Of a DNA stretch of 64,000 nucleotides, positions 1-64,000 are shown in pieces. Each line of letters begins with the position of its first letter. The first letter of the stretch is position 1. A program made the position numbers and the translations under genes. The DNA is from Microbacterium sp. Au-Mic1. GTDB taxonomy: Bacteria; Actinomycetota; Actinomycetes; Actinomycetales; Microbacteriaceae. Below the pieces are notes generated by a model. That model made no database searches. It saw only the letters and a list, made by a program, of their open reading frames with translations, and was not told where the DNA came from. The stretch spans positions 1-64,000 of the forward strand of contig NZ_JAJTTF010000007.1 of assembly GCF_021341785.1 (NCBI RefSeq), in the 5' to 3' direction.

Positions 1-1351
1 CGGCTGAGGCGTCGGCGACGGGCGCAGGGCCGGCGGAGGGCGCCGGTGAGGGGTCGGCCGCAGGGGCGGGCGCCGGGTCCGGTGCGGGGGCAGGGGCAGG
101 GGCAGGGGCAGGATCGGGAGCCGGCGCGGGATCGGGAGCCGGCGCGGGAGCCGGCAGCAGTGAAGCATCCACGCCGTAGCTCTCGCCGGCGGAGAGCGAA
201 GGCGTCATCACCGTCCCCGGCGTGTGCCCGAGGCCGAGCACGTGGCCGAGCTCGTGGCGCACGACAGTGAGCAGGTCCATGTGCGCGGAGGCGGGATCGC
301 CGGGGAACGTCACGTCCCAGCCCCACCCCGCGGCGTGCGCGTCGATGATGACGGATCCGGAGTCCTCGCTGCCGAGCCAGCCGGCGTCGAGGTCGCCGAC
401 GGTCGCGCTGAATCCGGAGAAGTCCGCGTTCGGGTCGACGGCCTGCCATTCGGCCTGCGCCTGGGCCACCGCGGAGTCGAGCTGGCTCTGGGTGAGCACG
501 GCGGAAGCGTCCACCGGCGTGGCGGGGGCCGCGTCCGCCATGATCGGCGAAGGCGAGGGATCCGGAGTCGGGCTCGGAGTGCCGGCGGTTCCGGATCCGG
601 TCGTCCCGGTCGACGTGTCGGATGATCCCGTGCCCGTCGACCCGGTGCCGGTCGAACCCGTCCCGGTCCCCGTCGTGCCCGTCGAACCTGTGCCCGTCGA
701 CCCGGTGCTGGTCGTACCTGTGCCCGTCGACCCGGTGCCGGTCGAACCCGTGCCCGTCGACCCGGCGCCGGTCGAACCCGTGCCCGTCGACCCGGTCGCG
801 GGCGTGCCCGAGCTGCACGTGACGGAGTTGCCGTCGGCGCTGCGCACGCAGTGCATCTGCGAGCCCTGGTTCGACGGGGTCGGATCCGTCGTCGCCGGCG
901 ACGCGGCGGGAGTCACCGTCACGACCGTGCCGGGATCGCTCACCGGCGCCTCGACGACGCCCGATGCCACCGTCCCGGCGTCCGCGACCGGGGTGACCTG
1001 GCTCGCGGCGTCCACCTGCGCCTGCTGCAGCGCGGCCTCGTATGCGGCCTTCTCGGCGAGGTAGGCGGCCAGCGCCTCCGCGTACGCCGAGAACTGCTGC
1101 TGGGCGATCAGCCCCTCGAGCCGTGCCCGGCTGTTCGCAGCGTCCGCGGCGACGTTCGTCATCGCGGGAGCGGGGCGGGACGGGACCGAGGCGGGTGCGG
1201 CCACCGGCGGAACGGCCGAGGCGCTCGCCGGGAACGACATGACGAGCGCGGTCGCGAACGCGGCGACCAGCGCCACGGCGCGTGTGCGCCAGCTGCGCAC
1301 GATCGGAAGATCCGACGCGCGCCGCCCCCTGTCATCCGTCCTGGTCGACAC
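1..1351 (-). CDS. Secreted metzincin-type zinc metalloprotease with repeat linkers (partial)
   Basis: The gene starts at a GTG (1351) with GGAGG five bases upstream and runs off the left edge after 450 codons. Residues about 22-46 form a signal peptide ending in Ala-Ser-Ala, followed by a helical stretch rich in Ala and Gln. A low-complexity linker of ten-residue units built on Ser-Thr-Gly comes next. The catalytic domain carries [11 protein letters not shown] at residues 366-376, the HExxHxxGxxH zinc site of metzincins, preceded by an Ala-Ala-Gly-Trp-Gly-Trp stretch as in actinobacterial matrixin-like proteins. The part after it turns into Pro-Ala-Pro-Asp repeats and continues outside the window, so total size and anchoring are unknown. 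Family membership is firm from the zinc motif; the substrate is unknown. Confidence 0.8.
631..797. repeat. Tandem 30-bp repeat inside the metalloprotease gene
   Basis: Units of 30 bp begin at 631, 661 (degenerate), 691, 721, 751 and 781 (partial). On the minus strand each unit encodes ten residues of the Ser-Thr-Gly linker. Near-identical DNA units of this kind can change copy number by slippage or recombination, which would lengthen or shorten the linker. Confidence 0.85.
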
Positions 1352-1363
1352 CAAGACCTCCAG

Positions 1364-1391
1364 CCCCGTAGAACGCACAGCTCCGTAGAAC
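1364..1391 (-). repeat. Direct repeat in the metalloprotease leader
   Basis: The 11-mer GTTCTACGGRG occurs twice, 17 bp apart, between the predicted transcription start and the GTG start of the metalloprotease gene. Its position in the leader next to the Shine-Dalgarno site suggests a regulatory role, but I recognise no known motif. Confidence 0.4.
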
Positions 1392-1427
1392 TGGTAGGCG
1401 CGCTCCCCCACGCGGATACCGAGACAA

Positions 1428-1457
1428 GTGGTACTCGCCCTGGAGCTCCCGCGTCAA
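1428..1457 (-). promoter_or_regulatory. Promoter of the metalloprotease gene
   Basis: A minus-strand TTGACG at 1457-1452 is followed after 18 bp by TACCAC at 1433-1428. The -35 box is close to consensus. It leaves a leader of about 70 bases before the GTG at 1351. The rest of the 1352-1655 gap holds only the ndh terminator. Confidence 0.5.
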
Positions 1458-1597
1458 TACCCAAAATCCCGGAAGTCCGCCGCGTCGTCGATTCGCGCGT
1501 TCCGCGGCGGATCCGCCCCCATGCCGTCGACGACATACAGCCAGTTCCGACGGCGTTTCCTGCGAGACGCCGGCATGGCGGCCCTGCTGCAGACGCA

Positions 1598-1639
1598 GAA
1601 CGCCCCCGGCCCCTCTGCGAAGAGGATCCGGGGGCGTTC
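1598..1639 (-). terminator. Terminator of the eno-ndh operon
   Basis: GAACGCCCCCGG at 1598-1609 pairs perfectly with 1628-1639. A nested CCTCT/AGAGG stem with a GCGA loop lies inside. The hairpin begins 16 bp after the ndh stop codon, where a rho-independent terminator would be expected, though no long U tract is seen. Confidence 0.8.
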
Positions 1640-1655
1640 CGAACGAGACGGGGCC

Positions 1656-3071
1656 CTACTTGGCGGCGCCGACCGGCTCCTTGGCCTTCTCGACCTTCGC
1701 CGGAGCCGCCTCGACGGCCGGGCGCGGACGTGCGGCGAACTCGTCGAACACGGCGCGCGGCGTCTGCACGGCCTCGAGGCCGACGATGTCGCGGCCGAGC
1801 CACAGGTTGTTCCACCAGCCCCACAGCACGCGCCACTTGCGCTCCCACGAGGGCATCGCGAGGCCGTGGTAGCCGCGGTGCGCGACCCAGGCCACGAAGC
1901 CCTTCAGCGCAAGCTTGCCGGACTGGAAGACGCCGTTGTAGAGGCCGAGACCGGCCACGGCGCCGAGGTTCTTGTGGAAGTAGTCCTTGGGCGTCTCACC
2001 GCGCAGCACCGCGACGAGGTTCTTGGCGAGCAGCTTGGCCTGGCGCACGGCGTGCTGCGCGTTGGGCACGCACATGCCTCCGACGCCGCCGCCGGACAGG
2101 TCGGGGACGGCCGACACGTCGCCCGCGGCCCAGGCGCCCTCGACGAACGCCTCGGGGGTGCCGACGCGCAGGTCGGCGCGGGTCTGGATGCGCCCGCGCT
2201 CCTCGACCGGCAGGTCGCCGCCGCGCACGACGGTGGGGTTGGCCATGACGCCCGCGGTCCAGACGATCAGGTCGGTCGGGATGACCTCACCGGTGGAGAG
2301 CTCGACGTTGCCGTCGACGGCGCCCTTGACCTGGGTGTCCAGGTGCACGTTGGCGCCGCGCTTGGCGAGATCCTTCAGCACCCATTCGCTCGTCTTCAGC
2401 GAGACCTCGGGCATGATCCGGCCCATCGCCTCGATGAGGTGGAAGTGGGTGTCGTCGAACGACAGCTGCGGGTACTTCGCGATGAGCGACGACGCGAACG
2501 AGCGGAGCTCGGCGAACGCCTCGATGCCGGCGAAACCGCCGCCGACGACGACGACCGTGAGCAGGCGGTCCCGCTCGGGCCCGGCGGGGATGGAGGCGGC
2601 CTTGTCGAAGTTCGACAGCAGCTTGTCGCGCACGGCGACGGCCTCTTCGATGGTCTTCAGACCGATCGCGTTGTCGGCGATGCCGGGGATCGGGAAGGTG
2701 CGCGAGACGGCACCCGCCGTCACCACGATCTGGTCGTACGCGAACTCGTACGGCTCGCCCATCGCCGGCGTGATCGTCGCGACCTTGCTGGCGTGGTCGA
2801 TGCCGGTGACCTTCGCCGTCACCACGTTGGTGCGCTTCAGGTGGCGTCGGTGGGCGACGACCGCGTGCCGCGGCTCGATCGACCCCGCGGCGACCTCCGG
2901 CAGGAAGGGCTGGTATGTCATGTACGGCAGCGGGTCCACCATCGTGACCTCGGCCTCGCCCTTGCGGAGGTGCTTCTCGAGCTTCCACGCGGTGTAGAAA
3001 CCGGCGTAACCACCGCCCACGATCAGGATCTTGGGCGCAGCAGCGCTCTTTGCCACGGTGCTCTCAGTCAC
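1656..3071 (-). CDS. ndh: Type II NADH dehydrogenase (NDH-2)
   Basis: This 471-residue flavoprotein should pass electrons from NADH to menaquinone at the inner face of the membrane without pumping protons. Two dinucleotide-binding motifs are visible: GGGYAG at residues 19-24 for FAD and GGGFAG at 177-182 for NADH. Length fits actinobacterial NDH-2. The C-terminal region after about residue 380 is where these enzymes attach to the membrane, and it ends in a charged Lys/Glu tail. It is the last gene of the apparent eno operon, 13 bp after the subtilisin-like protease gene, and is followed by a strong hairpin. The assignment is by family resemblance; quinone specificity is not visible. Confidence 0.92.
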   Translation of the reverse strand: MTESTVAKSAAAPKILIVGGGYAGFYTAWKLEKHLRKGEAEVTMVDPLPYMTYQPFLPEVAAGSIEPRHAVVAHRRHLKRTNVVTAKVTGIDHASKVATITPAMGEPYEFAYDQIVVTAGAVSRTFPIPGIADNAIGLKTIEEAVAVRDKLLSNFDKAASIPAGPERDRLLTVVVVGGGFAGIEAFAELRSFASSLIAKYPQLSFDDTHFHLIEAMGRIMPEVSLKTSEWVLKDLAKRGANVHLDTQVKGAVDGNVELSTGEVIPTDLIVWTAGVMANPTVVRGGDLPVEERGRIQTRADLRVGTPEAFVEGAWAAGDVSAVPDLSGGGVGGMCVPNAQHAVRQAKLLAKNLVAVLRGETPKDYFHKNLGAVAGLGLYNGVFQSGKLALKGFVAWVAHRGYHGLAMPSWERKWRVLWGWWNNLWLGRDIVGLEAVQTPRAVFDEFAARPRPAVEAAPAKVEKAKEPVGAAK

Positions 3072-3084
3072 GGAGGCTTACTCC

Positions 3085-4395
3085 TCAGTCATCGGGATTT
3101 TGGCGTGCGGATGCGCGCGCCGAACGGATGCGCCGGGCAGCAGCGGTGACGCCAAGCGCTATCAGGATACCAGGCACCGTGAGGGCTGTGAGCGGCAGGG
3201 TACCGTACAGCAACGAGTCCGGGCTGGGGATCAGCGGCGAGGTGGCCTTGGTCGGCGCATCCGCGCGCGGCAGAGGCGGGATCGCGACCGGGGTCGAGGT
3301 CGGCTGCTGCGGCTGCGGGGCCTCCGCCCGGCGGTGCAGGCGGATCCAGTCGGCCAGGTCGCCGAGCGGGTTCTGATCGACCGAAGGCACCGACGCGGAC
3401 ACCGCCGCCGCCGCGTCGATCAGGCCGTAACCGTAGAGCGGGTCGGGATGCGCGGTCGCCTGCGGCGCAGGGCGTGCCGTCTGGATGATCTGGTTGATCA
3501 CGTTGTTCGCGTCCATGTCGGGGTGAGCCGCGCGCACGAGGGCGACGACGCCGGCCACGATCGGGGCCGCACCGCTCGTGCCGTTCCAGGTCTCGATCGT
3601 CCCGTTCGCGTCGACGCCGAGCAGCGACTCACTGGGCGCCGAGACGGCGATCGAGATGCCCTGGGTCGATGCGGCCTTGCTGGCAACACCGCGCTGGTCC
3701 ACTCCCCCGACCGCGAGCACACCCGGGATCGTCGCGGGGGCGCCGACCATGGCCGTACCGCTGCCGCGGTTGCCGGCCGCCACCACCACCACGACGTCGT
3801 GCTGGAAGGCGTAGAGGAACGCCTCGTCCCAGCTGCGGTCCCACTCCAACGTGTTCGTGGTGAACGACAGATTGATCACGTTGGCGCCGTGGTCGACGGC
3901 CCACTTCATCGCGTCGGCCACCTGCTTCGTGAACGGCACGGGCGCCGTGGTTCCGAACCCGAGCGAGACGGAGAGCAGCTTCGCCTCGGGCGCGACGCCG
4001 ATCATGCCGGTGCCGTCGGCCTTCGGCCTGCCCGCCGCCAGGGAGGCGACTCTGGATCCGTGATCGCTGTCCAGCGGCCCGAGCGGCGTGCGGCCGTCAT
4101 CGGATCCGATCCCCGAGACGTCGGTGCCGTCGGTGACGGCGCCCTCGAACTCGGGCGGGCCCTTGGCGATGCCCGTGTCGATGACCGCGATGGTGACGCC
4201 CGCGCCGCGCGTGGTCTTCCACGCGGCGTCGATGTGGGCGCCCTCGAGCCAGTACTCGGCCGCGCGCTCGGGATCCGTCGGGCTCGGCGTCGGGGTGGCC
4301 CCGATCGCGAGCGGAGCCACGAGAGCGAGCGCGAGCACCGCCACGACGGATCGGATCCGCCGTGCGTTCAGGAGGCGTGTGGTCGACGACGTCAT
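3085..4395 (-). CDS. Subtilisin-like (S8) membrane-anchored serine protease, mycosin-like
   Basis: The catalytic triad is Asp73 (VIDTG), His112 (DHGSRVASLAAG) and Ser274 (GTSGAAP), with Asn209 in AAGN for the oxyanion hole. I chose the ATG at 4395 because it is followed directly by a hydrophobic signal segment (residues about 15-33) and lies 10 bp after the preceding stop; a longer reading frame would add an arginine-rich extension with no signal character. The C-terminus has a Pro-rich linker and a transmembrane helix at about 397-418 followed by Arg residues, the layout of type VII secretion mycosins (MycP). No ESX/type VII genes are in the window, so a type VII role is unproven. The protein is 436 residues long and should act outside the membrane. 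Confidence 0.85.
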   Translation of the reverse strand: MTSSTTRLLNARRIRSVVAVLALALVAPLAIGATPTPSPTDPERAAEYWLEGAHIDAAWKTTRGAGVTIAVIDTGIAKGPPEFEGAVTDGTDVSGIGSDDGRTPLGPLDSDHGSRVASLAAGRPKADGTGMIGVAPEAKLLSVSLGFGTTAPVPFTKQVADAMKWAVDHGANVINLSFTTNTLEWDRSWDEAFLYAFQHDVVVVVAAGNRGSGTAMVGAPATIPGVLAVGGVDQRGVASKAASTQGISIAVSAPSESLLGVDANGTIETWNGTSGAAPIVAGVVALVRAAHPDMDANNVINQIIQTARPAPQATAHPDPLYGYGLIDAAAAVSASVPSVDQNPLGDLADWIRLHRRAEAPQPQQPTSTPVAIPPLPRADAPTKATSPLIPSPDSLLYGTLPLTALTVPGILIALGVTAAARRIRSARASARQNPDD

Positions 4396-4405
4396 CGGAC
4401 TCGGC

Positions 4406-4927
4406 TCACCGCCCCAGGGCGGCTCCCGGCTCCACGCACTCGCAGCGCTGGGGCGACCACCGCGCGCGCTGCAGCGCCTCGTCGCCGATGGGGTTGACGC
4501 CCTCCCCCGCGGCCAGCGCATGGCCGGCCAGGGCGTGCAGGCACTTCACGCGGGAGGGCATGCCCCCCGCCGAGACGCCCGCGATCTCGGGCACATCGCC
4601 GTACTGCGCGCGGTCGGCGAGATATGCCTGATGCGCCCTCAGGTAGGCGGCCGCCGTGTCCTCGTTGTCCAGCAGCGCGGCGAGCTCCGGCATCACGTGT
4701 TCGGCCTCGAGGGTCGACATCGCGGCGGCCGCGGCCGGGTGCGAGAGGTAGTAGAAGGTGGGGAACGGCGAACCGTCGGCCAGTCTCGGCAGCGTCGCCA
4801 CGACCGTCGGGTTGCCGCAGACGCACCGAGCGGCGACCCCGACGACCCCCCTGGCCTCACGGCCGAGCTGGGCGGAGACGACCGCGATCTCGGCGTCGGT
4901 GGGCGGGGCGAAGGGCGGCGTGGTCAC
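4406..4927 (-). CDS. DUF501 family protein
   Basis: This 173-residue protein matches the actinobacterial DUF501 family, whose function is unknown; a homologue follows the FtsB-like gene next to enolase in mycobacteria. Cys residues cluster around the CVCGNP motif near residue 37 and near the C-terminus (KCLHALAGHALAAGEG, then CECVEPG), which hints at a metal site, though I cannot prove it. The gene starts with GTG six bases after TACCCT, so it may be read both from the operon and from its own leaderless promoter. It is followed after 10 bp by the subtilisin-like protease gene. Confidence 0.85.
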   Translation of the reverse strand: MTTPPFAPPTDAEIAVVSAQLGREARGVVGVAARCVCGNPTVVATLPRLADGSPFPTFYYLSHPAAAAAMSTLEAEHVMPELAALLDNEDTAAAYLRAHQAYLADRAQYGDVPEIAGVSAGGMPSRVKCLHALAGHALAAGEGVNPIGDEALQRARWSPQRCECVEPGAALGR

Positions 4928-4933
4928 CCCTCC

Positions 4934-4939
4934 AGGGTA
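4934..4939 (-). promoter_or_regulatory. Leaderless -10 box, DUF501 gene
   Basis: TACCCT lies six bases upstream of the GTG start at 4927, giving transcription from about the start codon. The intervening GGAGGG is too close to serve well as a ribosome binding site. Confidence 0.4.
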
Positions 4940-4961
4940 CGGGGTCCGCCTGCGGGACGCC

Positions 4962-5492
4962 TCAGCGCGCGCCCGAGCCTGCGGCGGTCTTGGCGAGGCC
5001 GGCCCCGGTCACGCTGCGCAGCAGCTGTCCTGCCCAGTCCGACGACTTCTCCTGCACGGTGTCGCTGACGGGTGCCTGTTCGACGGGCTGAGCGGCAGGA
5101 TCGATGTCGTTGTCGATCAGGTAGACGACCTCGCCCGGCTTGACGTAGAACAGCCGTTCCCTGGCCTGCGCGGTGATGTAGGCCGGATCGTTCCAGCGCT
5201 GGCGCTCCGCCGTGAGGGCGTCGATCTGCTTCTGCGTGACCTGCACGGAGTGCTCCAGCGCCGCGATCCGCTGCTTCTGATCGAGATAGGTGCCGAGGGT
5301 GGGCACGAGCACCCACGCCCCGAGCACGACGAGCGACAGCATGATCACCATGAAGCCGCTGAGCCTGATGCCGCCGACCCAGCCCCGCACGTCGACGGCG
5401 CGGGCGGGCGCGGCGCGCTCGGGCCGCCCGGCCGGCCGGACTCCGGAAGCGGCCGCCGCGGACGACGAAGGAGGAGTCCGACGTGATGTCAT
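4962..5492 (-). CDS. ftsB: FtsB/DivIC-type septum formation initiator
   Basis: This 176-residue bitopic membrane protein should work in the divisome with FtsL and FtsQ. It has a cytoplasmic N-terminus rich in Ser, Pro and Arg, one transmembrane helix at about residues 45-67 (GFMVIMLSLVVLGAWVLVP), then a coiled coil with heptads (QKQRIAALEHSVQVTQKQIDAL) and the family motif RERLFYVKPGE. It follows eno by 67 bp and precedes the DUF501 gene by 34 bp, the usual actinobacterial order. Its ribosome binding site GGAGGAGGAG can pair with a sequence just inside the gene, so translation may be controlled by a hairpin. Confidence 0.9.
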   Translation of the reverse strand: MTSRRTPPSSSAAAASGVRPAGRPERAAPARAVDVRGWVGGIRLSGFMVIMLSLVVLGAWVLVPTLGTYLDQKQRIAALEHSVQVTQKQIDALTAERQRWNDPAYITAQARERLFYVKPGEVVYLIDNDIDPAAQPVEQAPVSDTVQEKSSDWAGQLLRSVTGAGLAKTAAGSGAR

Positions 5493-5501
5493 GACTCCTC
5501 C
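5470..5501 (-). promoter_or_regulatory. Hairpin that can mask the ftsB start site
   Basis: On the minus strand GGAGGAGTC (5501-5493) in the Shine-Dalgarno region is perfectly complementary to GACTCCTCC (5478-5470) inside the gene. The 14-base loop contains the ATG. Folding would hide the ribosome binding site and lower initiation. Confidence 0.5.
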
Positions 5502-5519
5502 TCCGTGTCGTCAGCGGCC

Positions 5520-5536
5520 TCCGGCCGATGGCCGGA
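5520..5536 (-). terminator. Weak hairpin between eno and ftsB
   Basis: TCCGGCC and GGCCGGA form a seven-pair stem with a three-base loop between the eno stop and the ftsB start. It could attenuate transcription from the highly expressed enolase into the division gene; alone it is too small to call a full terminator. Confidence 0.3.
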
Positions 5537-5559
5537 CCGGCGATATGCGGATGTGCCGC

Positions 5560-8276
<2,717 letters not shown>

Positions 8277-8320
8277 CCGCACGGGCGCCGAGCCGGCCGC
8301 CGCCACGGCCGGGGAACGCG

Positions 8321-8352
8321 GAAGGGCCGCGCGGTGATCCGCGCGGCCCTTC
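8321..8352. terminator. Bidirectional terminator
   Basis: A perfect 14-bp stem (8321-8334 with 8339-8352) closes on a TGAT loop. It lies between the convergent PP-loop gene and the sugar-binding protein gene and can serve both. Confidence 0.85.
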
Positions 8353-8375
8353 GCTGTCTCTGTCCGGTGCAGGAC

Positions 8376-9491
8376 TTACTTGTTGTACGACTTCACGACG
8401 TCGAGCAGAGCCGGGACGTTGGCGTACGCCTCGGCGGCGTTGTCCTTCGTCACGATGACCGGCGCGAGCAGGAACGACGGGACGACCTTGACGCCGTTGT
8501 TGTAGGACTTGGTGTCGTTGACGTCGACCTTGTCGCCCTTCTGCAGCTCCTGAGCCATCTTGATCGCCTGGGCGACCAGCAGCGTGGTGTCCTTGTTGAT
8601 CGTGGAGTACTGCACGCCCTCCATGATCGACTTCACCGACTCGACCTCGGAGTCCTGGCCGGTGACCACCGGAACCGGCTTGCCGGCCTGCTGCACCGAG
8701 GTGATGATGGCGCGGGCGAGGGTGTCGTTCGGGCTCAGCACGCCGTCGATCGTGGCGGAGCTGTAGTTGGCGGTGAGCAGCGCGTCCATGCGGCGCTGCG
8801 CGTTCTCTGCCTTCCAGCCGTCCGTCGCGGTCTGGGTGATCTCGGTCTGACCCGAGACGACCTTGAGCGTGCCGTCCTTGATCTTCGGCTCGAGCACGTC
8901 CATCGCGCCCTTGAAGAAGACCGCCGAGTTCGCGTCGTCCGCGGAGCCGGAGAACAGCTCGATGTTGTACGGCGCCGGGTGGCCCGCGCGCTTGGCGAGG
9001 CCGTCCAGCAGGGCCTGGCCCTGCAGCTGACCGACCTTGAAGTTGTCGAACGCGACGTAGTAGTCCACGGCGTCCGTGTTCTCGATCAGGCGGTCGTACG
9101 CGATGACGGTCGCGCCGGCGTCGTGCGCGGCCTTGACCTGGGTGGACAGCTGCTTGCCGTCCTTCGCGCCGATGATGATGACCTTCGCACCGCCGGTGAC
9201 CATGGCCTGGATCTGGTTCTGCTGCTCGGCGACGGTGTTGCTGGCCGGCGCGTACTGCACGTCGGGCTTGAAGCCCGCCTTGGTCAGACCGTCGGTGAAC
9301 AGCTTGCCCGCCAGCACCCAGTTCTCACTGGTCTTGTCCGGCAGGGCGACACCGATCTTCGCGTCGGCCGCGAAGCCCTTGGCGGCCGCACCGCTCGAGG
9401 CGGGGGTTCCGCCGCGCTCGGACGAGCAGCCGGTGAGGGCGAAGGCACCCGCGACGACGACCGCTGTCGCCGAAAGGAGGATCTTCTTCAT
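8376..9491 (-). CDS. Sugar ABC transporter substrate-binding lipoprotein (ChvE-like)
   Basis: The gene encodes a 371-residue periplasmic-binding-protein-like lipoprotein. I placed the start at the ATG at 9491 because it gives a classic signal peptide (KK, then a hydrophobic stretch) ending in the lipobox LTGC. The mature part (IGVALPDKTSENWVL, VIIIGAKDG, VIAYDRLI) belongs to the Peripla_BP_4 sugar-binding family and looks most like ChvE-type multiple-monosaccharide binders. It is the last gene of the transporter operon, 76 bp after the permease gene. The sugar cannot be read from the sequence; xylose, glucose or galactose are possible. Confidence 0.9.
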   Translation of the reverse strand: MKKILLSATAVVVAGAFALTGCSSERGGTPASSGAAAKGFAADAKIGVALPDKTSENWVLAGKLFTDGLTKAGFKPDVQYAPASNTVAEQQNQIQAMVTGGAKVIIIGAKDGKQLSTQVKAAHDAGATVIAYDRLIENTDAVDYYVAFDNFKVGQLQGQALLDGLAKRAGHPAPYNIELFSGSADDANSAVFFKGAMDVLEPKIKDGTLKVVSGQTEITQTATDGWKAENAQRRMDALLTANYSSATIDGVLSPNDTLARAIITSVQQAGKPVPVVTGQDSEVESVKSIMEGVQYSTINKDTTLLVAQAIKMAQELQKGDKVDVNDTKSYNNGVKVVPSFLLAPVIVTKDNAAEAYANVPALLDVVKSYNK

Positions 9492-9567
9492 TGGGATCTC
9501 TTTCTCTCTTGGTGTGTGCATCTCAGGTGAATGCAGGATCGTGCCGCGAGCGCGGCCCGGACCTCTT

Positions 9568-10895
9568 TTACTTGCCGCTCGCGCTGCCGGCGGCGGTGGG
9601 GAACGGCTCTTCCGAACGGGAGAACCGGCGCGTGATGAAACCGGTGAGGGACGGACGGCCCTGCTGCTTGTTCCAGACGTCGACCGCGACCGCGAGCAGG
9701 AGCACGAGGCCCTTGACCATCGAGACCACGTCGGCGCCGAAGCCGAGCAGCGCCATACCGTTGTTGAGGAAGGCCATGACCAGACCACCGATGATCGATC
9801 CGATCACGGTGCCGATGCCGCCGGAGACGGCCGCACCGCCGATGAACACGGCCGCGATCGCGTCGAGCTCCCAGCCGTTGCCGTCCTGGGGGCCCGAAGC
9901 CGTGGCGCGGGCGACGTAGATCATCGCCGCGACCGACGCGAGCACCGACATGTTCATCATCACGAAGAAGTCGGTCCAGCGGTCCTTCACGCCGCTCAGG
10001 CGCGCGGCCTGACGGTTGCCGCCGACCGCATAGAGGTGACGGCCGAACACGGTGTTGCGGGTGACGAAGGTGTAGACGATGACGAGCAGCAGCAGGATCA
10101 CGCCCGAGATCGGGAAGCTCGTTCCCGGCCGCCCGGTGGCGAACAGCCAGCCCGCCACGAGGATCAGGGCGGACAGGACCACGACCTTGACGACGCTGAC
10201 CCAGACCGGCGCGACCTCGGTGCCCGCCTTGCGCTGCGAGCGGCGCAGGAACATCTCGAACACGACCACCCAGACGACGGCGAGCAGCGCGAGCACCATG
10301 GTGAGGAAGTTGAACGGAACCGAGATCGGCAGCTCGGGAAGGTAGCCGGCCCCGATGTACTGGAAATCGGTGGGAACGGCGACCGAGGTCGACTGGCCGA
10401 ACCACTGGTTCGCGCCGCGGAAGAACAGCATTCCCGCCAGGGTCACGATGAACGCGGGGACGCGCACGAATGCGACCCAGAATCCCTGCCACGCGCCGAC
10501 GAGCGCGCCGAGGGCGAGGCCGAGGAGGATGGCCGCCCACCACGGGAAGTGCCAGTTCGCCATCGACTGGGCCACGATGATGCCGACGAAGGCGGCGACC
10601 GAGCCGACGGACAGGTCGATGTGGCCCATGATGATGACCATCACCATCCCGATCGCGAGGATCAGGATGTATGAGTACTGGCTGACGACGTTGATCAGGT
10701 TGCCAGGCGACAGAGTCAGCCCGCCGGTCCAGATCTGGAAGATGATGATGATCACGACCAGGGATCCGAGGATGCCGAACTGACGGCTGGTGGACTGGCC
10801 GCCGCCCATCATCTTCGTGATGTCGCGGAAGCGGAAACCCTCCGGCGTCGGAGGCGTCGGCGTCGTGGCCGACGGGGTCGGGGTCGTGGTGGTGC

Positions 10896-10899
<4 letters not shown>
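9568..10899 (-). CDS. mmsB: Sugar ABC transporter permease (MmsB-like)
   Basis: This 443-residue membrane protein has a Thr/Pro-rich cytoplasmic N-terminus and about ten hydrophobic helices. The stretch [22 protein letters not shown] is the signature region of the BPD_transp_2 (ribose/xylose type) permeases. The start overlaps the ATPase stop by four bases, so the two are translationally coupled. It forms the channel with the ATPase encoded upstream and receives sugar from the lipoprotein encoded downstream. Length and insertion pattern fit the mmsB group better than rbsC. Confidence 0.9.
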
Positions 10900-12464
<1,565 letters not shown>

Positions 12465-12507
12465 GGATCTCCTTCGATACCAAAGTCCGATGTTGATGTT
12501 CCAGTAA

Positions 12508-12523
12508 ATGTTACCGTTCACAT
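12508..12523 (-). promoter_or_regulatory. LacI-family operator in front of mmsA
   Basis: ATGTGAACGGTAACAT (minus strand) is an imperfect palindrome with the central CG typical of LacI-family sites. It lies just downstream of the predicted -10 box and 44 bp before the mmsA GTG. It matches the site at 13612-13627 in 14 of 16 positions. Confidence 0.75.
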
Positions 12524-12531
12524 CGGGTTAC

Positions 12532-12560
12532 ATCGTGCCCTCGCGCTTCGGCAGTGTCAA
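12532..12560 (-). promoter_or_regulatory. Promoter of the sugar transporter operon
   Basis: TTGACA at 12560-12555 and CACGAT at 12537-12532 are separated by 17 bp on the minus strand. The operator starts eight bases past the -10 box, covering the transcription start, which fits repression. Confidence 0.6.
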
Positions 12561-12583
12561 GTGCCGTCGCCGAATTCGTGTCC

Positions 12584-13597
12584 TTACCGTGACGCGGCGG
12601 ATTCGCGTCCGCACAGCACCGGCACGACCGGACCGAACGCCGGCGGGGTCTCTCCGCGCAGCTGTGCCAGCAGGATCCGCACCGCGCGTCGGCCCAGCTC
12701 GGCGAAGTCCTGGTGCACCGTCGTCAGCGGCGGGGCCACGTGCGCCGCCACAGGGATGTCGTCGAAGCCGACGACGCTCACATCGATCGGCACCCTCAGG
12801 CCCGCGTCGCGGAAGCCGTGCATGAGCCCGATCGCCATCAGATCGTTCGCGGCGAACACCGCCGTGAAATCGCGCCGGCGGGCGAGCTCCTGACCCGCGA
12901 AATACCCGAAGTCGGCGGTCCAGTCACCTCGGATCGGCGGGATCGTCGGCAGGTCCGCATCGCGCATCGCATCGAGGTACCCGCGCATGCGGGACTCTGC
13001 CTCGATCCAGTCCTGGGGTCCCGCGAGGTGCAGGATGTCGCTGTGCCCGAGCCGGATGAGGTACTCCGTGATCATGCGCGCGCCGGCGAGCTGATCCGCG
13101 GAATGACTGAAGCCGTCCGATCCCGACGCCGTCTGCAGACTGACGAACGGCACCGATACGGCCATCCCGCGGAGCACGTTGAAGACGCGCACCTGGGGGG
13201 CGAGCACGACGATGCCGTCGACGGCTTCCCGCACCAGCTGACGGACCGCGGCGCCGATCGCCTCGGGCGTGGTGTCGGGCAGGTTCAGCGTGCTGACCGA
13301 GTAGCGCTCGGCACGCGCCGCGTCCTCGATCGCCGCGATCGAGGATGTGGGCCCGAACTCGCCGGTGGTCGCCGAGAGGATCCCGAGCGTGTTCGAGCGG
13401 CTGGTGGCGAGCGCGCGTGCCGCGATGTTGGGCCGGTAGTCCAGCACGCGGATGGCGTCGAGCACCCGCTCCTTCGTCTCCGGGCGGATGCTGGGATGCT
13501 CGTTGAGCACGCGCGAGACGGTCTGATGCGAGACCCCGGCGAGCCGCGCGACGTCACGGATGCTGGGCATCCGGGCGCGCTCGGAGGAGGTCGACAT
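12584..13597 (-). CDS. LacI-family transcriptional repressor
   Basis: The 337-residue protein has the LacI helix-turn-helix at residues 11-32 (PSIRDVARLAGVSHQTVSRV) followed by the hinge helix NIAARALA and a periplasmic-binding-protein-like effector domain ending about residue 330 (VVGFDDIPVAAHVAPPLTTV). The ATG at 13597 has GAGGAGG six bases upstream; a second ATG at residue 10 is possible. It is transcribed toward the sugar transporter genes, and both its own promoter and theirs carry the same palindrome, so autorepression and control of the transporter are likely. The inducer should be the transported sugar or a derivative. Confidence 0.93.
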   Translation of the reverse strand: MSTSSERARMPSIRDVARLAGVSHQTVSRVLNEHPSIRPETKERVLDAIRVLDYRPNIAARALATSRSNTLGILSATTGEFGPTSSIAAIEDAARAERYSVSTLNLPDTTPEAIGAAVRQLVREAVDGIVVLAPQVRVFNVLRGMAVSVPFVSLQTASGSDGFSHSADQLAGARMITEYLIRLGHSDILHLAGPQDWIEAESRMRGYLDAMRDADLPTIPPIRGDWTADFGYFAGQELARRRDFTAVFAANDLMAIGLMHGFRDAGLRVPIDVSVVGFDDIPVAAHVAPPLTTVHQDFAELGRRAVRILLAQLRGETPPAFGPVVPVLCGRESAASR

Positions 13598-13611
13598 GCA
13601 GAGCCTCCTCG

Positions 13612-13627
13612 ATGTGCACGGTCACAT
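13612..13627 (-). promoter_or_regulatory. LacI-family operator in front of the repressor gene
   Basis: ATGTGCACGGTCACAT is a 16-bp palindrome with central CG, 14 bp upstream of the lacI-type ATG. A minus-strand CATAAT at 13643-13638 is the likely -10 box, so the site overlaps the transcription start, consistent with autorepression. Confidence 0.7.
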
Positions 13628-13695
13628 GGATGAGTCCATTATGGGGTCGGAGCGATCCGCGCGCATCCGCGTCGCCGCCGCGCCGCCCGTGACCT

Positions 13696-13770
13696 TCGTC
13701 GCGGCGCACCGGAACAGGCGGGATCTTCGTCCGCCCGCAACGGACATCCGGGTGCGGATGCTGGCACCGT
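13696..13770 (+). promoter_or_regulatory. Tandem-site promoter of the D-aminoacylase-like gene
   Basis: TCGTC-N5-GCAC at 13696-13709 is repeated as TCGTC-N5-GCAA at 13727-13740, 31 bp later. A -10-like CACCGT starts at 13765, 69 bp after the first repeat, and the GTG start follows six bases after it. The same layout recurs at 15312 and 20782. This copy has the weakest -10 box. Confidence 0.55.
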
Positions 13771-13776
13771 GGGGGC

Positions 13777-15264
13777 GTGGAAACTCTGCTGCGCGGCGGG
13801 CGCGTCATCGACCCGAGGACCGGTTCCGACACGATCTCCGATCTGCTGATCTCCGACGGCCGGATCGCCGCGATCGGATCCGGGATCGCCGCGCCGGAGG
13901 GGGCGACCGTGATCGATGCGGGGGGCCTCGTCGTCGGGCCGGGCTTCGTCGACCTGCACAGCCACGTGCACTCGATCGCCGGACATCGTCTGCAGGCTCT
14001 GGACGGCGTCACCACGGCGCTCGATCTGGAGGCCGGCCTCATGCCGGTGGCCGAGGCCATCGCGCGTGCCGGACGCGAGGGGCGTCCGCTCAACTACGGG
14101 TTCTCCGCCTCCTGGGCCCAGGCGCGGGCCTACGCGCACCTCGAACGCGTCCCGGTCCCCGACTTCACGGCGTCGATGGATCTCCTCGGCAACCCGGGAT
14201 GGCAGCGCTCGTCGAGCCCCGCGGAACGGCGCCGCTGGCTGGGGCTGCTGGAGGACGAGCTCGCCGCCGGGGCCCTCGGGATCGGCGTGCTGATGGGCTA
14301 CGCCCCGCGCTCCGACCCCGATGAGTACCTCCAGCTCGCCCGCCTCGCCGCCGCGGCCCACGCGCCGACCTTCACGCACGTGCGGGAGCTGATCGAAGCC
14401 GACCCGGCGACCCCGATCGACGGCTCGGAGGAGCTCGTGCGGGCGGCGGCGGAGACCGGGGCCGCGATGCACCACTGCCACGTGAACAGCACGTCGCTGC
14501 GCCACGTCGACCGCGTCCTCGGACTGTTGGACCGCAGTCGTGCGGCCGGATCCCGGGTCACCGTCGAGGCGTATCCCTACGGCGCGGGCAGCACCGCGAT
14601 CGGCGCGTTCTTCCTCGCGCCGGAGAAGCTCGCGGGCCTGGGCATCGACCCGACTGCACTCGTGCTCGTCGACACCGGGGAGCGCATCGCCGACGAGGCC
14701 CGGCTGCGCGAGGTGCGCGCCGCGGATCCCGGGGCCGCGTGCATCGTCACGTTCCTGGACGAGGCGGATCCCCTCGATCGCGCCCACCTGCACCGGGCGC
14801 TCGCCTACCCGGACGCGATCGTGGCGAGCGACGCCATGCCGATCTCGTGGCCGGGATCCGGCGGAGCGCCGACCGTCTACGAGCAGCGCCGCTGGCCGCT
14901 CCCCGAGGGCGGGCAGACGCACCCGCGCACGGCCGGGACCTTCGCGAAGTCGCTCCGCCTCATGGTCCGCGAATCCGGCTCCTGGAGCTGGACCGAGGCG
15001 TTCCGCCGCTGCTCCTACCTGCCCGCGCGCGTGCTGGACGAGGTCTCCCCCGCCATGCGCGCCAAGGGCCACCTCACGGTCGGCGCCGATGCGGACCTCG
15101 TCGTGCTCGACCCCACCACGATCACCGACCGTGCGACCTACGCCGACCCCACGCGCCCCTCCCGGGGCGTGCGGCACCTGTTCGTGCACGGCACCGAGGT
15201 CGTCCGCGCCGGGGACATCGTGGTCGACGCCCACCCGGGGCGCGCCGTGCGCGGCGCCGCATAG
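13777..15264 (+). CDS. Amidohydrolase, D-aminoacylase/N-acyl-D-amino acid deacylase-like
   Basis: This 495-residue metal-dependent amidohydrolase has the beta-sandwich N-terminus (LLRGGRVIDPRTGSDTISD), the HxH metal pair in VDLHSHVHS (about residues 61-67), later ligands in FTHVREL and HHCHVNSTS, and SDAMP near the end of the barrel. The C-terminus GHLTVGADADLVVLDP closes the sandwich domain. Among amidohydrolases it looks closest to N-acyl-D-amino acid deacylases and related dipeptidases; exact substrate is inferred. No signal peptide is visible. It starts with a GTG six bases behind a -10-like box and opens the D-amino acid locus, diverging from the LacI gene. Its promoter carries the same tandem sites as the next two transcription units. 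Confidence 0.8.
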   Translation: METLLRGGRVIDPRTGSDTISDLLISDGRIAAIGSGIAAPEGATVIDAGGLVVGPGFVDLHSHVHSIAGHRLQALDGVTTALDLEAGLMPVAEAIARAGREGRPLNYGFSASWAQARAYAHLERVPVPDFTASMDLLGNPGWQRSSSPAERRRWLGLLEDELAAGALGIGVLMGYAPRSDPDEYLQLARLAAAAHAPTFTHVRELIEADPATPIDGSEELVRAAAETGAAMHHCHVNSTSLRHVDRVLGLLDRSRAAGSRVTVEAYPYGAGSTAIGAFFLAPEKLAGLGIDPTALVLVDTGERIADEARLREVRAADPGAACIVTFLDEADPLDRAHLHRALAYPDAIVASDAMPISWPGSGGAPTVYEQRRWPLPEGGQTHPRTAGTFAKSLRLMVRESGSWSWTEAFRRCSYLPARVLDEVSPAMRAKGHLTVGADADLVVLDPTTITDRATYADPTRPSRGVRHLFVHGTEVVRAGDIVVDAHPGRAVRGAA

Positions 15265-15311
15265 TCGGCGACGCCCCTGTGCCCGGTCCACGGCCGCTGA
15301 CCGGCACAGCC

Positions 15312-15386
15312 TTGTCCGAAGGCACCAAGGTCTCCGGAAGCCTCGTCGGCACGCACCAACGGGACGCGGATCCGCGCGCATAGTCT
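15312..15386 (+). promoter_or_regulatory. Tandem-site promoter before the first S12 hydrolase
   Basis: TTGTC-N5-GCAC at 15312-15325 is repeated as TCGTC-N5-GCAC at 15343-15356. TAGTCT at 15381-15386 is the -10 box, 69 bp after the first repeat. No -35 box is visible, so an activator bound to the repeats is likely. The leader to the ATG at 15441 is about 48 bases. Confidence 0.65.
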
Positions 15387-15440
15387 CGGCCCCATCGCCG
15401 TCACCCTGACCGACGGCGCACTCGACGAAGAGGAGCGCAC

Positions 15441-16829
15441 ATGTCCGACCTGAACGAAATCGGCACCTGGGTGCGGGAGAACCTCCCTGCACTGATCGCC
15501 GATGCGCACGTCCCCGCCGCCTCCGTGGGAATCCTCGCCGGCGGCGAGGTCTTCACCGCCGCGGCCGGCATCCTGAACAAGAACACCGGGGTGGAGGCCG
15601 ACGAGGACTCGGTCTTCCAGATCGGCTCCATCACGAAGACCTGGACCGCGACGCTCATCATGCAGCTCGTGGACGAAGGGCTGCTCGATCTCGATGCCCC
15701 GGTGCGCGACACGGTCCCCGCCTTCGCGATCGGCGACGACGCCGCCGCCTCCGCGATCACCACCCGCCAGCTGCTCAGCCATGTCAGCGGCTTCGAGGGC
15801 GACCTCTTCAACGACACCGGCGTGGGCGACGACGCGGTCGAGAAGTACCTGGCGACCATCGCCGACGCCCCGCAGCTCTTCGCCCCCGGCGAGCGCTTCT
15901 CGTACAACAACGCGGCCTTCGTGGTGCTCGGCCGCATCGTCGAGGTGCTGCGCGGCCAGACCTACGACCAGGCGCTGCACGCGCACCTCGCGCGCCCCCT
16001 GGGTCTCACGCATGTCGCGACCGACGCCTCGCAGGCGATCATGTTCCGCGCCGCGCTCGGGCACATCCCTGCGGACGACGGCGACGAGCCCGTCGCCGCC
16101 CCCGTGTGGAGCCTGGTGCGCTCCAATGCTCCGGCCGGTTCGATGCTCGCGATGACCCCGCGGGATCTGCTGGGGTTCGCGGGCATGCACATGGCCGGAG
16201 GCGTCGCTCCCGACGGCACCAAGGTGCTCTCCGCGCAGAGCGTGGCCTCGATGCAGGAGCGACAGGTCGACCTCCCGAACCTCGGCGTGCTCGGCGACGC
16301 CTGGGGGCTGGGCTGGGAGATCTTCGACTGGACCGGCGGGCCGGTCTACGGTCACGACGGCGGCACGATCGGGCAGAACGCCTTCCTGCGCTTCGTGCCC
16401 TCCGCGGGCGTCGCTGTCGTGCTGCTCACGAACGGCGGCGACACGGTCGGCCTCTACTACGACCTGTTCTCGAAGATCCTCTCGGCCCTCGCCGGTGTCG
16501 ACATGGCTCCGCTCCCGGTGCTCCCCGACGCTCCTGTCGACGTCGATCTCGACCGCATCCTCGGCACCTACTCATCCTCGGTCTCCGACTCCACGGTGAG
16601 CGTCGACGACGAGGGCCGGATCTGGCTCACCCGCACGATGAAGGGGATCTTCGCCGAACTGGGACCGGCACCCGCTCCGGTCGAGCTCGTGGGCTGGTCC
16701 GGCGACAGCCTCCTCCCCCGGGAGAAGGACCATGGCATGCGGATGCCGCACGCCTTCGTCGGCGACGACGGCAGCGGCCGCGCCCTGTACCTGCACACCG
16801 GACGCGCGGACCGCCGGGTCGACGCATGA
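15441..16829 (+). CDS. S12-type serine hydrolase (class C beta-lactamase/D-aminopeptidase fold)
   Basis: The 462-residue enzyme has the catalytic SITK at residues 63-66, Tyr155 in SYNNA as the second motif and GHDGGTIGQ as the third (replacing KTG), the pattern of D-aminopeptidases and esterases of peptidase family S12 rather than true AmpC. About 100 extra residues after the catalytic domain end in a Leu-His-Thr-Gly-Arg-Ala stretch that recurs in the two other S12 proteins of this locus, so they probably share a C-terminal beta domain. There is no signal peptide, so it should act in the cytoplasm on imported compounds. It overlaps the next gene by four bases. Substrate is inferred from context to be D-amino acid peptides. 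Confidence 0.8.
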   Translation: MSDLNEIGTWVRENLPALIADAHVPAASVGILAGGEVFTAAAGILNKNTGVEADEDSVFQIGSITKTWTATLIMQLVDEGLLDLDAPVRDTVPAFAIGDDAAASAITTRQLLSHVSGFEGDLFNDTGVGDDAVEKYLATIADAPQLFAPGERFSYNNAAFVVLGRIVEVLRGQTYDQALHAHLARPLGLTHVATDASQAIMFRAALGHIPADDGDEPVAAPVWSLVRSNAPAGSMLAMTPRDLLGFAGMHMAGGVAPDGTKVLSAQSVASMQERQVDLPNLGVLGDAWGLGWEIFDWTGGPVYGHDGGTIGQNAFLRFVPSAGVAVVLLTNGGDTVGLYYDLFSKILSALAGVDMAPLPVLPDAPVDVDLDRILGTYSSSVSDSTVSVDDEGRIWLTRTMKGIFAELGPAPAPVELVGWSGDSLLPREKDHGMRMPHAFVGDDGSGRALYLHTGRADRRVDA

Positions 16830-17731
16830 GCGCCCTCACCGCCACAGCGACCTCGATCGCGGAGGTCTTCGCGGACGCCGACGCGGAGGGCTTCCTGCAC
16901 GCACGCGCGATCGGCACGGAGTCCGGGCCGGAGGTGGACTCCGGCGCCGACGAGCCCGTCGTGCTCGCCTCGGTCTTCAAGATCCTGGTGCTCACCGCCT
17001 ACGTCCGCGCCGTCGCCGCGGGCACCTTGGATCCGACCGAGAGGACGACCGTCACCGCGCGGTACCGCATCGGCGGCATCGGCACGGCCGGATTCTCCGA
17101 CGACGTGGAGGCGAGCTGGCGCGACCTCGCCCAGAACATGATGACGATGAGCGACAACGCCGCCACCGACGTCCTGTACCACCGCCTGGGCGGCGAGGCC
17201 GTCGATCGCGTGATCGCCGACCTCGGCCTGCGGAGCACTCGGCTCATCGGATGCTGCGAGGACCTTTTCGCGTCCGTGGTGGCCGACCTCGGCGGTTCCG
17301 CCGACGACGATCTGGAGGAGCTGCTGGCCGGCACGGATCCCGAGCGGCTGCTCCGGATCTCTGCTCTCGATCCCGCACGCACCTCGGCGTCCACGCCCCG
17401 CGACGTCACGACGCTGCTGAACGCCCTGTGGACCGACACCGCGGCGCCCGCCGAGGCCTGCGCACAGGCCAGGGCGATCATGGCGCAGCAGATCTGGCCG
17501 CACCGCCTGACCTCCGGGTTCCCGAACGGGGTGACCCTCGCGGCGAAGACCGGGACGCTGCCGGGCTGGCGCAACGAGGCCGGTGTGGTCACGTATCCGG
17601 ACGGCCGTGCGTACGCCGTCGCCGTCTTCACCCGCGCGCACACGCTCGACGAACGGCTTCCGCGTGTCGACGCCGCGATCGGCCGCGCCGGATTCGCGGC
17701 CGTCGAGCAGCTGCGCTCCGAGCGCTCCTGA
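16826..17731 (+). CDS. Class A beta-lactamase-fold serine hydrolase without signal peptide
   Basis: The 301-residue protein keeps the three class A motifs: SVFK at residues 49-52, SDN at 109-111 and KTG at 241-243. A class A Glu166 equivalent is not obvious in the region 35-60 residues after SDN, and no export signal is present, so it is unlikely to be a resistance beta-lactamase. A peptidase or amidase role on imported D-residue peptides is more plausible. The ATG overlaps the upstream TGA (ATGA), showing translational coupling with the S12 hydrolase. A strong terminator follows one base after its stop. Confidence 0.75.
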   Translation: MSALTATATSIAEVFADADAEGFLHARAIGTESGPEVDSGADEPVVLASVFKILVLTAYVRAVAAGTLDPTERTTVTARYRIGGIGTAGFSDDVEASWRDLAQNMMTMSDNAATDVLYHRLGGEAVDRVIADLGLRSTRLIGCCEDLFASVVADLGGSADDDLEELLAGTDPERLLRISALDPARTSASTPRDVTTLLNALWTDTAAPAEACAQARAIMAQQIWPHRLTSGFPNGVTLAAKTGTLPGWRNEAGVVTYPDGRAYAVAVFTRAHTLDERLPRVDAAIGRAGFAAVEQLRSERS

Positions 17732-17766
17732 GGTCCGGGCCGACCCGTCCAGGGTCGGCCCGGACC
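17732..17766 (+). terminator. Terminator after the class A-fold hydrolase gene
   Basis: A perfect 15-bp stem (17732-17746 with 17752-17766) closes on a five-base loop, starting right after the TGA. It separates the two-gene hydrolase unit from the peptide-binding protein gene. No U-rich tail is present. Confidence 0.8.
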
Positions 17767-17847
17767 CTCCTCACCTCGATCCCTCTCCCCTTTCTGCGCC
17801 ATTCCCCATCCCATCCCGCACCACCCGAACACTGCTGGAGGCTTCTG

Positions 17848-19428
17848 ATGCGACACCGCACCCCGCTCATCGCGATCCTCGGCGCGACCGCCCTCGTCCT
17901 GACGTCCTGCGCCGGAGGCGGCGCAGCCGGAGCCGGCAAGGACGCCGCGCTCGCGACCGGGAAGACGTTCACGCAGGCCATCGCGACCGACCCCGGTTCA
18001 CTCGATCCGTTCATCACGGCGATGTCCGTCGCGCGAGGGATCGACCGGTTCCTGTACTCGCGCCTCGTCGAGATCAAGGACGACGGCAGCATCACATCCG
18101 GCCTCGCGGAGAAGTGGAGCGGCGACACCACGACCGCGACCTTCACGCTGCGCGACAAGCTCACCTGCGACGACGGCACGCCGCTCACGGCGACCGACGT
18201 GGCCGCCAACATCAGCCATGTCGCGGATCCCGCCACCGCCTCTCCCCTCATGGGGCTCCAGGTGCAACCGGGCACGACCGCGGTCGGCGACGACGCCACG
18301 CGGACCGTGACGGTCACGAGCGGCCGCCCCGATTCCTTCCTCCTTCAGAACGTCGGCAGCATCTCGATCGTGTGCGGCACCGTGCTCAAAGACCCCAAGG
18401 CCCTCGCCGCCGGCAAGGGCGCGACGGGCATGTTCACGATGACCGAGATCACGCCGAACAGCCAGTACACCCTGACGCGCCGGAAGGACTTCACCTGGGG
18501 ACCCGGCGACTGGGATCCGACGCAGAAGGGACTGCCGGACAAGGCCGTCTTCCGGATCATCCCGAACGAGACCACGGCGGCCAACCTCGTGATGTCCGGC
18601 GAGGTCAACGCCGCCGGCGTGCTCGGGCCGGATCAGCAACGGCTCCAGAACGCCAAGCTCTTCAACACGCAGATCCTCGCCCCGGCCGGCCAGCTGATCT
18701 ACAACCAGGCGAGCGGCAGGGCCACTTCGGATCCCGCTGTGCGCAAGGCGCTCACCCAGGCGGTGGATCTGACACAGGCCCGTCAGGTGTTCGCGGGCGA
18801 GGAGCCGACCGGCTTCGTCACGGTCGCCCCCAACCCGTGCCGTGCGGACACCGTCAAGGGCAACATCCCCGGTTTCGATGCGAAGGCGGCCGGCGCCGCC
18901 CTCGACGCTGCGGGCTGGAAGCTCGGATCCGACGGAATCAGGGCCAAGGATGGCAAGCCGCTCACGCTCAAGATGATCTACGCCTCGGTTCTCGGCGACA
19001 CCGGCACGGCGGCCGTCGAGCTGCTGCAGTCGATGTGGAAGAAGATCGGGGTGGACGTGACCGTGAAGTCCCTCGACGGCCCTTCGCTCAGCGAGACGCT
19101 GCTGTCGACCGGGGACTGGGACATCTCAGGAGCGGGGGTCACGGTGGGTCTGCCCAGCTCACTGGTGCCGTTCTTCTCCGGACCGACGCCGCCGAACGGC
19201 TCGAACTTCGCCGCGGTGGACGACCCGGCCTACGTCGCCGCGGTGACCGCTGCATCCGCCAAGGCGGGCACCGAAGGATGCGATGACTGGGCCGCCGCGG
19301 AGAAGTCGCTGCTCACGACGTCGTCCGTCGTGCTCTATGCGACCATCGCGCGGCACACCTTCGCCAACAAAGCCACCTTCAGCGAGGACGACGGCATCGC
19401 TCCGACCTCGATCCGCATGTACGAGTGA
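17848..19428 (+). CDS. Peptide ABC transporter substrate-binding lipoprotein (SBP_bac_5)
   Basis: This 526-residue protein starts at an ATG with GGAGG six bases upstream and has a lipoprotein signal ending in LTSC (Cys at residue 21). The mature part shows family 5 features: FTQAIATDPGSLDPF near the N-terminus, YTLTRRKDFTWGPG, and alternating alpha/beta segments to the end. It should catch peptides outside the membrane for the permease genes at 20907 and 21905. A serine hydrolase gene separates it from those genes. I see no obvious promoter between the upstream hairpin and this gene. Confidence 0.9.
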   Translation: MRHRTPLIAILGATALVLTSCAGGGAAGAGKDAALATGKTFTQAIATDPGSLDPFITAMSVARGIDRFLYSRLVEIKDDGSITSGLAEKWSGDTTTATFTLRDKLTCDDGTPLTATDVAANISHVADPATASPLMGLQVQPGTTAVGDDATRTVTVTSGRPDSFLLQNVGSISIVCGTVLKDPKALAAGKGATGMFTMTEITPNSQYTLTRRKDFTWGPGDWDPTQKGLPDKAVFRIIPNETTAANLVMSGEVNAAGVLGPDQQRLQNAKLFNTQILAPAGQLIYNQASGRATSDPAVRKALTQAVDLTQARQVFAGEEPTGFVTVAPNPCRADTVKGNIPGFDAKAAGAALDAAGWKLGSDGIRAKDGKPLTLKMIYASVLGDTGTAAVELLQSMWKKIGVDVTVKSLDGPSLSETLLSTGDWDISGAGVTVGLPSSLVPFFSGPTPPNGSNFAAVDDPAYVAAVTAASAKAGTEGCDDWAAAEKSLLTTSSVVLYATIARHTFANKATFSEDDGIAPTSIRMYE

Positions 19429-19439
19429 GGGGGAGCACC

Positions 19440-20756
19440 ATGCTCGACGACCTTCAGGAGCTGCTGGACGACGGCGCCCGCGAGACGAAGGTGCCCGGCA
19501 TCGCGGTCGGCATCGTCGACGGCGGCGCGGAGCACGTGCTCACGACGGGCGTCGCCTCGACCGCGACCGGGGCGCCCGTGACAGCGGACACCCTGTTCGC
19601 GATCGGATCCACCTCGAAGACCGTGACCGCCACGGCCGCGATGCGCCTCATCGAACAGGGCGCCTTCGACCTGGACACCCGGGTCGCCGACCTCCTGCCC
19701 GATCTCCGGCTGGCCGACGCGGACGCCCTCGACCAGCTCCGAGTGCGGCATCTGCTCACGCACTCCGGCGGCTTCCTCGGCGACATCGACGATGACGCCG
19801 AGGACTGGGGGCCGGATGCGCTGCAGAAGAGCATCGCCGGCTTCGGCGAGCTCCCGCAGCTCTTCCCGCCCGGGGCGATCGCGTCGTACAGCAACAGCGG
19901 TCTGCGCCTGCTCGGCCATCTCTGCGCCGTCGTGGCCGGGCGCGGGTTCGAGGAGCTGATCGCCGAGTCGGTCCTCGGGCCGCTCGGCATGACGGACAGC
20001 GTGTACTTCCCCTGGGAAGCGATCACCCGGCCGGTCGTGACAGGCCACGTCGTCGTCGACGGCGTCGCCCGGCCGGCTCCGGTGTGGGGCCTCACCCGCG
20101 ATCTGGCGCCCGAGGGCGGCCTGCTCTCCTCGGTCCGCGACCAGCTGCGGTATGCCCGGTTCCACCTGCGCGGCGAGGCGGAGGGAACCGCCCCGATCGG
20201 CGACGAGACGCGACGGACGATGCAGCGCGCGCACATCGAGGTGGGTCCGCCGCTGGACGGCATCGGCCTGCCCTGGCTGCTCACGCACGTCGGCGACGCA
20301 CGCGTGGTACGGCACGGCGGGAACATCAGCAATCTGCAGCTCAGCGAGATGGTGCTGCTGCCGGACGACGACCTGGCCGTCACCGTCCTGACGAACGGTG
20401 CGAGCGGGCTCGGTCCGCAGATCGTGTCCTGGTGCCTGGAGAACCTGCGCGGGATCCGTCCTGCGCCGGTGGACGACGTGCCGACCCACCCGTCGCCCGA
20501 CGATGTCCTCGGACGCTACGACGTCAACCTCTGGCAGAACGTGGTGACGCGCGAGCACGACGAGATCGTGATCACGCCCGAGCTGCGCCAGGACCTCATC
20601 GACCTGGGACTCCCGTCGCTGCCGACCGTCCGCGCCACCCTCGGCGCGGACCTGCTGCTGCGCGACCACGACGGGCGCGCGGTGGGCCGGTTCCTCACCG
20701 CCGCGGACGGCACGGAGTTCCTGCACATGGGGCTGCGTGCGGCCCCGCGGATCTGA
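19440..20756 (+). CDS. S12-type serine hydrolase (D-aminopeptidase/beta-lactamase fold)
   Basis: A second family member of 438 residues. The catalytic STSK is at 57-60 and Tyr150 lies in SYSNSG. The product ends in FLHMGLRAAPRI, which resembles the ends of the S12 proteins encoded at 15441 and 24911. I use the ATG at 19440 with GGGGGAG upstream, 11 bp after the SBP stop; a GTG at 19425 overlaps that stop. No signal peptide is present, so it should work on imported substrates. Its place between the SBP and the permease genes ties it to the transporter. Confidence 0.8.
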   Translation: MLDDLQELLDDGARETKVPGIAVGIVDGGAEHVLTTGVASTATGAPVTADTLFAIGSTSKTVTATAAMRLIEQGAFDLDTRVADLLPDLRLADADALDQLRVRHLLTHSGGFLGDIDDDAEDWGPDALQKSIAGFGELPQLFPPGAIASYSNSGLRLLGHLCAVVAGRGFEELIAESVLGPLGMTDSVYFPWEAITRPVVTGHVVVDGVARPAPVWGLTRDLAPEGGLLSSVRDQLRYARFHLRGEAEGTAPIGDETRRTMQRAHIEVGPPLDGIGLPWLLTHVGDARVVRHGGNISNLQLSEMVLLPDDDLAVTVLTNGASGLGPQIVSWCLENLRGIRPAPVDDVPTHPSPDDVLGRYDVNLWQNVVTREHDEIVITPELRQDLIDLGLPSLPTVRATLGADLLLRDHDGRAVGRFLTAADGTEFLHMGLRAAPRI

Positions 20757-20781
20757 TCCGTCGGCCGATGGGCGGGCGACG

Positions 20782-20856
20782 TTGTCACGACGCACAACTT
20801 CGCCCGTCCATCTCGTGGCCGCCGACAATCCGGCTCCGCACCGCGGTCAATAGCCT
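20782..20856 (+). promoter_or_regulatory. Tandem-site promoter of the peptide importer operon
   Basis: TTGTC-N5-GCAC at 20782-20795 is followed 31 bp later by the poorer copy TCGTG-N5-CGAC at 20813-20826. TAGCCT at 20851-20856 is the -10 box, again 69 bp after the first repeat. The -10 context ATAGYCTCGGYCCCA is shared with the promoter at 15381. It should drive the genes from 20907 to 31342. Confidence 0.65.
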
Positions 20857-20906
20857 CGGTCCCACCGGACCCGCCTCGTCTTTTCCGCACCCGTGAGGAC
20901 CCAGCC

Positions 20907-21905
20907 GTGACCAGCACCACCGCCACCCAGGCGATACTCATCCGATCCGCACGGTCGGGCAGCCCCTGGCTGTCCTTCCTGGTCCGTCGCGGAGGTCTCT
21001 TCGTCCTGTCGGTCTGGGTGCTGGTCACGGCTGCCTTCCTGATGATCCACCTGGTGCCGGGCGACCCCGTGCGCGCCGCCCTGGGACTGAACGCCCCCGT
21101 CGCCCTGGTCGAGGCGCGTCGAGCCGCACTCGGCCTGGACCAGCCGCTGATCGTGCAGTACCTGCACTACCTCGGCAACCTCTTCACCGGCGACATGGGC
21201 GTCTCGATGCTCACCAATCAGCCCGTCTCGGACATCATCGCGACCCGCCTCCCCGCGACGCTGCAGCTCGCGCTTCTCGCCGTGCTGGTGGTGCTGCTGG
21301 CCTCGGTGCCGATCGGCGTCACGATGGCGGTCGCGACGCGCGGCGGCCGCCGGCGCGGACTCGAGCTGAGCTTCGCGGTCGTGACCGTGGTGCTCGCCGC
21401 GATCCCCGAGTTCCTCCTCGCGGTCGGGCTCGTGTACCTCTTCGCCGTCTCGCTCGGCTGGCTCCCGATCGCCGGCGCCTCCGGACCGCTCTCCTTCGTG
21501 CTTCCCGTGACCGCGCTCGCGATCGGTCCGATCGCGGTGTTCTCCCGCCTGATCCGCGTCGAGGTGCTGAGCGTGCTGGGGCAGGACTACATCCGCACCG
21601 CCCGCGCCAAGCGACTGCTCCCCCGTCGCGTCTACACGCGCCACGCGCTCCCCAACGCGATGACGTCGACCCTCACCCTCACCGGGCTGCTGCTGGCCGG
21701 CATGGTCACCGGCACCGTCCTCGCGGAGAACGTCTTCGCCTGGCCGGGGCTCGGCACCATGATCGTGCAGTCGATCCTGACCAAGGACTACCCCGTGGTG
21801 CAGGCGATCGTCCTGGTCTACGGCATGGGCGTGCTGCTCGTGAACCTGGTGATCGACATCGCCCTCGCCGTCCTCGATCCGCGCTCCACGATCAAGGAGG
21901 CCTGA
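20907..21905 (+). CDS. Peptide ABC transporter permease (DppB-like)
   Basis: The 332-residue permease has the N-terminal DppB helix after a basic segment and the EAA loop region (DYIRTARAKRLLPRRVYTRHALPNA) that docks to the ATPase. About six membrane helices are visible. Translation starts at a GTG with GAGGA eight bases before it. The stop overlaps the next start by one base. It pairs with the permease half of the fusion protein to form the channel. Confidence 0.92.
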   Translation: MTSTTATQAILIRSARSGSPWLSFLVRRGGLFVLSVWVLVTAAFLMIHLVPGDPVRAALGLNAPVALVEARRAALGLDQPLIVQYLHYLGNLFTGDMGVSMLTNQPVSDIIATRLPATLQLALLAVLVVLLASVPIGVTMAVATRGGRRRGLELSFAVVTVVLAAIPEFLLAVGLVYLFAVSLGWLPIAGASGPLSFVLPVTALAIGPIAVFSRLIRVEVLSVLGQDYIRTARAKRLLPRRVYTRHALPNAMTSTLTLTGLLLAGMVTGTVLAENVFAWPGLGTMIVQSILTKDYPVVQAIVLVYGMGVLLVNLVIDIALAVLDPRSTIKEA

Positions 21906-23851
21906 TGTCCGCCGCAGCCACGATCAAGAAGGTCGTCCGCACCCCACTCGGATCCGTCTCACTGGCCCTCGTGCTCCTCCTCGTGCTCGTGGCTGTGCTG
22001 GGCCCGCTGGTCTGGGGCGCGCAGGCGGAGCAGATCGACCCGACCGCCGCCTACCGCGCCCCGAGCGCGGCCCACCTGCTCGGCACCGACGCCCTCGGCC
22101 GCGGCGTGCTCGCCCGCGTCATGGTCGCCACACGCCTGTCCCTGGGCCTCGCGATGGCCGCGGTGCTGATCGGCGTCGTCGCGGGGACCGTGCTCGGCAC
22201 GGCCCCGGCGGTGCTGCCCCGGTGGGCGGGCCGCATCCTCTCCACGTTCGTCAACATCGCCGTCGCCTTCCCCGGGCTGCTGCTGGCGCTGTTCCTCGCC
22301 GTGATCTTCGGCGTGGGCACCGTCGGATCGGTCCTCGCGATCGGCTTCGCGATGGCCCCGGGCTTCGCGCGCCTGACCCAGACCCTGTCCGCGGCGATCG
22401 CCGGGCGCGACTTCATCGCCGCGGCGCGGGTGGCGGGCGTGTCGCGCTTCCGCGTGCTGCTCCGGCACGTCCTGCCCAACATCGGCGAGCCGCTCATCGT
22501 CAACGCGACGATCAGCGCGGGCGGCGCGCTCCTCGCCTTCGCCGGCCTGTCCTTCCTCGGGCTGGGCGTGCAGGTGCCGGCGTACGACTGGGGCCGGCTC
22601 CTCGGCGAGGGCCTCAACCGCATCTACCTGAACCCCGCCGCCGCGCTCGGTCCCGCCGCCGCGGTGGTGATCGCGGGACTCGCCTTCAACCTCCTCGGCG
22701 AGACCGCCGCCGCCGCCCTCGGCGGCCGGAACGCACGGCGCCCGCGCCGCCTCCCTCAGACCGCCCCCACGGGCGTCCCCGCGCACGCGCAGGTCGTGAA
22801 CGATGACCTGGTTCTCCTCGTCGACGACCTGCGCGTGTCCTTCCCCGCAGCGGACGGCTGGGTCACCCCGGTCCGCGGCGTGAGCTTCTCGATCTCCCGC
22901 GGCGAGGCGATCGGCGTCGTCGGCGAGTCCGGATCCGGCAAGAGCCTGACCGCACTGGCCGCGGCGCAGCTCATCGAGCGCCCCGGTCACGTGGACGCGG
23001 CCCGGCTCGAGTTCTGCGGCACGCCGCTGCTCGACACCCCCGAGCGGACGCTGCGCCCCCTGCTCGGCACCTCGCTCGCGATGGTGTTCCAGGATCCGAT
23101 GACCTCGTTCAACCCCACCCGCCGGATCGGCTCGCAGCTCGCGGAGGCCGCCACGGAGCACCAGGGCCTCCGCCGCACGGCGGCGATGGAGCGGGCGATC
23201 GAGCGGCTCAGGGCGGTGCGCGTACCGGCAGCCGAGCGCCGTGCACGTCAGTTCCCGCACGAGTTCTCCGGCGGCATGCGCCAGCGCGCGATGATCGCGA
23301 TGGGCCTCATGAACCACCCGCGGCTCATCATCGCGGACGAGCCCACCACGGCGCTCGACGTCACCGTGCAGCGGCAGGTGCTGCAGCTGCTCGCGGGCGT
23401 GCGGCGCGACACCGAGGCCGCGATCCTGCTGATCAGCCACGACATCGCCGTCGTCGCTCAGACCTGCGATCGCGTGCTCGTGATGTACGCGGGACGCATC
23501 GTCGAGGATCTCCCCGCGAACCGGCTGAACGACAGCGCGCGTCATCCCTACACGCGGGCGCTGCTCGACGTCGTGCCCGAGCTCGACACCGACCGCGACG
23601 CACCGCTGCGGATGATCCCCGGCCGTCCGCCCGCGCCGGGGGCGTTCCCCGCCGGCTGCGGGTTCGCGGACCGCTGCCCGCTCGCCTCCGCGCTGTGCCG
23701 GGAGCAGGATCCCGCGCTCGTCGACGCCGGAGACGGGCACAGGGTGGCGTGCTGGCACCCGATCGACGGCGATCTGCCGGTCGCGGCGGTGCCCGCGATC
23801 ACGACGGCCGTGCCGGTGCCCGAGCTCGAATCCGAGGAGGCCGTCCGATGA
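21905..23851 (+). CDS. Fused permease (DppC-like) and ATPase (DppD-like)
   Basis: This 648-residue protein joins two transporter subunits. Residues 1 to about 275 are a DppC-type permease with the N-terminal helix, LLGTDALGRGVLARV motif and EAA loop (DFIAAARVAGVSRFRVLLRHVLPN). After a linker of about 25 residues comes an ABC ATPase with Walker A GESGSGKS (about 339-346), signature SGGMRQR, Walker B IIADEPT and the C-terminal oligopeptide motif FADRCPLAS. The ribosome site AAGGAGG precedes the ATG. Such fusions are known in some bacteria; it fixes a 1:1 ratio of the two parts. There is no frameshift or stop at the junction. Confidence 0.92.
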   Translation: MSAAATIKKVVRTPLGSVSLALVLLLVLVAVLGPLVWGAQAEQIDPTAAYRAPSAAHLLGTDALGRGVLARVMVATRLSLGLAMAAVLIGVVAGTVLGTAPAVLPRWAGRILSTFVNIAVAFPGLLLALFLAVIFGVGTVGSVLAIGFAMAPGFARLTQTLSAAIAGRDFIAAARVAGVSRFRVLLRHVLPNIGEPLIVNATISAGGALLAFAGLSFLGLGVQVPAYDWGRLLGEGLNRIYLNPAAALGPAAAVVIAGLAFNLLGETAAAALGGRNARRPRRLPQTAPTGVPAHAQVVNDDLVLLVDDLRVSFPAADGWVTPVRGVSFSISRGEAIGVVGESGSGKSLTALAAAQLIERPGHVDAARLEFCGTPLLDTPERTLRPLLGTSLAMVFQDPMTSFNPTRRIGSQLAEAATEHQGLRRTAAMERAIERLRAVRVPAAERRARQFPHEFSGGMRQRAMIAMGLMNHPRLIIADEPTTALDVTVQRQVLQLLAGVRRDTEAAILLISHDIAVVAQTCDRVLVMYAGRIVEDLPANRLNDSARHPYTRALLDVVPELDTDRDAPLRMIPGRPPAPGAFPAGCGFADRCPLASALCREQDPALVDAGDGHRVACWHPIDGDLPVAAVPAITTAVPVPELESEEAVR

Positions 23852-24885
23852 GCGAGCTGCGCTTCGATCAGGTGAGCGTGCGCTACGGCACCCACCGCTC
23901 CGGCCTCACCGCCGTCGACGATGTGAGCCTCGTCGTCCCGTCGGGCTCGGTCGTGGGCCTCGTCGGCGAATCCGGATCCGGCAAGTCGACGCTCGCCCGC
24001 GCCGCGATCGGCCTCGCGCCGATCAGCGGCGGCGCGATCACGCTCGACGGTGCTGACGTGCGCGCGCTCCGCCGACGCAGGCCCATCCAGATGGTCTTCC
24101 AGGATCCGTTCTCCTCCCTCGACCCGCGGATGAGCATCGGCGAATCGATCGCCGAGGCGCTGCCCCGCAGCCTGCGCGGCGGCGCGGCCCGGCGCGCCAG
24201 AGTGGCGGAGCTGCTGGAGATGGTCAGTCTCGACGCCGAGCGCGCCGGATCCCTCCCGGCGGCGCTCTCCGGCGGTCAGCGCCAGCGCATCGCCCTTGCT
24301 CGCGCGCTCGCTGCGGATCCCGAGGTCGTGATCGCCGACGAGATCACCTCGGCGCTCGACGTCTCGGTGCAGGGCTCGGTGCTCAACCTCGTCCGCGAGC
24401 TGCGGCGGGAGCTGTCGCTCACGATGCTGTTCATCTCGCACAACCTCGCCGTGGTCCGGTACCTCAGCGATCATCTCGCCGTGATGTATCTCGGCCGCAT
24501 CGTCGAGTTCGGTCCGACCGAGCAGGTCCTCGCCGACCCGCAGCACCCGTACACGCAGGAGCTGCTGGCCGCCGCGCCGACCCGCAACGGCGACCTCCTG
24601 CGCACGGGCGGCGTCTCGACCCTCGACGCCGAGCCGCCGGACCCGCACTCCCCGCCGAACGGGTGCCGCTTCCACCCGCGGTGCCCGATCGGGCCCTCCG
24701 TGCATCCGGATCGCGCGGTCTGCCGCACCGTCATCCCGGTCCTGCCCACGGGCGTCCGCGGCGCCTCGTGCCACTTCTCGGCCTTCGGCGCCGAGCCGTC
24801 GGCCACCGCTGTGCCCGGCGCCCAAGAGGCAGCCGGCCTTTCGGCGGGCACGACAACATGCGCCGTCCCCGTGCGGACACAGTGA
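23848..24885 (+). CDS. Peptide ABC transporter ATPase (DppF-like)
   Basis: The second ATPase subunit, 345 residues, has Walker A GESGSGKST near residue 40, signature LSGGQRQR, Walker B VVIADEITSALD and the C-terminal cysteine motif FHPRCPIGPS. Its ATG overlaps the fusion gene's TGA (ATGA). Together with the ATPase half of the fusion protein it powers import. Confidence 0.92.
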   Translation: MSELRFDQVSVRYGTHRSGLTAVDDVSLVVPSGSVVGLVGESGSGKSTLARAAIGLAPISGGAITLDGADVRALRRRRPIQMVFQDPFSSLDPRMSIGESIAEALPRSLRGGAARRARVAELLEMVSLDAERAGSLPAALSGGQRQRIALARALAADPEVVIADEITSALDVSVQGSVLNLVRELRRELSLTMLFISHNLAVVRYLSDHLAVMYLGRIVEFGPTEQVLADPQHPYTQELLAAAPTRNGDLLRTGGVSTLDAEPPDPHSPPNGCRFHPRCPIGPSVHPDRAVCRTVIPVLPTGVRGASCHFSAFGAEPSATAVPGAQEAAGLSAGTTTCAVPVRTQ

Positions 24886-24910
24886 GTACCGACCACCGAT
24901 TGGAGTCCGC

Positions 24911-27900
24911 ATGAACCGCCCCGCGACCGTCGACGACCTCCTCGCCATCGCCTCCCCCGAGCAGCCCGCCCTCTCCCCGGACGGCACGCGCGTCGTGTAC
25001 GCGCTGCGCACGACGGACCGCGACGCCGACCGCGACCTCCGATCGCTCTGGCAGGTCTCCACCAGCGGAGGCGGGCCCGAGCGGCTCACCCGCGGAGACG
25101 CCGACACCACGCCCGTGTGGAGTCCGGACGGATCCGCACTCGCGTTCCTGCGCGCCCAGCAGGGCCCCGCACAGCTCTGGGTCCTGCCCGCGTCCGGCGG
25201 CGAGGCCCGCGCGCTCACCGACCTGCCGCTCGGGGCCGGCTCCCCGCAGTGGAGCCCCGACGGCACGCGCATCGCGTTCGCCGCGCCGGTGGACAGCGCG
25301 GCCCTGCCCGGCGAGAGCGCCGAGACGATCCTCGCCCGCCGTTCCGCCCCGACCGTCGCCGATCGTCTCGGGTACAAGGCCGACGGTGCGGGCCGGCTCG
25401 GCACGCTCGTGCAGCAGCTGCACGTCGTCGACGTCGCCACCGGGGCCGTCACCGTGCTGACCCGCGGCCGCGCGCACGCCTCCGATCCGTTCTGGTCGCC
25501 CGACGGATCCCTGCTCGCATACTCCTCCGCGCCGGACGACGACGCCGATCTCACTCTGCGCATCCAGGTCTTCGTCACCTCCTCGACCGACGCAAACAGC
25601 GCCCCCGTGCGGGTGAGCGCCTCCGGGGTGCAGGCCGGCGCCGTCGGCTGGAGCGCCGACGGACGGCACGTGCTCGCCGCCGGCCGCAATGACACCGAGG
25701 TCGGCAACGCGGATCTGCTGCTCTTCCCGCTCGCGGACGGCGCCCCGACGAATCTCACCTCAGGGCTCGACCGCAACGTGATGCCCGGCGGTCCCGGATA
25801 CCCCGGCGGCATGCCGCAGCACGCCGCCGACGGCGCGCTCGTGTTCTGCCTGCGTGAGAACGGTTCCTCCCACCTCTGGCGCATCGCGGAGGACGGCTCC
25901 GCCGCCCGCGCGCTCGTGGACGGCATGGCGAACGTCTCGGGGCTGTCCGTCGCGGGCTCGACCGCCGCGATCGTGCGGTCCGGCCCCGACTCCTTCGGCG
26001 AGGTCGTCCTCGTCGACCTGACCGACGGCACGACCACGGTGCTCACCGCGTCGCCCGACCCCGGGTTCGATCTCGTCCCCGCCGAGGAGCGGAGGTTCAC
26101 GATCTCCGACGGCACCGTGGTCACCGGATGGCTACGGCGGGATCCGAACGCCTCCGGCCCGCTCGCGCTGCTGCTCGACGTGCACGGCGGACCGCACAAC
26201 GCCTGGAACGGCGCGGCCGACCTGGTCCATCCCTACCACCAGGTGCTCGCGAGCCGCGGCTGGGCGATCCTCACCCTCAACCCACGCGGCAGCGACGGCT
26301 ACGGGGACGCGTTCTTCCGCGCCGTGGCCGGCGGCTGGGGCGTGAGCGACGCGAACGACTTCCTCGAGCCGATCGACGCTCTCGTCGCAGAGGGCATCGC
26401 GGATCCGGCCCGCCTCGCCCTCACCGGATACAGCTACGGCGGGTTCATGACCTGCTATCTCACCTCGCGCGACGACCGCTTCGCGGCCGCCGTCGCCGGC
26501 GGCGTCGTGACCGACCTGTTCTCGATGGGCGGCACGTCCGACATGGGCCACTACCTCTCCGCGAAGGAGAACGGCGGCCTGCCGTGGCGCGACGAGGCTC
26601 TCATCTCGGCGCAGTCCCCGTTCACCCACGTCGACCGGGTCACCACGCCGACCCTGATCCTGCACGGCGCGGAGGACGACCGCTGCCCCGTCGGTCAGGC
26701 GGAGCAGTGGTTCACTGCGCTGCGCGAGCGCGACGTGCCGACGCGCCTCGTGCTGTATCCCGGCGGCTCGCACCTGTTCCCGCTGTCCGGTCCGCCCTCG
26801 CACCGGGCCGACTTCTCCCGACGTGTGATCGACTGGGTCGAGCAGTACGCCCCCGCCGCCGGCCGCCCTGTGCGCGCGCGACTGGACGCGCGGCACTGGC
26901 AGCAGCGGCTCAGCACGCTCGCGGCCGCGCACAAGGTGCCGGGTGCGACGCTCGGCATCCTCCGTCTCGGCGAGGATCCCGTGTTCGCCCGTCACGGCAT
27001 CCTGAACGTGCGCACCGGAGTCGCCACGACGGATGACTCCCTGTTCCAGATCGGATCCATGACCAAGGTCTGGACGACCACCGCGATCATGCGGCTCGTG
27101 GACGACGGCGTGCTCGATCTCGACCGACCGGTCGTGGAGTACCTTCCCGAGTTCCGCTCGTCCGAGGACGAGATCACGAGGACCGTGACCCTCCGTCATC
27201 TGCTCACCCACACGAGCGGCATCGACGGCGACGTCTTCACCGACACCGGTCGCGGGGACGACGCTCTCGAGAAGTACGTCGGCATCCTGGACGGCGTCGC
27301 GCAGAACCATCCCATCGGCGCCACCATGTCCTATTGCAACTCGGGATTCGTTCTGGCCGGACGGGTGATCGAGAAGGTCACCGGAAAGACCTGGGACCAG
27401 GCTCTGCGGGACCTGGTCATGACGCCGCTCGGCCTCGAGCATTCGGCGACGCTGCCCGAGGAGGTGCTGCTGCACAGCGCGGCCGCGGGCCACACCGAGA
27501 TCCTCGACGACGGTCCGAAGCTCGCCCCGGCCTGGATGCTGCCCCGGGCGATGGGACCGGCCGGGCTGGTCTGCTCCACGACGGCCGACGTGCTCGCCTT
27601 CGCGCGCATGCACCTCACCGGCGGCCTCGCCGCGGACGGCACCCGCGTGCTCTCCGAGCGCAGCGTGGCGCGCATGCAGCAGCGCGAGGTCGACATGCCG
27701 AACCCGTACACGCTCGGGGACGCCTGGGGCGTCGGCTGGATCCTCTTCGACTGGAACGGACGGCGGCTGTACGGCCACGACGGCAACACGATCGGCCAGT
27801 CCGCGTTCCTGCGCGTGCTGCCCGACGAGGGCGTCGCGGTCACCCTGCTGACGAACGGCGGAGGCGCGCACGACCTCTACCTCGAGCTGTTCGAGGAGAT

Positions 27901-28246
27901 CTTCTCGGAGGTCGCCGACGTGCATCTCCCCGAGGAGCTCGCTCCGCCCGTGGATCCCTTCGTCGCCGACTTCTCGGAGCTGTTCGGCACCTACGACCGC
28001 GCCGGGGTGCGGGCGGAGGTGCTCGACTCGGATGCCGGGCTGAGGCTGCGGACGACGGTGACGGGACCGCTCGCGGCACTGCTCCCGGATCCGGTCGAGG
28101 AGCACGCGCTGATCCCGGTGCGGGAGAACGAGTTCGTCGTCCGGCCCGAGGGCACGCAGGCGTGGAACGCCGTGGTCTTCTACCGCCTCGCCAGCGGCGA
28201 GCAGTACCTGCACTACGGCGTGCGCGCGGCGCCGAAGGTCTCGTGA
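24911..28246 (+). CDS. Fusion of S9 prolyl-oligopeptidase-type peptidase and S12 serine hydrolase
   Basis: One 1111-residue frame encodes two complete hydrolases. Residues 1 to about 390 are WD/TolB-like propeller repeats (SPDGTRVV, WSPDGS), and 390-650 are an alpha/beta hydrolase with Ser508 in GYSYGG, Asp589/590 in GAEDDRCP and His621 in GGSHLF, an S9 acylaminoacyl/dipeptidyl peptidase. From about 660 to the end is an S12 domain with Ser716-Met-Thr-Lys719, Tyr808 in SYCNSG and His956 in GHDGNTIGQ, ending in YLHYGVRAAPKVS. No signal peptide is present. Both active sites look intact. The fusion suggests one enzyme trims L-residues and the other D-residues from the same peptide; that is inference. 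The ATG has GGAG eight bases before it, 25 bp after dppF. Confidence 0.88.
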   Translation: MNRPATVDDLLAIASPEQPALSPDGTRVVYALRTTDRDADRDLRSLWQVSTSGGGPERLTRGDADTTPVWSPDGSALAFLRAQQGPAQLWVLPASGGEARALTDLPLGAGSPQWSPDGTRIAFAAPVDSAALPGESAETILARRSAPTVADRLGYKADGAGRLGTLVQQLHVVDVATGAVTVLTRGRAHASDPFWSPDGSLLAYSSAPDDDADLTLRIQVFVTSSTDANSAPVRVSASGVQAGAVGWSADGRHVLAAGRNDTEVGNADLLLFPLADGAPTNLTSGLDRNVMPGGPGYPGGMPQHAADGALVFCLRENGSSHLWRIAEDGSAARALVDGMANVSGLSVAGSTAAIVRSGPDSFGEVVLVDLTDGTTTVLTASPDPGFDLVPAEERRFTISDGTVVTGWLRRDPNASGPLALLLDVHGGPHNAWNGAADLVHPYHQVLASRGWAILTLNPRGSDGYGDAFFRAVAGGWGVSDANDFLEPIDALVAEGIADPARLALTGYSYGGFMTCYLTSRDDRFAAAVAGGVVTDLFSMGGTSDMGHYLSAKENGGLPWRDEALISAQSPFTHVDRVTTPTLILHGAEDDRCPVGQAEQWFTALRERDVPTRLVLYPGGSHLFPLSGPPSHRADFSRRVIDWVEQYAPAAGRPVRARLDARHWQQRLSTLAAAHKVPGATLGILRLGEDPVFARHGILNVRTGVATTDDSLFQIGSMTKVWTTTAIMRLVDDGVLDLDRPVVEYLPEFRSSEDEITRTVTLRHLLTHTSGIDGDVFTDTGRGDDALEKYVGILDGVAQNHPIGATMSYCNSGFVLAGRVIEKVTGKTWDQALRDLVMTPLGLEHSATLPEEVLLHSAAAGHTEILDDGPKLAPAWMLPRAMGPAGLVCSTTADVLAFARMHLTGGLAADGTRVLSERSVARMQQREVDMPNPYTLGDAWGVGWILFDWNGRRLYGHDGNTIGQSAFLRVLPDEGVAVTLLTNGGGAHDLYLELFEEIFSEVADVHLPEELAPPVDPFVADFSELFGTYDRAGVRAEVLDSDAGLRLRTTVTGPLAALLPDPVEEHALIPVRENEFVVRPEGTQAWNAVVFYRLASGEQYLHYGVRAAPKVS

Positions 28247-29379
28247 TGGCGGCGCAGGCCCGCATCGCGGAGGCTCCTGAGGTCTCCCCCGACGTGATCG
28301 TCGCGGACATCGGCACGCTGGTGCGCTGCGAATCGCCCTCGCACGACGGGGAGGCGCTCCTGCGCAGCGCCGAGGTCACCGCGGCACTCGGCGAGCGCGT
28401 GCTCGGCGCCGCTCCCGAGCGCATCGTCATCGACGGCACGCCCCATCTGCGCTGGCGGTTCGGCACTCCCCGAGTGCTGCTGCTCGGACACCACGACACG
28501 GTGTGGCCGAGCGGATCCCTCGAGCGTCTCCCGTTCGGCGTCGAGGACGGCGTCCTGCGCGGGCCGGGCTGCTTCGACATGAAGACCGGCGTCGTGATGG
28601 CGCTGCACGCGGTCGCCGCGCTCGACGACCGCGAGGGCGTGAGCATCCTCATCACGGGCGACGAGGAGCTCGGATCGCCGTCGTCGCGCGCCCTCATCGA
28701 GAGCGAGGCGCGCGGCTGCGCGGCCGCTCTCGTGCTCGAGGCCTCGGCCGACGGCGGCGCGGTCAAGGTGGCACGCAAGGGCGTCTCGGTCTACCGCGTG
28801 CACGTCACCGGACGCGCCGCGCACGCGGGCCTCGAACCCGAACGCGGGGTGAACGCCTCGGTCGAGGCGGCCCACCTCATCCTCTCGATCGCAGCGCTGG
28901 GCGATGACGAGGCCGGCACGACGGTGACGCCCACGCTGCTCCGGGCGGGCACCGCCGGCAACACGGTGCCCGCGGAGGCCGAGTTCACCGTCGACGTGCG
29001 CGCGGTCACCCGCACCGAGCAGGACCGCGTCGACGCGGCGCTGCACGCCCTCGGCACGACCCTTCCCGGCGCCCTGGTGCGCATCGAGGACGGCCCGCGG
29101 AGCACGCCGATGGAGCGGAGCGCCTCCGCCGGCCTGTTCGCCCGTGCGCGCGCGATCGCGGACGAGCTGGGCCTGGCCCCGCTCGAGGGCGTCGCCGTGG
29201 GCGGCGGCTCGGACGGCAACCACACGGCCGGCATCGGAGTGCCGACGCTCGACGGCCTCGGCGCGGTCGGCGGCGGTGCGCATGCCGACGACGAGCACGT
29301 GATCGTCGACATGATCCCCGAGCGCATCGCCCTGGTGCGAGAACTCATCGCGGACGTCCTGACAGGAGGCGGAAGATGA
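28246..29379 (+). CDS. M20 metallohydrolase, candidate L-N-succinylamino acid desuccinylase
   Basis: This 377-residue enzyme has the M20 metal and catalytic motifs in order: GHHDTVWP, GPGCFDMKTG, TGDEELGS, a Glu in LEAS, and HADDEHV near the end. It resembles carboxypeptidase G2/ArgE-type enzymes. In the D-to-L amino acid pathway a hydrolase of this family removes the succinyl group from the L-isomer, and the gene order here (M20, GNAT, racemase) fits that role. The ATG at 28246 shares one base with the upstream TGA; a GTG three bases earlier is an alternative. It overlaps the GNAT gene by four bases. Confidence 0.85.
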   Translation: MAAQARIAEAPEVSPDVIVADIGTLVRCESPSHDGEALLRSAEVTAALGERVLGAAPERIVIDGTPHLRWRFGTPRVLLLGHHDTVWPSGSLERLPFGVEDGVLRGPGCFDMKTGVVMALHAVAALDDREGVSILITGDEELGSPSSRALIESEARGCAAALVLEASADGGAVKVARKGVSVYRVHVTGRAAHAGLEPERGVNASVEAAHLILSIAALGDDEAGTTVTPTLLRAGTAGNTVPAEAEFTVDVRAVTRTEQDRVDAALHALGTTLPGALVRIEDGPRSTPMERSASAGLFARARAIADELGLAPLEGVAVGGGSDGNHTAGIGVPTLDGLGAVGGGAHADDEHVIVDMIPERIALVRELIADVLTGGGR

Positions 29380-30239
29380 CCATCATGGGAACCTCCATGC
29401 AGGAGACCGCGGCCGCCGCGAGTGCCGCCGACGCCGCTGCGGCGGAGGCCGGAATCGAGATCCGGATCCTCTCCCGGGTCGAGGAGTTCGCCCAGGTGAC
29501 CGCACTCTTCCGCGGCATCTGGACCGCGGCGGGCGACCGCGCGCCGGTCAACGTGGAGACGCTGCGCGCGCTCTCGAAGGCCGGCAGCTACGTCGGAGGG
29601 GCCTACGAGGGCGATGAGCTCGTGGGCGCGTGCTTCGGCTTCTTCGCGGCACCGGAGCGGCGCGCGCTGCACAGTCACATCGCGGGGGTCTCCGCGCGCA
29701 TGCGCGGACGGAACGTGGGCTTCGCGCTCAAGGTGCACCAGCGATCCTGGGCGCTCGAGCACGGCCTCGACGAGATCTCCTGGACGTTCGACCCGCTGAT
29801 CAGTCGCAACGCCTACTTCAACCTCGTGAAGCTCGCGGCCACGCCGACGGGATACCTCCGCAACTTCTACGGTCAGATGAGCGATGCGCTGAACGGCGCC
29901 GACGACACCGATCGCATGCTGGTCACCTGGTATCTGCACGATCCGGCGGTGTCGGCAGCCTGTCGCGGCTCCGCCCCCGCGACGACGACAGGGCCGGCCG
30001 ACACGCTGCTCGGCCGGGAGGACGACACGATGCCGGTCGTGCGCGAGACCTCGGCCCGGCTCGTCCGCGTCTCGCTCCCCCGGGACATCGAATCCCTCCG
30101 TCGCACGGATCCGGAGCTCGCCACGCGCTGGCGACTCGCCGTGCGCGCGACCCTCGGCGACCTCATGGACGACGGAGCGCGCGTGCTCTCCTTCGATCGC
30201 TCCGGCGCCTACACCATCGACAGAGGAGAAGTGCAATGA
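29376..30239 (+). CDS. GNAT-family acyltransferase (COG3375-like), candidate D-amino acid N-succinyltransferase
   Basis: The 287-residue protein is a long GNAT variant. LVGACFGFFAAP and SHIAGVSARMRGRNVGFALKVHQRSWAL form the acyl-CoA pyrophosphate-binding region (residues about 84-128), followed by WTFDPLISRNAYFNL, typical of the COG3375 group. In the known pathway a member of this group transfers succinyl from succinyl-CoA to the D-amino acid. Starts at 29376 (ATGA overlap) or at the ATG 15 bp later are both possible. It overlaps the racemase gene by four bases, so the three enzymes are made together. Confidence 0.82.
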   Translation: MTIMGTSMQETAAAASAADAAAAEAGIEIRILSRVEEFAQVTALFRGIWTAAGDRAPVNVETLRALSKAGSYVGGAYEGDELVGACFGFFAAPERRALHSHIAGVSARMRGRNVGFALKVHQRSWALEHGLDEISWTFDPLISRNAYFNLVKLAATPTGYLRNFYGQMSDALNGADDTDRMLVTWYLHDPAVSAACRGSAPATTTGPADTLLGREDDTMPVVRETSARLVRVSLPRDIESLRRTDPELATRWRLAVRATLGDLMDDGARVLSFDRSGAYTIDRGEVQ

Positions 30240-31342
30240 AGCTCAGCGGGATCGAACTCCGCGTCATCGAGATGCCCCTGGTGTCTCCGTTCCGCACATC
30301 GTTCGGAGTCGCGACCGCACGCGAGGCGCTGCTCGTGCGGGCCGTGACGGATGAGGCCGAGGGCTGGGGCGAGGGCGTCGCGATGGCCGATCCGCTGTAC
30401 TCCTCCGAGTACGTCGAGGCGAGCGTCGACGTGATCACCCGCTTCCTGCTGCCCGCCCTGGCCCAGGTGCCGGACCTCGACGCGTCCAAGGTCGCGCCCG
30501 CCCTGGCGAAGTTCAAGGGGCACCGGATGTCGAAGGCGGCCGTCGAGCTCGCGATCCTCGATGCCGAGCTGCGTGCCAAGGGCGTGCCGCTCTCCCGGGA
30601 GCTGGGCGCCGTGCGCTCGCAGGTCGACTGCGGCGTGTCCGTCGGGATCATGGACTCGATCCCCGAGCTCCTCGACGCCGTGGGCGGCTATCTGGACGAG
30701 GGCTATGTCCGGATCAAGCTGAAGATCGAGCCGGGCTGGGACGTCGAGCCCGTGCGCGCCGTCCGCGAGCGGTTCGGCGACGACGTGCTGCTGCAGGTGG
30801 ATGCCAACACGGCGTACCACCGCGGCGATGCGGGACACCTCGCCCGCCTCGACCCGTTCGACCTGCTGCTCATCGAGCAGCCGCTGGACGAGGAGGATCT
30901 GCTCGGCCACGCCCAGCTGGCGAAGGCGGTGCGGACGCCGATCTGCCTGGACGAGTCGATCGTGTCCGCCCGCGCGGCGGCCGATGCGATCGCCCTCGGC
31001 GCATGCTCGATCGTGAACATCAAGCCCGGTCGGGTCGGCGGCTATCTCGAGGCGCGGCGGATCCACGACGTCTGCGCCGCCAACGACATCCCCGTCTGGT
31101 GCGGCGGCATGCTCGAGACGGGGATCGGGCGGGCGGCCAACGTCGCACTCGCCGCGCTTCCCGGCTTCACGCTCCCCGGCGACACGTCCGGCTCGAACCG
31201 CTACTACACGCGCGACATCACGGATCCGTTCGTGATCGACGACGGCACTCTCGCAGTGCCCACGGGCCCCGGGATCGGCGTGACCCCGACCGCCGAGGCG
31301 CTCGAGGAGGTCACGGTCCGCACCGAGTGGATCACCTTCTGA
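30236..31342 (+). CDS. N-acylamino acid / N-succinylamino acid racemase (enolase superfamily)
   Basis: The 368-residue product has the same length and very similar sequence to Amycolatopsis N-acylamino acid racemase, as I recall it. All catalytic residues of the muconate-lactonising subgroup are visible: Lys161 and Lys163 (RIKLKIEPG), metal ligands Asp189 (VDAN), Glu214 (LIEQPL), Asp239 (CLDES), and Lys263 (NIKPGR). These enzymes may also make o-succinylbenzoate for menaquinone (MenC activity), but no other men gene is near, and the neighbours are the M20 and GNAT genes of the D-to-L pathway. It interconverts N-succinyl-D- and L-amino acids. A terminator follows 24 bp after the stop. Confidence 0.9.
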   Translation: MKLSGIELRVIEMPLVSPFRTSFGVATAREALLVRAVTDEAEGWGEGVAMADPLYSSEYVEASVDVITRFLLPALAQVPDLDASKVAPALAKFKGHRMSKAAVELAILDAELRAKGVPLSRELGAVRSQVDCGVSVGIMDSIPELLDAVGGYLDEGYVRIKLKIEPGWDVEPVRAVRERFGDDVLLQVDANTAYHRGDAGHLARLDPFDLLLIEQPLDEEDLLGHAQLAKAVRTPICLDESIVSARAAADAIALGACSIVNIKPGRVGGYLEARRIHDVCAANDIPVWCGGMLETGIGRAANVALAALPGFTLPGDTSGSNRYYTRDITDPFVIDDGTLAVPTGPGIGVTPTAEALEEVTVRTEWITF

Positions 31343-31365
31343 CGCGGAAACCTCTTCCGAGGCCG

Positions 31366-31401
31366 AGGAGGGCGGCCCCGCATCCGCGGGACCGCCCTCC
31401 T
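31366..31401 (+). terminator. Terminator of the importer-racemase operon
   Basis: A 16-bp stem with one mismatch (31366-31381 with 31386-31401) closes on a four-base loop and is followed by a T-rich stretch. It ends the transcription unit that began at 20907. Confidence 0.8.
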
Positions 31402-31534
31402 TCGTCGTCAGCGGGCCTCACCCGAGCCGGAACCCGCATGACCCGCCTCGCGCGCACCGCCCGTTCGTTGATTCCGACGAACTCCGCCCTCGATTCGGGC
31501 GTCCCGCACCATCGCGAGCCTCGCACCCGAGCCC

Positions 31535-31540
31535 TATCCT
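31535..31540 (+). promoter_or_regulatory. Leaderless -10 box, PucR-family gene
   Basis: TATCCT is followed by seven bases and the GTG at 31548. The tandem TYGTC-N5-GCAC sites of the locus are absent here, so the regulator does not seem to control itself through them. Confidence 0.5.
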
Positions 31541-31547
31541 GGGGGCT

Positions 31548-33197
31548 GTGCTCATGTCAGTGACGACGCGTCCACGTGCCAGTCTCGGTCGCGTGGTGGA
31601 GGACCTCGGCACCACGCTGCTCGAGGTGGTGTGCGGCGCGGCCGACGGCGACGCCGAGATCGAGACCGTCGTCATCCACGACGTGCTCGACGACGGGATG
31701 CCGATGCGCGGAGCGATGGTGCTCGGCGTGGGGCTGAGCGACCCGGCCGAGATCGCCGACCTGCTCGCCGCCCTCGCCGCGCAGCAGGCCACCGCCCTCG
31801 TCCTGCGCGCCCCGGTGCGTGCGGAGGAGCAGGTGCTCGCCGCGTCCGAAGCCGCGGGCATCCCGGTGCTGGCCCTCACGCGCGGCGCATCCTGGGCGCA
31901 GCTGGCAGCCATGCTCCGCTCCCTGATCGCCGAGGGCGACGTCGGCGACCAGGGCGCGCAGACGCTCGGCGGAATGCCCTCGGGTGATCTGTTCGCGCTC
32001 GCCAACGCGATCGCCACCCTCCTCAACGCGCCGGTCACCATCGAGGACCGCAACTCGCGCGTCGTGGCCTTCTCCGGACGCCAGGACGAAGCCGATCCCG
32101 CCCGTGTCGAGACGGTCCTGGGCCGCCAGGTGCCGGAGCGGTTCACCCGTCAGCTCGAGGAGCGCGGCGTCTTCGGAGATCTCTACCGCAGCGAGGATCC
32201 GATCGACATCGATCCGGTCGACGCCGACGGGGTTCCGTCCTTCCCCCGGGTCGCCCTCGCCGTCCGCGCGGGCGACGAGATCCTCGGCTCGATCTGGGCC
32301 GCCGTGCACGAACCCCTCACCGCGGATCGCGTGCGCGCGCTCAAGGACTCCGCCGGGCTCGTCGCCCTGCACATGCTCCGCCAGCGCGCGGGCGCCGATG
32401 TCGAGCGGCGGCTCCGCGCCGACCTGCTCGCCACCGTCCTGGAAGGCGGGACCGGTGCCGCGGATGCCGCCTCCCGGCTGCGTCTCGACGGACACCGCTG
32501 CGTCGTGCTCGCCCTCGCCGCCGCGGATCGCTTCGGAGACGAGTCCTCCGCGGACGCCAGAGCCATCGCGGAGCGGCAGCACATCGCGGACGCGTTCGCG
32601 ATGCATCTCGGCGCGGTGTACCTGCGTTCGGCGGTCGCGCCGATCGGCGACGTCGTCTACGCGGTCGTCGGGATCCGCGCCGATCACGGCGATGCCGACC
32701 TCCGCGCATCGCGGGTCGCGTCCGACTTCCTCGGCCGCCTCGGCAGCACCCGCGAGGTGCGCGTCGGAGTCGGCACGGTCGCGGAGGACATGCAGAGCAT
32801 CCCCGCGTCGCGCATGAACGCGGATCGCGCGCTGCGCGTGCTCCAGCACTCCCGGCATCGCGAACCCGTGGCGCTGTTCACCGCGGTGCAGGTGGACGCG
32901 CTGCTCGTCGAGCTCGGCGATCTCGCCCGCGCGCGAGGGGATCAGCCGACCGGCCCGGTCCGCCTGCTGATCGACCACGATCGCGAGAAGGGCACCCAGC
33001 TCATCGAGACATTGCGGGCCTGGCTGGACGCGTTCGGAGATGTCAGCATCGCGGCCGCCCGCATCTACACGCACCCGAACACGTTCCGCTATCGGCTGCG
33101 CCGGCTCGCCGAGATCAGCGGTTTGGACCTTGCGGACCCCGAATCGCGGTTCTCCGCGATGATGCAGCTGCGCCTGCTCACCGCCGAGAAGCGCTGA
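31548..33197 (+). CDS. PucR-family transcriptional regulator
   Basis: The 549-residue protein has an N-terminal PucR-type domain (residues about 10-130, with HDVLDDG and LVLRAP), a middle region like a GAF domain, and a C-terminal PucR helix-turn-helix (YTHPNTFRYRLRRLAEISGLDL, followed by ESRFSAMMQLRLL). Members usually activate catabolic genes in response to a nitrogen compound. It is encoded right after the racemase operon on the same strand and is the natural candidate to bind the tandem sites at 13696, 15312 and 20782. Effector unknown; a D-amino acid or N-acyl derivative is a guess. A start at the ATG six bases later is possible. Confidence 0.88.
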   Translation: MLMSVTTRPRASLGRVVEDLGTTLLEVVCGAADGDAEIETVVIHDVLDDGMPMRGAMVLGVGLSDPAEIADLLAALAAQQATALVLRAPVRAEEQVLAASEAAGIPVLALTRGASWAQLAAMLRSLIAEGDVGDQGAQTLGGMPSGDLFALANAIATLLNAPVTIEDRNSRVVAFSGRQDEADPARVETVLGRQVPERFTRQLEERGVFGDLYRSEDPIDIDPVDADGVPSFPRVALAVRAGDEILGSIWAAVHEPLTADRVRALKDSAGLVALHMLRQRAGADVERRLRADLLATVLEGGTGAADAASRLRLDGHRCVVLALAAADRFGDESSADARAIAERQHIADAFAMHLGAVYLRSAVAPIGDVVYAVVGIRADHGDADLRASRVASDFLGRLGSTREVRVGVGTVAEDMQSIPASRMNADRALRVLQHSRHREPVALFTAVQVDALLVELGDLARARGDQPTGPVRLLIDHDREKGTQLIETLRAWLDAFGDVSIAAARIYTHPNTFRYRLRRLAEISGLDLADPESRFSAMMQLRLLTAEKR

Positions 33198-33220
33198 GCC
33201 CCGGCTCGACCTTCAGGAGC

Positions 33221-34207
33221 TCAGTCGTCGGCGGCGACGACGTGCGCGCCGCGCACCGGGCCATGCGCTCGCAGCGCCGTGCGCCCCCACCCGCGCAGCC
33301 GCTCGGCGGTGCTGTCGGCGCCCTCGGCGCTCTCGCAGAGGAAGGCGAGGGTGGGACCCGAACCCGACACGATCCCGCCGACGACCGGGCCACCGCCTCC
33401 GCCGATCACCTCGTCGATGAGCTCCTCCAGCGCCGGCCGCAGCCGGAAGGATCCGGCCTCCAGCTGGTTGCGCAGGCTCTGGCCGAGCTCGAACGCCTCG
33501 CCGGAGAGCAGGGATTCGAAGAAGGAGGGCGGCACCTGGACGGGATCCAGCCGTCGCCGCTGCGCGTGGCCCTCCGGGTCGCTCTGCAGGTCCTCGGCCA
33601 TGACCATGTCGAAGGCGCGGTACACGGCGGGCGTGGACAGCCCCTCGTCGTCGAGGAGCAGCACCCACTCGTATCGGCCGCGCGACAGCGCCGGCGTCAG
33701 CACGTCGCCGCGCCCCGAGCCGACGGCGGTTCCGCCCATGAGCGAGAACGGCACATCGGCGCCGAGCCGGGCGCCGAGCTCATGCAGGCGCCCGTGGTCG
33801 AGGCCCGTGCGCCACAGCTCGTTGCAGGCGACGAGGGCGCCCGCGGCGTCGGCGGACCCTCCCCCCATGCCGCCCGCGACGGGCACGCTCTTGTGCACGT
33901 CCAGATGAACACCGCCGTCGTACCCGGTCGCCGCGGCGAGCACCTTGGCCGCGCGCATGGCGAGGTTGCGGTCGTCGAGCGGGACCGTGGACGGATCCGC
34001 GACGCCCGACACGCTGATCGTGAAGTCGTCGGCATGCGTCGCGATCACGTCCTCATAGAGCGAGACCGCCTGGAACACCGTGGAGAGCTCGTGGTAGCCG
34101 TCGTCATCGAGATCCCCCACCCCGAGGAAGAGGTTCACCTTCCCCGGTGCGCGCACGTGCACGCGGCGCAACGGCTGCTCGTCCGACTGCTCCTCCGCGA
34201 TGCTCAT
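33221..34207 (-). CDS. ispE: 4-diphosphocytidyl-2-C-methyl-D-erythritol kinase
   Basis: IspE phosphorylates CDP-methylerythritol in the MEP isoprenoid pathway. The 328-residue protein is a GHMP kinase with APGKVNLFLGVG near residue 19, the ATP loop PVAGGMGGGSADAAGAL near 109, and the C-terminal glycine motif GIVSGSGPTLAFL. It follows an aldo/keto reductase gene by four bases in the same direction, and rsmA, its usual actinobacterial neighbour, lies about 2 kb upstream, displaced by two genes. Confidence 0.95.
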   Translation of the reverse strand: MSIAEEQSDEQPLRRVHVRAPGKVNLFLGVGDLDDDGYHELSTVFQAVSLYEDVIATHADDFTISVSGVADPSTVPLDDRNLAMRAAKVLAAATGYDGGVHLDVHKSVPVAGGMGGGSADAAGALVACNELWRTGLDHGRLHELGARLGADVPFSLMGGTAVGSGRGDVLTPALSRGRYEWVLLLDDEGLSTPAVYRAFDMVMAEDLQSDPEGHAQRRRLDPVQVPPSFFESLLSGEAFELGQSLRNQLEAGSFRLRPALEELIDEVIGGGGGPVVGGIVSGSGPTLAFLCESAEGADSTAERLRGWGRTALRAHGPVRGAHVVAADD

Positions 34208-34211
34208 CGGC

Positions 34212-35279
34212 TCACAGCTCCGATGAGACCGACCACAGGTTCACGTCGAGACCCGCCCCGGCGATGCCGTCGATGCGCGCGATCTCCGCAGCGGTGAGCT
34301 CGGGCGCGTCCAGCGCGGCGAGGTTCTCGTCGAGCTGCGCCGGACGCGAGGCGCCGATGAGCGCCGAGGCAACGACGCCGTCGCGCAGCACCCACTGCAG
34401 TGCGAGCTGGGCGAGGCTCTGCCCGCGCTCCCTGGCGAGCTCGTTCAGGGCACGCAGGACGGCGAGTCCCTCCGCGCTGAGCGGCTTGTCCGGCAGCGAG
34501 CCGCGCTTCTGGGCCCGCGCGGCGGTGCCGTCGCCGAGGTACTTGTCGGTGAGCAGCCCCTGCGCGAGCGGCGTGAACGCGATCGCTCCCATCCCCTCCT
34601 CGCGGAGGGTCTCGGTCAGGCCGTCCTCCACCCAGCGGTTCAGGATGGAGTACGAGGGCTGGTGGATGACCAGCGGCGTGCCCAGCTCCCGGGCGACGTC
34701 CACCGCGGCCTCGGTGCGCTCGGCGCTGTACGAGGAGATCCCGACGTACAGAGCCTTGCCCTGGCGGACCAGGGTGTCCAGCGCCGCGATCGTCTCCTCG
34801 ACGGGGGTGACCGGATCCACCCGGTGCGAGTAGAAGATGTCGACGTAGTCCAGCCCCATCCTGGTCAGCGACTGCTCGGCGCTCGCGAGGATGTACTTGC
34901 GGCTGCCGAGGTCGCCGTACGGTCCCGGCCACATGTCCCAGCCGGCCTTCGACGAGATGATCAGCTCGTCGCGGTAGGGCCGGAAGTCCTCCGCGAAGAT
35001 GCGGCCGAAGTTCTTCTCGGCGGATCCGTACGGCGGGCCGTAGTTGTTCGCCAGGTCGAAGTGCGTGATGCCCCGGTCGAAGGCGTGCCGCAGCAGGGCG
35101 CGCTGGTCGTCCAGCGGGATGTTGTCCCCGAAGTTCCACCACAGTCCGAGCGAGATCGCCGGCAGGTACAGACCGGAGGATCCGACCTGCCGGAAATGTG
35201 CTCCCTCGTAGCGGTCCGCCGCGGCGGTGTAGGGGCGGTGGATATCGAGGACGTCTGGGCGGAAGCGCGGCTCGGTCAC
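34212..35279 (-). CDS. Aldo/keto reductase, YghZ/L-glyceraldehyde 3-phosphate reductase type
   Basis: The 355-residue NADPH-dependent reductase shows the catalytic tetrad region: DLANNYGPPYG (Asp, Tyr), SSKAGWDMWPG (Lys) and IFYSHRVDP (His). The N-terminal pattern and GLWWNFGDNIPL match the YghZ group, which reduces aldehydes such as methylglyoxal or L-glyceraldehyde 3-phosphate. It begins with a GTG six bases after TAACCT, so it is probably leaderless, and ispE follows it after four bases as a likely co-transcribed gene. Confidence 0.9.
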   Translation of the reverse strand: MTEPRFRPDVLDIHRPYTAAADRYEGAHFRQVGSSGLYLPAISLGLWWNFGDNIPLDDQRALLRHAFDRGITHFDLANNYGPPYGSAEKNFGRIFAEDFRPYRDELIISSKAGWDMWPGPYGDLGSRKYILASAEQSLTRMGLDYVDIFYSHRVDPVTPVEETIAALDTLVRQGKALYVGISSYSAERTEAAVDVARELGTPLVIHQPSYSILNRWVEDGLTETLREEGMGAIAFTPLAQGLLTDKYLGDGTAARAQKRGSLPDKPLSAEGLAVLRALNELARERGQSLAQLALQWVLRDGVVASALIGASRPAQLDENLAALDAPELTAAEIARIDGIAGAGLDVNLWSVSSEL

Positions 35280-35285
35280 CGTCCC

Positions 35286-35291
35286 AGGTTA
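35286..35291 (-). promoter_or_regulatory. Leaderless -10 box, aldo/keto reductase-ispE unit
   Basis: TAACCT on the minus strand lies exactly six bases before the GTG at 35279. Confidence 0.5.
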
Positions 35292-35389
35292 GCGTCGCCA
35301 CTCCTTTTCGGTGCCCGTCCGACGCGCGGGACGCAGAAGGCGACTCCGCTCCGCAGCTCGCACCGGTCGCCGTGGCACCCCAGGATCGC

Positions 35390-35395
35390 TATGAT
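35390..35395 (+). promoter_or_regulatory. -10 box upstream of the DUF998-like gene
   Basis: TATGAT is close to the consensus -10 hexamer and would give a leader of about 100 bases before the ATG at 35504. No clear -35 box is seen. Nothing else is visible in the 35292-35503 gap. Confidence 0.35.
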
Positions 35396-35503
35396 GATCC
35401 GCCAACCGCGGACCGAGCCCGATCCGCGTCCGATCACGCTCGCCCGAGTGCGGATCCAAACCCGGCCAGTGCATTCGCCCGAGCGTGCGGCGACAGGATC
35501 GTC

Positions 35504-36187
35504 ATGCACCGGCACCGGCGTGTACCGCTCGTCCTCTCCGCGGCAGGCGTGCTCTGCGCGAGCATTCCCGCGGCCGCTCTGACGACGTCCGACCCCCATT
35601 GGTGGTTGTCCTGCTTCAGTCAGCTCGGCGCCATGGACGACGCCTCCAGCCTGCTCTTCAACGGCGGCATGGTCCTGACCGGCGCCGTGATCGCGCTCTC
35701 CGCGCTGCCTGTCATGCGCGGTCTCCGTGCGGCTTCCGCCGCGGGATTCCGGGCGCACAGCGCCGCTCCGGCCCTCGTGCCGCTGCTCATCGCGACCCTC
35801 GGGCTCAGCCTCATCCTCATCGGGGTGCTGCCGCTCTCGTTCAACGTCTTCGCGCACGAGCGCGCGGCCAACGGAGCGCTCGCCTCGTCGGCCGGACTGC
35901 TGCTGCTGCATCGCCGCTATCTGCGGGGCCTGTCCCGGAGCCTGGACCGCATCGCGACGGGAGCGGTCGTCGTCCTGACTCTCGGCATGGCCGGACTGGT
36001 CGCGGGCCTGCTCACCCTGACGGTGTTCGAAGCGCTTGCGTTCGGCTCGGTCATCACCTGGCTGCATGCCCTCGAGACACGCGCGAAGCGATTCCCCACC
36101 GCCCCGGCGGTGTCATTCACGGCAAACTCTCAGCATTTGATCTTGTCCCCCATTTGGGGGACAAGGCCATCCGGTGTTACTGTCTAG
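35504..36187 (+). CDS. DUF998-like integral membrane protein
   Basis: The 227-residue protein has about six hydrophobic helices. HWWLSCFSQLGAMDDASSLLFNGG after the first helix is the DUF998-type pattern (Ser-x-x-Gly followed by an Asn-Gly pair). Function is unknown for the family. The ATG has AGGA five bases before it. The last 15 codons contain a perfect hairpin and look unlike a family C-terminus, so the true end of the conserved protein is probably near residue 205. GC content falls slightly in this tail. Confidence 0.65.
   Translation: MHRHRRVPLVLSAAGVLCASIPAAALTTSDPHWWLSCFSQLGAMDDASSLLFNGGMVLTGAVIALSALPVMRGLRAASAAGFRAHSAAPALVPLLIATLGLSLILIGVLPLSFNVFAHERAANGALASSAGLLLLHRRYLRGLSRSLDRIATGAVVVLTLGMAGLVAGLLTLTVFEALAFGSVITWLHALETRAKRFPTAPAVSFTANSQHLILSPIWGTRPSGVTV
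36142..36165. repeat. Perfect hairpin at the 3' end of the DUF998-like gene
   Basis: CTTGTCCCCC (36142-36151) pairs with GGGGGACAAG (36156-36165) around an ATTT loop. It lies within the last codons of the gene and may act as a terminator or protein-binding palindrome. Confidence 0.5.
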
Positions 36188-36188
36188 A

Positions 36189-36200
36189 CCTCAGCTGAGG
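36189..36200. repeat. 12-bp perfect palindrome
   Basis: CCTCAGCTGAGG directly follows the palindrome GTCTAGAC (36182-36189), just past the DUF998-like stop codon. With the flanking hairpins it makes the 36140-36295 stretch unusually rich in dyad symmetry. Confidence 0.5.
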
Positions 36201-36257
36201 AATGTCGACCGGGACTGGGGACTCGGCCGACATGAAGGTACCTCCAGTCGAAGTGAA

Positions 36258-36293
36258 TGTGCCCTCTCGGGAACCCGATCCCGAGAGGGCACA
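36258..36293. terminator. Terminator between the convergent DUF998-like gene and rsmA
   Basis: A perfect 14-bp stem (36258-36271 with 36280-36293) has an eight-base loop. It lies 29 bp past the rsmA stop and can end transcription from either side. Confidence 0.85.
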
Positions 36294-36322
36294 ACTTTGC
36301 CCTGGGGGCGACCTCGACGCGC

Positions 36323-37171
36323 TCAGGCGGCCGGCGCCGCCCGCGCGATGCGATGGTAGTCGTCGACGGTGAGGTCCTCCCCGCGCGCGGTCGGTGCGAC
36401 CCCGGCGGACTCGAGCACGGCCGACGCCTCGGCGGAGCTGCCGAAGATCCCGGACAGCGCCTGGCGCAGCATCTTGCGGCGCTGGTTGAACGCCGCATCC
36501 ACGATCGCGAACGTGCGCAGGCGCTCCTGTTCGGATCCGCGCGGCTCGGGATCGCGATGGAACCCGACGAGCAGGCTGTCGACGTTCGGCACCGGCCAGA
36601 AGACCTGGCGCGACACCGTCCCGCTGAGCTTCCACGGCCCGTACCAGGCGGCCTTGACACTGGGCGTGCCGTAGATCTTCGAACCGGGCTTCGCCGCGAG
36701 GCGCTCGGCGACCTCGGCCTGCACCATGACGACGCCGCGCTCGAGGTAGGGGAAGGTCTCGAGGAAGTGCAGCAGCACCGGCACCGACACGTTGTAGGGC
36801 AGGTTCGCGACGAGCACCGTCGGGTTCCCCGGCAGTGCCGTCACGCGCATCGCGTCGGCATCGACCACAGTCAGCGCACCCTCGGGCACACCGCGGTCCT
36901 GAGCGGTCTGCGGCAGGCGCTCGGCGAGGCGGTGGTCGATCTCGACGGCCGTGACGCTCGCCCCCGTCTCGAGGATCGCGAGCGTGAGGGACCCGAGGCC
37001 GGGCCCGATCTCCACGACCCGCTCGGAGGGCTGGACGTCGGCGGCCTGGACGATCTTGCGCACCGTGTTCGCGTCGACGACGAAGTTCTGGCCGAGCTTC
37101 TTGGTGGGCGTCACATCGAGTTCGGCGGCGAGCCGGCGGATGTCGGCGGCGCCGAGCAGGGAGACGGTCAT
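36323..37171 (-). CDS. rsmA: 16S rRNA dimethyladenosine transferase
   Basis: RsmA (KsgA) dimethylates two adjacent adenines near the 3' end of 16S rRNA during small-subunit assembly. The 282-residue product starts MTVSLLGAADIRRLA and has KKLGQNF near residue 24, the SAM loop EIGPGLGSLT, acidic VDADAM and the catalytic NLPYNVS. I use the ATG at 37171: it starts the conserved part, and a GACAAT box sits six bases upstream. Longer readings of the same frame only cross the divergent MFS gene. Confidence 0.96.
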   Translation of the reverse strand: MTVSLLGAADIRRLAAELDVTPTKKLGQNFVVDANTVRKIVQAADVQPSERVVEIGPGLGSLTLAILETGASVTAVEIDHRLAERLPQTAQDRGVPEGALTVVDADAMRVTALPGNPTVLVANLPYNVSVPVLLHFLETFPYLERGVVMVQAEVAERLAAKPGSKIYGTPSVKAAWYGPWKLSGTVSRQVFWPVPNVDSLLVGFHRDPEPRGSEQERLRTFAIVDAAFNQRRKMLRQALSGIFGSSAEASAVLESAGVAPTARGEDLTVDDYHRIARAAPAA

Positions 37172-37195
37172 CTGACCATTGTCCCCTACGCTCGA

Positions 37196-37201
37196 TAGTC
37201 T
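37196..37201 (+). promoter_or_regulatory. Leaderless -10 box, MFS gene
   Basis: TAGTCT is followed by exactly six bases and the ATG at 37208. The divergent rsmA start is only 36 bp away, so both promoters overlap in this short spacer. Confidence 0.5.
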
Positions 37202-37207
37202 TCTCGG

Positions 37208-38491
37208 ATGCCCCGGATCGGTGAACTCGTCGCGCCTCGGCGCATGGGCAGGGATTTCCGCTGGCTGCTCGCCTCCAGCTGGACCAGCAACGTCGGCGAC
37301 GGCGTGGCGCTGGCCGCCGCTCCCCTGCTGATCGCGTCGATGACCTCGTCGCCGATCCTCGTCGCGTCCGGTGCGATCCTGCAGTTCCTGCCCTGGCTGG
37401 TGTTCGGCCTGCATGCGGGCGCGATCGCCGATCGCTTCGACCGTCGCCGGCTCGTCATGGTCGCGAACGCGGCACGAGCGGTGGTGCTGCTGGCACTGTG
37501 CGCGTTCCTGGTGACGGGCATGGCGAACATCTGGATCGTGCTGGCCTCCGCGTTCCTCTACGGGACCGCGGAGGTGTTCGTCGACACGGCAGGATCCACG
37601 CTGCTGCCGATGCTCCTGAAGCCGGCCGACCTCGGTCTCGGCAACGCCCGTCTGCAGGCCGGGTTCCTCGTCGCCAACCAGTTCGCCGGTCCCCCGCTCG
37701 GTGCGTTCCTCTTCGCCGCCGGGCACGCGTGGCCCTTCCTCCTCGAGGCGGTGTGCGTGAGCCTGGCGGTCGTGCTGATCTCGCGCATCGCGCGCACACC
37801 CGTGCCGCCGCGCGACTCGATCGACGCGACCGGGGCCGATGCCGCCGCCCGCACGAAGGTGCACACCGACATCGCGGAGGGCCTGCGGTGGCTGTGGCGC
37901 AACCCGCCGGTGCGGATGCTCGTGGTCATCATCCTGCTGTTCAACGTGACCTGGGCCGCGCCCTGGGGCGTGCTCGTGCTGTACGCCACGGAGCACCTGC
38001 ACATGGGCGCGGTCGGCTACGGCATGCTGACCACGGCGTCCGCGACCGGCGGGCTGCTGGCCACGCTGAGCTTCGGCTGGCTCGAACGCCACGTGTCTTT
38101 CGCCACCATGATGCGGGTCTGCCTGTCCCTCGAGGTGGTGATGCACCTCGCGTTCGCGCTGACGACGCAGGGCTGGATCGCGCTGCTGATCATGTTCGTG
38201 TTCGGGTTCTACGCGTTCGTCTGGGGCACGATCTCGACGACCGTGCGTCAGCGTCTCGTACCGCATGAGCTGCAGGGCCGGGTGTCGTCCGTGAACTCGG
38301 TCGGCGTGTTCGGCGGGATGGTGATCGGGCAGGCGCTGGGCGGAGTGATCGCACAGGCGTGGGGGCTCACGGCCCCGTGGTGGTTCGCCTTCGCGGGCGC
38401 CGCGCTCACGCTGCTGTTCGTCTGGCGTCCGATCTCGCAGATCGTCTCCGCGCGCCCGGTGCTCGACGACGTTCAGGCGAACGAGCCGTAG
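37208..38491 (+). CDS. MFS transporter (MFS_3/enterobactin exporter-like)
   Basis: The 427-residue carrier has about 12 membrane helices, with the loop motif ADRFDRRRLVM after helix 2 and a longer central cytoplasmic loop (ARTPVPPRDSI...). The overall pattern fits MFS_3/EntS-type exporters. Substrate unknown. It is inserted between rsmA and tatD, which are often neighbours, and its last 19 bases overlap the end of tatD on the other strand. Confidence 0.88.
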   Translation: MPRIGELVAPRRMGRDFRWLLASSWTSNVGDGVALAAAPLLIASMTSSPILVASGAILQFLPWLVFGLHAGAIADRFDRRRLVMVANAARAVVLLALCAFLVTGMANIWIVLASAFLYGTAEVFVDTAGSTLLPMLLKPADLGLGNARLQAGFLVANQFAGPPLGAFLFAAGHAWPFLLEAVCVSLAVVLISRIARTPVPPRDSIDATGADAAARTKVHTDIAEGLRWLWRNPPVRMLVVIILLFNVTWAAPWGVLVLYATEHLHMGAVGYGMLTTASATGGLLATLSFGWLERHVSFATMMRVCLSLEVVMHLAFALTTQGWIALLIMFVFGFYAFVWGTISTTVRQRLVPHELQGRVSSVNSVGVFGGMVIGQALGGVIAQAWGLTAPWWFAFAGAALTLLFVWRPISQIVSARPVLDDVQANEP

Positions 38492-39360
38492 ACCTCGAGG
38501 GTGTTCGCGGCGATCTGCGCACCCAGCTCGTCGGCGTCGATGCCGAGCTCGGCCGCCATGAAGCGCAGGGTGAGCGGGATCAGGTACGGGGCGTTCGGAC
38601 GCCCGCGCAGCGGCACCGGCGTCAGGAACGGCGCGTCGGTCTCGATCAGGATCCGGTCCCGTGGCGCGACCGCGAGCGCGTCGCGCAGGTTCTGGGCGTT
38701 CTTGAACGTCACGTTGCCCGCGAACGACAGGTAGTAGCCGGCGTCCGCGCAGACGCGCGCCATGGCCTCGTCCCCGGAGAAGCAGTGGAACACCGTGCGG
38801 TCCGGTGCGCCGATGCGGCGCAGCGTCTCCAGCACGTCGTCATGCGCATCGCGGTCGTGGATCTGCATCGCCACGCGGTGCTTCTTCGCGAGGGCGATAT
38901 GCGCCTCGAACGAGGCGTGCTGGGCCGCGCGCCCCTGCTCCTCCGTGCGGAAGTAGTCGAGCCCGGTCTCGCCGATGGCGCGGGTGCGCGGGCGCGCCGC
39001 GAGCTCGTCGATCACCGCGATCGCCTCATCCAGGCGCCCCGCCTCGGCGTACGTCGGGGCATCGTTCGGGTGGATCGCGACGGCGGCGAGCACGCGCGGA
39101 TCCGACTCCGCAGCGTCCACGGCCCAGCGGGACGACTCGATGTCGCCCGACGCCTGCACGACGCCGAGGACGCCGACCGCCTGCGCCCTGTCCAGCTGCT
39201 CGACGAGCGTCAGCGAGGACTCCCCGTCGGCGATCTCGAGGTGGCAGTGGTTGTCGTACACCGGCACCGCGAGCGGCTCCGGCGCGGCCGGGTAGCGCAG
39301 GTCCTTGCGCCCCTCGGTCGCGCGTTCGCGCACGTAGGTGTCGGGGGTGGCGTCGCTCAC
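38473..39360 (-). CDS. tatD: TatD-family metal-dependent DNase
   Basis: The 295-residue hydrolase has DNHCHLE (first metal ligands) near residue 36, later GETGLDYFRTE and HDRDAHDD motifs, and IETDAPFLTP near the end, all TatD signatures. TatD enzymes are 3'-5' exonucleases or aminoacyl-related hydrolases involved in DNA repair. It is four bases after metG in the same direction. The first 30 residues (RERATEGRKDLRYP) are the usual actinobacterial extension. Confidence 0.93.
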   Translation of the reverse strand: MSDATPDTYVRERATEGRKDLRYPAAPEPLAVPVYDNHCHLEIADGESSLTLVEQLDRAQAVGVLGVVQASGDIESSRWAVDAAESDPRVLAAVAIHPNDAPTYAEAGRLDEAIAVIDELAARPRTRAIGETGLDYFRTEEQGRAAQHASFEAHIALAKKHRVAMQIHDRDAHDDVLETLRRIGAPDRTVFHCFSGDEAMARVCADAGYYLSFAGNVTFKNAQNLRDALAVAPRDRILIETDAPFLTPVPLRGRPNAPYLIPLTLRFMAAELGIDADELGAQIAANTLEVYGSFA

Positions 39361-39364
39361 GCGC

Positions 39365-40942
39365 TCAGGCCGTGGCCTCGATGCGCGGGAACAGCGGCGA
39401 GAGCGTCTGCACGGCGGTGCCTGCGGGCAGCCGGCCCCAGCGTCCGGCCTCGCGCAGCGGCTGCGCCGACAGCGCGCCGAGGCCGCCCTCGGCCCCGAGC
39501 GCGGCCCACAGCTTGGCGGTCGACTGCGGCATCACCGGTGACAGCAGCGTGGCGAGTGCGCGCAGCCCCTCGGCACAGGTGTACAGCACGGTGCCGAGGC
39601 GCTCGCGCTGCTCGTCGTCCTTGGCCAGGGCCCAGGGCTCGTTGTCGGTGATGTAGCCGTTGAGCGCGTCGACGATCGTCCACACGTCGGCGATGGCCTC
39701 GTCGATACGGAACCGCTCGACGGCGGCATCGGCGTCGACCGCGGCCTTCGCGACGAGCTGCTGCACCGCGAGGTCCTGCGCGGCGTACTCCCCCGCCGAC
39801 GGCACGACGCCGTCGAAGTAGCGCTCGATCATCGCGATCGTGCGCGACGCGAGGTTGCCGAACCCGTTCGCGAGCTCGGCCTGATAGCGCGCCGACAGAT
39901 CCTCCCAGGAGAAGGATCCGTCCTGCCCGAAGGCGATCGCGGAGAGGAAGTAGAACCGGTACGCATCGGATCCGAAGACATCGGTGATCTCGGACGGGGC
40001 GATGCCGGTGAGCTTCGACTTCGACATCTTCTCGCCGCCGACGAGCAGCCAGCCGTGCGCGAACACGCCCTTCGGGACCTCGAGGCCCGCCGCCATGAGC
40101 ATGGCCGGCCAGATGACGGCGTGGAAGCGCAGGATGTCCTTGCCCACCACGTGGTAGGCGGGCCAGCGGCGATCGAACGTCGCCTCATCGGATCCGTAGC
40201 CGACCGCGGTCACGTAGTTGAGCAGCGCGTCGACCCAGACGTAGATGACGTGCGAGGTGTCCCAGGGCAGCGGGATGCCCCAGTCGAACGTGGAGCGCGA
40301 GATGGAGAGATCCTTGAGGCCCTGCGAGACGAACGAGACGACCTCGTTGCGCGCCGAGTCGGGGCGCACGAAGTCGGGCTCGGTCTTGTAGAGCTCGAGC
40401 AGGCGGTCCTGGAACTCGCTGAGCTTGAAGAAGTAATTCTTCTCCTGGAGCAGCTCCAGCGGCTTGGAGTGGATCGCGCAGACCTTGAGGCCCTCGAAGG
40501 GGCCGGTGCCGTCGACGATCTCGGACTCGGGCTTGAACTCCTCGCAGCCCACGCAGTACAGCGCCTCGTACTCGCCGGCGTATATGTACCCCGCGTCGTA
40601 GAGCTTCTGGAAGAAGACCTGCACGTTGGTCTCGTGCCGCTCCTGCGTGGTGCGGATGAAGTCGTCGTTGGCGACGTCGAGGGTCGTCAGCAGCGGGAAC
40701 CAGCTCTCGCTGACCAGCTTGTCCACCCACTCCTGCGGGGTCACCCCGTTCGCCGCGGCGGCGCGCAGCATCTTCTGCCCGTGCTCGTCGGTGCCGGTGA
40801 GCATCCAGGTGTCATCGCCCGACTGGCGGTGCCAGCGCGCGAGGGTGTCCACGGCGACGCTGGTGTAGCCGTGGCCGATGTGGGGCACGTCGGACGGGTA
40901 GTAGATCGGCGTGGTGATGTAGAAGGACTCGCCTGCGGGCAT
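39365..40942 (-). CDS. metG: Methionyl-tRNA synthetase
   Basis: MetRS charges tRNA-Met. The 525-residue class I enzyme has the HIGH motif PHIGHGYTS near residue 20 and KMSKS in EKMSKSKL near 305. The zinc knob is the single-knuckle type, with CVGC near residue 130 and CAIH. It ends without a C-terminal tRNA-binding extension, common in actinobacteria. Translation starts seven bases after TAGAAT, giving a leaderless mRNA. tatD follows. Confidence 0.97.
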   Translation of the reverse strand: MPAGESFYITTPIYYPSDVPHIGHGYTSVAVDTLARWHRQSGDDTWMLTGTDEHGQKMLRAAAANGVTPQEWVDKLVSESWFPLLTTLDVANDDFIRTTQERHETNVQVFFQKLYDAGYIYAGEYEALYCVGCEEFKPESEIVDGTGPFEGLKVCAIHSKPLELLQEKNYFFKLSEFQDRLLELYKTEPDFVRPDSARNEVVSFVSQGLKDLSISRSTFDWGIPLPWDTSHVIYVWVDALLNYVTAVGYGSDEATFDRRWPAYHVVGKDILRFHAVIWPAMLMAAGLEVPKGVFAHGWLLVGGEKMSKSKLTGIAPSEITDVFGSDAYRFYFLSAIAFGQDGSFSWEDLSARYQAELANGFGNLASRTIAMIERYFDGVVPSAGEYAAQDLAVQQLVAKAAVDADAAVERFRIDEAIADVWTIVDALNGYITDNEPWALAKDDEQRERLGTVLYTCAEGLRALATLLSPVMPQSTAKLWAALGAEGGLGALSAQPLREAGRWGRLPAGTAVQTLSPLFPRIEATA

Positions 40943-40949
40943 GCGTTCG

Positions 40950-40955
40950 ATTCTA
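40950..40955 (-). promoter_or_regulatory. Leaderless -10 box, metG-tatD unit
   Basis: TAGAAT on the minus strand lies seven bases before the metG ATG at 40942. There is no room for a T-box leader. Confidence 0.5.
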
Positions 40956-41008
40956 GGCGGGATGAGAGGGCCGGTTCGGACGATGACGGCGGCAGCGCAC
41001 CGGCGGCC

Positions 41009-42181
41009 TCACGGCCCGAGGGCGACGACCAGCCGCGCGAAGACATCGGGCGCGGGCGCCTTCGACGACCCCGGTCCCTCGATGTCGCTGCCGACGAGCA
41101 CGATCACGGTCACGTCACGGGCGTCGTTGTGGAAGACGGTGGTCGTGTAGCCCGGGATGTCGCCGTCGTGGCCCCACCAGCCGTCGCGTCGGCCGATTCC
41201 GATGCCGTAGCCGCTGGTGTCGTTGTTGGGCGCGGGCGAGGTGAGGATCGAGTCGCGCCGCACCTTCTCCATCGCCGGGGTGAGCACGCCGTCCCCGGTG
41301 AACAGCGCGTGCGCCCAGCGGGTCATGTCGTCCATCGTCGAGACCACCTGCCCCGCCGCGCCCGCGAAGGTGGGCGTGAAGTGCGTGGCGTCCCGTGTCG
41401 TCGATCCGGTCGCGCCCTGCGCGGTGACCCCGGACAGGCTCGGCGCCGGCAGCGCCGTGCCCGACGGGTACGACGACTGGGTCATGCCGAGCGGGTCGAA
41501 GATCCGCTTCTGGAACACGGTGGCGAGCGGTTCGCCGGTGACCTTCTCGATCATCTGCCCGAGGGCGATGTAGTTCGAGTTGGAGTACTGCCAGCCCGTT
41601 CCGGTCGGGAACGAGGCCGGCAGGGTGCGCACGCCGTCGAGGAGTTCCGCCGGGGTCCACGGCCGGGACGGATCGTCGAGGTAGGTCTGGGTGATCTGCG
41701 GATCCAGCGTGTACGAGGGGATGCCGCTGGTCATGTCGGCGACCTGCCGCAACGTGGCGTCGCCATTCGGCAACCCGGGCACGTACTGCGAGATCGGATC
41801 GTCCAGAGAGACCTTCTTCTCCCCCACCAGCTGCAGCAGGATCGTCGCCGTCATGGTCTTGGTGAGGCTGCCGATCCGCGTGTGGTCATCGGCTGCGGGG
41901 GCCGCGGATCCGGCGCCGCTCGCGGTGCCGGTCGACCCGGTCCAGGTGCCGTCCGGGGTGATCACGCGCGCGATGGCGCCGGGGAAGCCGATCGCCGCGC
42001 GGGCATCGTCGAGGGCCTTCTGCAGCGCCGCAGCCGCGGGCAGGGCGTGCGCCGAGGCCGTCGGGCCCGGCGACCCGGCGCCGGGGGAAGCTCCGGAACA
42101 GCCCGTCAGCACGAGCATCGCGGCCGCGAGGGCCGTCGCGATGCCCTTCGGCACCCGTCGCTGCTGCACGATCCTGGACAT
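41009..42181 (-). CDS. S12-family serine hydrolase lipoprotein (D-Ala-D-Ala carboxypeptidase/beta-lactamase-like)
   Basis: The 390-residue product has a lipoprotein signal with LTGC (Cys28) and a Ser/Gly/Pro linker, then an S12 domain with GSLTK (about residue 100), YSNSNY and HDGDIPG. Unlike the four serine hydrolases at 15441-28246, it is exported and lipid-anchored, so it acts on cell wall or external substrates. The ATG at 42181 gives the signal peptide; TAGGGT at 42218-42213 is the likely -10 box with a leader of about 25 bases. Confidence 0.85.
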   Translation of the reverse strand: MSRIVQQRRVPKGIATALAAAMLVLTGCSGASPGAGSPGPTASAHALPAAAALQKALDDARAAIGFPGAIARVITPDGTWTGSTGTASGAGSAAPAADDHTRIGSLTKTMTATILLQLVGEKKVSLDDPISQYVPGLPNGDATLRQVADMTSGIPSYTLDPQITQTYLDDPSRPWTPAELLDGVRTLPASFPTGTGWQYSNSNYIALGQMIEKVTGEPLATVFQKRIFDPLGMTQSSYPSGTALPAPSLSGVTAQGATGSTTRDATHFTPTFAGAAGQVVSTMDDMTRWAHALFTGDGVLTPAMEKVRRDSILTSPAPNNDTSGYGIGIGRRDGWWGHDGDIPGYTTTVFHNDARDVTVIVLVGSDIEGPGSSKAPAPDVFARLVVALGP

Positions 42182-42249
42182 GTCCCGCCGCCTTCCCGTT
42201 CCGACGCAGCCCACCCTAGGGCGCGGGCGTTCGTCCGAACAGGGACCTA

Positions 42250-42271
42250 GGCCCTGTCTTGGGCGAGGGCC
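42250..42271 (-). terminator. Possible weak terminator after the methyltransferase gene
   Basis: GGCCCT and AGGGCC form a six-pair stem with a ten-base loop just past the methyltransferase stop. It is short and not well supported. Confidence 0.25.
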
Positions 42272-42276
42272 AGGCG

Positions 42277-42891
42277 TCAGCGCCGCTCGGCGATCAGCGC
42301 ACCGTGCGGGCGCACACTGCCGACGGCGCCGGGCTCGCGCTCGCGTCGTTCGACCTCGGTCACCGCGAAGCCCGCCGTCTCGAGGCGTTCGCCCAGGGCC
42401 GCGGCCGACCAGTAGTACGCCGGTGCGATCGCGTGCGCGAACCGCTCCCCCGGCTCGCCGTCGAAGAAGCCGACCAGGATCCGGCCGCCGGGGGCCGTCA
42501 CCCGTGCCAACTCGGCGAGCACGGCCGGCAGCTCGCCGGGCTGCAGGTGGATGAGCGAGTACCAGGCGAGGATCCCGCCGAACGAGCCATCGGGGAACGG
42601 CAGCTCCCGCATCGACGCGGCCTCGAACCGGACCCCGGAGTGCCGTTCCCGGGCCGCGGCGAGGAACTCCGCGGAGATGTCGACCCCGACGACGTCGGGT
42701 CCGCGCTCGGCGAGGAAGGCGGTCCACAATCCCGGCCCGCACCCGGCGTCGAGCAGCGACCCCGTCGTCCCGTCCCGCCAGCGCCCGATCAGCGCGACAT
42801 CGGCGCGCTCCATCTGCTCGATGTCTCCCAGCAGCGCCACGTACTCCTCGGCGCGGGCGTCATAGGCCTCGGCGATCTGCGCATCCTGCAT
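42277..42891 (-). CDS. Class I SAM-dependent methyltransferase
   Basis: The protein has the SAM-binding loop LLDAGCGPGLW, acidic VGVDIS, LPFPDGSFGGI and the post-motif region GGRILVGFFDGEP, a Methyltransf_11/25 fold. The target is not predictable. I chose the ATG at 42891 (204 residues) because it starts the conserved helix MQDAQIAEAYDARAEEY and follows a GGGGGA; an upstream frame extends to 42960 without similarity. It diverges from the ECF sigma gene across 119 bp. Confidence 0.8.
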   Translation of the reverse strand: MQDAQIAEAYDARAEEYVALLGDIEQMERADVALIGRWRDGTTGSLLDAGCGPGLWTAFLAERGPDVVGVDISAEFLAAARERHSGVRFEAASMRELPFPDGSFGGILAWYSLIHLQPGELPAVLAELARVTAPGGRILVGFFDGEPGERFAHAIAPAYYWSAAALGERLETAGFAVTEVERREREPGAVGSVRPHGALIAERR

Positions 42892-43010
42892 TTGTCCCCC
42901 GATGGTGGACACTACCCGTCGACCCTCCGTGGGGGCCATCTCCCCACGCACCTGACGCACGTGTCCTGTGCCATCGTGAACACGATCGGCCCCTGCGAGG
43001 AATACAGGAT

Positions 43011-43580
43011 GTGAACAACGACAACACGGTGATCGCGAGATCGGTGACGGATCCGTCGGCCTTCGGCGAGATCTTCCACCGCTACGCAGGAGCGGTGCAT
43101 CGCTACGCGGCCCGACGGGCCGGTGACGCCGTCGCCGACGACGTCACGAGCGAGACCTTCCTGATCGCGTTCCAGCGCCGCGCCCGATTCGATCCCGCAC
43201 GGGAGGATGCCCGGCCCTGGCTGTTCGGCATCGCGACGAATCTCATCCACCGCCACCGCATCGCCACTGCGCGCGTGCTCAGGGCGATGGAGCGCAGCGT
43301 GCCGGAAGCGGCGACGACGACGCACCATCCCGACGAGGCGCTGGATGCGCAGCTCGCGGTCGGGCGTCTCGCCGGGCGGATCCGCCGGCTCTCCGCCGGC
43401 GATCGCGACTGTCTGCTGTTGTTCGCCTGGGCCGAGCTCTCGTACGACGAGATCGCTGAAGCCCTGCACATCCCTGTCGGCACGGTGAAGTCGAGACTCA
43501 ACCGCGCCCGGCGCCTGCTCCGCTCCACACCTGAGGAGGGTGAAAATGGACGACCTGACCTTGCTCCGCAGTCTGCGTGA
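43011..43580 (+). CDS. ECF-type RNA polymerase sigma factor
   Basis: The 189-residue protein has sigma region 2 (FHRYAGAVHRYAARRAGDAVADD, then RPWLFGIATNLIHRH) and region 4 (SYDEIAEALHIPVGTVKSRLNRARRLL). Start is a GTG with GAGGA upstream. The downstream gene begins inside its last codons (35-base overlap), which signals translational coupling to the membrane partner. No ECF-type promoter pair is obvious upstream, so I cannot name the regulon. Confidence 0.92.
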   Translation: MNNDNTVIARSVTDPSAFGEIFHRYAGAVHRYAARRAGDAVADDVTSETFLIAFQRRARFDPAREDARPWLFGIATNLIHRHRIATARVLRAMERSVPEAATTTHHPDEALDAQLAVGRLAGRIRRLSAGDRDCLLLFAWAELSYDEIAEALHIPVGTVKSRLNRARRLLRSTPEEGENGRPDLAPQSA

Positions 43581-44550
43581 CGACGTCGCCGAGCCCGACG
43601 CGGCCCGGCTCGCTCCCGCATATCTGAACCTCGAGACCGCGATGCGCGCGGCGGAGAAGAGGCCTGCATCCCGCGCACCGCGCCGCCGGCATCCGGTCCG
43701 GTGGGCCGCCATCGGCCTCACTGCGGCCGCCGCCGTCGCCGCGGCGGTCGTCGTCGGCGGCGTGCTCGCCCCGCCGCATCCGCAATCGGCGAGCGCCGCC
43801 GCGATCGTGCTGCGCAAGGCGGCGGCCGAGGCGATCACCTACAGCGACCCTGCGGCGGGGCCGGGGCAGTATCTGAAGTTCCACACCCGCGCGGACTGGG
43901 CCAGCTACCAGGGCATGTCCGACGAGACGATGACGCGGCTGCCCTCCAACATCCAGAACGTCGACGTGTACATCCCGTCCGATCCGGGGTCGGACTGGGC
44001 ACTGTACCGGGACTGGGAGCGCGGCGTGACGGGAGACGGCGCGTTCACCGCGGAGACGATCCACGCTCCGGGAGGCAGGTTCTACGGCGGCGCGTGGACG
44101 TCTCAGGATGTGACCGCGATCCCGACCGGATCCGGGGCGGAGACACTCGCCTACTTCGACGCGGAGTACCAGGGCGGATCGGCGAGCCGCGAAGAGGACG
44201 ACTTCGTGCGGATCACGGATCTGCTGCGCACCTACCCGGTGCCGGCGACCGTGCGCGCGCGCCTGTTCGAGGCACTCGCGTTGATCCCCGGCACGACATC
44301 GACCGACGGCGTCGCGAATCTCGACGGCCAGGTCGGCGTCGCGATCGGCCGCAACGAACCGCAGCGCTCGGGTGAGCGCCAGGAGATCATCATCGACCCT
44401 GGCACGGGGCAGGTCATCGGTGAGCGCCGGTTCTTCCCTGCCGGTTCCGTGGCGGCCGGCGAGGAGCAGACCGTCCTGACCGCGATGTCCACGACGGTGG
44501 TCGACACCGTGCCGCCGGCGACGGCGCCCGCGCGCGACGAGAACGGCTGA
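43546..44550 (+). CDS. CU044_5270 family membrane protein, sigma-factor partner
   Basis: This 334-residue protein has a cytoplasmic N-terminus of about 55 residues, one transmembrane helix (residues about 56-80, VRWAAIGLTAAAAVAAAVVV) and an extracytoplasmic domain with a repeated Trp/Tyr-rich fold. It matches the CU044_5270 family, found in actinobacteria after ECF sigma genes. It probably senses an envelope signal, perhaps as an anti-sigma-like partner, but no zinc-finger motif (HxxxCxxC) is present. The ATG at 43546 has GGAGG seven bases upstream and overlaps the sigma gene. Confidence 0.8.
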   Translation: MDDLTLLRSLRDDVAEPDAARLAPAYLNLETAMRAAEKRPASRAPRRRHPVRWAAIGLTAAAAVAAAVVVGGVLAPPHPQSASAAAIVLRKAAAEAITYSDPAAGPGQYLKFHTRADWASYQGMSDETMTRLPSNIQNVDVYIPSDPGSDWALYRDWERGVTGDGAFTAETIHAPGGRFYGGAWTSQDVTAIPTGSGAETLAYFDAEYQGGSASREEDDFVRITDLLRTYPVPATVRARLFEALALIPGTTSTDGVANLDGQVGVAIGRNEPQRSGERQEIIIDPGTGQVIGERRFFPAGSVAAGEEQTVLTAMSTTVVDTVPPATAPARDENG

Positions 44551-44666
44551 CCGGCGATGCGCCCGACACTCACCCCCGCCGCCCTGACGCTGCCCCCGAC
44601 GATCAGCGTGCCCGTGCCACTCGCCGCCGTGCCGCCGTCGCCGCCGCTCCCGCGACGGTGACACGA

Positions 44667-44707
44667 CGACAGGATCCGGTGCTTCTCGAAGGCACCGGAT
44701 CCTGTCG
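44667..44707. terminator. Strong bidirectional terminator
   Basis: A perfect 16-bp stem (44667-44682 with 44692-44707) has a nine-base loop. It lies between the sigma-factor unit and the convergent rsmI gene. It contains GGATCC in each arm. Confidence 0.85.
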
Positions 44708-44733
44708 CGTGCACGGGAACATCGCGTCCACAA

Positions 44734-44769
44734 GCCGTGCTCTCGGCGGGAGGCCGTGCTCTCGGCGGG
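44734..44769. repeat. Short direct repeat past rsmI
   Basis: GCCGTGCTCTCGGCGGG occurs at 44734-44750 and again at 44753-44769, a 19-bp tandem step in the noncoding gap. It looks like a local duplication. Nothing else is visible in the 44551-44836 gap besides the terminator. Confidence 0.7.
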
Positions 44770-44836
44770 CGAGCGCGACGGCGGATCCAGAGGCGGCGAG
44801 CCCCAGCGGTGGCAGGTCGCAGCGCGCGCCAGCCGG

Positions 44837-45652
44837 TCAGCGGGCGGCGAGCGCGGCCTGATACAGGTCGCGGGAGCCGAGGCCCGTGGCCGCGGCGACC
44901 TCGGCGCACGCGTCCTTGAGGCGCACGCCCGAGGCGACCAGCGCCTGCACCTGCACCAGGGCGTCCTCCGGGGAGACGGCTCGTGGCGCGGCGCCCTCCA
45001 CGACCACCACGATCTCGCCCTTCACGCCCTGCTCCGCCCATGCGGCGAGCTCGGCGGCTCCGCCCCGGCGGACCTCCTCGTAGAGCTTCGTGAGCTCGCG
45101 GCAGACCGCCACCCGCCGAGAATCGCCGAATGCCGCAGCCATGTCGCCCAGGGTCGCGGCCAGGCGCGACGGCGACTCGAAGAACACCATCGTGCGGGGC
45201 TCCGTCGCGAGCGCGGCTAGAGCCGAGCGGCGCTCTCCCGGCTTGCGCGGCAGGAAGCCCTCGAACGTGAACCTGTCGGTGGGCAGGCCCGATACCGCGA
45301 GCGCCGTGACCACCGCGCTCGGACCGGGGATCACGGTGACCGTCACGCCGCGCTCGGCGGCCGCGGCGACCAGCCCGTAGCCGGGATCGCTCACGGTCGG
45401 CATGCCGGCGTCGCTGAGCACCACGAGATCCTCGGTCTCGGCCGCCTCCGCGAGTTCGGCGGCCTTGGCCTTCTCGTTGTGATCGTGCAGCGCGATCAGT
45501 CTCGGCCGGTTCGCGATGCCGAGGCCCTGCAGCAGCCGCTGCGTCGTGCGGGTGTCCTCCGCGGCGATGATCGTGGCGTTCTCCAGCACCTCGATGAGCC
45601 GGCGGGACGCGTCGCCCAGGTTTCCGATCGGAGTGGCCGCGAGGATGATCAC
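44837..45652 (-). CDS. rsmI: 16S rRNA (cytidine1402-2'-O)-methyltransferase
   Basis: RsmI methylates the ribose of C1402 in 16S rRNA. The 271-residue protein begins IILAATPIGNLGDASRR and has the SAM-binding SDAGMPTVSDPG and VIPGPSAVVTAL motifs of the tetrapyrrole methylase fold, and the C-terminal KDACAEVAAATGL. I prefer the GTG at 45652 over an ATG four codons upstream: it fits the standard N-terminus and sits seven bases behind TATGCT. Confidence 0.93.
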   Translation of the reverse strand: MIILAATPIGNLGDASRRLIEVLENATIIAAEDTRTTQRLLQGLGIANRPRLIALHDHNEKAKAAELAEAAETEDLVVLSDAGMPTVSDPGYGLVAAAAERGVTVTVIPGPSAVVTALAVSGLPTDRFTFEGFLPRKPGERRSALAALATEPRTMVFFESPSRLAATLGDMAAAFGDSRRVAVCRELTKLYEEVRRGGAAELAAWAEQGVKGEIVVVVEGAAPRAVSPEDALVQVQALVASGVRLKDACAEVAAATGLGSRDLYQAALAAR

Positions 45653-45659
45653 CCGCCCC

Positions 45660-45669
45660 AGCATAGGCT
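45660..45669. promoter_or_regulatory. Overlapping divergent -10 boxes of rsmI and the mannosyltransferase gene
   Basis: On the plus strand TAGGCT (45664-45669) lies six bases before the GTG at 45676. On the minus strand TATGCT (45665-45660) lies seven bases before the GTG at 45652. The two boxes share two base pairs, so the two promoters cannot be occupied together. Confidence 0.5.
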
Positions 45670-45675
45670 GAGCGG

Positions 45676-47247
45676 GTGACCGCGCCCCTGCTGCCCGGCG
45701 TCGACGCCCGGTACGACGACCGCCCCACCGCCTGGGAGCGGCTGCACGACGCGTGGCTCGGCGACCCGGTGCGCCTCCGGATGATCTCCTGGCTCGCGCC
45801 GGTGCTCATCACGCTCCTGGCCGGGGTGCTGCGCATCGCCGGCCTCGGGCATCCGCATGCGATCGTCTTCGACGAGACGTACTACGTCAAGGACGCCTGG
45901 TCGTTGTGGGTGCAGGGCTACGAGGGCACCTGGCGTGCCGGCGCGAATGAGCTGTTCGTCAAGGGTGACACGAGCGCGCTCGAGGACTCGGCCTCCTTCG
46001 TCGTGCACCCGCCTCTCGGCAAGTGGCTGATCGCGCTCGGCATCGCCGCCTTCGGCCCCGGATCCAGTTTCGGCTGGCGCATCTCGACGGCGATCATCGG
46101 CACGCTCACCGTGCTCGTCGTCTACCTGCTCGCCAAGGCGCTCACCCGCTCGATCGCGGTGGCGAGCCTGGCGGGCCTGCTCATGGCGGTCGACGGGCTG
46201 GGCATCGTGCTGAGCCGGATCGGCCTGCTGGACGGGATCCTCACCTTCTTCATCGTGCTCGGGATCCTGTTCCTCGTGTACGACCGACGCCGGACGATGC
46301 CACGGCTCGAGGACCGCGTCTCGCACGAGCGCGGCGATGACCCGACGCTCTGGGGCCGCGTGTTCTGGCGTCGCCCGTGGGTGCTCGCCGCGGGGCTCGC
46401 GCTGGGAGCCGCGACCTCGGTGAAGTGGTCCGGCGCCTACGTGCTGGCCGCGGCCGGGATCTACCTCGTCGTCACCGACGCGCTCGCCCGTCGCAGGGCC
46501 GGGGTCGCGCTGTGGCCGACCGATGCCGTGATCCGGCAGGGCGCTGCGAGCTTCCTGCTGCTCGTGCCGGTCGCCGCGGCCGTGTACGTCGCCTCGTGGA
46601 GCGGCTGGTTCCTCACCACGGGCGGATACGACCGCAACATCACGGACAACGTGCTCACGTCGTGGTTCAAGTACCACTCCGACATCCTCGCGTTCCACGT
46701 CGGCCTGACGTCCTCGCACCCCTACGCGAGCCCGGCATGGCAGTGGCCGCTGCTGATCCGGCCGACCGCGTTCTGGGTGGGCGGGCAGGATGCGCCCTGC
46801 TTCGGCACGGATCACTGCATCGGCACGATCACCTCGATCCCGAACCCGCTGATCTGGTACCTGGGCGTCGCCGCCGCGGTCTATCTGCTCGTGCGGTTCG
46901 TGCGCGGACTCGTGCTCCGATCCCCCATGCCGTGGAGCTACGCGATCCCGCTCATGGGGCTCGCCGCGACCTACCTGCCCTGGCTGGCTTTCCCCGAGCG
47001 CACGATCTTCCAGTTCTACACGGTGGTGATGGCGCCCTTCCTGATCCTCGCGCTTGTGCTCGCGCTGCGCGACATCGCCGGCCGGCGGAGCGATCCGAGG
47101 CACCGACGACAGTCCGGTCAGCGCACCGTGGCGATCATCGTGGTGCTGATCGTGCTGCTGAGCGCGTTCTTCTACCCGCTGTGGATCGGTCTGCCCGTGC
47201 CGTGGTGGTTCTGGCAGGCGCACAACTGGATGATCACCTGGATCTGA
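45676..47247 (+). CDS. pmt: Protein O-mannosyltransferase (GT39, Pmt family)
   Basis: The 523-residue enzyme transfers mannose from polyprenyl-phosphomannose to secreted proteins. After helix 1 it has FDETYYVKDAW with the acidic pair (near residue 60), the GT39 hallmark, and later about ten membrane helices with the C-terminal PMT_4TMC-like segment (RTIFQFYTVVMAPFLIL). Divergence from rsmI is the usual actinobacterial arrangement. corA starts two bases after its stop. Confidence 0.93.
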   Translation: MTAPLLPGVDARYDDRPTAWERLHDAWLGDPVRLRMISWLAPVLITLLAGVLRIAGLGHPHAIVFDETYYVKDAWSLWVQGYEGTWRAGANELFVKGDTSALEDSASFVVHPPLGKWLIALGIAAFGPGSSFGWRISTAIIGTLTVLVVYLLAKALTRSIAVASLAGLLMAVDGLGIVLSRIGLLDGILTFFIVLGILFLVYDRRRTMPRLEDRVSHERGDDPTLWGRVFWRRPWVLAAGLALGAATSVKWSGAYVLAAAGIYLVVTDALARRRAGVALWPTDAVIRQGAASFLLLVPVAAAVYVASWSGWFLTTGGYDRNITDNVLTSWFKYHSDILAFHVGLTSSHPYASPAWQWPLLIRPTAFWVGGQDAPCFGTDHCIGTITSIPNPLIWYLGVAAAVYLLVRFVRGLVLRSPMPWSYAIPLMGLAATYLPWLAFPERTIFQFYTVVMAPFLILALVLALRDIAGRRSDPRHRRQSGQRTVAIIVVLIVLLSAFFYPLWIGLPVPWWFWQAHNWMITWI

Positions 47248-47248
47248 C

Positions 47249-48211
47249 ATGCGCATCCTGGACAGCATCGACGAATCCCTGATCGCGCAACTGCGCGGGC
47301 AGGGCGAGTTCTTCTGGCTCGACCTGGTCTCCCCCACCGCGGACGAGATCCAACGGCTCGGCACCCTGCTCGGCTGGCATCCGCTCTCGATCGAGGACAC
47401 CCAGCGGATGGGGCAGCGCCCCAAGCTCGACGTCTACGGCGAGGGGGCGCTCCTCGTGCTGCAGGGCGCGGTCGAGCTGCATCCCGAGGACGAGAACGAC
47501 CACCCGCTGGAGGAGGTGCACTGCCACCTCAGCGGCGAGTTCATCGTCACCGTGCACTCCGAGCGGTTCCAGGACCTGCGTCAGGTGCGCGCGCTGCTGC
47601 AGAACTCCACGGCGCCCAAGACCGAGCGCTACTACGTCTACAAGATCATCGACGTGATCGTGGACAGCTACTTCCCGATCCTCAGCGACCTCGACGAGGA
47701 GATCAACGGCCTCGAGGACGCGATCGTCGCCGGCGGCGGGCGCAAGGAGCTGCAGCAGACCTTCGGCCTCAAGCGCCTGCTGCTGAAGCTGCGGCGGGCG
47801 GTCGTCCCGATGCGGGATCTGTTCGCCCGGCAGGCGGAGGTCATCACGGATCTGGCGGGGCTGGAGGCCGACAGCCACGACTACTTCCGCGACATCTACG
47901 ACCACCTCATCCGGATCACGGACGAGATCGACGGCTATCACGAGATGGTCTCGGGATGCACCGACCTCTACCTGTCGACGGTCGCGAACCGGCAGGGCGA
48001 GACGTCGAAGCAGCTCGCGATCATCGCCTCGATCTTCCTGCCGCTGAGCTTCCTGACGGGGTTCTTCGGGATGAACTTCGACTGGTCGATCGCGCACGTG
48101 CTGTCCGGCCCGTGGTCGTTCTTCCTGCTCGGCATCGGATCCATGGTGATCTCCGGCGCGATCATGTGGTGGTGGTTCCGCCACAAGGGCTGGACCGGGA
48201 ACGACGAGTAG
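47249..48211 (+). CDS. corA: CorA-type divalent cation transporter
   Basis: The 320-residue protein has the long cytoplasmic alpha/beta domain and two C-terminal helices with the signature FFGMNFDWS (GMN) closing the first. A charged C-terminus (RHKGWTGNDE) follows helix 2. It forms a pentameric Mg2+/Co2+ channel. It lies one base after the mannosyltransferase stop in the same direction; no functional link between the two is evident. Confidence 0.93.
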   Translation: MRILDSIDESLIAQLRGQGEFFWLDLVSPTADEIQRLGTLLGWHPLSIEDTQRMGQRPKLDVYGEGALLVLQGAVELHPEDENDHPLEEVHCHLSGEFIVTVHSERFQDLRQVRALLQNSTAPKTERYYVYKIIDVIVDSYFPILSDLDEEINGLEDAIVAGGGRKELQQTFGLKRLLLKLRRAVVPMRDLFARQAEVITDLAGLEADSHDYFRDIYDHLIRITDEIDGYHEMVSGCTDLYLSTVANRQGETSKQLAIIASIFLPLSFLTGFFGMNFDWSIAHVLSGPWSFFLLGIGSMVISGAIMWWWFRHKGWTGNDE

Positions 48212-48214
48212 GGC

Positions 48215-48688
48215 TCAGCCGCGGGCCGCGTGCTCCACGAGCGGCAGCACCCGGCCGCTGAAGTGCGTGCGCATCGCGATCGAGCTCGCGGTGCGGGCGA
48301 CGCCGGGCACCAGGGCGATGCGGTCCAGCACCTCCTGCAGCTGCTCCGCGCTGTGCGCGACGAGGCGCAGCTGCATGTCGCTCGCCCCGGTGACCGTGTA
48401 CATGTCGACGACCTCCGGGATCGCCGACGCGAGCGCCCCGGCGACCTCGTCGTGCCCGACCTTCTGATCGATCTCCACCTGGCAGAACGCGGTCAGCGCG
48501 TATCCGAAGCCGCGCGGATCGACGCGCGGCACGATGCCCTCGATGACGCCGTTCTCGTGCAGCCGCGCCAGGCGGCTGGTGACGGTGCCTCGGGCCACGC
48601 CGAGCCGCCGCGCGCACTCCAGCACGGGCAGCTGCGGCGCATCCGTGAGCAGCTGGATCAGGGCCGCGTCGAGGGCATCGATGCGCAT
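48215..48688 (-). CDS. Lrp/AsnC-family transcriptional regulator
   Basis: The 157-residue protein has the AsnC helix-turn-helix at about residues 20-45 (LECARRLGVARGTVTSRLARL) and the RAM ligand domain (VTGASDMQLRLVA). The start ATG at 48688 is two bases after the permease stop, so it is the last gene of the aminotransferase-permease operon. It likely responds to the amino acid handled by those two proteins and may control the operon from the promoter near 51360. Confidence 0.9.
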   Translation of the reverse strand: MRIDALDAALIQLLTDAPQLPVLECARRLGVARGTVTSRLARLHENGVIEGIVPRVDPRGFGYALTAFCQVEIDQKVGHDEVAGALASAIPEVVDMYTVTGASDMQLRLVAHSAEQLQEVLDRIALVPGVARTASSIAMRTHFSGRVLPLVEHAARG

Positions 48689-48690
48689 CG

Positions 48691-50106
48691 TCAGCTCCGG
48701 AACACGTCGTCCGCGCCGTCCTTGAGGACGCCGGGTCGGGACAGGCCACGGGTGAGGCGGGCGAGCACCACGAGCACCACGGTGAGGCCGATCGTCAGCA
48801 GCAGCTGCGTCCGCGCGCCCTCGTTCAGCATCGTGAGCAGGATGATCGCGCCCAGCAGCACGAGCGTCAGGACCGACAGCCACGGGAAGCCCCACATGCG
48901 CATCGGCAGCGCCGTGCCTTCGGCGTCGGCGCGGCGGCGCAGGATCAGCTGCGTGATCGCCGTCGCCGTCCACATCACCAGCAGCGTGGATCCCACCACG
49001 TTCAGCAGTGTGGGCAGCACCTGCTCCGGCCAGATCCAGTTCAGGATCACCGTGACGAAGCTGAACGCCACGGACGCCAGCACGGCCACGCGGGGAACGC
49101 CCGCCGCGCTCGTCCGGGTGAGCGCGAGGGGGGCGAGGCCGCGCTCGCCGAGCGAGAACGCCATGCGCGAGGCGCCGTAGATGTTGGCGTTCATGGCCGA
49201 CAGCAGCGCGACGATGACGATGAGGTCCATGACGAGCCCCACGCCGGGGATCTTCAGCGTGTCCAGCACCGCGGAGAACGGGCCGGCGAGCACCTCCTTG
49301 GAGTCCCACGGGAGCACGGCGACGATCACGAAGATGGATCCGACGTAGAACACCAGGATCCGCACCATCACCTGACGCACGATCCGGCTGATGTTGCGCG
49401 AGGGGTCGTCCGACTCGGCGGCCGCGATCGCGACGACCTCGGTGCCGCCGAACGCGAACACCACGATCAGCAGGGCACCCGCGATGCCCGCGATGCCGGT
49501 GGGGGCGAAGCCGCCCTGATCGACGAGGTTGCCGACGCCGGTGGCCGGGACGCCCGGGATCAGTCCGATGATCGCGAGCACGCCGACGACGAGGAAGGCG
49601 ATGATGGCGGCGACCTTGATCGCGGCGAACCAGAACTCGAAGCGGCCGTAGTTGCGCACGCCGAGCAGGTTCACGACGGTGAGGGCGAGCACGAACAGCA
49701 GCACCCACGCCCACTCGGGAAGACCCGGGAAACGGTGCGCGACGATGCCGGCGGCGCCGGTGGCCTCAGCGGCGATCACGACGACGAGCTGGATCCAGTA
49801 CAGCCAGCCCACGGCGCTGCCGACGCTGCGGCCCATGGCCTTCTGCGCGTAGGAGCTGAACGCGCCCGAGGACGGGTTGGCGGCCACCATCTCGGCCAGC
49901 ATCGCCATGACGAGCACGACGATCGTGCCGGCCACGAGATAGGACACGATCACGGCGGGCCCCGCGATGCCGATCGCCTGTCCGGAGCCGACGAACAGGC
50001 CGGCGCCGATCGCCCCGCCGAGCCCCATCATGGAGATCTGCCGGCGGGTGAGCCCGGGATGCAGGCCCTTCGTGGTGGTCGTGGTCAGGGGCACTTCGGT
50101 GGTCAT
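48691..50106 (-). CDS. APC-family amino acid permease
   Basis: The 471-residue carrier has 12 membrane helices. GLGGAIGAGLFVGSGQAIGIAGPAV in helix 1 is the consensus for GABA/aromatic/proline-type AAT permeases, with FGGTEVVAIAAAES in helix 6. Its start overlaps the aminotransferase stop (ATGA), and the Lrp gene follows two bases after its stop. Substrate not predictable; the aminotransferase next to it hints at an aromatic or imidazole side chain. Confidence 0.9.
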   Translation of the reverse strand: MTTEVPLTTTTTKGLHPGLTRRQISMMGLGGAIGAGLFVGSGQAIGIAGPAVIVSYLVAGTIVVLVMAMLAEMVAANPSSGAFSSYAQKAMGRSVGSAVGWLYWIQLVVVIAAEATGAAGIVAHRFPGLPEWAWVLLFVLALTVVNLLGVRNYGRFEFWFAAIKVAAIIAFLVVGVLAIIGLIPGVPATGVGNLVDQGGFAPTGIAGIAGALLIVVFAFGGTEVVAIAAAESDDPSRNISRIVRQVMVRILVFYVGSIFVIVAVLPWDSKEVLAGPFSAVLDTLKIPGVGLVMDLIVIVALLSAMNANIYGASRMAFSLGERGLAPLALTRTSAAGVPRVAVLASVAFSFVTVILNWIWPEQVLPTLLNVVGSTLLVMWTATAITQLILRRRADAEGTALPMRMWGFPWLSVLTLVLLGAIILLTMLNEGARTQLLLTIGLTVVLVVLARLTRGLSRPGVLKDGADDVFRS

Positions 50107-51263
50107 GCGGTCGCCTCCTCGCGAACGTCGGCGGTGGGGTGGGCGGAGTTCGTGATCACGGCGGCGAGCGCCGCCGCGACACGGTCGATGTCCTCGGCGG
50201 ATCCTGCCGAGATGCGCACGCCCTCGCCGGGGAAGGTGCGGGCGACGACGCCGCCCGCATGCAGGAGCTCGTCGAGCTCGACGGCGCGCTCCCCCGCCGG
50301 CACCCAGACGAAGTTGGCCTCGGAGCGCACCGCCGGCCATCCCGCGGCGACGAGCACGTCATGCAGGCGGTCGCGCTGCGCGGCGACCTCGGCGATGCGC
50401 ACGGCGAGCTCGTCCTGGGCGTCGAGCGAGGCGACGGCGGCGGCCTGGGCCAGGTCGGTCACACCGAAGGGCACGGCGACCTTGCGCTGAGCGGCCGCGA
50501 TCCCGGCGGGCGCGATGGCGTAGCCGATCCGCAGGCCCGCGAGGCCGTAGGCCTTGGAGAAGGTGTGCAGCACCGCCACGTGCGGGTGACGGCGGAACAG
50601 CTCGAGACCCGCGCCGCGTTCCGGATCGATCGCGCCGGGCGCGTCCGCGAAGTAGGGGGAGCCGTCGAAGTGCACGTAGGCCTCGTCGATCACCACGAGC
50701 ACGTCGCGCGGCACCGCGGCCACGAAGCGCTCGAGCTCCTCCGGCCCCACGACCGTGCCGGTGGGGTTGTTCGGGTTGCACACGAAGATCAGGCGCGTGC
50801 GCTCGGTGATCGCGGCGAGCATCGCGTCGAGGTCGTGCCGGTGCTCGGCATCGAGCGGCACCATCACCGGGGTCGCTCCGGCGATCCGGACCAGCGACGG
50901 GTAGGCCTCGAAGGAGCGCCAGGCGAACATGACCTCGTCGCCCTCGCCGGCCATCGCGTGGATGAGCTGCGCGGCGAGTTCCACGGATCCGGCGCCGACG
51001 GTCACCAGCTCCGGGTCGACTCCGTAGCGCTCGGCGAGGCGGCCGATGATCTCCGGCGCGGCCATCTGCGGGTAGCGGTGGATCGATCCGAGCCGGTCTG
51101 CGACGGCGGAGACCACCGACGGCAGCGGCGGATGCGGGGACTCGTTCGAGGAGAGCTTCGAGGCGCCGACCGGAGCCGAGCGCCCCTGCTTGTAGGCCGG
51201 CACGGCATCCAGGCGCGCGTTGGTCGGCGGGGTGGCCGGGGGCGTGGTGACAGGGAGGGTCAT
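50103..51263 (-). CDS. Histidinol-phosphate/aromatic aminotransferase (HisC-like)
   Basis: The 386-residue PLP enzyme has SSNESP, VGAGSVELAAQ, CNPNNPTGT, IDEAYVHF and the Schiff-base lysine in TFSKAYGLAGLRIGY, the HisC/aromatic aminotransferase pattern. Histidine genes are absent around it, and it is linked to a permease and an Lrp regulator, so an aromatic amino acid role (Pat/ArAT) is more likely than histidine synthesis. ATG 51263 has AAGGA ten bases before it. Confidence 0.85.
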   Translation of the reverse strand: MTLPVTTPPATPPTNARLDAVPAYKQGRSAPVGASKLSSNESPHPPLPSVVSAVADRLGSIHRYPQMAAPEIIGRLAERYGVDPELVTVGAGSVELAAQLIHAMAGEGDEVMFAWRSFEAYPSLVRIAGATPVMVPLDAEHRHDLDAMLAAITERTRLIFVCNPNNPTGTVVGPEELERFVAAVPRDVLVVIDEAYVHFDGSPYFADAPGAIDPERGAGLELFRRHPHVAVLHTFSKAYGLAGLRIGYAIAPAGIAAAQRKVAVPFGVTDLAQAAAVASLDAQDELAVRIAEVAAQRDRLHDVLVAAGWPAVRSEANFVWVPAGERAVELDELLHAGGVVARTFPGEGVRISAGSAEDIDRVAAALAAVITNSAHPTADVREEATA

Positions 51264-51353
51264 CGTCGAGGCATCCTTGCTGCGGTTCGTGCGGCCAGTG
51301 GGGAGGCGCGTCGGGCGGCAGGGCCGAGCGGCGACGTCGCCGGGGATCCGGCC

Positions 51354-51383
51354 ACTGTATCCGCGGCCGCGACTGCTGGACAA
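51354..51383 (-). promoter_or_regulatory. Promoter of the aminotransferase-permease-Lrp operon
   Basis: TTGTCC (51383-51378) and TACAGT (51359-51354) are spaced by 18 bp on the minus strand. A small dyad TGCG-N5-CGCA at 51400-51412 upstream could be an Lrp-type site, but the support is thin. The rest of the gap shows nothing recognisable. Confidence 0.45.
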
Positions 51384-51476
51384 ACGGATCAGCAGCACCT
51401 GCGCATGTCGCACAGCTTGCCGCCTCGATGCGCGGTTCGCCTGGTCAGAATGTACAGCCGTTGAGGACTCCGACGG

Positions 51477-53246
51477 TCAGCGGGCGGTCGCCACGAGCGC
51501 GGGATCCGACACCGGCAGCAGGCAGACGAAGCCCCGGCAGTCGTGCACGACGCCGTCGACGCCGTCGCGCTCCTCGAACAGCGTGAAGCCGGCATCGGCG
51601 AAGGCCCGTGCCTGCTCCCGAGTCAGCACCGCGGTGAGGTCGGCGTCGGCGGCGCGGGCGGCGGTCGCGAGGGGCCCGCGCGGATCCGAGGTCACGGCGA
51701 CGATCTGCCGGGGCGGGCGGGCGAGTCCCGCCGCCACGCGCAGGAGCGCACCGGATCCGAACGGCTGTCGCAGCGCCTGACCCGCGCGCTCCGAGACCAG
51801 GACGGTGGCGCGCTCGCGGTGCTGCTCCCCCGCGCCGAGCCTCCACGCGGTCAACTCGGCCGCGGCCCGCGCGGACGTACCGGAGGGCAGGTCGCCGTCG
51901 CCGCCGTCCGCGGAGGCGGTGATCGCGTGCGCGGCGAGCACCGGGTCGACGGACGCATCGGCGCTGAGCACCTCCAGCCCGCGCGTCGCCCAGCGCGCCT
52001 CCCCCGTGGCGAGGGCGAGGGCGAACAGCCCGTCCGCGAGCAGGGCGAGGTCGGCATCCGTGGCGACCGCGGCCGAGGGCGCACCGTCCAGCGAGGTGCG
52101 CACGAGGCGCCCGTCCGCGTCGCGGTTCACCGCCAGCACGGTCTCCGCCGCGCGGACGGCCACGTCGATCCAGGACTGCTCGCCCAGGGCGGCGCCGCCG
52201 CGAGCGAGGGCGGCGATCGCGAGTCCGTTCCAGCCCGTGATGATCTTGCCGTCGACGGCCGGCGACGACAGGCCCTCTCGCGCGGCCGCCGGGCGGCGGT
52301 AGTAGCCGCCTTCGCTGCGCTGCCCGTCGATCACGGACTCGGAGTCCTGCGCCGCGCCGAACCCGCCTCCGGGGCTCTGCAGCACGGCGAGCAGGAAGTG
52401 CGCGATGCCGCGGGCGACATCCGCGCGGCCCGCATCGACGGCCACCTCGAGCAGCTGGGCGTTGTCGGTGAGCATGCGCTCGTAGTGCGGCACGGCCCAG
52501 TCCTGCTGCGTGGCGTAGCGGAAGAAGCCGCCGTCCTCGTCGCGCAGTTCGGAGGTGGCCATCGCGTCGAGCGCACGCGCGACGACGTCGGTGCGCCCCT
52601 CCGCCTGCAGGAACCGCAGGGTCGTAGCGACGGGGAACTTCGGCGCCGTGCCGAAACCGCCGTATCTCCGGTCCTCACGGCCGACGATCTCCTCCGCGGC
52701 CGCCGCGAGCGCGGCGTCGTCCGGAAGCGGCGAGGGATCCGTCAGCGCCGAGGCCTCCAGGGCCTCCGCCACCACGCCGGCCAGATCCTCCACCTCCGCA
52801 CGGCGCTCGGTCCAGGCCTCGCGCACGGCCGCGAGCACGGTGCCGAACGCCGGAAGCTGCCCGCGGGCCACGGGCGGGAAGTAGGTGCCCGCGTGGAAGG
52901 CGCGCCCGGACGGGGTCGCGAAGACGGTGAGCGGCCAGCCCAGATCCTGCGTGAACGCCGACGCCGCCGCCATGTACGCCGTGTCGACCTGGGGGTGCTC
53001 CTCCCGGTCGACCTTGATCGAGACGAAACCGCGGTTGAGCTGCTGCGCCGTGGCCGGATCCCCGAACGACTCCCGCGCCATGACGTGGCACCAGTGGCAC
53101 GTGGAGTAGCCGATCGAGATCAACACCGGCACGTCGCGGCGCGCGGCCTCGGCGAACGCCTCGGCGCCCCAGGGGTACCAGTCCACCGGGTTGTCGGCGT
53201 GCGCGCGCAGATAGGGGCTGCCGGTGCCGGCGAGGCGATTGCTCAT
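51477..53246 (-). CDS. YyaL/DUF255 family protein (thioredoxin-like domain plus alpha-barrel)
   Basis: The 589-residue protein begins with the DUF255 thioredoxin-like domain ([21 protein letters not shown], then [16 protein letters not shown] with CxxC at about 49-52). An alpha/alpha barrel follows with [13 protein letters not shown] and [11 protein letters not shown]. Homologues usually have 650-700 residues, so this one is somewhat short in the barrel. Function is unknown; a redox or sugar-epimerase-like role has been suggested for the family. It starts six bases after TAGCGT. Confidence 0.9.
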
Positions 53247-53252
53247 GGCCTC

Positions 53253-53258
53253 ACGCTA
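53253..53258 (-). promoter_or_regulatory. Leaderless -10 box, YyaL-type gene
   Basis: TAGCGT on the minus strand lies six bases before the ATG at 53246. The palindromic element at 53280-53372 sits just upstream of it. Confidence 0.5.
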
Positions 53259-53279
53259 CGCCGGGCAGGACCGCTCCAT

Positions 53280-53372
53280 GGTCGTGGAGCGAGCGCAGCG
53301 CGACGAAACGCGGCGCCCTTGCGAGGCGCCGCGTTTCGTCGCGGTCGGCTTCGCCGTCCTCGCTCGACGACC
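53280..53372. repeat. Palindromic repeat element, intergenic copy
   Basis: The outer arms GGTCGTNGAGCGAG and the inner arms GCGACGAAACGCGGCGCC are inverted around an eight-base centre. The left arm is about ten bases shorter than the right between inner and outer parts. It fills the gap between an aldo/keto reductase stop and the YyaL-type promoter and could act as a terminator. Confidence 0.75.
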
Positions 53373-53381
53373 AAGCGATGG

Positions 53382-54230
<849 letters not shown>

Positions 54231-54288
54231 GGTTCCCGCACGGAACCACGGGCCGGCCTCACCGCGCTCGGCCTTGAGCGACAAGCGC

Positions 54289-54888
54289 TCAGCGCCTCGG
54301 GGCAAGCGCCGCGTAGGCACGGGCAGCCAGCGCCGCCGGGGATCCGCTTCCGCGCACCGGGGCCGTCGACCGCGCCCACTCCTCGAGTCCGATCCGGATC
54401 GCCTCCGTCGCCGCCGCGGCGAGCACCCGCGCGGCGAGCCGGTCGCTCTCCCCGCGCTCGGTGATGAGTGCGACGAGGCGCTCCTCGGACTCGTGGTTGA
54501 CACGGTGCCAGACGGCCCTGAGCTCGCGGTCCTCGGCGAGCGCGCGCAGCAGCGGGCGCATGCGGGCGAGCCCCTCGGCATCCTCCGCGGTCGCCGGGGT
54601 CAGCTGCGCGGCGAGCACCGCGGGGATCGCCACGGCCGGCACCTCCTCGGCTTCCTCGAGTGCCGCCTGCCACCGCGCGGCGCCGATCTCGAGCACCGGG
54701 GCGACCGCGTCCTCCTTGGTCGGAAAGTAGCGGTAGAACGTGCGCAGGGAGACTCCGGAGGCCTCTGCGATCTCGGCCGCGGTCACCTGCGCGACGCCGC
54801 GCTCTGCGAACAGTCGCGCCGCCTCCGCCGCGATCTCGCCGGCGGTCGCGGCCTTGCGACGCGTCATGAGTCCGGTGCGGGTCTGCAT
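54289..54888 (-). CDS. TetR-family transcriptional regulator
   Basis: The 199-residue protein has the TetR helix-turn-helix at residues about 12-58 (EIAAEAARLFAERGVAQVTAAEIAEASGVSLRTFYRYFPTKED split over two helices) and an all-helical ligand domain. I chose the ATG at 54888 because TACGCT lies exactly six bases upstream; a longer start near 54921 would put the N-terminus next to the operator. It diverges from an SDR gene and a 15-bp palindrome lies between them. Confidence 0.88.
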   Translation of the reverse strand: MQTRTGLMTRRKAATAGEIAAEAARLFAERGVAQVTAAEIAEASGVSLRTFYRYFPTKEDAVAPVLEIGAARWQAALEEAEEVPAVAIPAVLAAQLTPATAEDAEGLARMRPLLRALAEDRELRAVWHRVNHESEERLVALITERGESDRLAARVLAAAATEAIRIGLEEWARSTAPVRGSGSPAALAARAYAALAPRR

Positions 54889-54894
54889 GCTCCG

Positions 54895-54900
54895 AGCGTA
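54895..54900 (-). promoter_or_regulatory. Leaderless -10 box, tetR-type gene
   Basis: TACGCT on the minus strand is six bases before the ATG at 54888, which decides the start codon among several in-frame candidates. Confidence 0.5.
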
Positions 54901-54929
54901 CGGGAATACCTTCCGTTTCATGGTGTTAT

Positions 54930-54944
54930 GTGTCAATATGACAC
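54930..54944. promoter_or_regulatory. TetR operator candidate
   Basis: GTGTCA-ATA-TGACAC is a perfect palindrome with a three-base centre, midway between the divergent tetR-type and SDR genes and overlapping likely -10 sequences. A second, weaker dyad GTGCC/GGCAC lies at about 54948-54962. Confidence 0.7.
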
Positions 54945-54993
54945 GTTGTGCCATTCAGGCACGACAGGACTTCCAAAGGAAGAAGGATTCGAC

Positions 54994-55779
54994 ATGAACC
55001 GCTATGAAGGTCGCCGCGCTCTGGTCACCGGCGGCGGATCCGGCATCGGTCAGGCGACGGTGCTGCGCATGCTCGCCGAGGGCGGACGCGTCGTGGCCGC
55101 CGATGTCAGCGCCGCCGGTCTCGCCGACACCGTCGCGAAGGCGGGAGACGCGGCCGATCGCCTCACCGCGATCGAGGTCAACATCGGCGACGAGGCCTCC
55201 GTCACGGCAGGCGTCGCCGCGGCGGTCGAGGTTCTCGGCGGCCTGGACGTGCTGGTGAACGCCGCGGGCATCCTGCGCTCCTCGCACACCGCCCAGACCA
55301 CGCTCGACCAGTTCCAGCAGGTCATCCAGGTGAACCTCGTCGGAACCTTCCTGATGATCCGCGAGGCGATCCCCGCGCTGCTCGAGGGCACGGACGCGGC
55401 CGTGGTGAACTTCAGCTCCACCTCGGCGATGTTCGCGCACCCCTACATGGCCGCGTACGCGGCGAGCAAGGGCGGTGTGCAGTCGATGACGCATGCGCTG
55501 GCGGCGGAGTACGCCAAGCAGGGCATCCGCTTCACCGCCGTGCAGCCCGGGTCGATCTCCTCCGGCATGACCGACGGATCCGGCCAGAGCGGGCAGAGTC
55601 GAGGCCCGGGCCTTCCCGAGGACGCCGACATGAGCCTGTTCATGAAGCTCGCCCCGGCCATCGGCCAGGGCTTCGCCGGTCCCGAGTCCGTCGCCGGCGT
55701 GGTCGCGATGCTCGCGAGCGCCGACGGCGCCTTCATCACCGGCACCGAAGTCCGCATCGACGGCGGCACCCACTTCTGA
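54994..55779 (+). CDS. Short-chain dehydrogenase/reductase
   Basis: The 261-residue SDR has the NAD(P) loop GGGSGIGQ at about 12-19, Asp38 in AADVS suggesting NAD preference, NAAG, the catalytic Ser in FSSTS and YAASK. The C-terminal GTEVRIDGGTHF is typical. Start ATG has AAGGA upstream. The divergent TetR gene and palindrome suggest it is repressed until its substrate appears. Substrate unknown. Confidence 0.9.
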   Translation: MNRYEGRRALVTGGGSGIGQATVLRMLAEGGRVVAADVSAAGLADTVAKAGDAADRLTAIEVNIGDEASVTAGVAAAVEVLGGLDVLVNAAGILRSSHTAQTTLDQFQQVIQVNLVGTFLMIREAIPALLEGTDAAVVNFSSTSAMFAHPYMAAYAASKGGVQSMTHALAAEYAKQGIRFTAVQPGSISSGMTDGSGQSGQSRGPGLPEDADMSLFMKLAPAIGQGFAGPESVAGVVAMLASADGAFITGTEVRIDGGTHF

Positions 55780-55785
55780 ACGGCG

Positions 55786-55858
55786 CCCGGGACGCTCGCG
55801 GCGTCCCGGGTCCACGACCCCGCGGCATCCGTCCGACCCGAACGGATGGATGCCGCGG
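55786..55858 (+). terminator. Double hairpin after the SDR gene
   Basis: A ten-pair stem (55786-55795 with 55801-55810) is followed by an 11-pair stem (55820-55830 with 55848-55858) that has ATCCGT/ACGGAT nested inside. Together they make a good terminator before hrpA. Confidence 0.75.
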
Positions 55859-55933
55859 CACCATGTCCGCGGTCGGAGCACCGGGACGGGATCGATCTTG
55901 CCGGACCAGCCCGGCACGCGCGCTCGTCCGCGA

Positions 55934-55939
55934 TAGGCT
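55934..55939 (+). promoter_or_regulatory. -10 box, hrpA
   Basis: TAGGCT lies eight bases before the hrpA ATG at 55948, so the mRNA has almost no leader. Confidence 0.45.
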
Positions 55940-55947
55940 GGAGGGCT

Positions 55948-58900
55948 ATGTCTGCGCCCGTGATCACCTATCCGCCGGAACTCCCGGTCAGCGCCGCGCG
56001 CGACGAGATCGCCGCAGCGATCCGCGACCATCAGGTGGTCGTGGTCGCCGGCGCGACCGGATCCGGCAAGACCACGCAGCTGCCGAAGATCCTGCTCGAG
56101 CTCGGCCGCGAGCGCATCGCGCACACCCAGCCTCGGCGGCTCGCCGCGCGCACGATCGCGGAGCGCGTGGCGGAAGAGCTGCACGTGCCGCTCGGCGGGC
56201 TCGTCGGATACAAGGTGCGGTTCACCGACCAGGTCTCGGACGAGACCCGGATCGCGCTGATGACCGATGGGATCCTGCTCAACGAGATCCACCGCGACCG
56301 ACTGCTGCGCCGCTACGACGCGATCATCATCGACGAGGCGCACGAGCGCTCCCTCAACGTCGACTTCCTGCTCGGGTACCTGCACCGGATCCTCCCCGAG
56401 CGGCCGGATCTCAAGGTCGTCATCACCTCGGCCACGATCGATCCGCACAGCTTCGCGAAGCACTTCGCGGACCGTGACGGGGAGCCGGCGCCGGTGATCG
56501 AGGTGTCCGGGCGGACCTATCCGGTCGAGATCCGGTACCGCCCGCTCGTCGACGAGGAGGCCGCGACCGCCGAGCCGGCGAAGCCCGCCAAGGGCGCGAA
56601 GTCCGAGCCCGAGGACGAGGTCACCGCGATCGTGCGAGCCCTCCGGGAACTCGACCGCTCCAAGCGCGGCGACGTGCTGGTGTTCCTGCCGGGCGAGGCC
56701 GAGATCCGCGACGCGGCCGACGCGATCCGCGGCGCCTATCGTTCCCAGACGGCGCCGGTCGAGGTGCTCCCGCTGTACGGACGGCTCTCGGCAGCGGAGC
56801 AGCACCGGGTGTTCGAGCCGTCGACCGTGGCGGGCCTGCGCCGCCGCGTGATCCTCGCCACGAACGTCGCCGAGACGAGCCTGACCGTGCCCGGCATCAA
56901 GTACGTGATCGACACCGGCACGGCCCGCATCTCGCGCTACAGCAGCCGTTCGAAGGTGCAGCAACTGCCGATCGAGGCGGTGTCGCAGGCATCCGCGAAC
57001 CAGCGCTCCGGACGTGCGGGGCGCACGAGCGCGGGAATCGCGATCCGCCTCTACGGCGAGGAGGACTTCGACAAGCGCCCCGAGTTCACCGAGCCCGAGA
57101 TCCTGCGCACCTCGCTCGCCGCGGTGGTGCTGCAGATGCTGAGCCTGGGTTTCGGCGACATCGCGGAGTTCCCGTTCATCACTCCCCCGGAGTCCCGCGA
57201 CGTGCGCTCCGCACTCGACCTCCTGGTCGAGCTCGGCGCGGTGCAGGTGCCGTCGAAGGCCTCGGGATCCCGCGCGGAGGAGGCTCCGCGACTCACCCGG
57301 ATCGGCCGCGACATCGCGCGCATGCCGATCGACCCGCGCTTCGCCCGCATGCTCGTGGAGGCGGCCAGGACGGACGTGGTCGCGCCGGTGCTCGCGATCG
57401 TCGCGGGGCTGTCGATCCAGGACGTGCGCGAGCGCCCCTCGGCGGATGCACCGCAGGGCGTGCGCGACGAGGCAGAGCGGATGCACGCGCGCTTCGCGGA
57501 CCCGACGAGTGACTTCCTGTCGATCCTGAACCTGTGGAACCACCTGCGCGAACAGCAGAAAGAGCTCGGATCCAGTGCGTTCCGCCGGCTCTGCCGCTCG
57601 GAGCACCTGAACTACGTGCGCGTGCGGGAGTGGTTCGACGTGCACCGGCAGCTGCGGACGCTCGTGCCCCGCAAGGGGTCGTTGAGCGAGGACGCGCGCA
57701 GCGCGACCGAGACGAAACGCGGCGATCTCGCGGGGGACCGCGTTTCGTCTCGCTCCGACTCCGTCGGTGCTCGCTCAACGACCCCGACTGATGCCGACGC
57801 CGTGCATCGCGCGATCCTCGCCGGTCTGCTCAGCCAGATCGGGATCCTCGACGAGCGCAACGTCGCCAAGGGCCCGCCCGCGAAGGGCGGGCAGAAGGAT
57901 CCGAAGCGGCGCATCGCGGAGTACCGCGGAGCCCGCGGGATCCGCTTCTCGCTGTTCCCCGGATCCGCCCTGCGCAAGAAGGCTCCGCGTGCCGTCATGG
58001 CGGCGGAGATCGTGGAGACGTCGCGCACGTTCGCGCGCACGGCGGCCGCGATCGACCCGGCGTGGGCGGAAGCACTGGCAGGAGACCTCGCCAAGCGGCA
58101 GATCTCCGAGCCGCACTGGTCCAAGGAGTCGGGCGCCGCCGTCGCGTACGAGAAGGTGACGCTGTTCGGCGTGGAGATCGTGGCCCGTCGGCGGGTGCAG
58201 TTCGCGCGCATCGACCGACCCGCGGCGCGTGAGCTGTTCCTCCGGCACGCCCTCGTGGAGGGCGAGTGGGATCCGAGCCGGATCGACAAGCGGGTCTCCG
58301 CGTTCTGGCGCAGCAACGCCGAGCTGCGCAAGCGCCTCGAGAAGCTCGAGGAGCGCGAGCGACGCCGCGACATCCTCGTGGGCGACGAGGCCGTATTCCG
58401 GTTCTACGATGAGCGCATCCCGACCGATGTGTTCGACGTGCGCTCGTTCGAGGCGTGGTGGCGCGACGCCCTGACGACGACGCCGAAGCTGCTCGTGATG
58501 CGCGAGGGCGACCTGATCGACGACGCAGAACGTGCCGACAAGCAGGACTTCCCGACGCGCTGGACCCAGGGCGATCAGATGCTCGGCCTGGCCTACCGGT
58601 TCGAGCCCGGTGCCGCGGACGACGGCGTGAGCGTCGTCATCCCGCTCGCGCTGCTGCAGCAGGTGCAGGACGCGGGCTTCGACTGGCAGGTGCCGGGGCT
58701 GCGCGCCGAACTCGTGACCGCGCTGCTGCGAGCGCTGCCGAAGGCGATCCGGCGGCACGTCGTCCCCGCCGCGGACTGGGCCGAGAAGTTCGGCGCCGAA
58801 CTCGCCGCCGAGGGACCCGAATCACGCCAGGGCCTTCCCGGCCGGAGCCTGGGCGAGGCGCTCGCGCGTCTCATCCAGCCGCTCGCGAACCAGCCCATGT

Positions 58901-59997
58901 CGGCCGCGGACTTCGACCTGGAGCGGGTTCCCGCACACTTGCGGATGAACTTCCGCGCGGTCGACGAGCGCGGGCGCGTGGTCGGATCCGGCCGGGATCT
59001 GACCACGCTGCAGCGGGATCTCGCGGACCGGTCGCGGGCGAGCGTGGCCCGTTCGATCGAGCGGGCGCCGGGCCCGGCCCGCCCGGGACCTGGTGCGGCG
59101 GCGGTCGCGGCCGCCTCGGCGCCGACGGAGCGCGACGGCATCACGACCTGGGATGTCGGCGATCTGCCGGAGGTGCTGGACACGCGCGTGGCGGGTGGCG
59201 TCGTGCGCGGCTATCCCGCCCTCGTGGATCAGGGCAGGTCCGTCGCGCTGCGCGTCGAGGCGACCGCCGAGGCGGCTCGGGCCGCCACGCGCGACGGTGT
59301 GCTGCGGCTCGTGCTCCTCGGGATCCCTTCCCCCGCGCCCTACGTGCAGCAGCACCTGACCAGCCCGGAGAAGCTCGCCCTCGCCGCCTCGCCGTACCCG
59401 AACGTCGCGACGCTGATCGAGGACGCGCGCGCGGCGGTCGCACGGGCGGCGATCGACCGTCTGACAGAGGGGTCGGGCGTGGTGCGCGCCGAGGCCGACT
59501 TCACGCGCGTGCGGGACGGCGTCTCCGCGGTCGTCGTGGACGAGCTGTTCGCGCTGGTGTCGCTGGTCGCGAAGGTCCTCACGAAGGCCCGCGAGGTCGA
59601 GCGCGCGATGAAGGGCCAGAACTCGCTCGCGCTGCTCGGGCCGCTGAACGACATCCGCGGTCAGCTCGGGGGGCTGGTGACGTCCGGCTTCGTCTCGGGT
59701 GCGGGCGTGGAGCGCCTCGCCCACTACCCGCGCTACCTGGACGGAATCCTGGATCGGCTGCGCACCCTCGCCGACGCCCCGGGCAAGGACCGCACCCGGC
59801 AGAGCGAGTACGAGCGCATGGCACAGGCCTACGCCGACGCCGGCGGCGCGATCCCGCTGACCGCGGGCACCGAGCCCCGACTCGTCGAGGTGCGCTGGCT
59901 GCTCGAGGAGTACCGCGTGAGCCTGTTCGCGCAGCGCCTGGGCACCGCGCAGCCGGTGTCCCCGCAGCGCATCGTGAAGGCGCTCGCCGGGAACTGA
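55948..59997 (+). CDS. hrpA: ATP-dependent RNA helicase HrpA
   Basis: The 1349-residue DEAH helicase has motif I GATGSGKTT near residue 32, DEAH near 130, SAT, the motif V/VI stretch SGRAGRTSAGIAIRLY, the HA2/OB regions and the long DUF3418 C-terminus of bacterial HrpA. It unwinds RNA in mRNA maturation and ribosome rescue. Residues about 577-612 (SLSEDARSATETKRGD and onward) are encoded by a palindromic repeat element inserted in frame between helical segments; the reading frame continues normally afterwards. The ATG follows TAGGCT by eight bases. Confidence 0.95.
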   Translation: MSAPVITYPPELPVSAARDEIAAAIRDHQVVVVAGATGSGKTTQLPKILLELGRERIAHTQPRRLAARTIAERVAEELHVPLGGLVGYKVRFTDQVSDETRIALMTDGILLNEIHRDRLLRRYDAIIIDEAHERSLNVDFLLGYLHRILPERPDLKVVITSATIDPHSFAKHFADRDGEPAPVIEVSGRTYPVEIRYRPLVDEEAATAEPAKPAKGAKSEPEDEVTAIVRALRELDRSKRGDVLVFLPGEAEIRDAADAIRGAYRSQTAPVEVLPLYGRLSAAEQHRVFEPSTVAGLRRRVILATNVAETSLTVPGIKYVIDTGTARISRYSSRSKVQQLPIEAVSQASANQRSGRAGRTSAGIAIRLYGEEDFDKRPEFTEPEILRTSLAAVVLQMLSLGFGDIAEFPFITPPESRDVRSALDLLVELGAVQVPSKASGSRAEEAPRLTRIGRDIARMPIDPRFARMLVEAARTDVVAPVLAIVAGLSIQDVRERPSADAPQGVRDEAERMHARFADPTSDFLSILNLWNHLREQQKELGSSAFRRLCRSEHLNYVRVREWFDVHRQLRTLVPRKGSLSEDARSATETKRGDLAGDRVSSRSDSVGARSTTPTDADAVHRAILAGLLSQIGILDERNVAKGPPAKGGQKDPKRRIAEYRGARGIRFSLFPGSALRKKAPRAVMAAEIVETSRTFARTAAAIDPAWAEALAGDLAKRQISEPHWSKESGAAVAYEKVTLFGVEIVARRRVQFARIDRPAARELFLRHALVEGEWDPSRIDKRVSAFWRSNAELRKRLEKLEERERRRDILVGDEAVFRFYDERIPTDVFDVRSFEAWWRDALTTTPKLLVMREGDLIDDAERADKQDFPTRWTQGDQMLGLAYRFEPGAADDGVSVVIPLALLQQVQDAGFDWQVPGLRAELVTALLRALPKAIRRHVVPAADWAEKFGAELAAEGPESRQGLPGRSLGEALARLIQPLANQPMSAADFDLERVPAHLRMNFRAVDERGRVVGSGRDLTTLQRDLADRSRASVARSIERAPGPARPGPGAAAVAAASAPTERDGITTWDVGDLPEVLDTRVAGGVVRGYPALVDQGRSVALRVEATAEAARAATRDGVLRLVLLGIPSPAPYVQQHLTSPEKLALAASPYPNVATLIEDARAAVARAAIDRLTEGSGVVRAEADFTRVRDGVSAVVVDELFALVSLVAKVLTKAREVERAMKGQNSLALLGPLNDIRGQLGGLVTSGFVSGAGVERLAHYPRYLDGILDRLRTLADAPGKDRTRQSEYERMAQAYADAGGAIPLTAGTEPRLVEVRWLLEEYRVSLFAQRLGTAQPVSPQRIVKALAGN
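57677..57783. repeat. Palindromic repeat element inside hrpA
   Basis: A 107-bp inverted repeat: each arm is GGTCGTTGAGCGAG, 18 variable bases, then GAGACGAAACGCGG, meeting in an unpaired centre of 15 bases. It is translated in frame as about 36 residues of HrpA rich in Ser, Thr, Asp and Arg. Flanking repeats are not evident. Confidence 0.85.
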
Positions 59998-60095
59998 CCC
60001 CCCGGGTGGCGCTGCTCTCGATCCACCCCGCCACGCCGGTGGGCGACGCCGGCGGCCCCGTGCCGCTCACGCGTCCCGACCCCGCAGACCCGTCG

Positions 60096-60101
60096 TAGCC
60101 T
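60096..60101 (+). promoter_or_regulatory. Leaderless -10 box, quinone oxidoreductase-like gene
   Basis: TAGCCT is followed by exactly six bases and the ATG at 60108. Confidence 0.5.
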
Positions 60102-60107
60102 GGAGCC

Positions 60108-61055
60108 ATGGCGCAGGCGATCGTGCAGACCGAGCTCGGCGGACCCGAGGTCCTCACCCTCGTGGAGGTGCCGGATCCGGTGCCTGCGCCCAGCGAGGTC
60201 GTCGTGCGGATCGAAGCGGCCGGCGTGAATCCGATCGACGTCAAGCAGCGCAGTGGCTTCCGCCCCCTGCCGCCGATCACCGAGCCCCGGCACCTCGGCT
60301 TCGACGGAGCGGGCGTCGTGACCGCGATCGGATCCGGCGTCGAGGGCCTCGAGGTCGGCGACCGCGTCACGATCCGCGACACCCGGGGCACGTACGCGAC
60401 CGCGCTCGCCGTGCCGGCCGCCCACACCTGGGTGATGCCGGACGAGGTGACCGCCGCACAGGGCGCCGCCCTGGGGATCCCCGCGGGCACCGCGTACCAG
60501 TCGCTGCTCTCGCTCGGCGTCGGCAACGACGACCTGCTGCTCGTGCACGCGGGATCCGGCGCGGTCGGCCAGGCCGCGGTCCAGTTCGCCGTGGACGGGG
60601 GCGCCACCGTCATCGCCACGGGCGGTGCGGCGTCGCAGGAGCGCCTTCGCGAGCTGGGCGCGATCCCCGTCGTCTACGGGGAGGGCCTCGAACAGCGCAT
60701 CCGGGACGCCGCGGACGGGCGGCCCGTCACGGTCGCGCTCGACGGCGCCGGCACGGACGAGGCGATCGCCGCCTCGCTCGCCCTGGTCTCCGACCGCGAC
60801 AGGATCGCCACGATCGTGCGCGGCCCGGACGCGGCGTCACTCGGCATCCGCGCGTTCAGCGGAGGCAGCCCCGTCCCGCTCACGGAGCAGGAGCTCGCGT
60901 GGCGCGCGGAGGCCGTGCCGGCCGCGCTCGGGCTCATCGCCCGGGGTTTCTTCTCGATCGAGTTCGGCCCTGAGCTGCCTCTGGCCGAGGCCGCCGAGGC
61001 GCACCGGCTCATCGAGGCGCGCGCCGCGCGCGGCAAGATCGTGCTGCGCCCCTGA
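60108..61055 (+). CDS. Zinc-independent medium-chain reductase (quinone oxidoreductase-like)
   Basis: The 315-residue protein has the GroES-like domain (VVVRIEAAGVNPIDVKQRSG), GFDGAGVV, and the Rossmann loop VHAGSGAVGQAAVQFA near 148. It lacks the structural-zinc cysteines, so it belongs to the quinone oxidoreductase group that reduces enones or quinones with NADPH. Not part of an operon; it is leaderless and followed by an independent promoter for the next gene. Confidence 0.88.
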   Translation: MAQAIVQTELGGPEVLTLVEVPDPVPAPSEVVVRIEAAGVNPIDVKQRSGFRPLPPITEPRHLGFDGAGVVTAIGSGVEGLEVGDRVTIRDTRGTYATALAVPAAHTWVMPDEVTAAQGAALGIPAGTAYQSLLSLGVGNDDLLLVHAGSGAVGQAAVQFAVDGGATVIATGGAASQERLRELGAIPVVYGEGLEQRIRDAADGRPVTVALDGAGTDEAIAASLALVSDRDRIATIVRGPDAASLGIRAFSGGSPVPLTEQELAWRAEAVPAALGLIARGFFSIEFGPELPLAEAAEAHRLIEARAARGKIVLRP

Positions 61056-61110
61056 TCCGCCGGATCCGCAACAGTCGGAAACATCCCTGCGGATCCGCAC
61101 CCGCGCGCCC

Positions 61111-61116
61111 GAGGAT
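61111..61116 (+). promoter_or_regulatory. Possible leaderless -10 box, O-acetylhomoserine sulfhydrylase-like gene
   Basis: GAGGAT is six bases before the GTG at 61123; it keeps the A and T of the -10 pattern but lacks the first T, so support is modest. The leader has no room for a SAM riboswitch. Confidence 0.3.
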
Positions 61117-61122
61117 GGGTGG

Positions 61123-62484
61123 GTGACCGACAGCGCCGCCTCCGCCCCCGACACCCGTTTCGCCACGAAGCAGGTGCAGGCCGCGTATGTCTCCGGCACG
61201 CCGCAGAACACCGCCGTGCCGCCGCTGTACCAGTCCGCCGCCTACGAGTTCGGCTCACTGGCCGAGGCCCGCGACCTGTTCGCGCTGCGCCGTGCCGGCA
61301 ACATCTACAGCCGCAACGCCAGCCCGACGCAGCAGCTGCTCGAAGAGCGCGTGACCGCGCTCGAGGGCGGCATCTCGGCCGTGGCCGTGGCGAGCGGCCA
61401 GGCGGCGGTCGCCGTCACGATCCTCGCGCTCGCCGGTCGCGGTGGGCATGTCGTCGCGGCCGACCGGCTCTACGGCGGAACGGTCGACCTGCTGCAGGAC
61501 ACGCTCGCCGACTTCGGCATCACGGTGACCTTCGTCGACCAGGACGACCCGGAGGCCTGGCGCGCGGCGGCGAACGAGCGCACCCGGCTGTTCTTCGCGG
61601 AGTCGGTCGCGAACCCGCTGGCGCAGGTGCTCGACATCCGCTCCGTCGCCGACGCCGCGCATGCCGCCGGCGTCCCCCTCGTCATCGACAGCACCGTCGG
61701 CACTCCGTACCTGATCCGCCCGGGCGAGCACGGCGCCGACTTCGTCGTGCACTCCGCGACGAAGTACCTGAGCGGCCACGGCACATCGCTCGGCGGAGTC
61801 GCGGTCGACCTGGGCTCCTTCGACTTCGGCGCGCAGCCCGCGCGGTGGCCGCAGTTCACGGCGCAGCACGACCGGTTCGGCCCCCTCTCGCTCTGGGAGC
61901 GGTTCGGACAGGGCTTCGCCTTCGCCGCGCTCGTGAAGGCGAAGTACGTGCACGACCTGGGGCCCTCGCTGTCGCCCTTCAACGCGCACCAGATCCTGCA
62001 GGGCATCGAGACGCTCGACCTGCGCGTCTCGCGTCAGAGCGCGTCCGCCCAGACCATCGCCGAAGCCCTCCACGAGAACCCGGCGATCGCCGCCGTGCAC
62101 CACCCCGGCCTCCCCGGCAACCCCTGGCACGACCTCGCCGCGCGCTACCTCCCCCGCGGCATCCCCGCGGTGTTCTCGATAGATCTCGTCCCCACCGGTG
62201 ACGAGGCCCTGGATCAGGAGCGCGTGGAACGGTTCGTGGACGGTCTGAAGATCGTGCGCCTCGTGGCGAACATCGGCGACGCCCGGTCGCTCGTCTCCCA
62301 CCCCGCCTCCATGACGCACTCGCACCTGAACGCCGCCCAGCGCGCCACCGCCGGCATCGGATCCACGACCGTGCGTCTGTCGATCGGCATCGAGGACCCC
62401 GCCGACATCCTCGCCGACCTCGAGCAGGCGCTGTCGGCCGCGATCACCACGACGACGACGCAGCAGGAGTTCGCGAACGCCTGA
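61123..62484 (+). CDS. O-acetylhomoserine aminocarboxypropyltransferase-like PLP enzyme
   Basis: The 453-residue Cys/Met-metabolism enzyme likely makes homocysteine from O-acetylhomoserine and sulfide. It has YSRNASPTQQLLEERV, ASGQAAVAVTIL, and the PLP lysine in SATKYLSGHGTSLGG. Residues 330-440 carry the C-terminal domain (RLVANIGDARSLVSHPASMTH). Length fits MetY. GTG 61123 is chosen because it gives the usual short N-terminus before TRFATKQVQAAY. No other met genes are near. Confidence 0.9.
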   Translation: MTDSAASAPDTRFATKQVQAAYVSGTPQNTAVPPLYQSAAYEFGSLAEARDLFALRRAGNIYSRNASPTQQLLEERVTALEGGISAVAVASGQAAVAVTILALAGRGGHVVAADRLYGGTVDLLQDTLADFGITVTFVDQDDPEAWRAAANERTRLFFAESVANPLAQVLDIRSVADAAHAAGVPLVIDSTVGTPYLIRPGEHGADFVVHSATKYLSGHGTSLGGVAVDLGSFDFGAQPARWPQFTAQHDRFGPLSLWERFGQGFAFAALVKAKYVHDLGPSLSPFNAHQILQGIETLDLRVSRQSASAQTIAEALHENPAIAAVHHPGLPGNPWHDLAARYLPRGIPAVFSIDLVPTGDEALDQERVERFVDGLKIVRLVANIGDARSLVSHPASMTHSHLNAAQRATAGIGSTTVRLSIGIEDPADILADLEQALSAAITTTTTQQEFANA

Positions 62485-62495
62485 GCCGTCGTCGG

Positions 62496-62501
62496 TACGC
62501 T
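62496..62501 (+). promoter_or_regulatory. Leaderless -10 box, shikimate dehydrogenase-like gene
   Basis: TACGCT is followed by six bases and the GTG at 62508. Confidence 0.5.
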
Positions 62502-62507
62502 GGTCCC

Positions 62508-63326
62508 GTGCCGATCCTGAACAAAGACATGACGCTGTGCATCTCGCTGTCTGCGCGCCCGAGCAACAACGGCACCCGGTTCCACAACCACCTCTACGAG
62601 GCGCTCGGGCTGAACTGGATCTACAAGGCGTTCGCCCCGACCGATCTCGCGCAGGCGATCGCCGGCGTGCGAGGCCTCGGTATCCGCGGCTGCGCGATCT
62701 CCATGCCGTACAAGGAGGACGTGATCGCCCTCGTCGACCGGATGGATCCGTCGGCCACGGCCATCGACTCGGTCAACACGATCGTGAACGACGACGGGGT
62801 GCTCACCGCGTACAACACCGACTACTCGGCGATCGCCGAGCTCATCGCGCGGAACGGGATCGAGCCCGCGTCGTCCGTGCTGCTGCGCGGATCCGGCGGC
62901 ATGGCGAAGGCGACCGCCGCTGCGTTCCGTGACGCGGGCTTCTCGGACGTCACGATCGTCGCGCGCAACGAGGACGCGGGACGGGCACTCGCGGATCTCT
63001 ACGGCTTCGGCTGGGCTGCGGACGTGGACGGGGGAACGGCCGACGTGCTCGTCAACGTGACCCCGATCGGCATGGCCGGGGGCGCCGAGGCCGCGGCGCT
63101 GTCGTTCCCCCCGTCCGCGATCGATGCGGCCCGGGTCGTTTTCGACGTCGTGGCACTCCCCGCCGAGACGCCGCTCGTGCGGGCGGGACTCGCCGCGGGC
63201 AAGACCGTCATCAACGGGGCCTCCGTCGCCACACTGCAGGCGCTCGAGCAGTTCGTGCTGTACACGGGCGTGCGCCCGACCGACGAGCAGGTGCGCGCGG
63301 CCGAGGAGTTCATGCGCGCGCAGTGA
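62508..63326 (+). CDS. Shikimate 5-dehydrogenase-like protein
   Basis: The 272-residue protein has the shikimate dehydrogenase fold: MPYKEDVIALVD (catalytic Lys), NTIVNDDG, AYNTDYSAI (catalytic Asp) and the nucleotide loop GSGGMAKAT. The N-terminal stretch ISLSARPSNNGTRFHN differs from the usual SxSxSP substrate loop of AroE, so it may be a paralogue for another cyclohexene acid rather than the biosynthetic enzyme. It starts with a leaderless GTG and stands between a methionine gene and murE. Confidence 0.8.
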   Translation: MPILNKDMTLCISLSARPSNNGTRFHNHLYEALGLNWIYKAFAPTDLAQAIAGVRGLGIRGCAISMPYKEDVIALVDRMDPSATAIDSVNTIVNDDGVLTAYNTDYSAIAELIARNGIEPASSVLLRGSGGMAKATAAAFRDAGFSDVTIVARNEDAGRALADLYGFGWAADVDGGTADVLVNVTPIGMAGGAEAAALSFPPSAIDAARVVFDVVALPAETPLVRAGLAAGKTVINGASVATLQALEQFVLYTGVRPTDEQVRAAEEFMRAQ

Positions 63327-63348
63327 GTCGCGAGGGTCCTGGACGTTC

Positions 63349-63390
63349 GCGTTTCGTCTCGGTCGCCTTCGGCGTCCTCGCTCAACGACC
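63349..63390. repeat. Single arm of the palindromic repeat element
   Basis: GCGTTTCGTCTC and CTCGCTCAACGACC are the inner and outer parts of one arm, separated by 16 bases. The partner arm is missing. It ends 15 bp before the murE -10 box and so fills the place of its -35 region. Confidence 0.7.
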
Positions 63391-63404
63391 GGGAAGCGCC
63401 CCGG

Positions 63405-63410
63405 TAGACT
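63405..63410 (+). promoter_or_regulatory. -10 box, murE
   Basis: TAGACT lies nine bases before the ATG at 63420, giving at most a few leader bases. Confidence 0.45.
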
Positions 63411-63419
63411 CGGACGGTC

Positions 63420-64000
63420 ATGCCCTCCGTGTCGAACTACCCCGCCCCGCGCCTGGATTCCCGCCCTGTCGAGACGTTCCGCGCGACGCTCGGCGACCTC
63501 GCGGCACACCTCGACGTCGCCGCTCCCGTCCGCACCGACGCGGCGTTCACGGGTGTCGCCGTGGGCACGGAGCACGTCCGCGCCGGCGACCTGTTCCTCG
63601 GAATACGCGGGGCGAATGCGCACGGGGCCCGGTTCGCGGCGAAGGCCGTCGAGGCCGGAGCCGCCGCGGTGCTCACCGACGCCGAGGGCGCCGCCCTCGT
63701 GCCCGACGACGTCCCGGCGCTCGTCGTGGACGATCCGCGCCTGGCCGCCGGCCCCGCATCCGCGTTCCTCTACCGAGACCCGGTCGCGTCGATGACCTCG
63801 ATCGGGATCACGGGCACCCAGGGCAAGACCACGACCGCGTTCTACGTGGCCGCCGCCGCAGGCATGTCCCGGTCCGGCACGATCGGATCCATCGGCACGA
63901 CCGTGGGCGACGACTTCTTCCCGCCCGTGCTGACCACCCCCGAGGCGCCCGAGCTGCAGGCGCTGTTCGCGGTGATGCGCGAGCAGCGGCTCGGCACGGT
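63420..64000 (+). CDS. murE: UDP-N-acetylmuramoyl-peptide ligase MurE (partial, 3' end outside window)
   Basis: The first 193 codons are visible. Residues about 25-115 are the MurE N-terminal domain (FTGVAVGTEHVRAGDLFLGIRG), and the ATP loop GITGTQGKTTTAFY is near residue 130, followed by TIGSIGTTVGDDFF and TTPEAPELQ. MurE adds the third residue of the peptidoglycan stem peptide. Whether it uses L-Lys, ornithine or meso-diaminopimelate is decided by C-terminal residues outside the window. Confidence 0.92.
   Translation, partial: MPSVSNYPAPRLDSRPVETFRATLGDLAAHLDVAAPVRTDAAFTGVAVGTEHVRAGDLFLGIRGANAHGARFAAKAVEAGAAAVLTDAEGAALVPDDVPALVVDDPRLAAGPASAFLYRDPVASMTSIGITGTQGKTTTAFYVAAAAGMSRSGTIGSIGTTVGDDFFPPVLTTPEAPELQALFAVMREQRLGT

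Follow-up and report, generated by a model that had tools for sequence, protein, structure and literature searches.

Joined S9 and S12-lipocalin serine hydrolases in one conserved actinobacterial protein, with a putative role in the use of mixed-chirality peptides

Does a gene of Microbacterium sp. Au-Mic1 encode two serine hydrolases in a single polypeptide, and what would such an enzyme do between a peptide importer and an amino acid racemase? The gene lies in the window, by which we mean the whole 64,000-nucleotide stretch analysed (positions 1 to 64,000 of contig NZ_JAJTTF010000007.1). An initial annotation had proposed one uninterrupted frame with a complete S9 peptidase and a complete S12 hydrolase, and this was borne out. 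The frame at 24911-28246 (+ strand) starts with ATG, has GGAG 6-9 bases upstream, contains no internal stops and encodes 1111 amino acids. Pfam placed PD40 in two stretches, Peptidase_S9 at residues 444-647 and Beta-lactamase/S12 at 665-988, with both enzyme domains above their cut-offs. No signal peptide was seen on the fusion protein by eye, and the protein is presumably cytoplasmic.

Two hydrolase halves and a terminal barrel

The S9 half (residues 1-647; 24911-26851, + strand) was assigned from Pfam, fold match and conservation. It consists of an N-terminal beta-propeller (PD40, 80.1 bits against a cut-off of 20.9) and an alpha/beta-hydrolase domain (PF00326, 153.5 bits against 22.6). Judged by sequence and by the modelled fold, its nearest relatives are S9 carboxypeptidases of the prolyl oligopeptidase family, and the likeness covers propeller and hydrolase across the entire half. 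The Geobacillus S9 carboxypeptidase 8wt1 was aligned with the model at Z 39.0 (625 residues, rmsd 2.3, model residues 3-648) and Deinococcus S9 peptidases at Z 35.9-36.9, these enzymes being 31-32% identical to the S9 half; the Fusobacterium enzyme 7ep9, a carboxypeptidase by its title, was 21% identical (Z 34.4). The Deinococcus S9 enzyme, of which we take 5yzm-6ikg to be the D. radiodurans structures, has carboxypeptidase activity, its specificity being set by arginines that bind the substrate carboxylate and by a specific loop. These relatives stand alone, whereas in the window protein an S12-lipocalin unit follows the predicted carboxypeptidase-like half. The proposed Ser508 and His621 were both present, and with Asp589 they form a triad found in the window protein, in 126/126 other fusions and in all 12 stand-alone S9 rows. 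The acid had been given as Asp589/590; Asp589 is invariant in the 126 other fusions, whereas position 590 is D in 43 of them and otherwise L, V, E, R, H, Q or A.

The S12 (penicillin-recognising) domain (26897-27979, + strand) was likewise identified by Pfam, fold and conservation (PF00144, 214.7 bits against a cut-off of 27). All four residues named beforehand, Ser716, Lys719, Tyr808 and His956, were found, in the motifs S716-x-x-K719, Y808-x-N810 and H956-x-G958. The model of this half together with its C-terminal extension reached pLDDT 92.7 and pTM 0.93. The extension (residues about 1024-1111; 27980-28243, + strand) is a lipocalin-like beta-barrel, its strands being present in both models and the alignment to 7spn covering S12 domain and barrel; this third domain was absent from the initial annotation. 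A class C beta-lactamase was rejected as an identity for this half: NF033085 scored 71.6 bits, under its cut-off of 415, and KTG, the third motif of that class, is absent, with His-Asp-Gly at 956-958 instead. An Atxe2-type lasso-peptide isopeptidase was rejected as well (NF033523, 150.3 bits, cut-off 400).

The top relative of the S12 half, both in sequence (profile score 277 bits) and in fold (7spn, Z 47.7 over 440 residues spanning 3-457 of 457), was IS11. After this esterase, the half is nearest to enzymes acting at D-residues. The PBP-type cyclases SurE (6ksu, Z 41.8) and Ulm16 (8fek, Z 41.7) share the two-domain S12-lipocalin build of the fusion's C-terminal part, and SurE accepts a C-terminal D-residue; these are thioesterases of non-ribosomal peptide synthesis, whereas the fusion gene lies in a catabolic-looking operon. 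Pab87 (2qmi) followed at Z 40.5, with mainly the S12 domain aligned, and then Lip3 DL-peptidase (9sn1, 38.6), alkaline D-peptidase (38.2), D-amino acid amidase (37.8) and ClbP (37.7). Since plain beta-lactamases (Z about 37-38) nearly overlap the D-peptidases (Z 37.6-40.5) in this search, the fold does not tell which substrate is used. The archaeal Pab87 and the Chloroflexi IS11 are S12 hydrolases with a lipocalin domain, as in the fusion, but both stand alone, with no S9 enzyme attached. They also differ from each other: Pab87 is a self-compartmentalising octamer preferring D-residues, whereas IS11 is described as an esterase dimer. According to PMC2651629, Pab87 degrades D-amino-acid peptides from both the N- and the C-terminus, and its gene lies among peptide-transport genes.

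That the nearest relative is described as a carboxylesterase counts against a D-peptide reading. According to PMC9972953, IS11 is active towards short-chain esters, p-nitrophenyl butyrate among them, and it has the same Ser-x-x-Lys, Tyr-x-Asn, catalytic His and lipocalin lid. The S12 half could then be an esterase or an N-acyl or depsipeptide hydrolase (family VIII-like), opening ester- or acyl-linked peptides ahead of S9 trimming, with chirality incidental. We regard this as unlikely. The neighbouring genes specify an oligopeptide importer and M20, GNAT and racemase proteins; an amidohydrolase of the N-acyl-D-amino-acid deacylase kind (13777-15264, + strand) resembles D-aminoacylases; and the lipocalin-barrel relatives Pab87 and SurE act on peptides with D-residues.

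Conservation and history of the joined gene

A scan of genome contigs gave 594 pattern matches and 574 relatives, and the best 80 of these were used as loci. Ranking was by match to the full-length query, which favours fusions, so that counts from this set are not proportions. In all of these 80 best-matching loci, from at least 11 actinobacterial families, the gene was one full-length frame (80/80 when all HSPs were used; 77/80 with one HSP per pair and identical rows used once). No stop or frameshift between the domains was found in them, which rules out an assembly or frameshift artefact.

For the active-site counts and the trees, rows were taken from one HSP per pair, identical rows were used once and the window protein served as the reference and was excluded. 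This gave 126 fusions, 32 + 82 + 9 stand-alone S12 rows and 12 stand-alone S9 rows. We looked for homologues in which one site was inactive, and found both sites intact in 126/126 distinct fusions (S508, D589, H621, S716, K719, Y808, N810, H956), so a dead second active site is also ruled out. An altered SxxK residue was seen in 2 of the 32 stand-alone S12 relatives (L104, L105). Pairwise dN/dS against five relatives ranged from 0.14 to 0.35 in the S9 half and from 0.08 to 0.28 in the S12 half; both halves are therefore under purifying selection.

Rows spanning both halves were found in 38/295 genomes of the genus (E cut-off 1e-150) and, at 1e-100, in 5/396 genomes of the order, 27/394 of the class and 2/396 of the phylum, the window's own genome being included each time. 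Among plasmids, 10 of 199 matching records had a single place that covered 80% or more of the query; these were all from Streptomyces or Embleya. The joined S9 and S12-lipocalin protein is thus a distinct, conserved and widespread actinobacterial enzyme family; taken singly, the halves belong to known kinds, and it is their joining that sets the family apart.

The two halves also occur unjoined. S9 and S12 adjoin each other as separate genes, at loci of this type, in L222 (41-base gap), L218 and L219 (25-base overlap in each, if the ATGs are the starts); they lie apart within one locus in L220/L221, L095, L100 and L103; and S12 occurs without S9 in the same place in L097 and L228, so that co-action of the two is not obligatory. 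On quick trees the fused state required 8 changes on the S12 tree (86/249 S12 rows; long-branch warning) and 4 on the S9 tree (51/138 rows plus 5 outgroup rows, one identical to L107), counts that do not separate gain from loss. On the S12 tree the stand-alone rows L222, L218, L219, L221 and L230 diverge below the main group of fusions. On the S9 tree 8 of the clade's 11 stand-alone rows nest among fusions, a placement that suggests fission.

The unfused adjoining pairs and the S12-only loci would be expected if there were no joint function, that is, if neighbouring operon genes had simply lost the stop between them and the halves worked alone on unrelated peptides. We consider this conceivable, though rather improbable. 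The joined form has been retained over 43-96% identity and the linker (26852-26896, + strand) varies little in length: 20 residues separate the fixed tryptophans W642 and W663 in the window protein, and 15-23 (median 20) do so across 53 fusions. Moreover, where the halves are unfused they still occupy loci of this type.

The surrounding locus and its recurrence

The gene had been placed between an importer and a racemase triad, and this arrangement was confirmed, with Opp genes on its 5' side and M20-GNAT-NSAR on its 3' side, all on the + strand. Upstream lie S12a (15441-16829), a stand-alone S12 paralogue that shares 48% identity with the S12 half of the fusion; a class A beta-lactamase-fold protein (PF13354; 16826-17731); the importer's substrate-binding protein (17848-19428); a second S12 paralogue, S12b (19425-20756); an OppB-type permease (20907-21905); an OppC-type permease fused to an OppD-type ATPase (21905-23851); and an OppF-type ATPase ending 25 bases ahead of the fusion (23848-24885). 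The start of the binding protein is approximate, being a lipobox-like start chosen by eye (526-amino-acid reading); a 47% identical homologue is annotated as an ABC transporter substrate-binding protein.

Downstream, three genes form one set at 28246-31342 with one- and four-base overlaps. An M20 metallopeptidase (28246-29379) shares the first base of its start with the fusion's stop; a putative GNAT-type N-acyltransferase (29376-30239) overlaps it by ATGA; and an N-acyl/N-succinylamino acid racemase, NSAR (30236-31342; TIGR01928 over cut-off), overlaps the latter in the same way. The GNAT label comes from a 48% identical homologue so annotated, which likewise lacks an NCBIfam match; the window's product had no match of its own in Pfam, NCBIfam or PDB. 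A menaquinone role for this 'menC'-type gene is unlikely, and the racemase is not needed for menaquinone because another gene in this genome encodes MenC (461 bits, cut-off 288). NSAR-GNAT-M20 sets turn D- into L-amino acids in the Geobacillus NSAR pathway. The window shares with the NSAR route an overlapping set of the three genes, here beside the fusion; that route begins with free D-amino acids, whereas the window's set is linked to peptide import and to D-peptidase-like enzymes.

The racemase has its closest relative in 1sja, an N-acylamino acid racemase from Amycolatopsis (593 bits). This bears on the reading that the fusion is confined to peptidoglycan stem peptides (D-Ala, D-Glu, meso-DAP), which it would recycle or scavenge. 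DD-carboxypeptidases (R61) are among the S12 relatives, and Pab87 removes the C-terminal D-Ala of muropeptides (PMC2651629). However, the substrates listed for the Amycolatopsis enzyme include N-acetyl-methionine and N-succinyl-phenylglycine, and models for dipeptide (L-Ala-D/L-Glu) epimerases stayed under cut-off on the window racemase. Restriction to stem peptides therefore seems to us the least probable of the readings considered.

We also asked how often this context recurs. NSAR lay within the fetched stretch of 54 of the 80 best loci (of 574 relatives), at a median centre distance of 4.9 kb from the fusion, and M20, GNAT and NSAR occurred together in 48 of the 80. By comparison, M20, GNAT and NSAR were each present in 0/17 control stretches, which surrounded S9 or S12 genes not belonging to the fusion family. 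Six of these controls came from the 12 places in the window's own genome that match the fusion, after exclusion of four that lie in the window (the fusion, S12a, S12b and an S12 gene at 41 kb) and of two C14 places near a second NSAR cluster; one control, L272, had no S12 match on filtering, its match being weak. NSAR was absent from the fetched stretch of the other 26 of the 80 loci, and 22 of 25 genomes searched among these had it elsewhere. In nine (L132, L133, L135, L137, L142, L149, L157, L164, L170), not counted in the 54, the position and strand of NSAR fit a place 0.7-2.2 kb beyond the fetched flank, and going by position numbers it probably lies on the same contig as the fusion. No NSAR was found at E 1e-60 in 3 of the 25 searched genomes; as some fusion genomes lack it, the fusion does not strictly need the NSAR route.

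A PucR-type regulator (31548-33197, + strand) adjoins the locus. It belongs with the evidence on a further reading, in which the locus serves defence or detoxification and imported D-rich non-ribosomal peptide antibiotics are destroyed by the S12 and S9 enzymes. Lip3, one of the S12 fold relatives, cleaves DL-amide bonds of a lipopeptide, and the D-peptidase TriF degrades tridecaptins, according to their published descriptions. A dedicated importer and a D-to-L route would rather fit feeding, however, the adjoining PucR-type regulator also speaks against defence, and the lasso-peptide isopeptidase score was far under its threshold (150 bits against 400). We consider a defence role very unlikely.

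A proposed role in heterochiral peptide use

Processing of peptides with mixed L and D residues, as suggested at the outset, remains the best reading because both sites are intact, the gene sits between the importer and M20-GNAT-NSAR, and this context recurs; the esterase relationship of the S12 half, by both sequence and fold, tells against it. We estimate a probability of roughly 0.6 that the fusion is a bifunctional exopeptidase for imported peptides holding D- and L-residues. The Opp importer would take up oligopeptides. The S9 half, built like S9 carboxypeptidases, would strip C-terminal L-residues, and the S12 half with its lipocalin-like lid would cleave at D-residues, which bring L-specific peptidases to a halt; in this way the two sites, carried on a single chain, might trim a heterochiral peptide alternately. 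Freed D-amino acids would be N-acylated (succinylated) by the GNAT protein and inverted by NSAR, and the M20 hydrolase would release L-amino acids. Which chirality and which terminus (N or C) each site prefers is presumed, as are the identity of the acyl group (succinate), the sequence of the steps and any benefit of joining S9 and S12. The full scheme, in which sites of opposite stereochemistry (S9 carboxypeptidase for L, S12-lipocalin for D) alternate on one imported peptide and pass D-amino acids to the linked NSAR route, is put forward tentatively, with somewhat more doubt than belief.

We know of no earlier described enzyme of the S9 carboxypeptidase and S12-lipocalin build. The initial annotation, too, had known of no described enzyme with this pairing. 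No description of an S9-S12 pair was found in the open-licence literature searched, a weak indication that there is none; the protein itself is nevertheless no one-off but a widespread actinobacterial family, for which the annotated records examined say "serine hydrolase" and nothing more specific. A 2008 survey lists 5 multi-domain proteins among 254 of S12 type; an S9 domain occurs in none of the four that are set out in the section consulted.

If the proposed scheme is true, this would be the first described enzyme with S9 carboxypeptidase and S12-lipocalin sites of opposite stereochemistry. The fusion may also be of use as a tool to break or read mixed-chirality peptides. To our knowledge, the role of actinobacterial N-acylamino acid racemases is an open puzzle, which the gene context makes directly testable by growth on D-residue-containing peptides. 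The long-studied racemase would then have a physiological role, the eating of heterochiral peptides. Many related bacteria keep the fusion together with genes for peptide import and D-to-L conversion, which probably aids them in feeding on peptides with D-amino acids.

One reading frame, two conserved active sites

The S9-S12 fusion gene (24911-28246, + strand) starts with an ATG preceded at 6-9 bases by GGAG, lies 25 bases after the OppF gene and remains open for 1111 codons. The initial annotation had placed both peptidases in one frame, and this was borne out: the frame is uninterrupted, Pfam recognised two PD40 stretches, Peptidase_S9 (444-647) and Beta-lactamase (S12, 665-988), and all the named residues were found. 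Its "Asp589/590" could be narrowed to Asp589, which is conserved; position 590 varies.

A profile built from 20 aligned fusions was run against 84,980 species genomes, and the best 80 loci of at least 594 pattern matches (at least 574 relatives) were analysed. These 80 (56-94% identity) all belong to Actinomycetota, with 26 named genera and 11 named families represented. No stop separating the domains was found, both halves sharing one frame in 80/80 of these best loci. As the ranking by match to a full-length query favours fusions, this figure establishes the frame as real but gives no measure of its frequency. Nor is one site dead in all homologues: S508, D589, H621, S716, K719, Y808, N810 and H956 were each present in 126/126 distinct fusion sequences. 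These eight catalytic-type residues were also invariant in fusion alignments of 20 and 53 sequences, and pairwise dN/dS was well below 1 for the S9 and S12 halves alike. Two related stand-alone S12 genes differ in the SxxK motif, with A for S in L104 (genome G485) and Q for K in L105 (G474); since one residue is altered in each, this lineage may be losing activity.

The full-length model (pLDDT 86.2, pTM 0.75; residues 768-808 weak) predicts a propeller and hydrolase followed by the S12 fold and, last, a beta-barrel. Modelled alone, the S12 part scored pLDDT 92.7 and pTM 0.93. The predicted S9 half best matched S9 carboxypeptidases (8wt1, Z 39.0, rmsd 2.3 over 625 residues). The modelled S12 half plus barrel aligned over the whole length with IS11 (Z 47.7), SurE (Z 41.8) and Ulm16 (Z 41.7), and residues 4-357 of the S12 model with Pab87 (Z 40.5). 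Lip3 DL-peptidase, alkaline D-peptidase, D-amino acid amidase and ClbP gave Z 37.7-38.6 against the S12 half, and plain beta-lactamases came close to these D-peptidase-type matches at about 37-38. Among these fold relatives, Pab87 attacks peptides with D-residues from either end (PMC2651629), SurE accepts a C-terminal D-residue (PMC11735501), Lip3 cleaves DL-amide bonds (PMC13188892) and IS11 is described as a carboxylesterase (PMC9972953); the predicted fold thus favours action at D-residues without proving it.

Distribution and unfused forms

Frequency was taken from whole-genome samples, counting rows that span both halves and including the window's own genome each time. Such rows occurred in 38/295 genomes of the genus (E 1e-150) and, at E 1e-100, in 5/396 of the order, 27/394 of the class and 2/396 of the phylum. 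A fusion of 50% identity (G1086) comes from another class of the same phylum. On these counts the family is patchy and present in at least one further class. Annotated records examined name the product "serine hydrolase". One Arthrobacter sp. B2a2-09 locus (L120, 19.1 kb) holds two fusion copies, the second belonging to a distant clade and adjoining its own racemase and acyltransferase genes. In L094 (G270) the module is broken into many short frames, perhaps from sequencing indels.

Several relatives are unfused. L222 keeps the window's order (SBP-OppB-OppCD-OppF-S9-S12-M20-GNAT-NSAR), but S9 and S12 are separate genes with a 41-base gap and GGAG ahead of the second ATG. In L218 and L219 the two genes are in different frames and share 25 bases (start codons as judged in all three loci); PucR, SBP and Opp genes follow, and NSAR was not found in the fetched stretch. 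In L220/L221, L095, L100 and L103 a single locus holds S9 and S12 at a distance from each other, along with NSAR and GNAT. A lone S12 occupies the fusion's place in L228 and L097. S9 lies near NSAR in L223, L224 and L225, where any S12 present is distant (29-35%), and in L238, where no S12 was seen in the locus. NSAR was in the stretch for 9/11 stand-alone S9 rows of the fusion clade; the twelfth such row (L107), outside the clade, had no NSAR in its stretch. Either half alone is thus tied to D-amino acid genes, and no other observation argues more strongly that the two share substrates. The S9 and S12 trees are compatible with one fusion later undone or with repeated fusion.

The surrounding operon

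On the + strand the genes run D-aminoacylase-like amidohydrolase, S12a (15441-16829), class A-fold protein, substrate-binding protein (SBP), S12b (19425-20756), the oligopeptide importer genes OppB, OppC-OppD and OppF, fusion, M20 metallopeptidase, N-acyltransferase (GNAT), N-acyl/N-succinylamino acid racemase (NSAR) and PucR. The fusion stop overlaps the M20 start by one base; M20/GNAT and GNAT/NSAR overlap by four each. The closest match of the racemase is Amycolatopsis N-acylamino acid racemase (593 bits), and that of the M20 protein is carboxypeptidase G2; a true MenC is encoded elsewhere in the genome. The GNAT protein had no family or PDB match of its own and takes its name from an annotated homologue with 48% identity.

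In flanks of up to 10 kb on either side of the best 80 fusion loci (of at least 574 relatives), some of them cut short by contig ends, homologues were found of OppF (72), OppC-OppD (67), OppB (66) and SBP (65), counts that take in distant homologues because transporter parts form large families; when matches under 150 bits were set aside, 64/80 loci had SBP together with every Opp part. GNAT was found in 56, NSAR in 54 (10 named families) and M20 in 53, all three together in 48/80. The others were S12a (59), PucR (50), class A-fold (39), amidohydrolase (13) and S12b (8). These loci are mutually related, not independent. In 17 control stretches, around 12 S9 and 5 S12 genes outside the fusion family, NSAR, GNAT and M20 had no matches.

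The class A beta-lactamase-fold protein (PF13354, 16826-17731) stands in the operon beside three S12-type enzymes; among the best 80 loci its homologues reach 60-70% identity in several other families. OppC permease and OppD ATPase form one protein (21905-23851), likewise in relatives, recorded as "dipeptide/oligopeptide/nickel ABC transporter permease/ATP-binding protein". Some 13 kb downstream from the fusion, the - strand encodes a further S12-type protein (41009-42742) that, judged by eye, carries a signal resembling that of a lipoprotein. A second cluster in the same genome (contig C14, about 339-356 kb; L248, L249) carries NSAR (69% identical), GNAT, M20 and PucR on one strand; close by lie Opp genes and, as separate frames, an S12 gene sharing 48% identity with S12a and one distantly resembling S9.

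Proposed role and novelty

Our best reading is that S9 and S12 together trim peptides of mixed chirality and pass D-amino acids to NSAR. Opp would bring the peptides in; the S9 half would trim C-terminal L-residues and the S12 half cut bonds at D-residues, its lipocalin-like part possibly serving as a lid. D-amino acids would then be N-acylated from a presumed acyl donor, NSAR would invert them and M20 would release them; fusing the two halves may bring some benefit. GNAT-NSAR-M20 sets reportedly turn D- into L-amino acids in Geobacillus. For NSAR-type enzymes, a review lists N-acyl and N-succinyl amino acids as racemase substrates (PMC8142540). The mixed L/D processing first proposed is partly supported, both sites being kept and D-amino acid genes recurring, while the end and chirality preferred by each half are what we infer.

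By tested sequence and structure features, each half belongs to a known family. The joined protein appears new in form: a 2008 survey (PMC2605481) counts five multi-domain proteins in a set of 254 of S12 type, the four described in one section have no S9 domain, and no description of the joined protein was found in open-licence literature. The records being public, domain-architecture databases very probably list the pairing already. The S9-S12 fusion is not a freak; it is a conserved, apparently undescribed, predicted two-site peptidase, whose place in D-peptide use is clear and testable.
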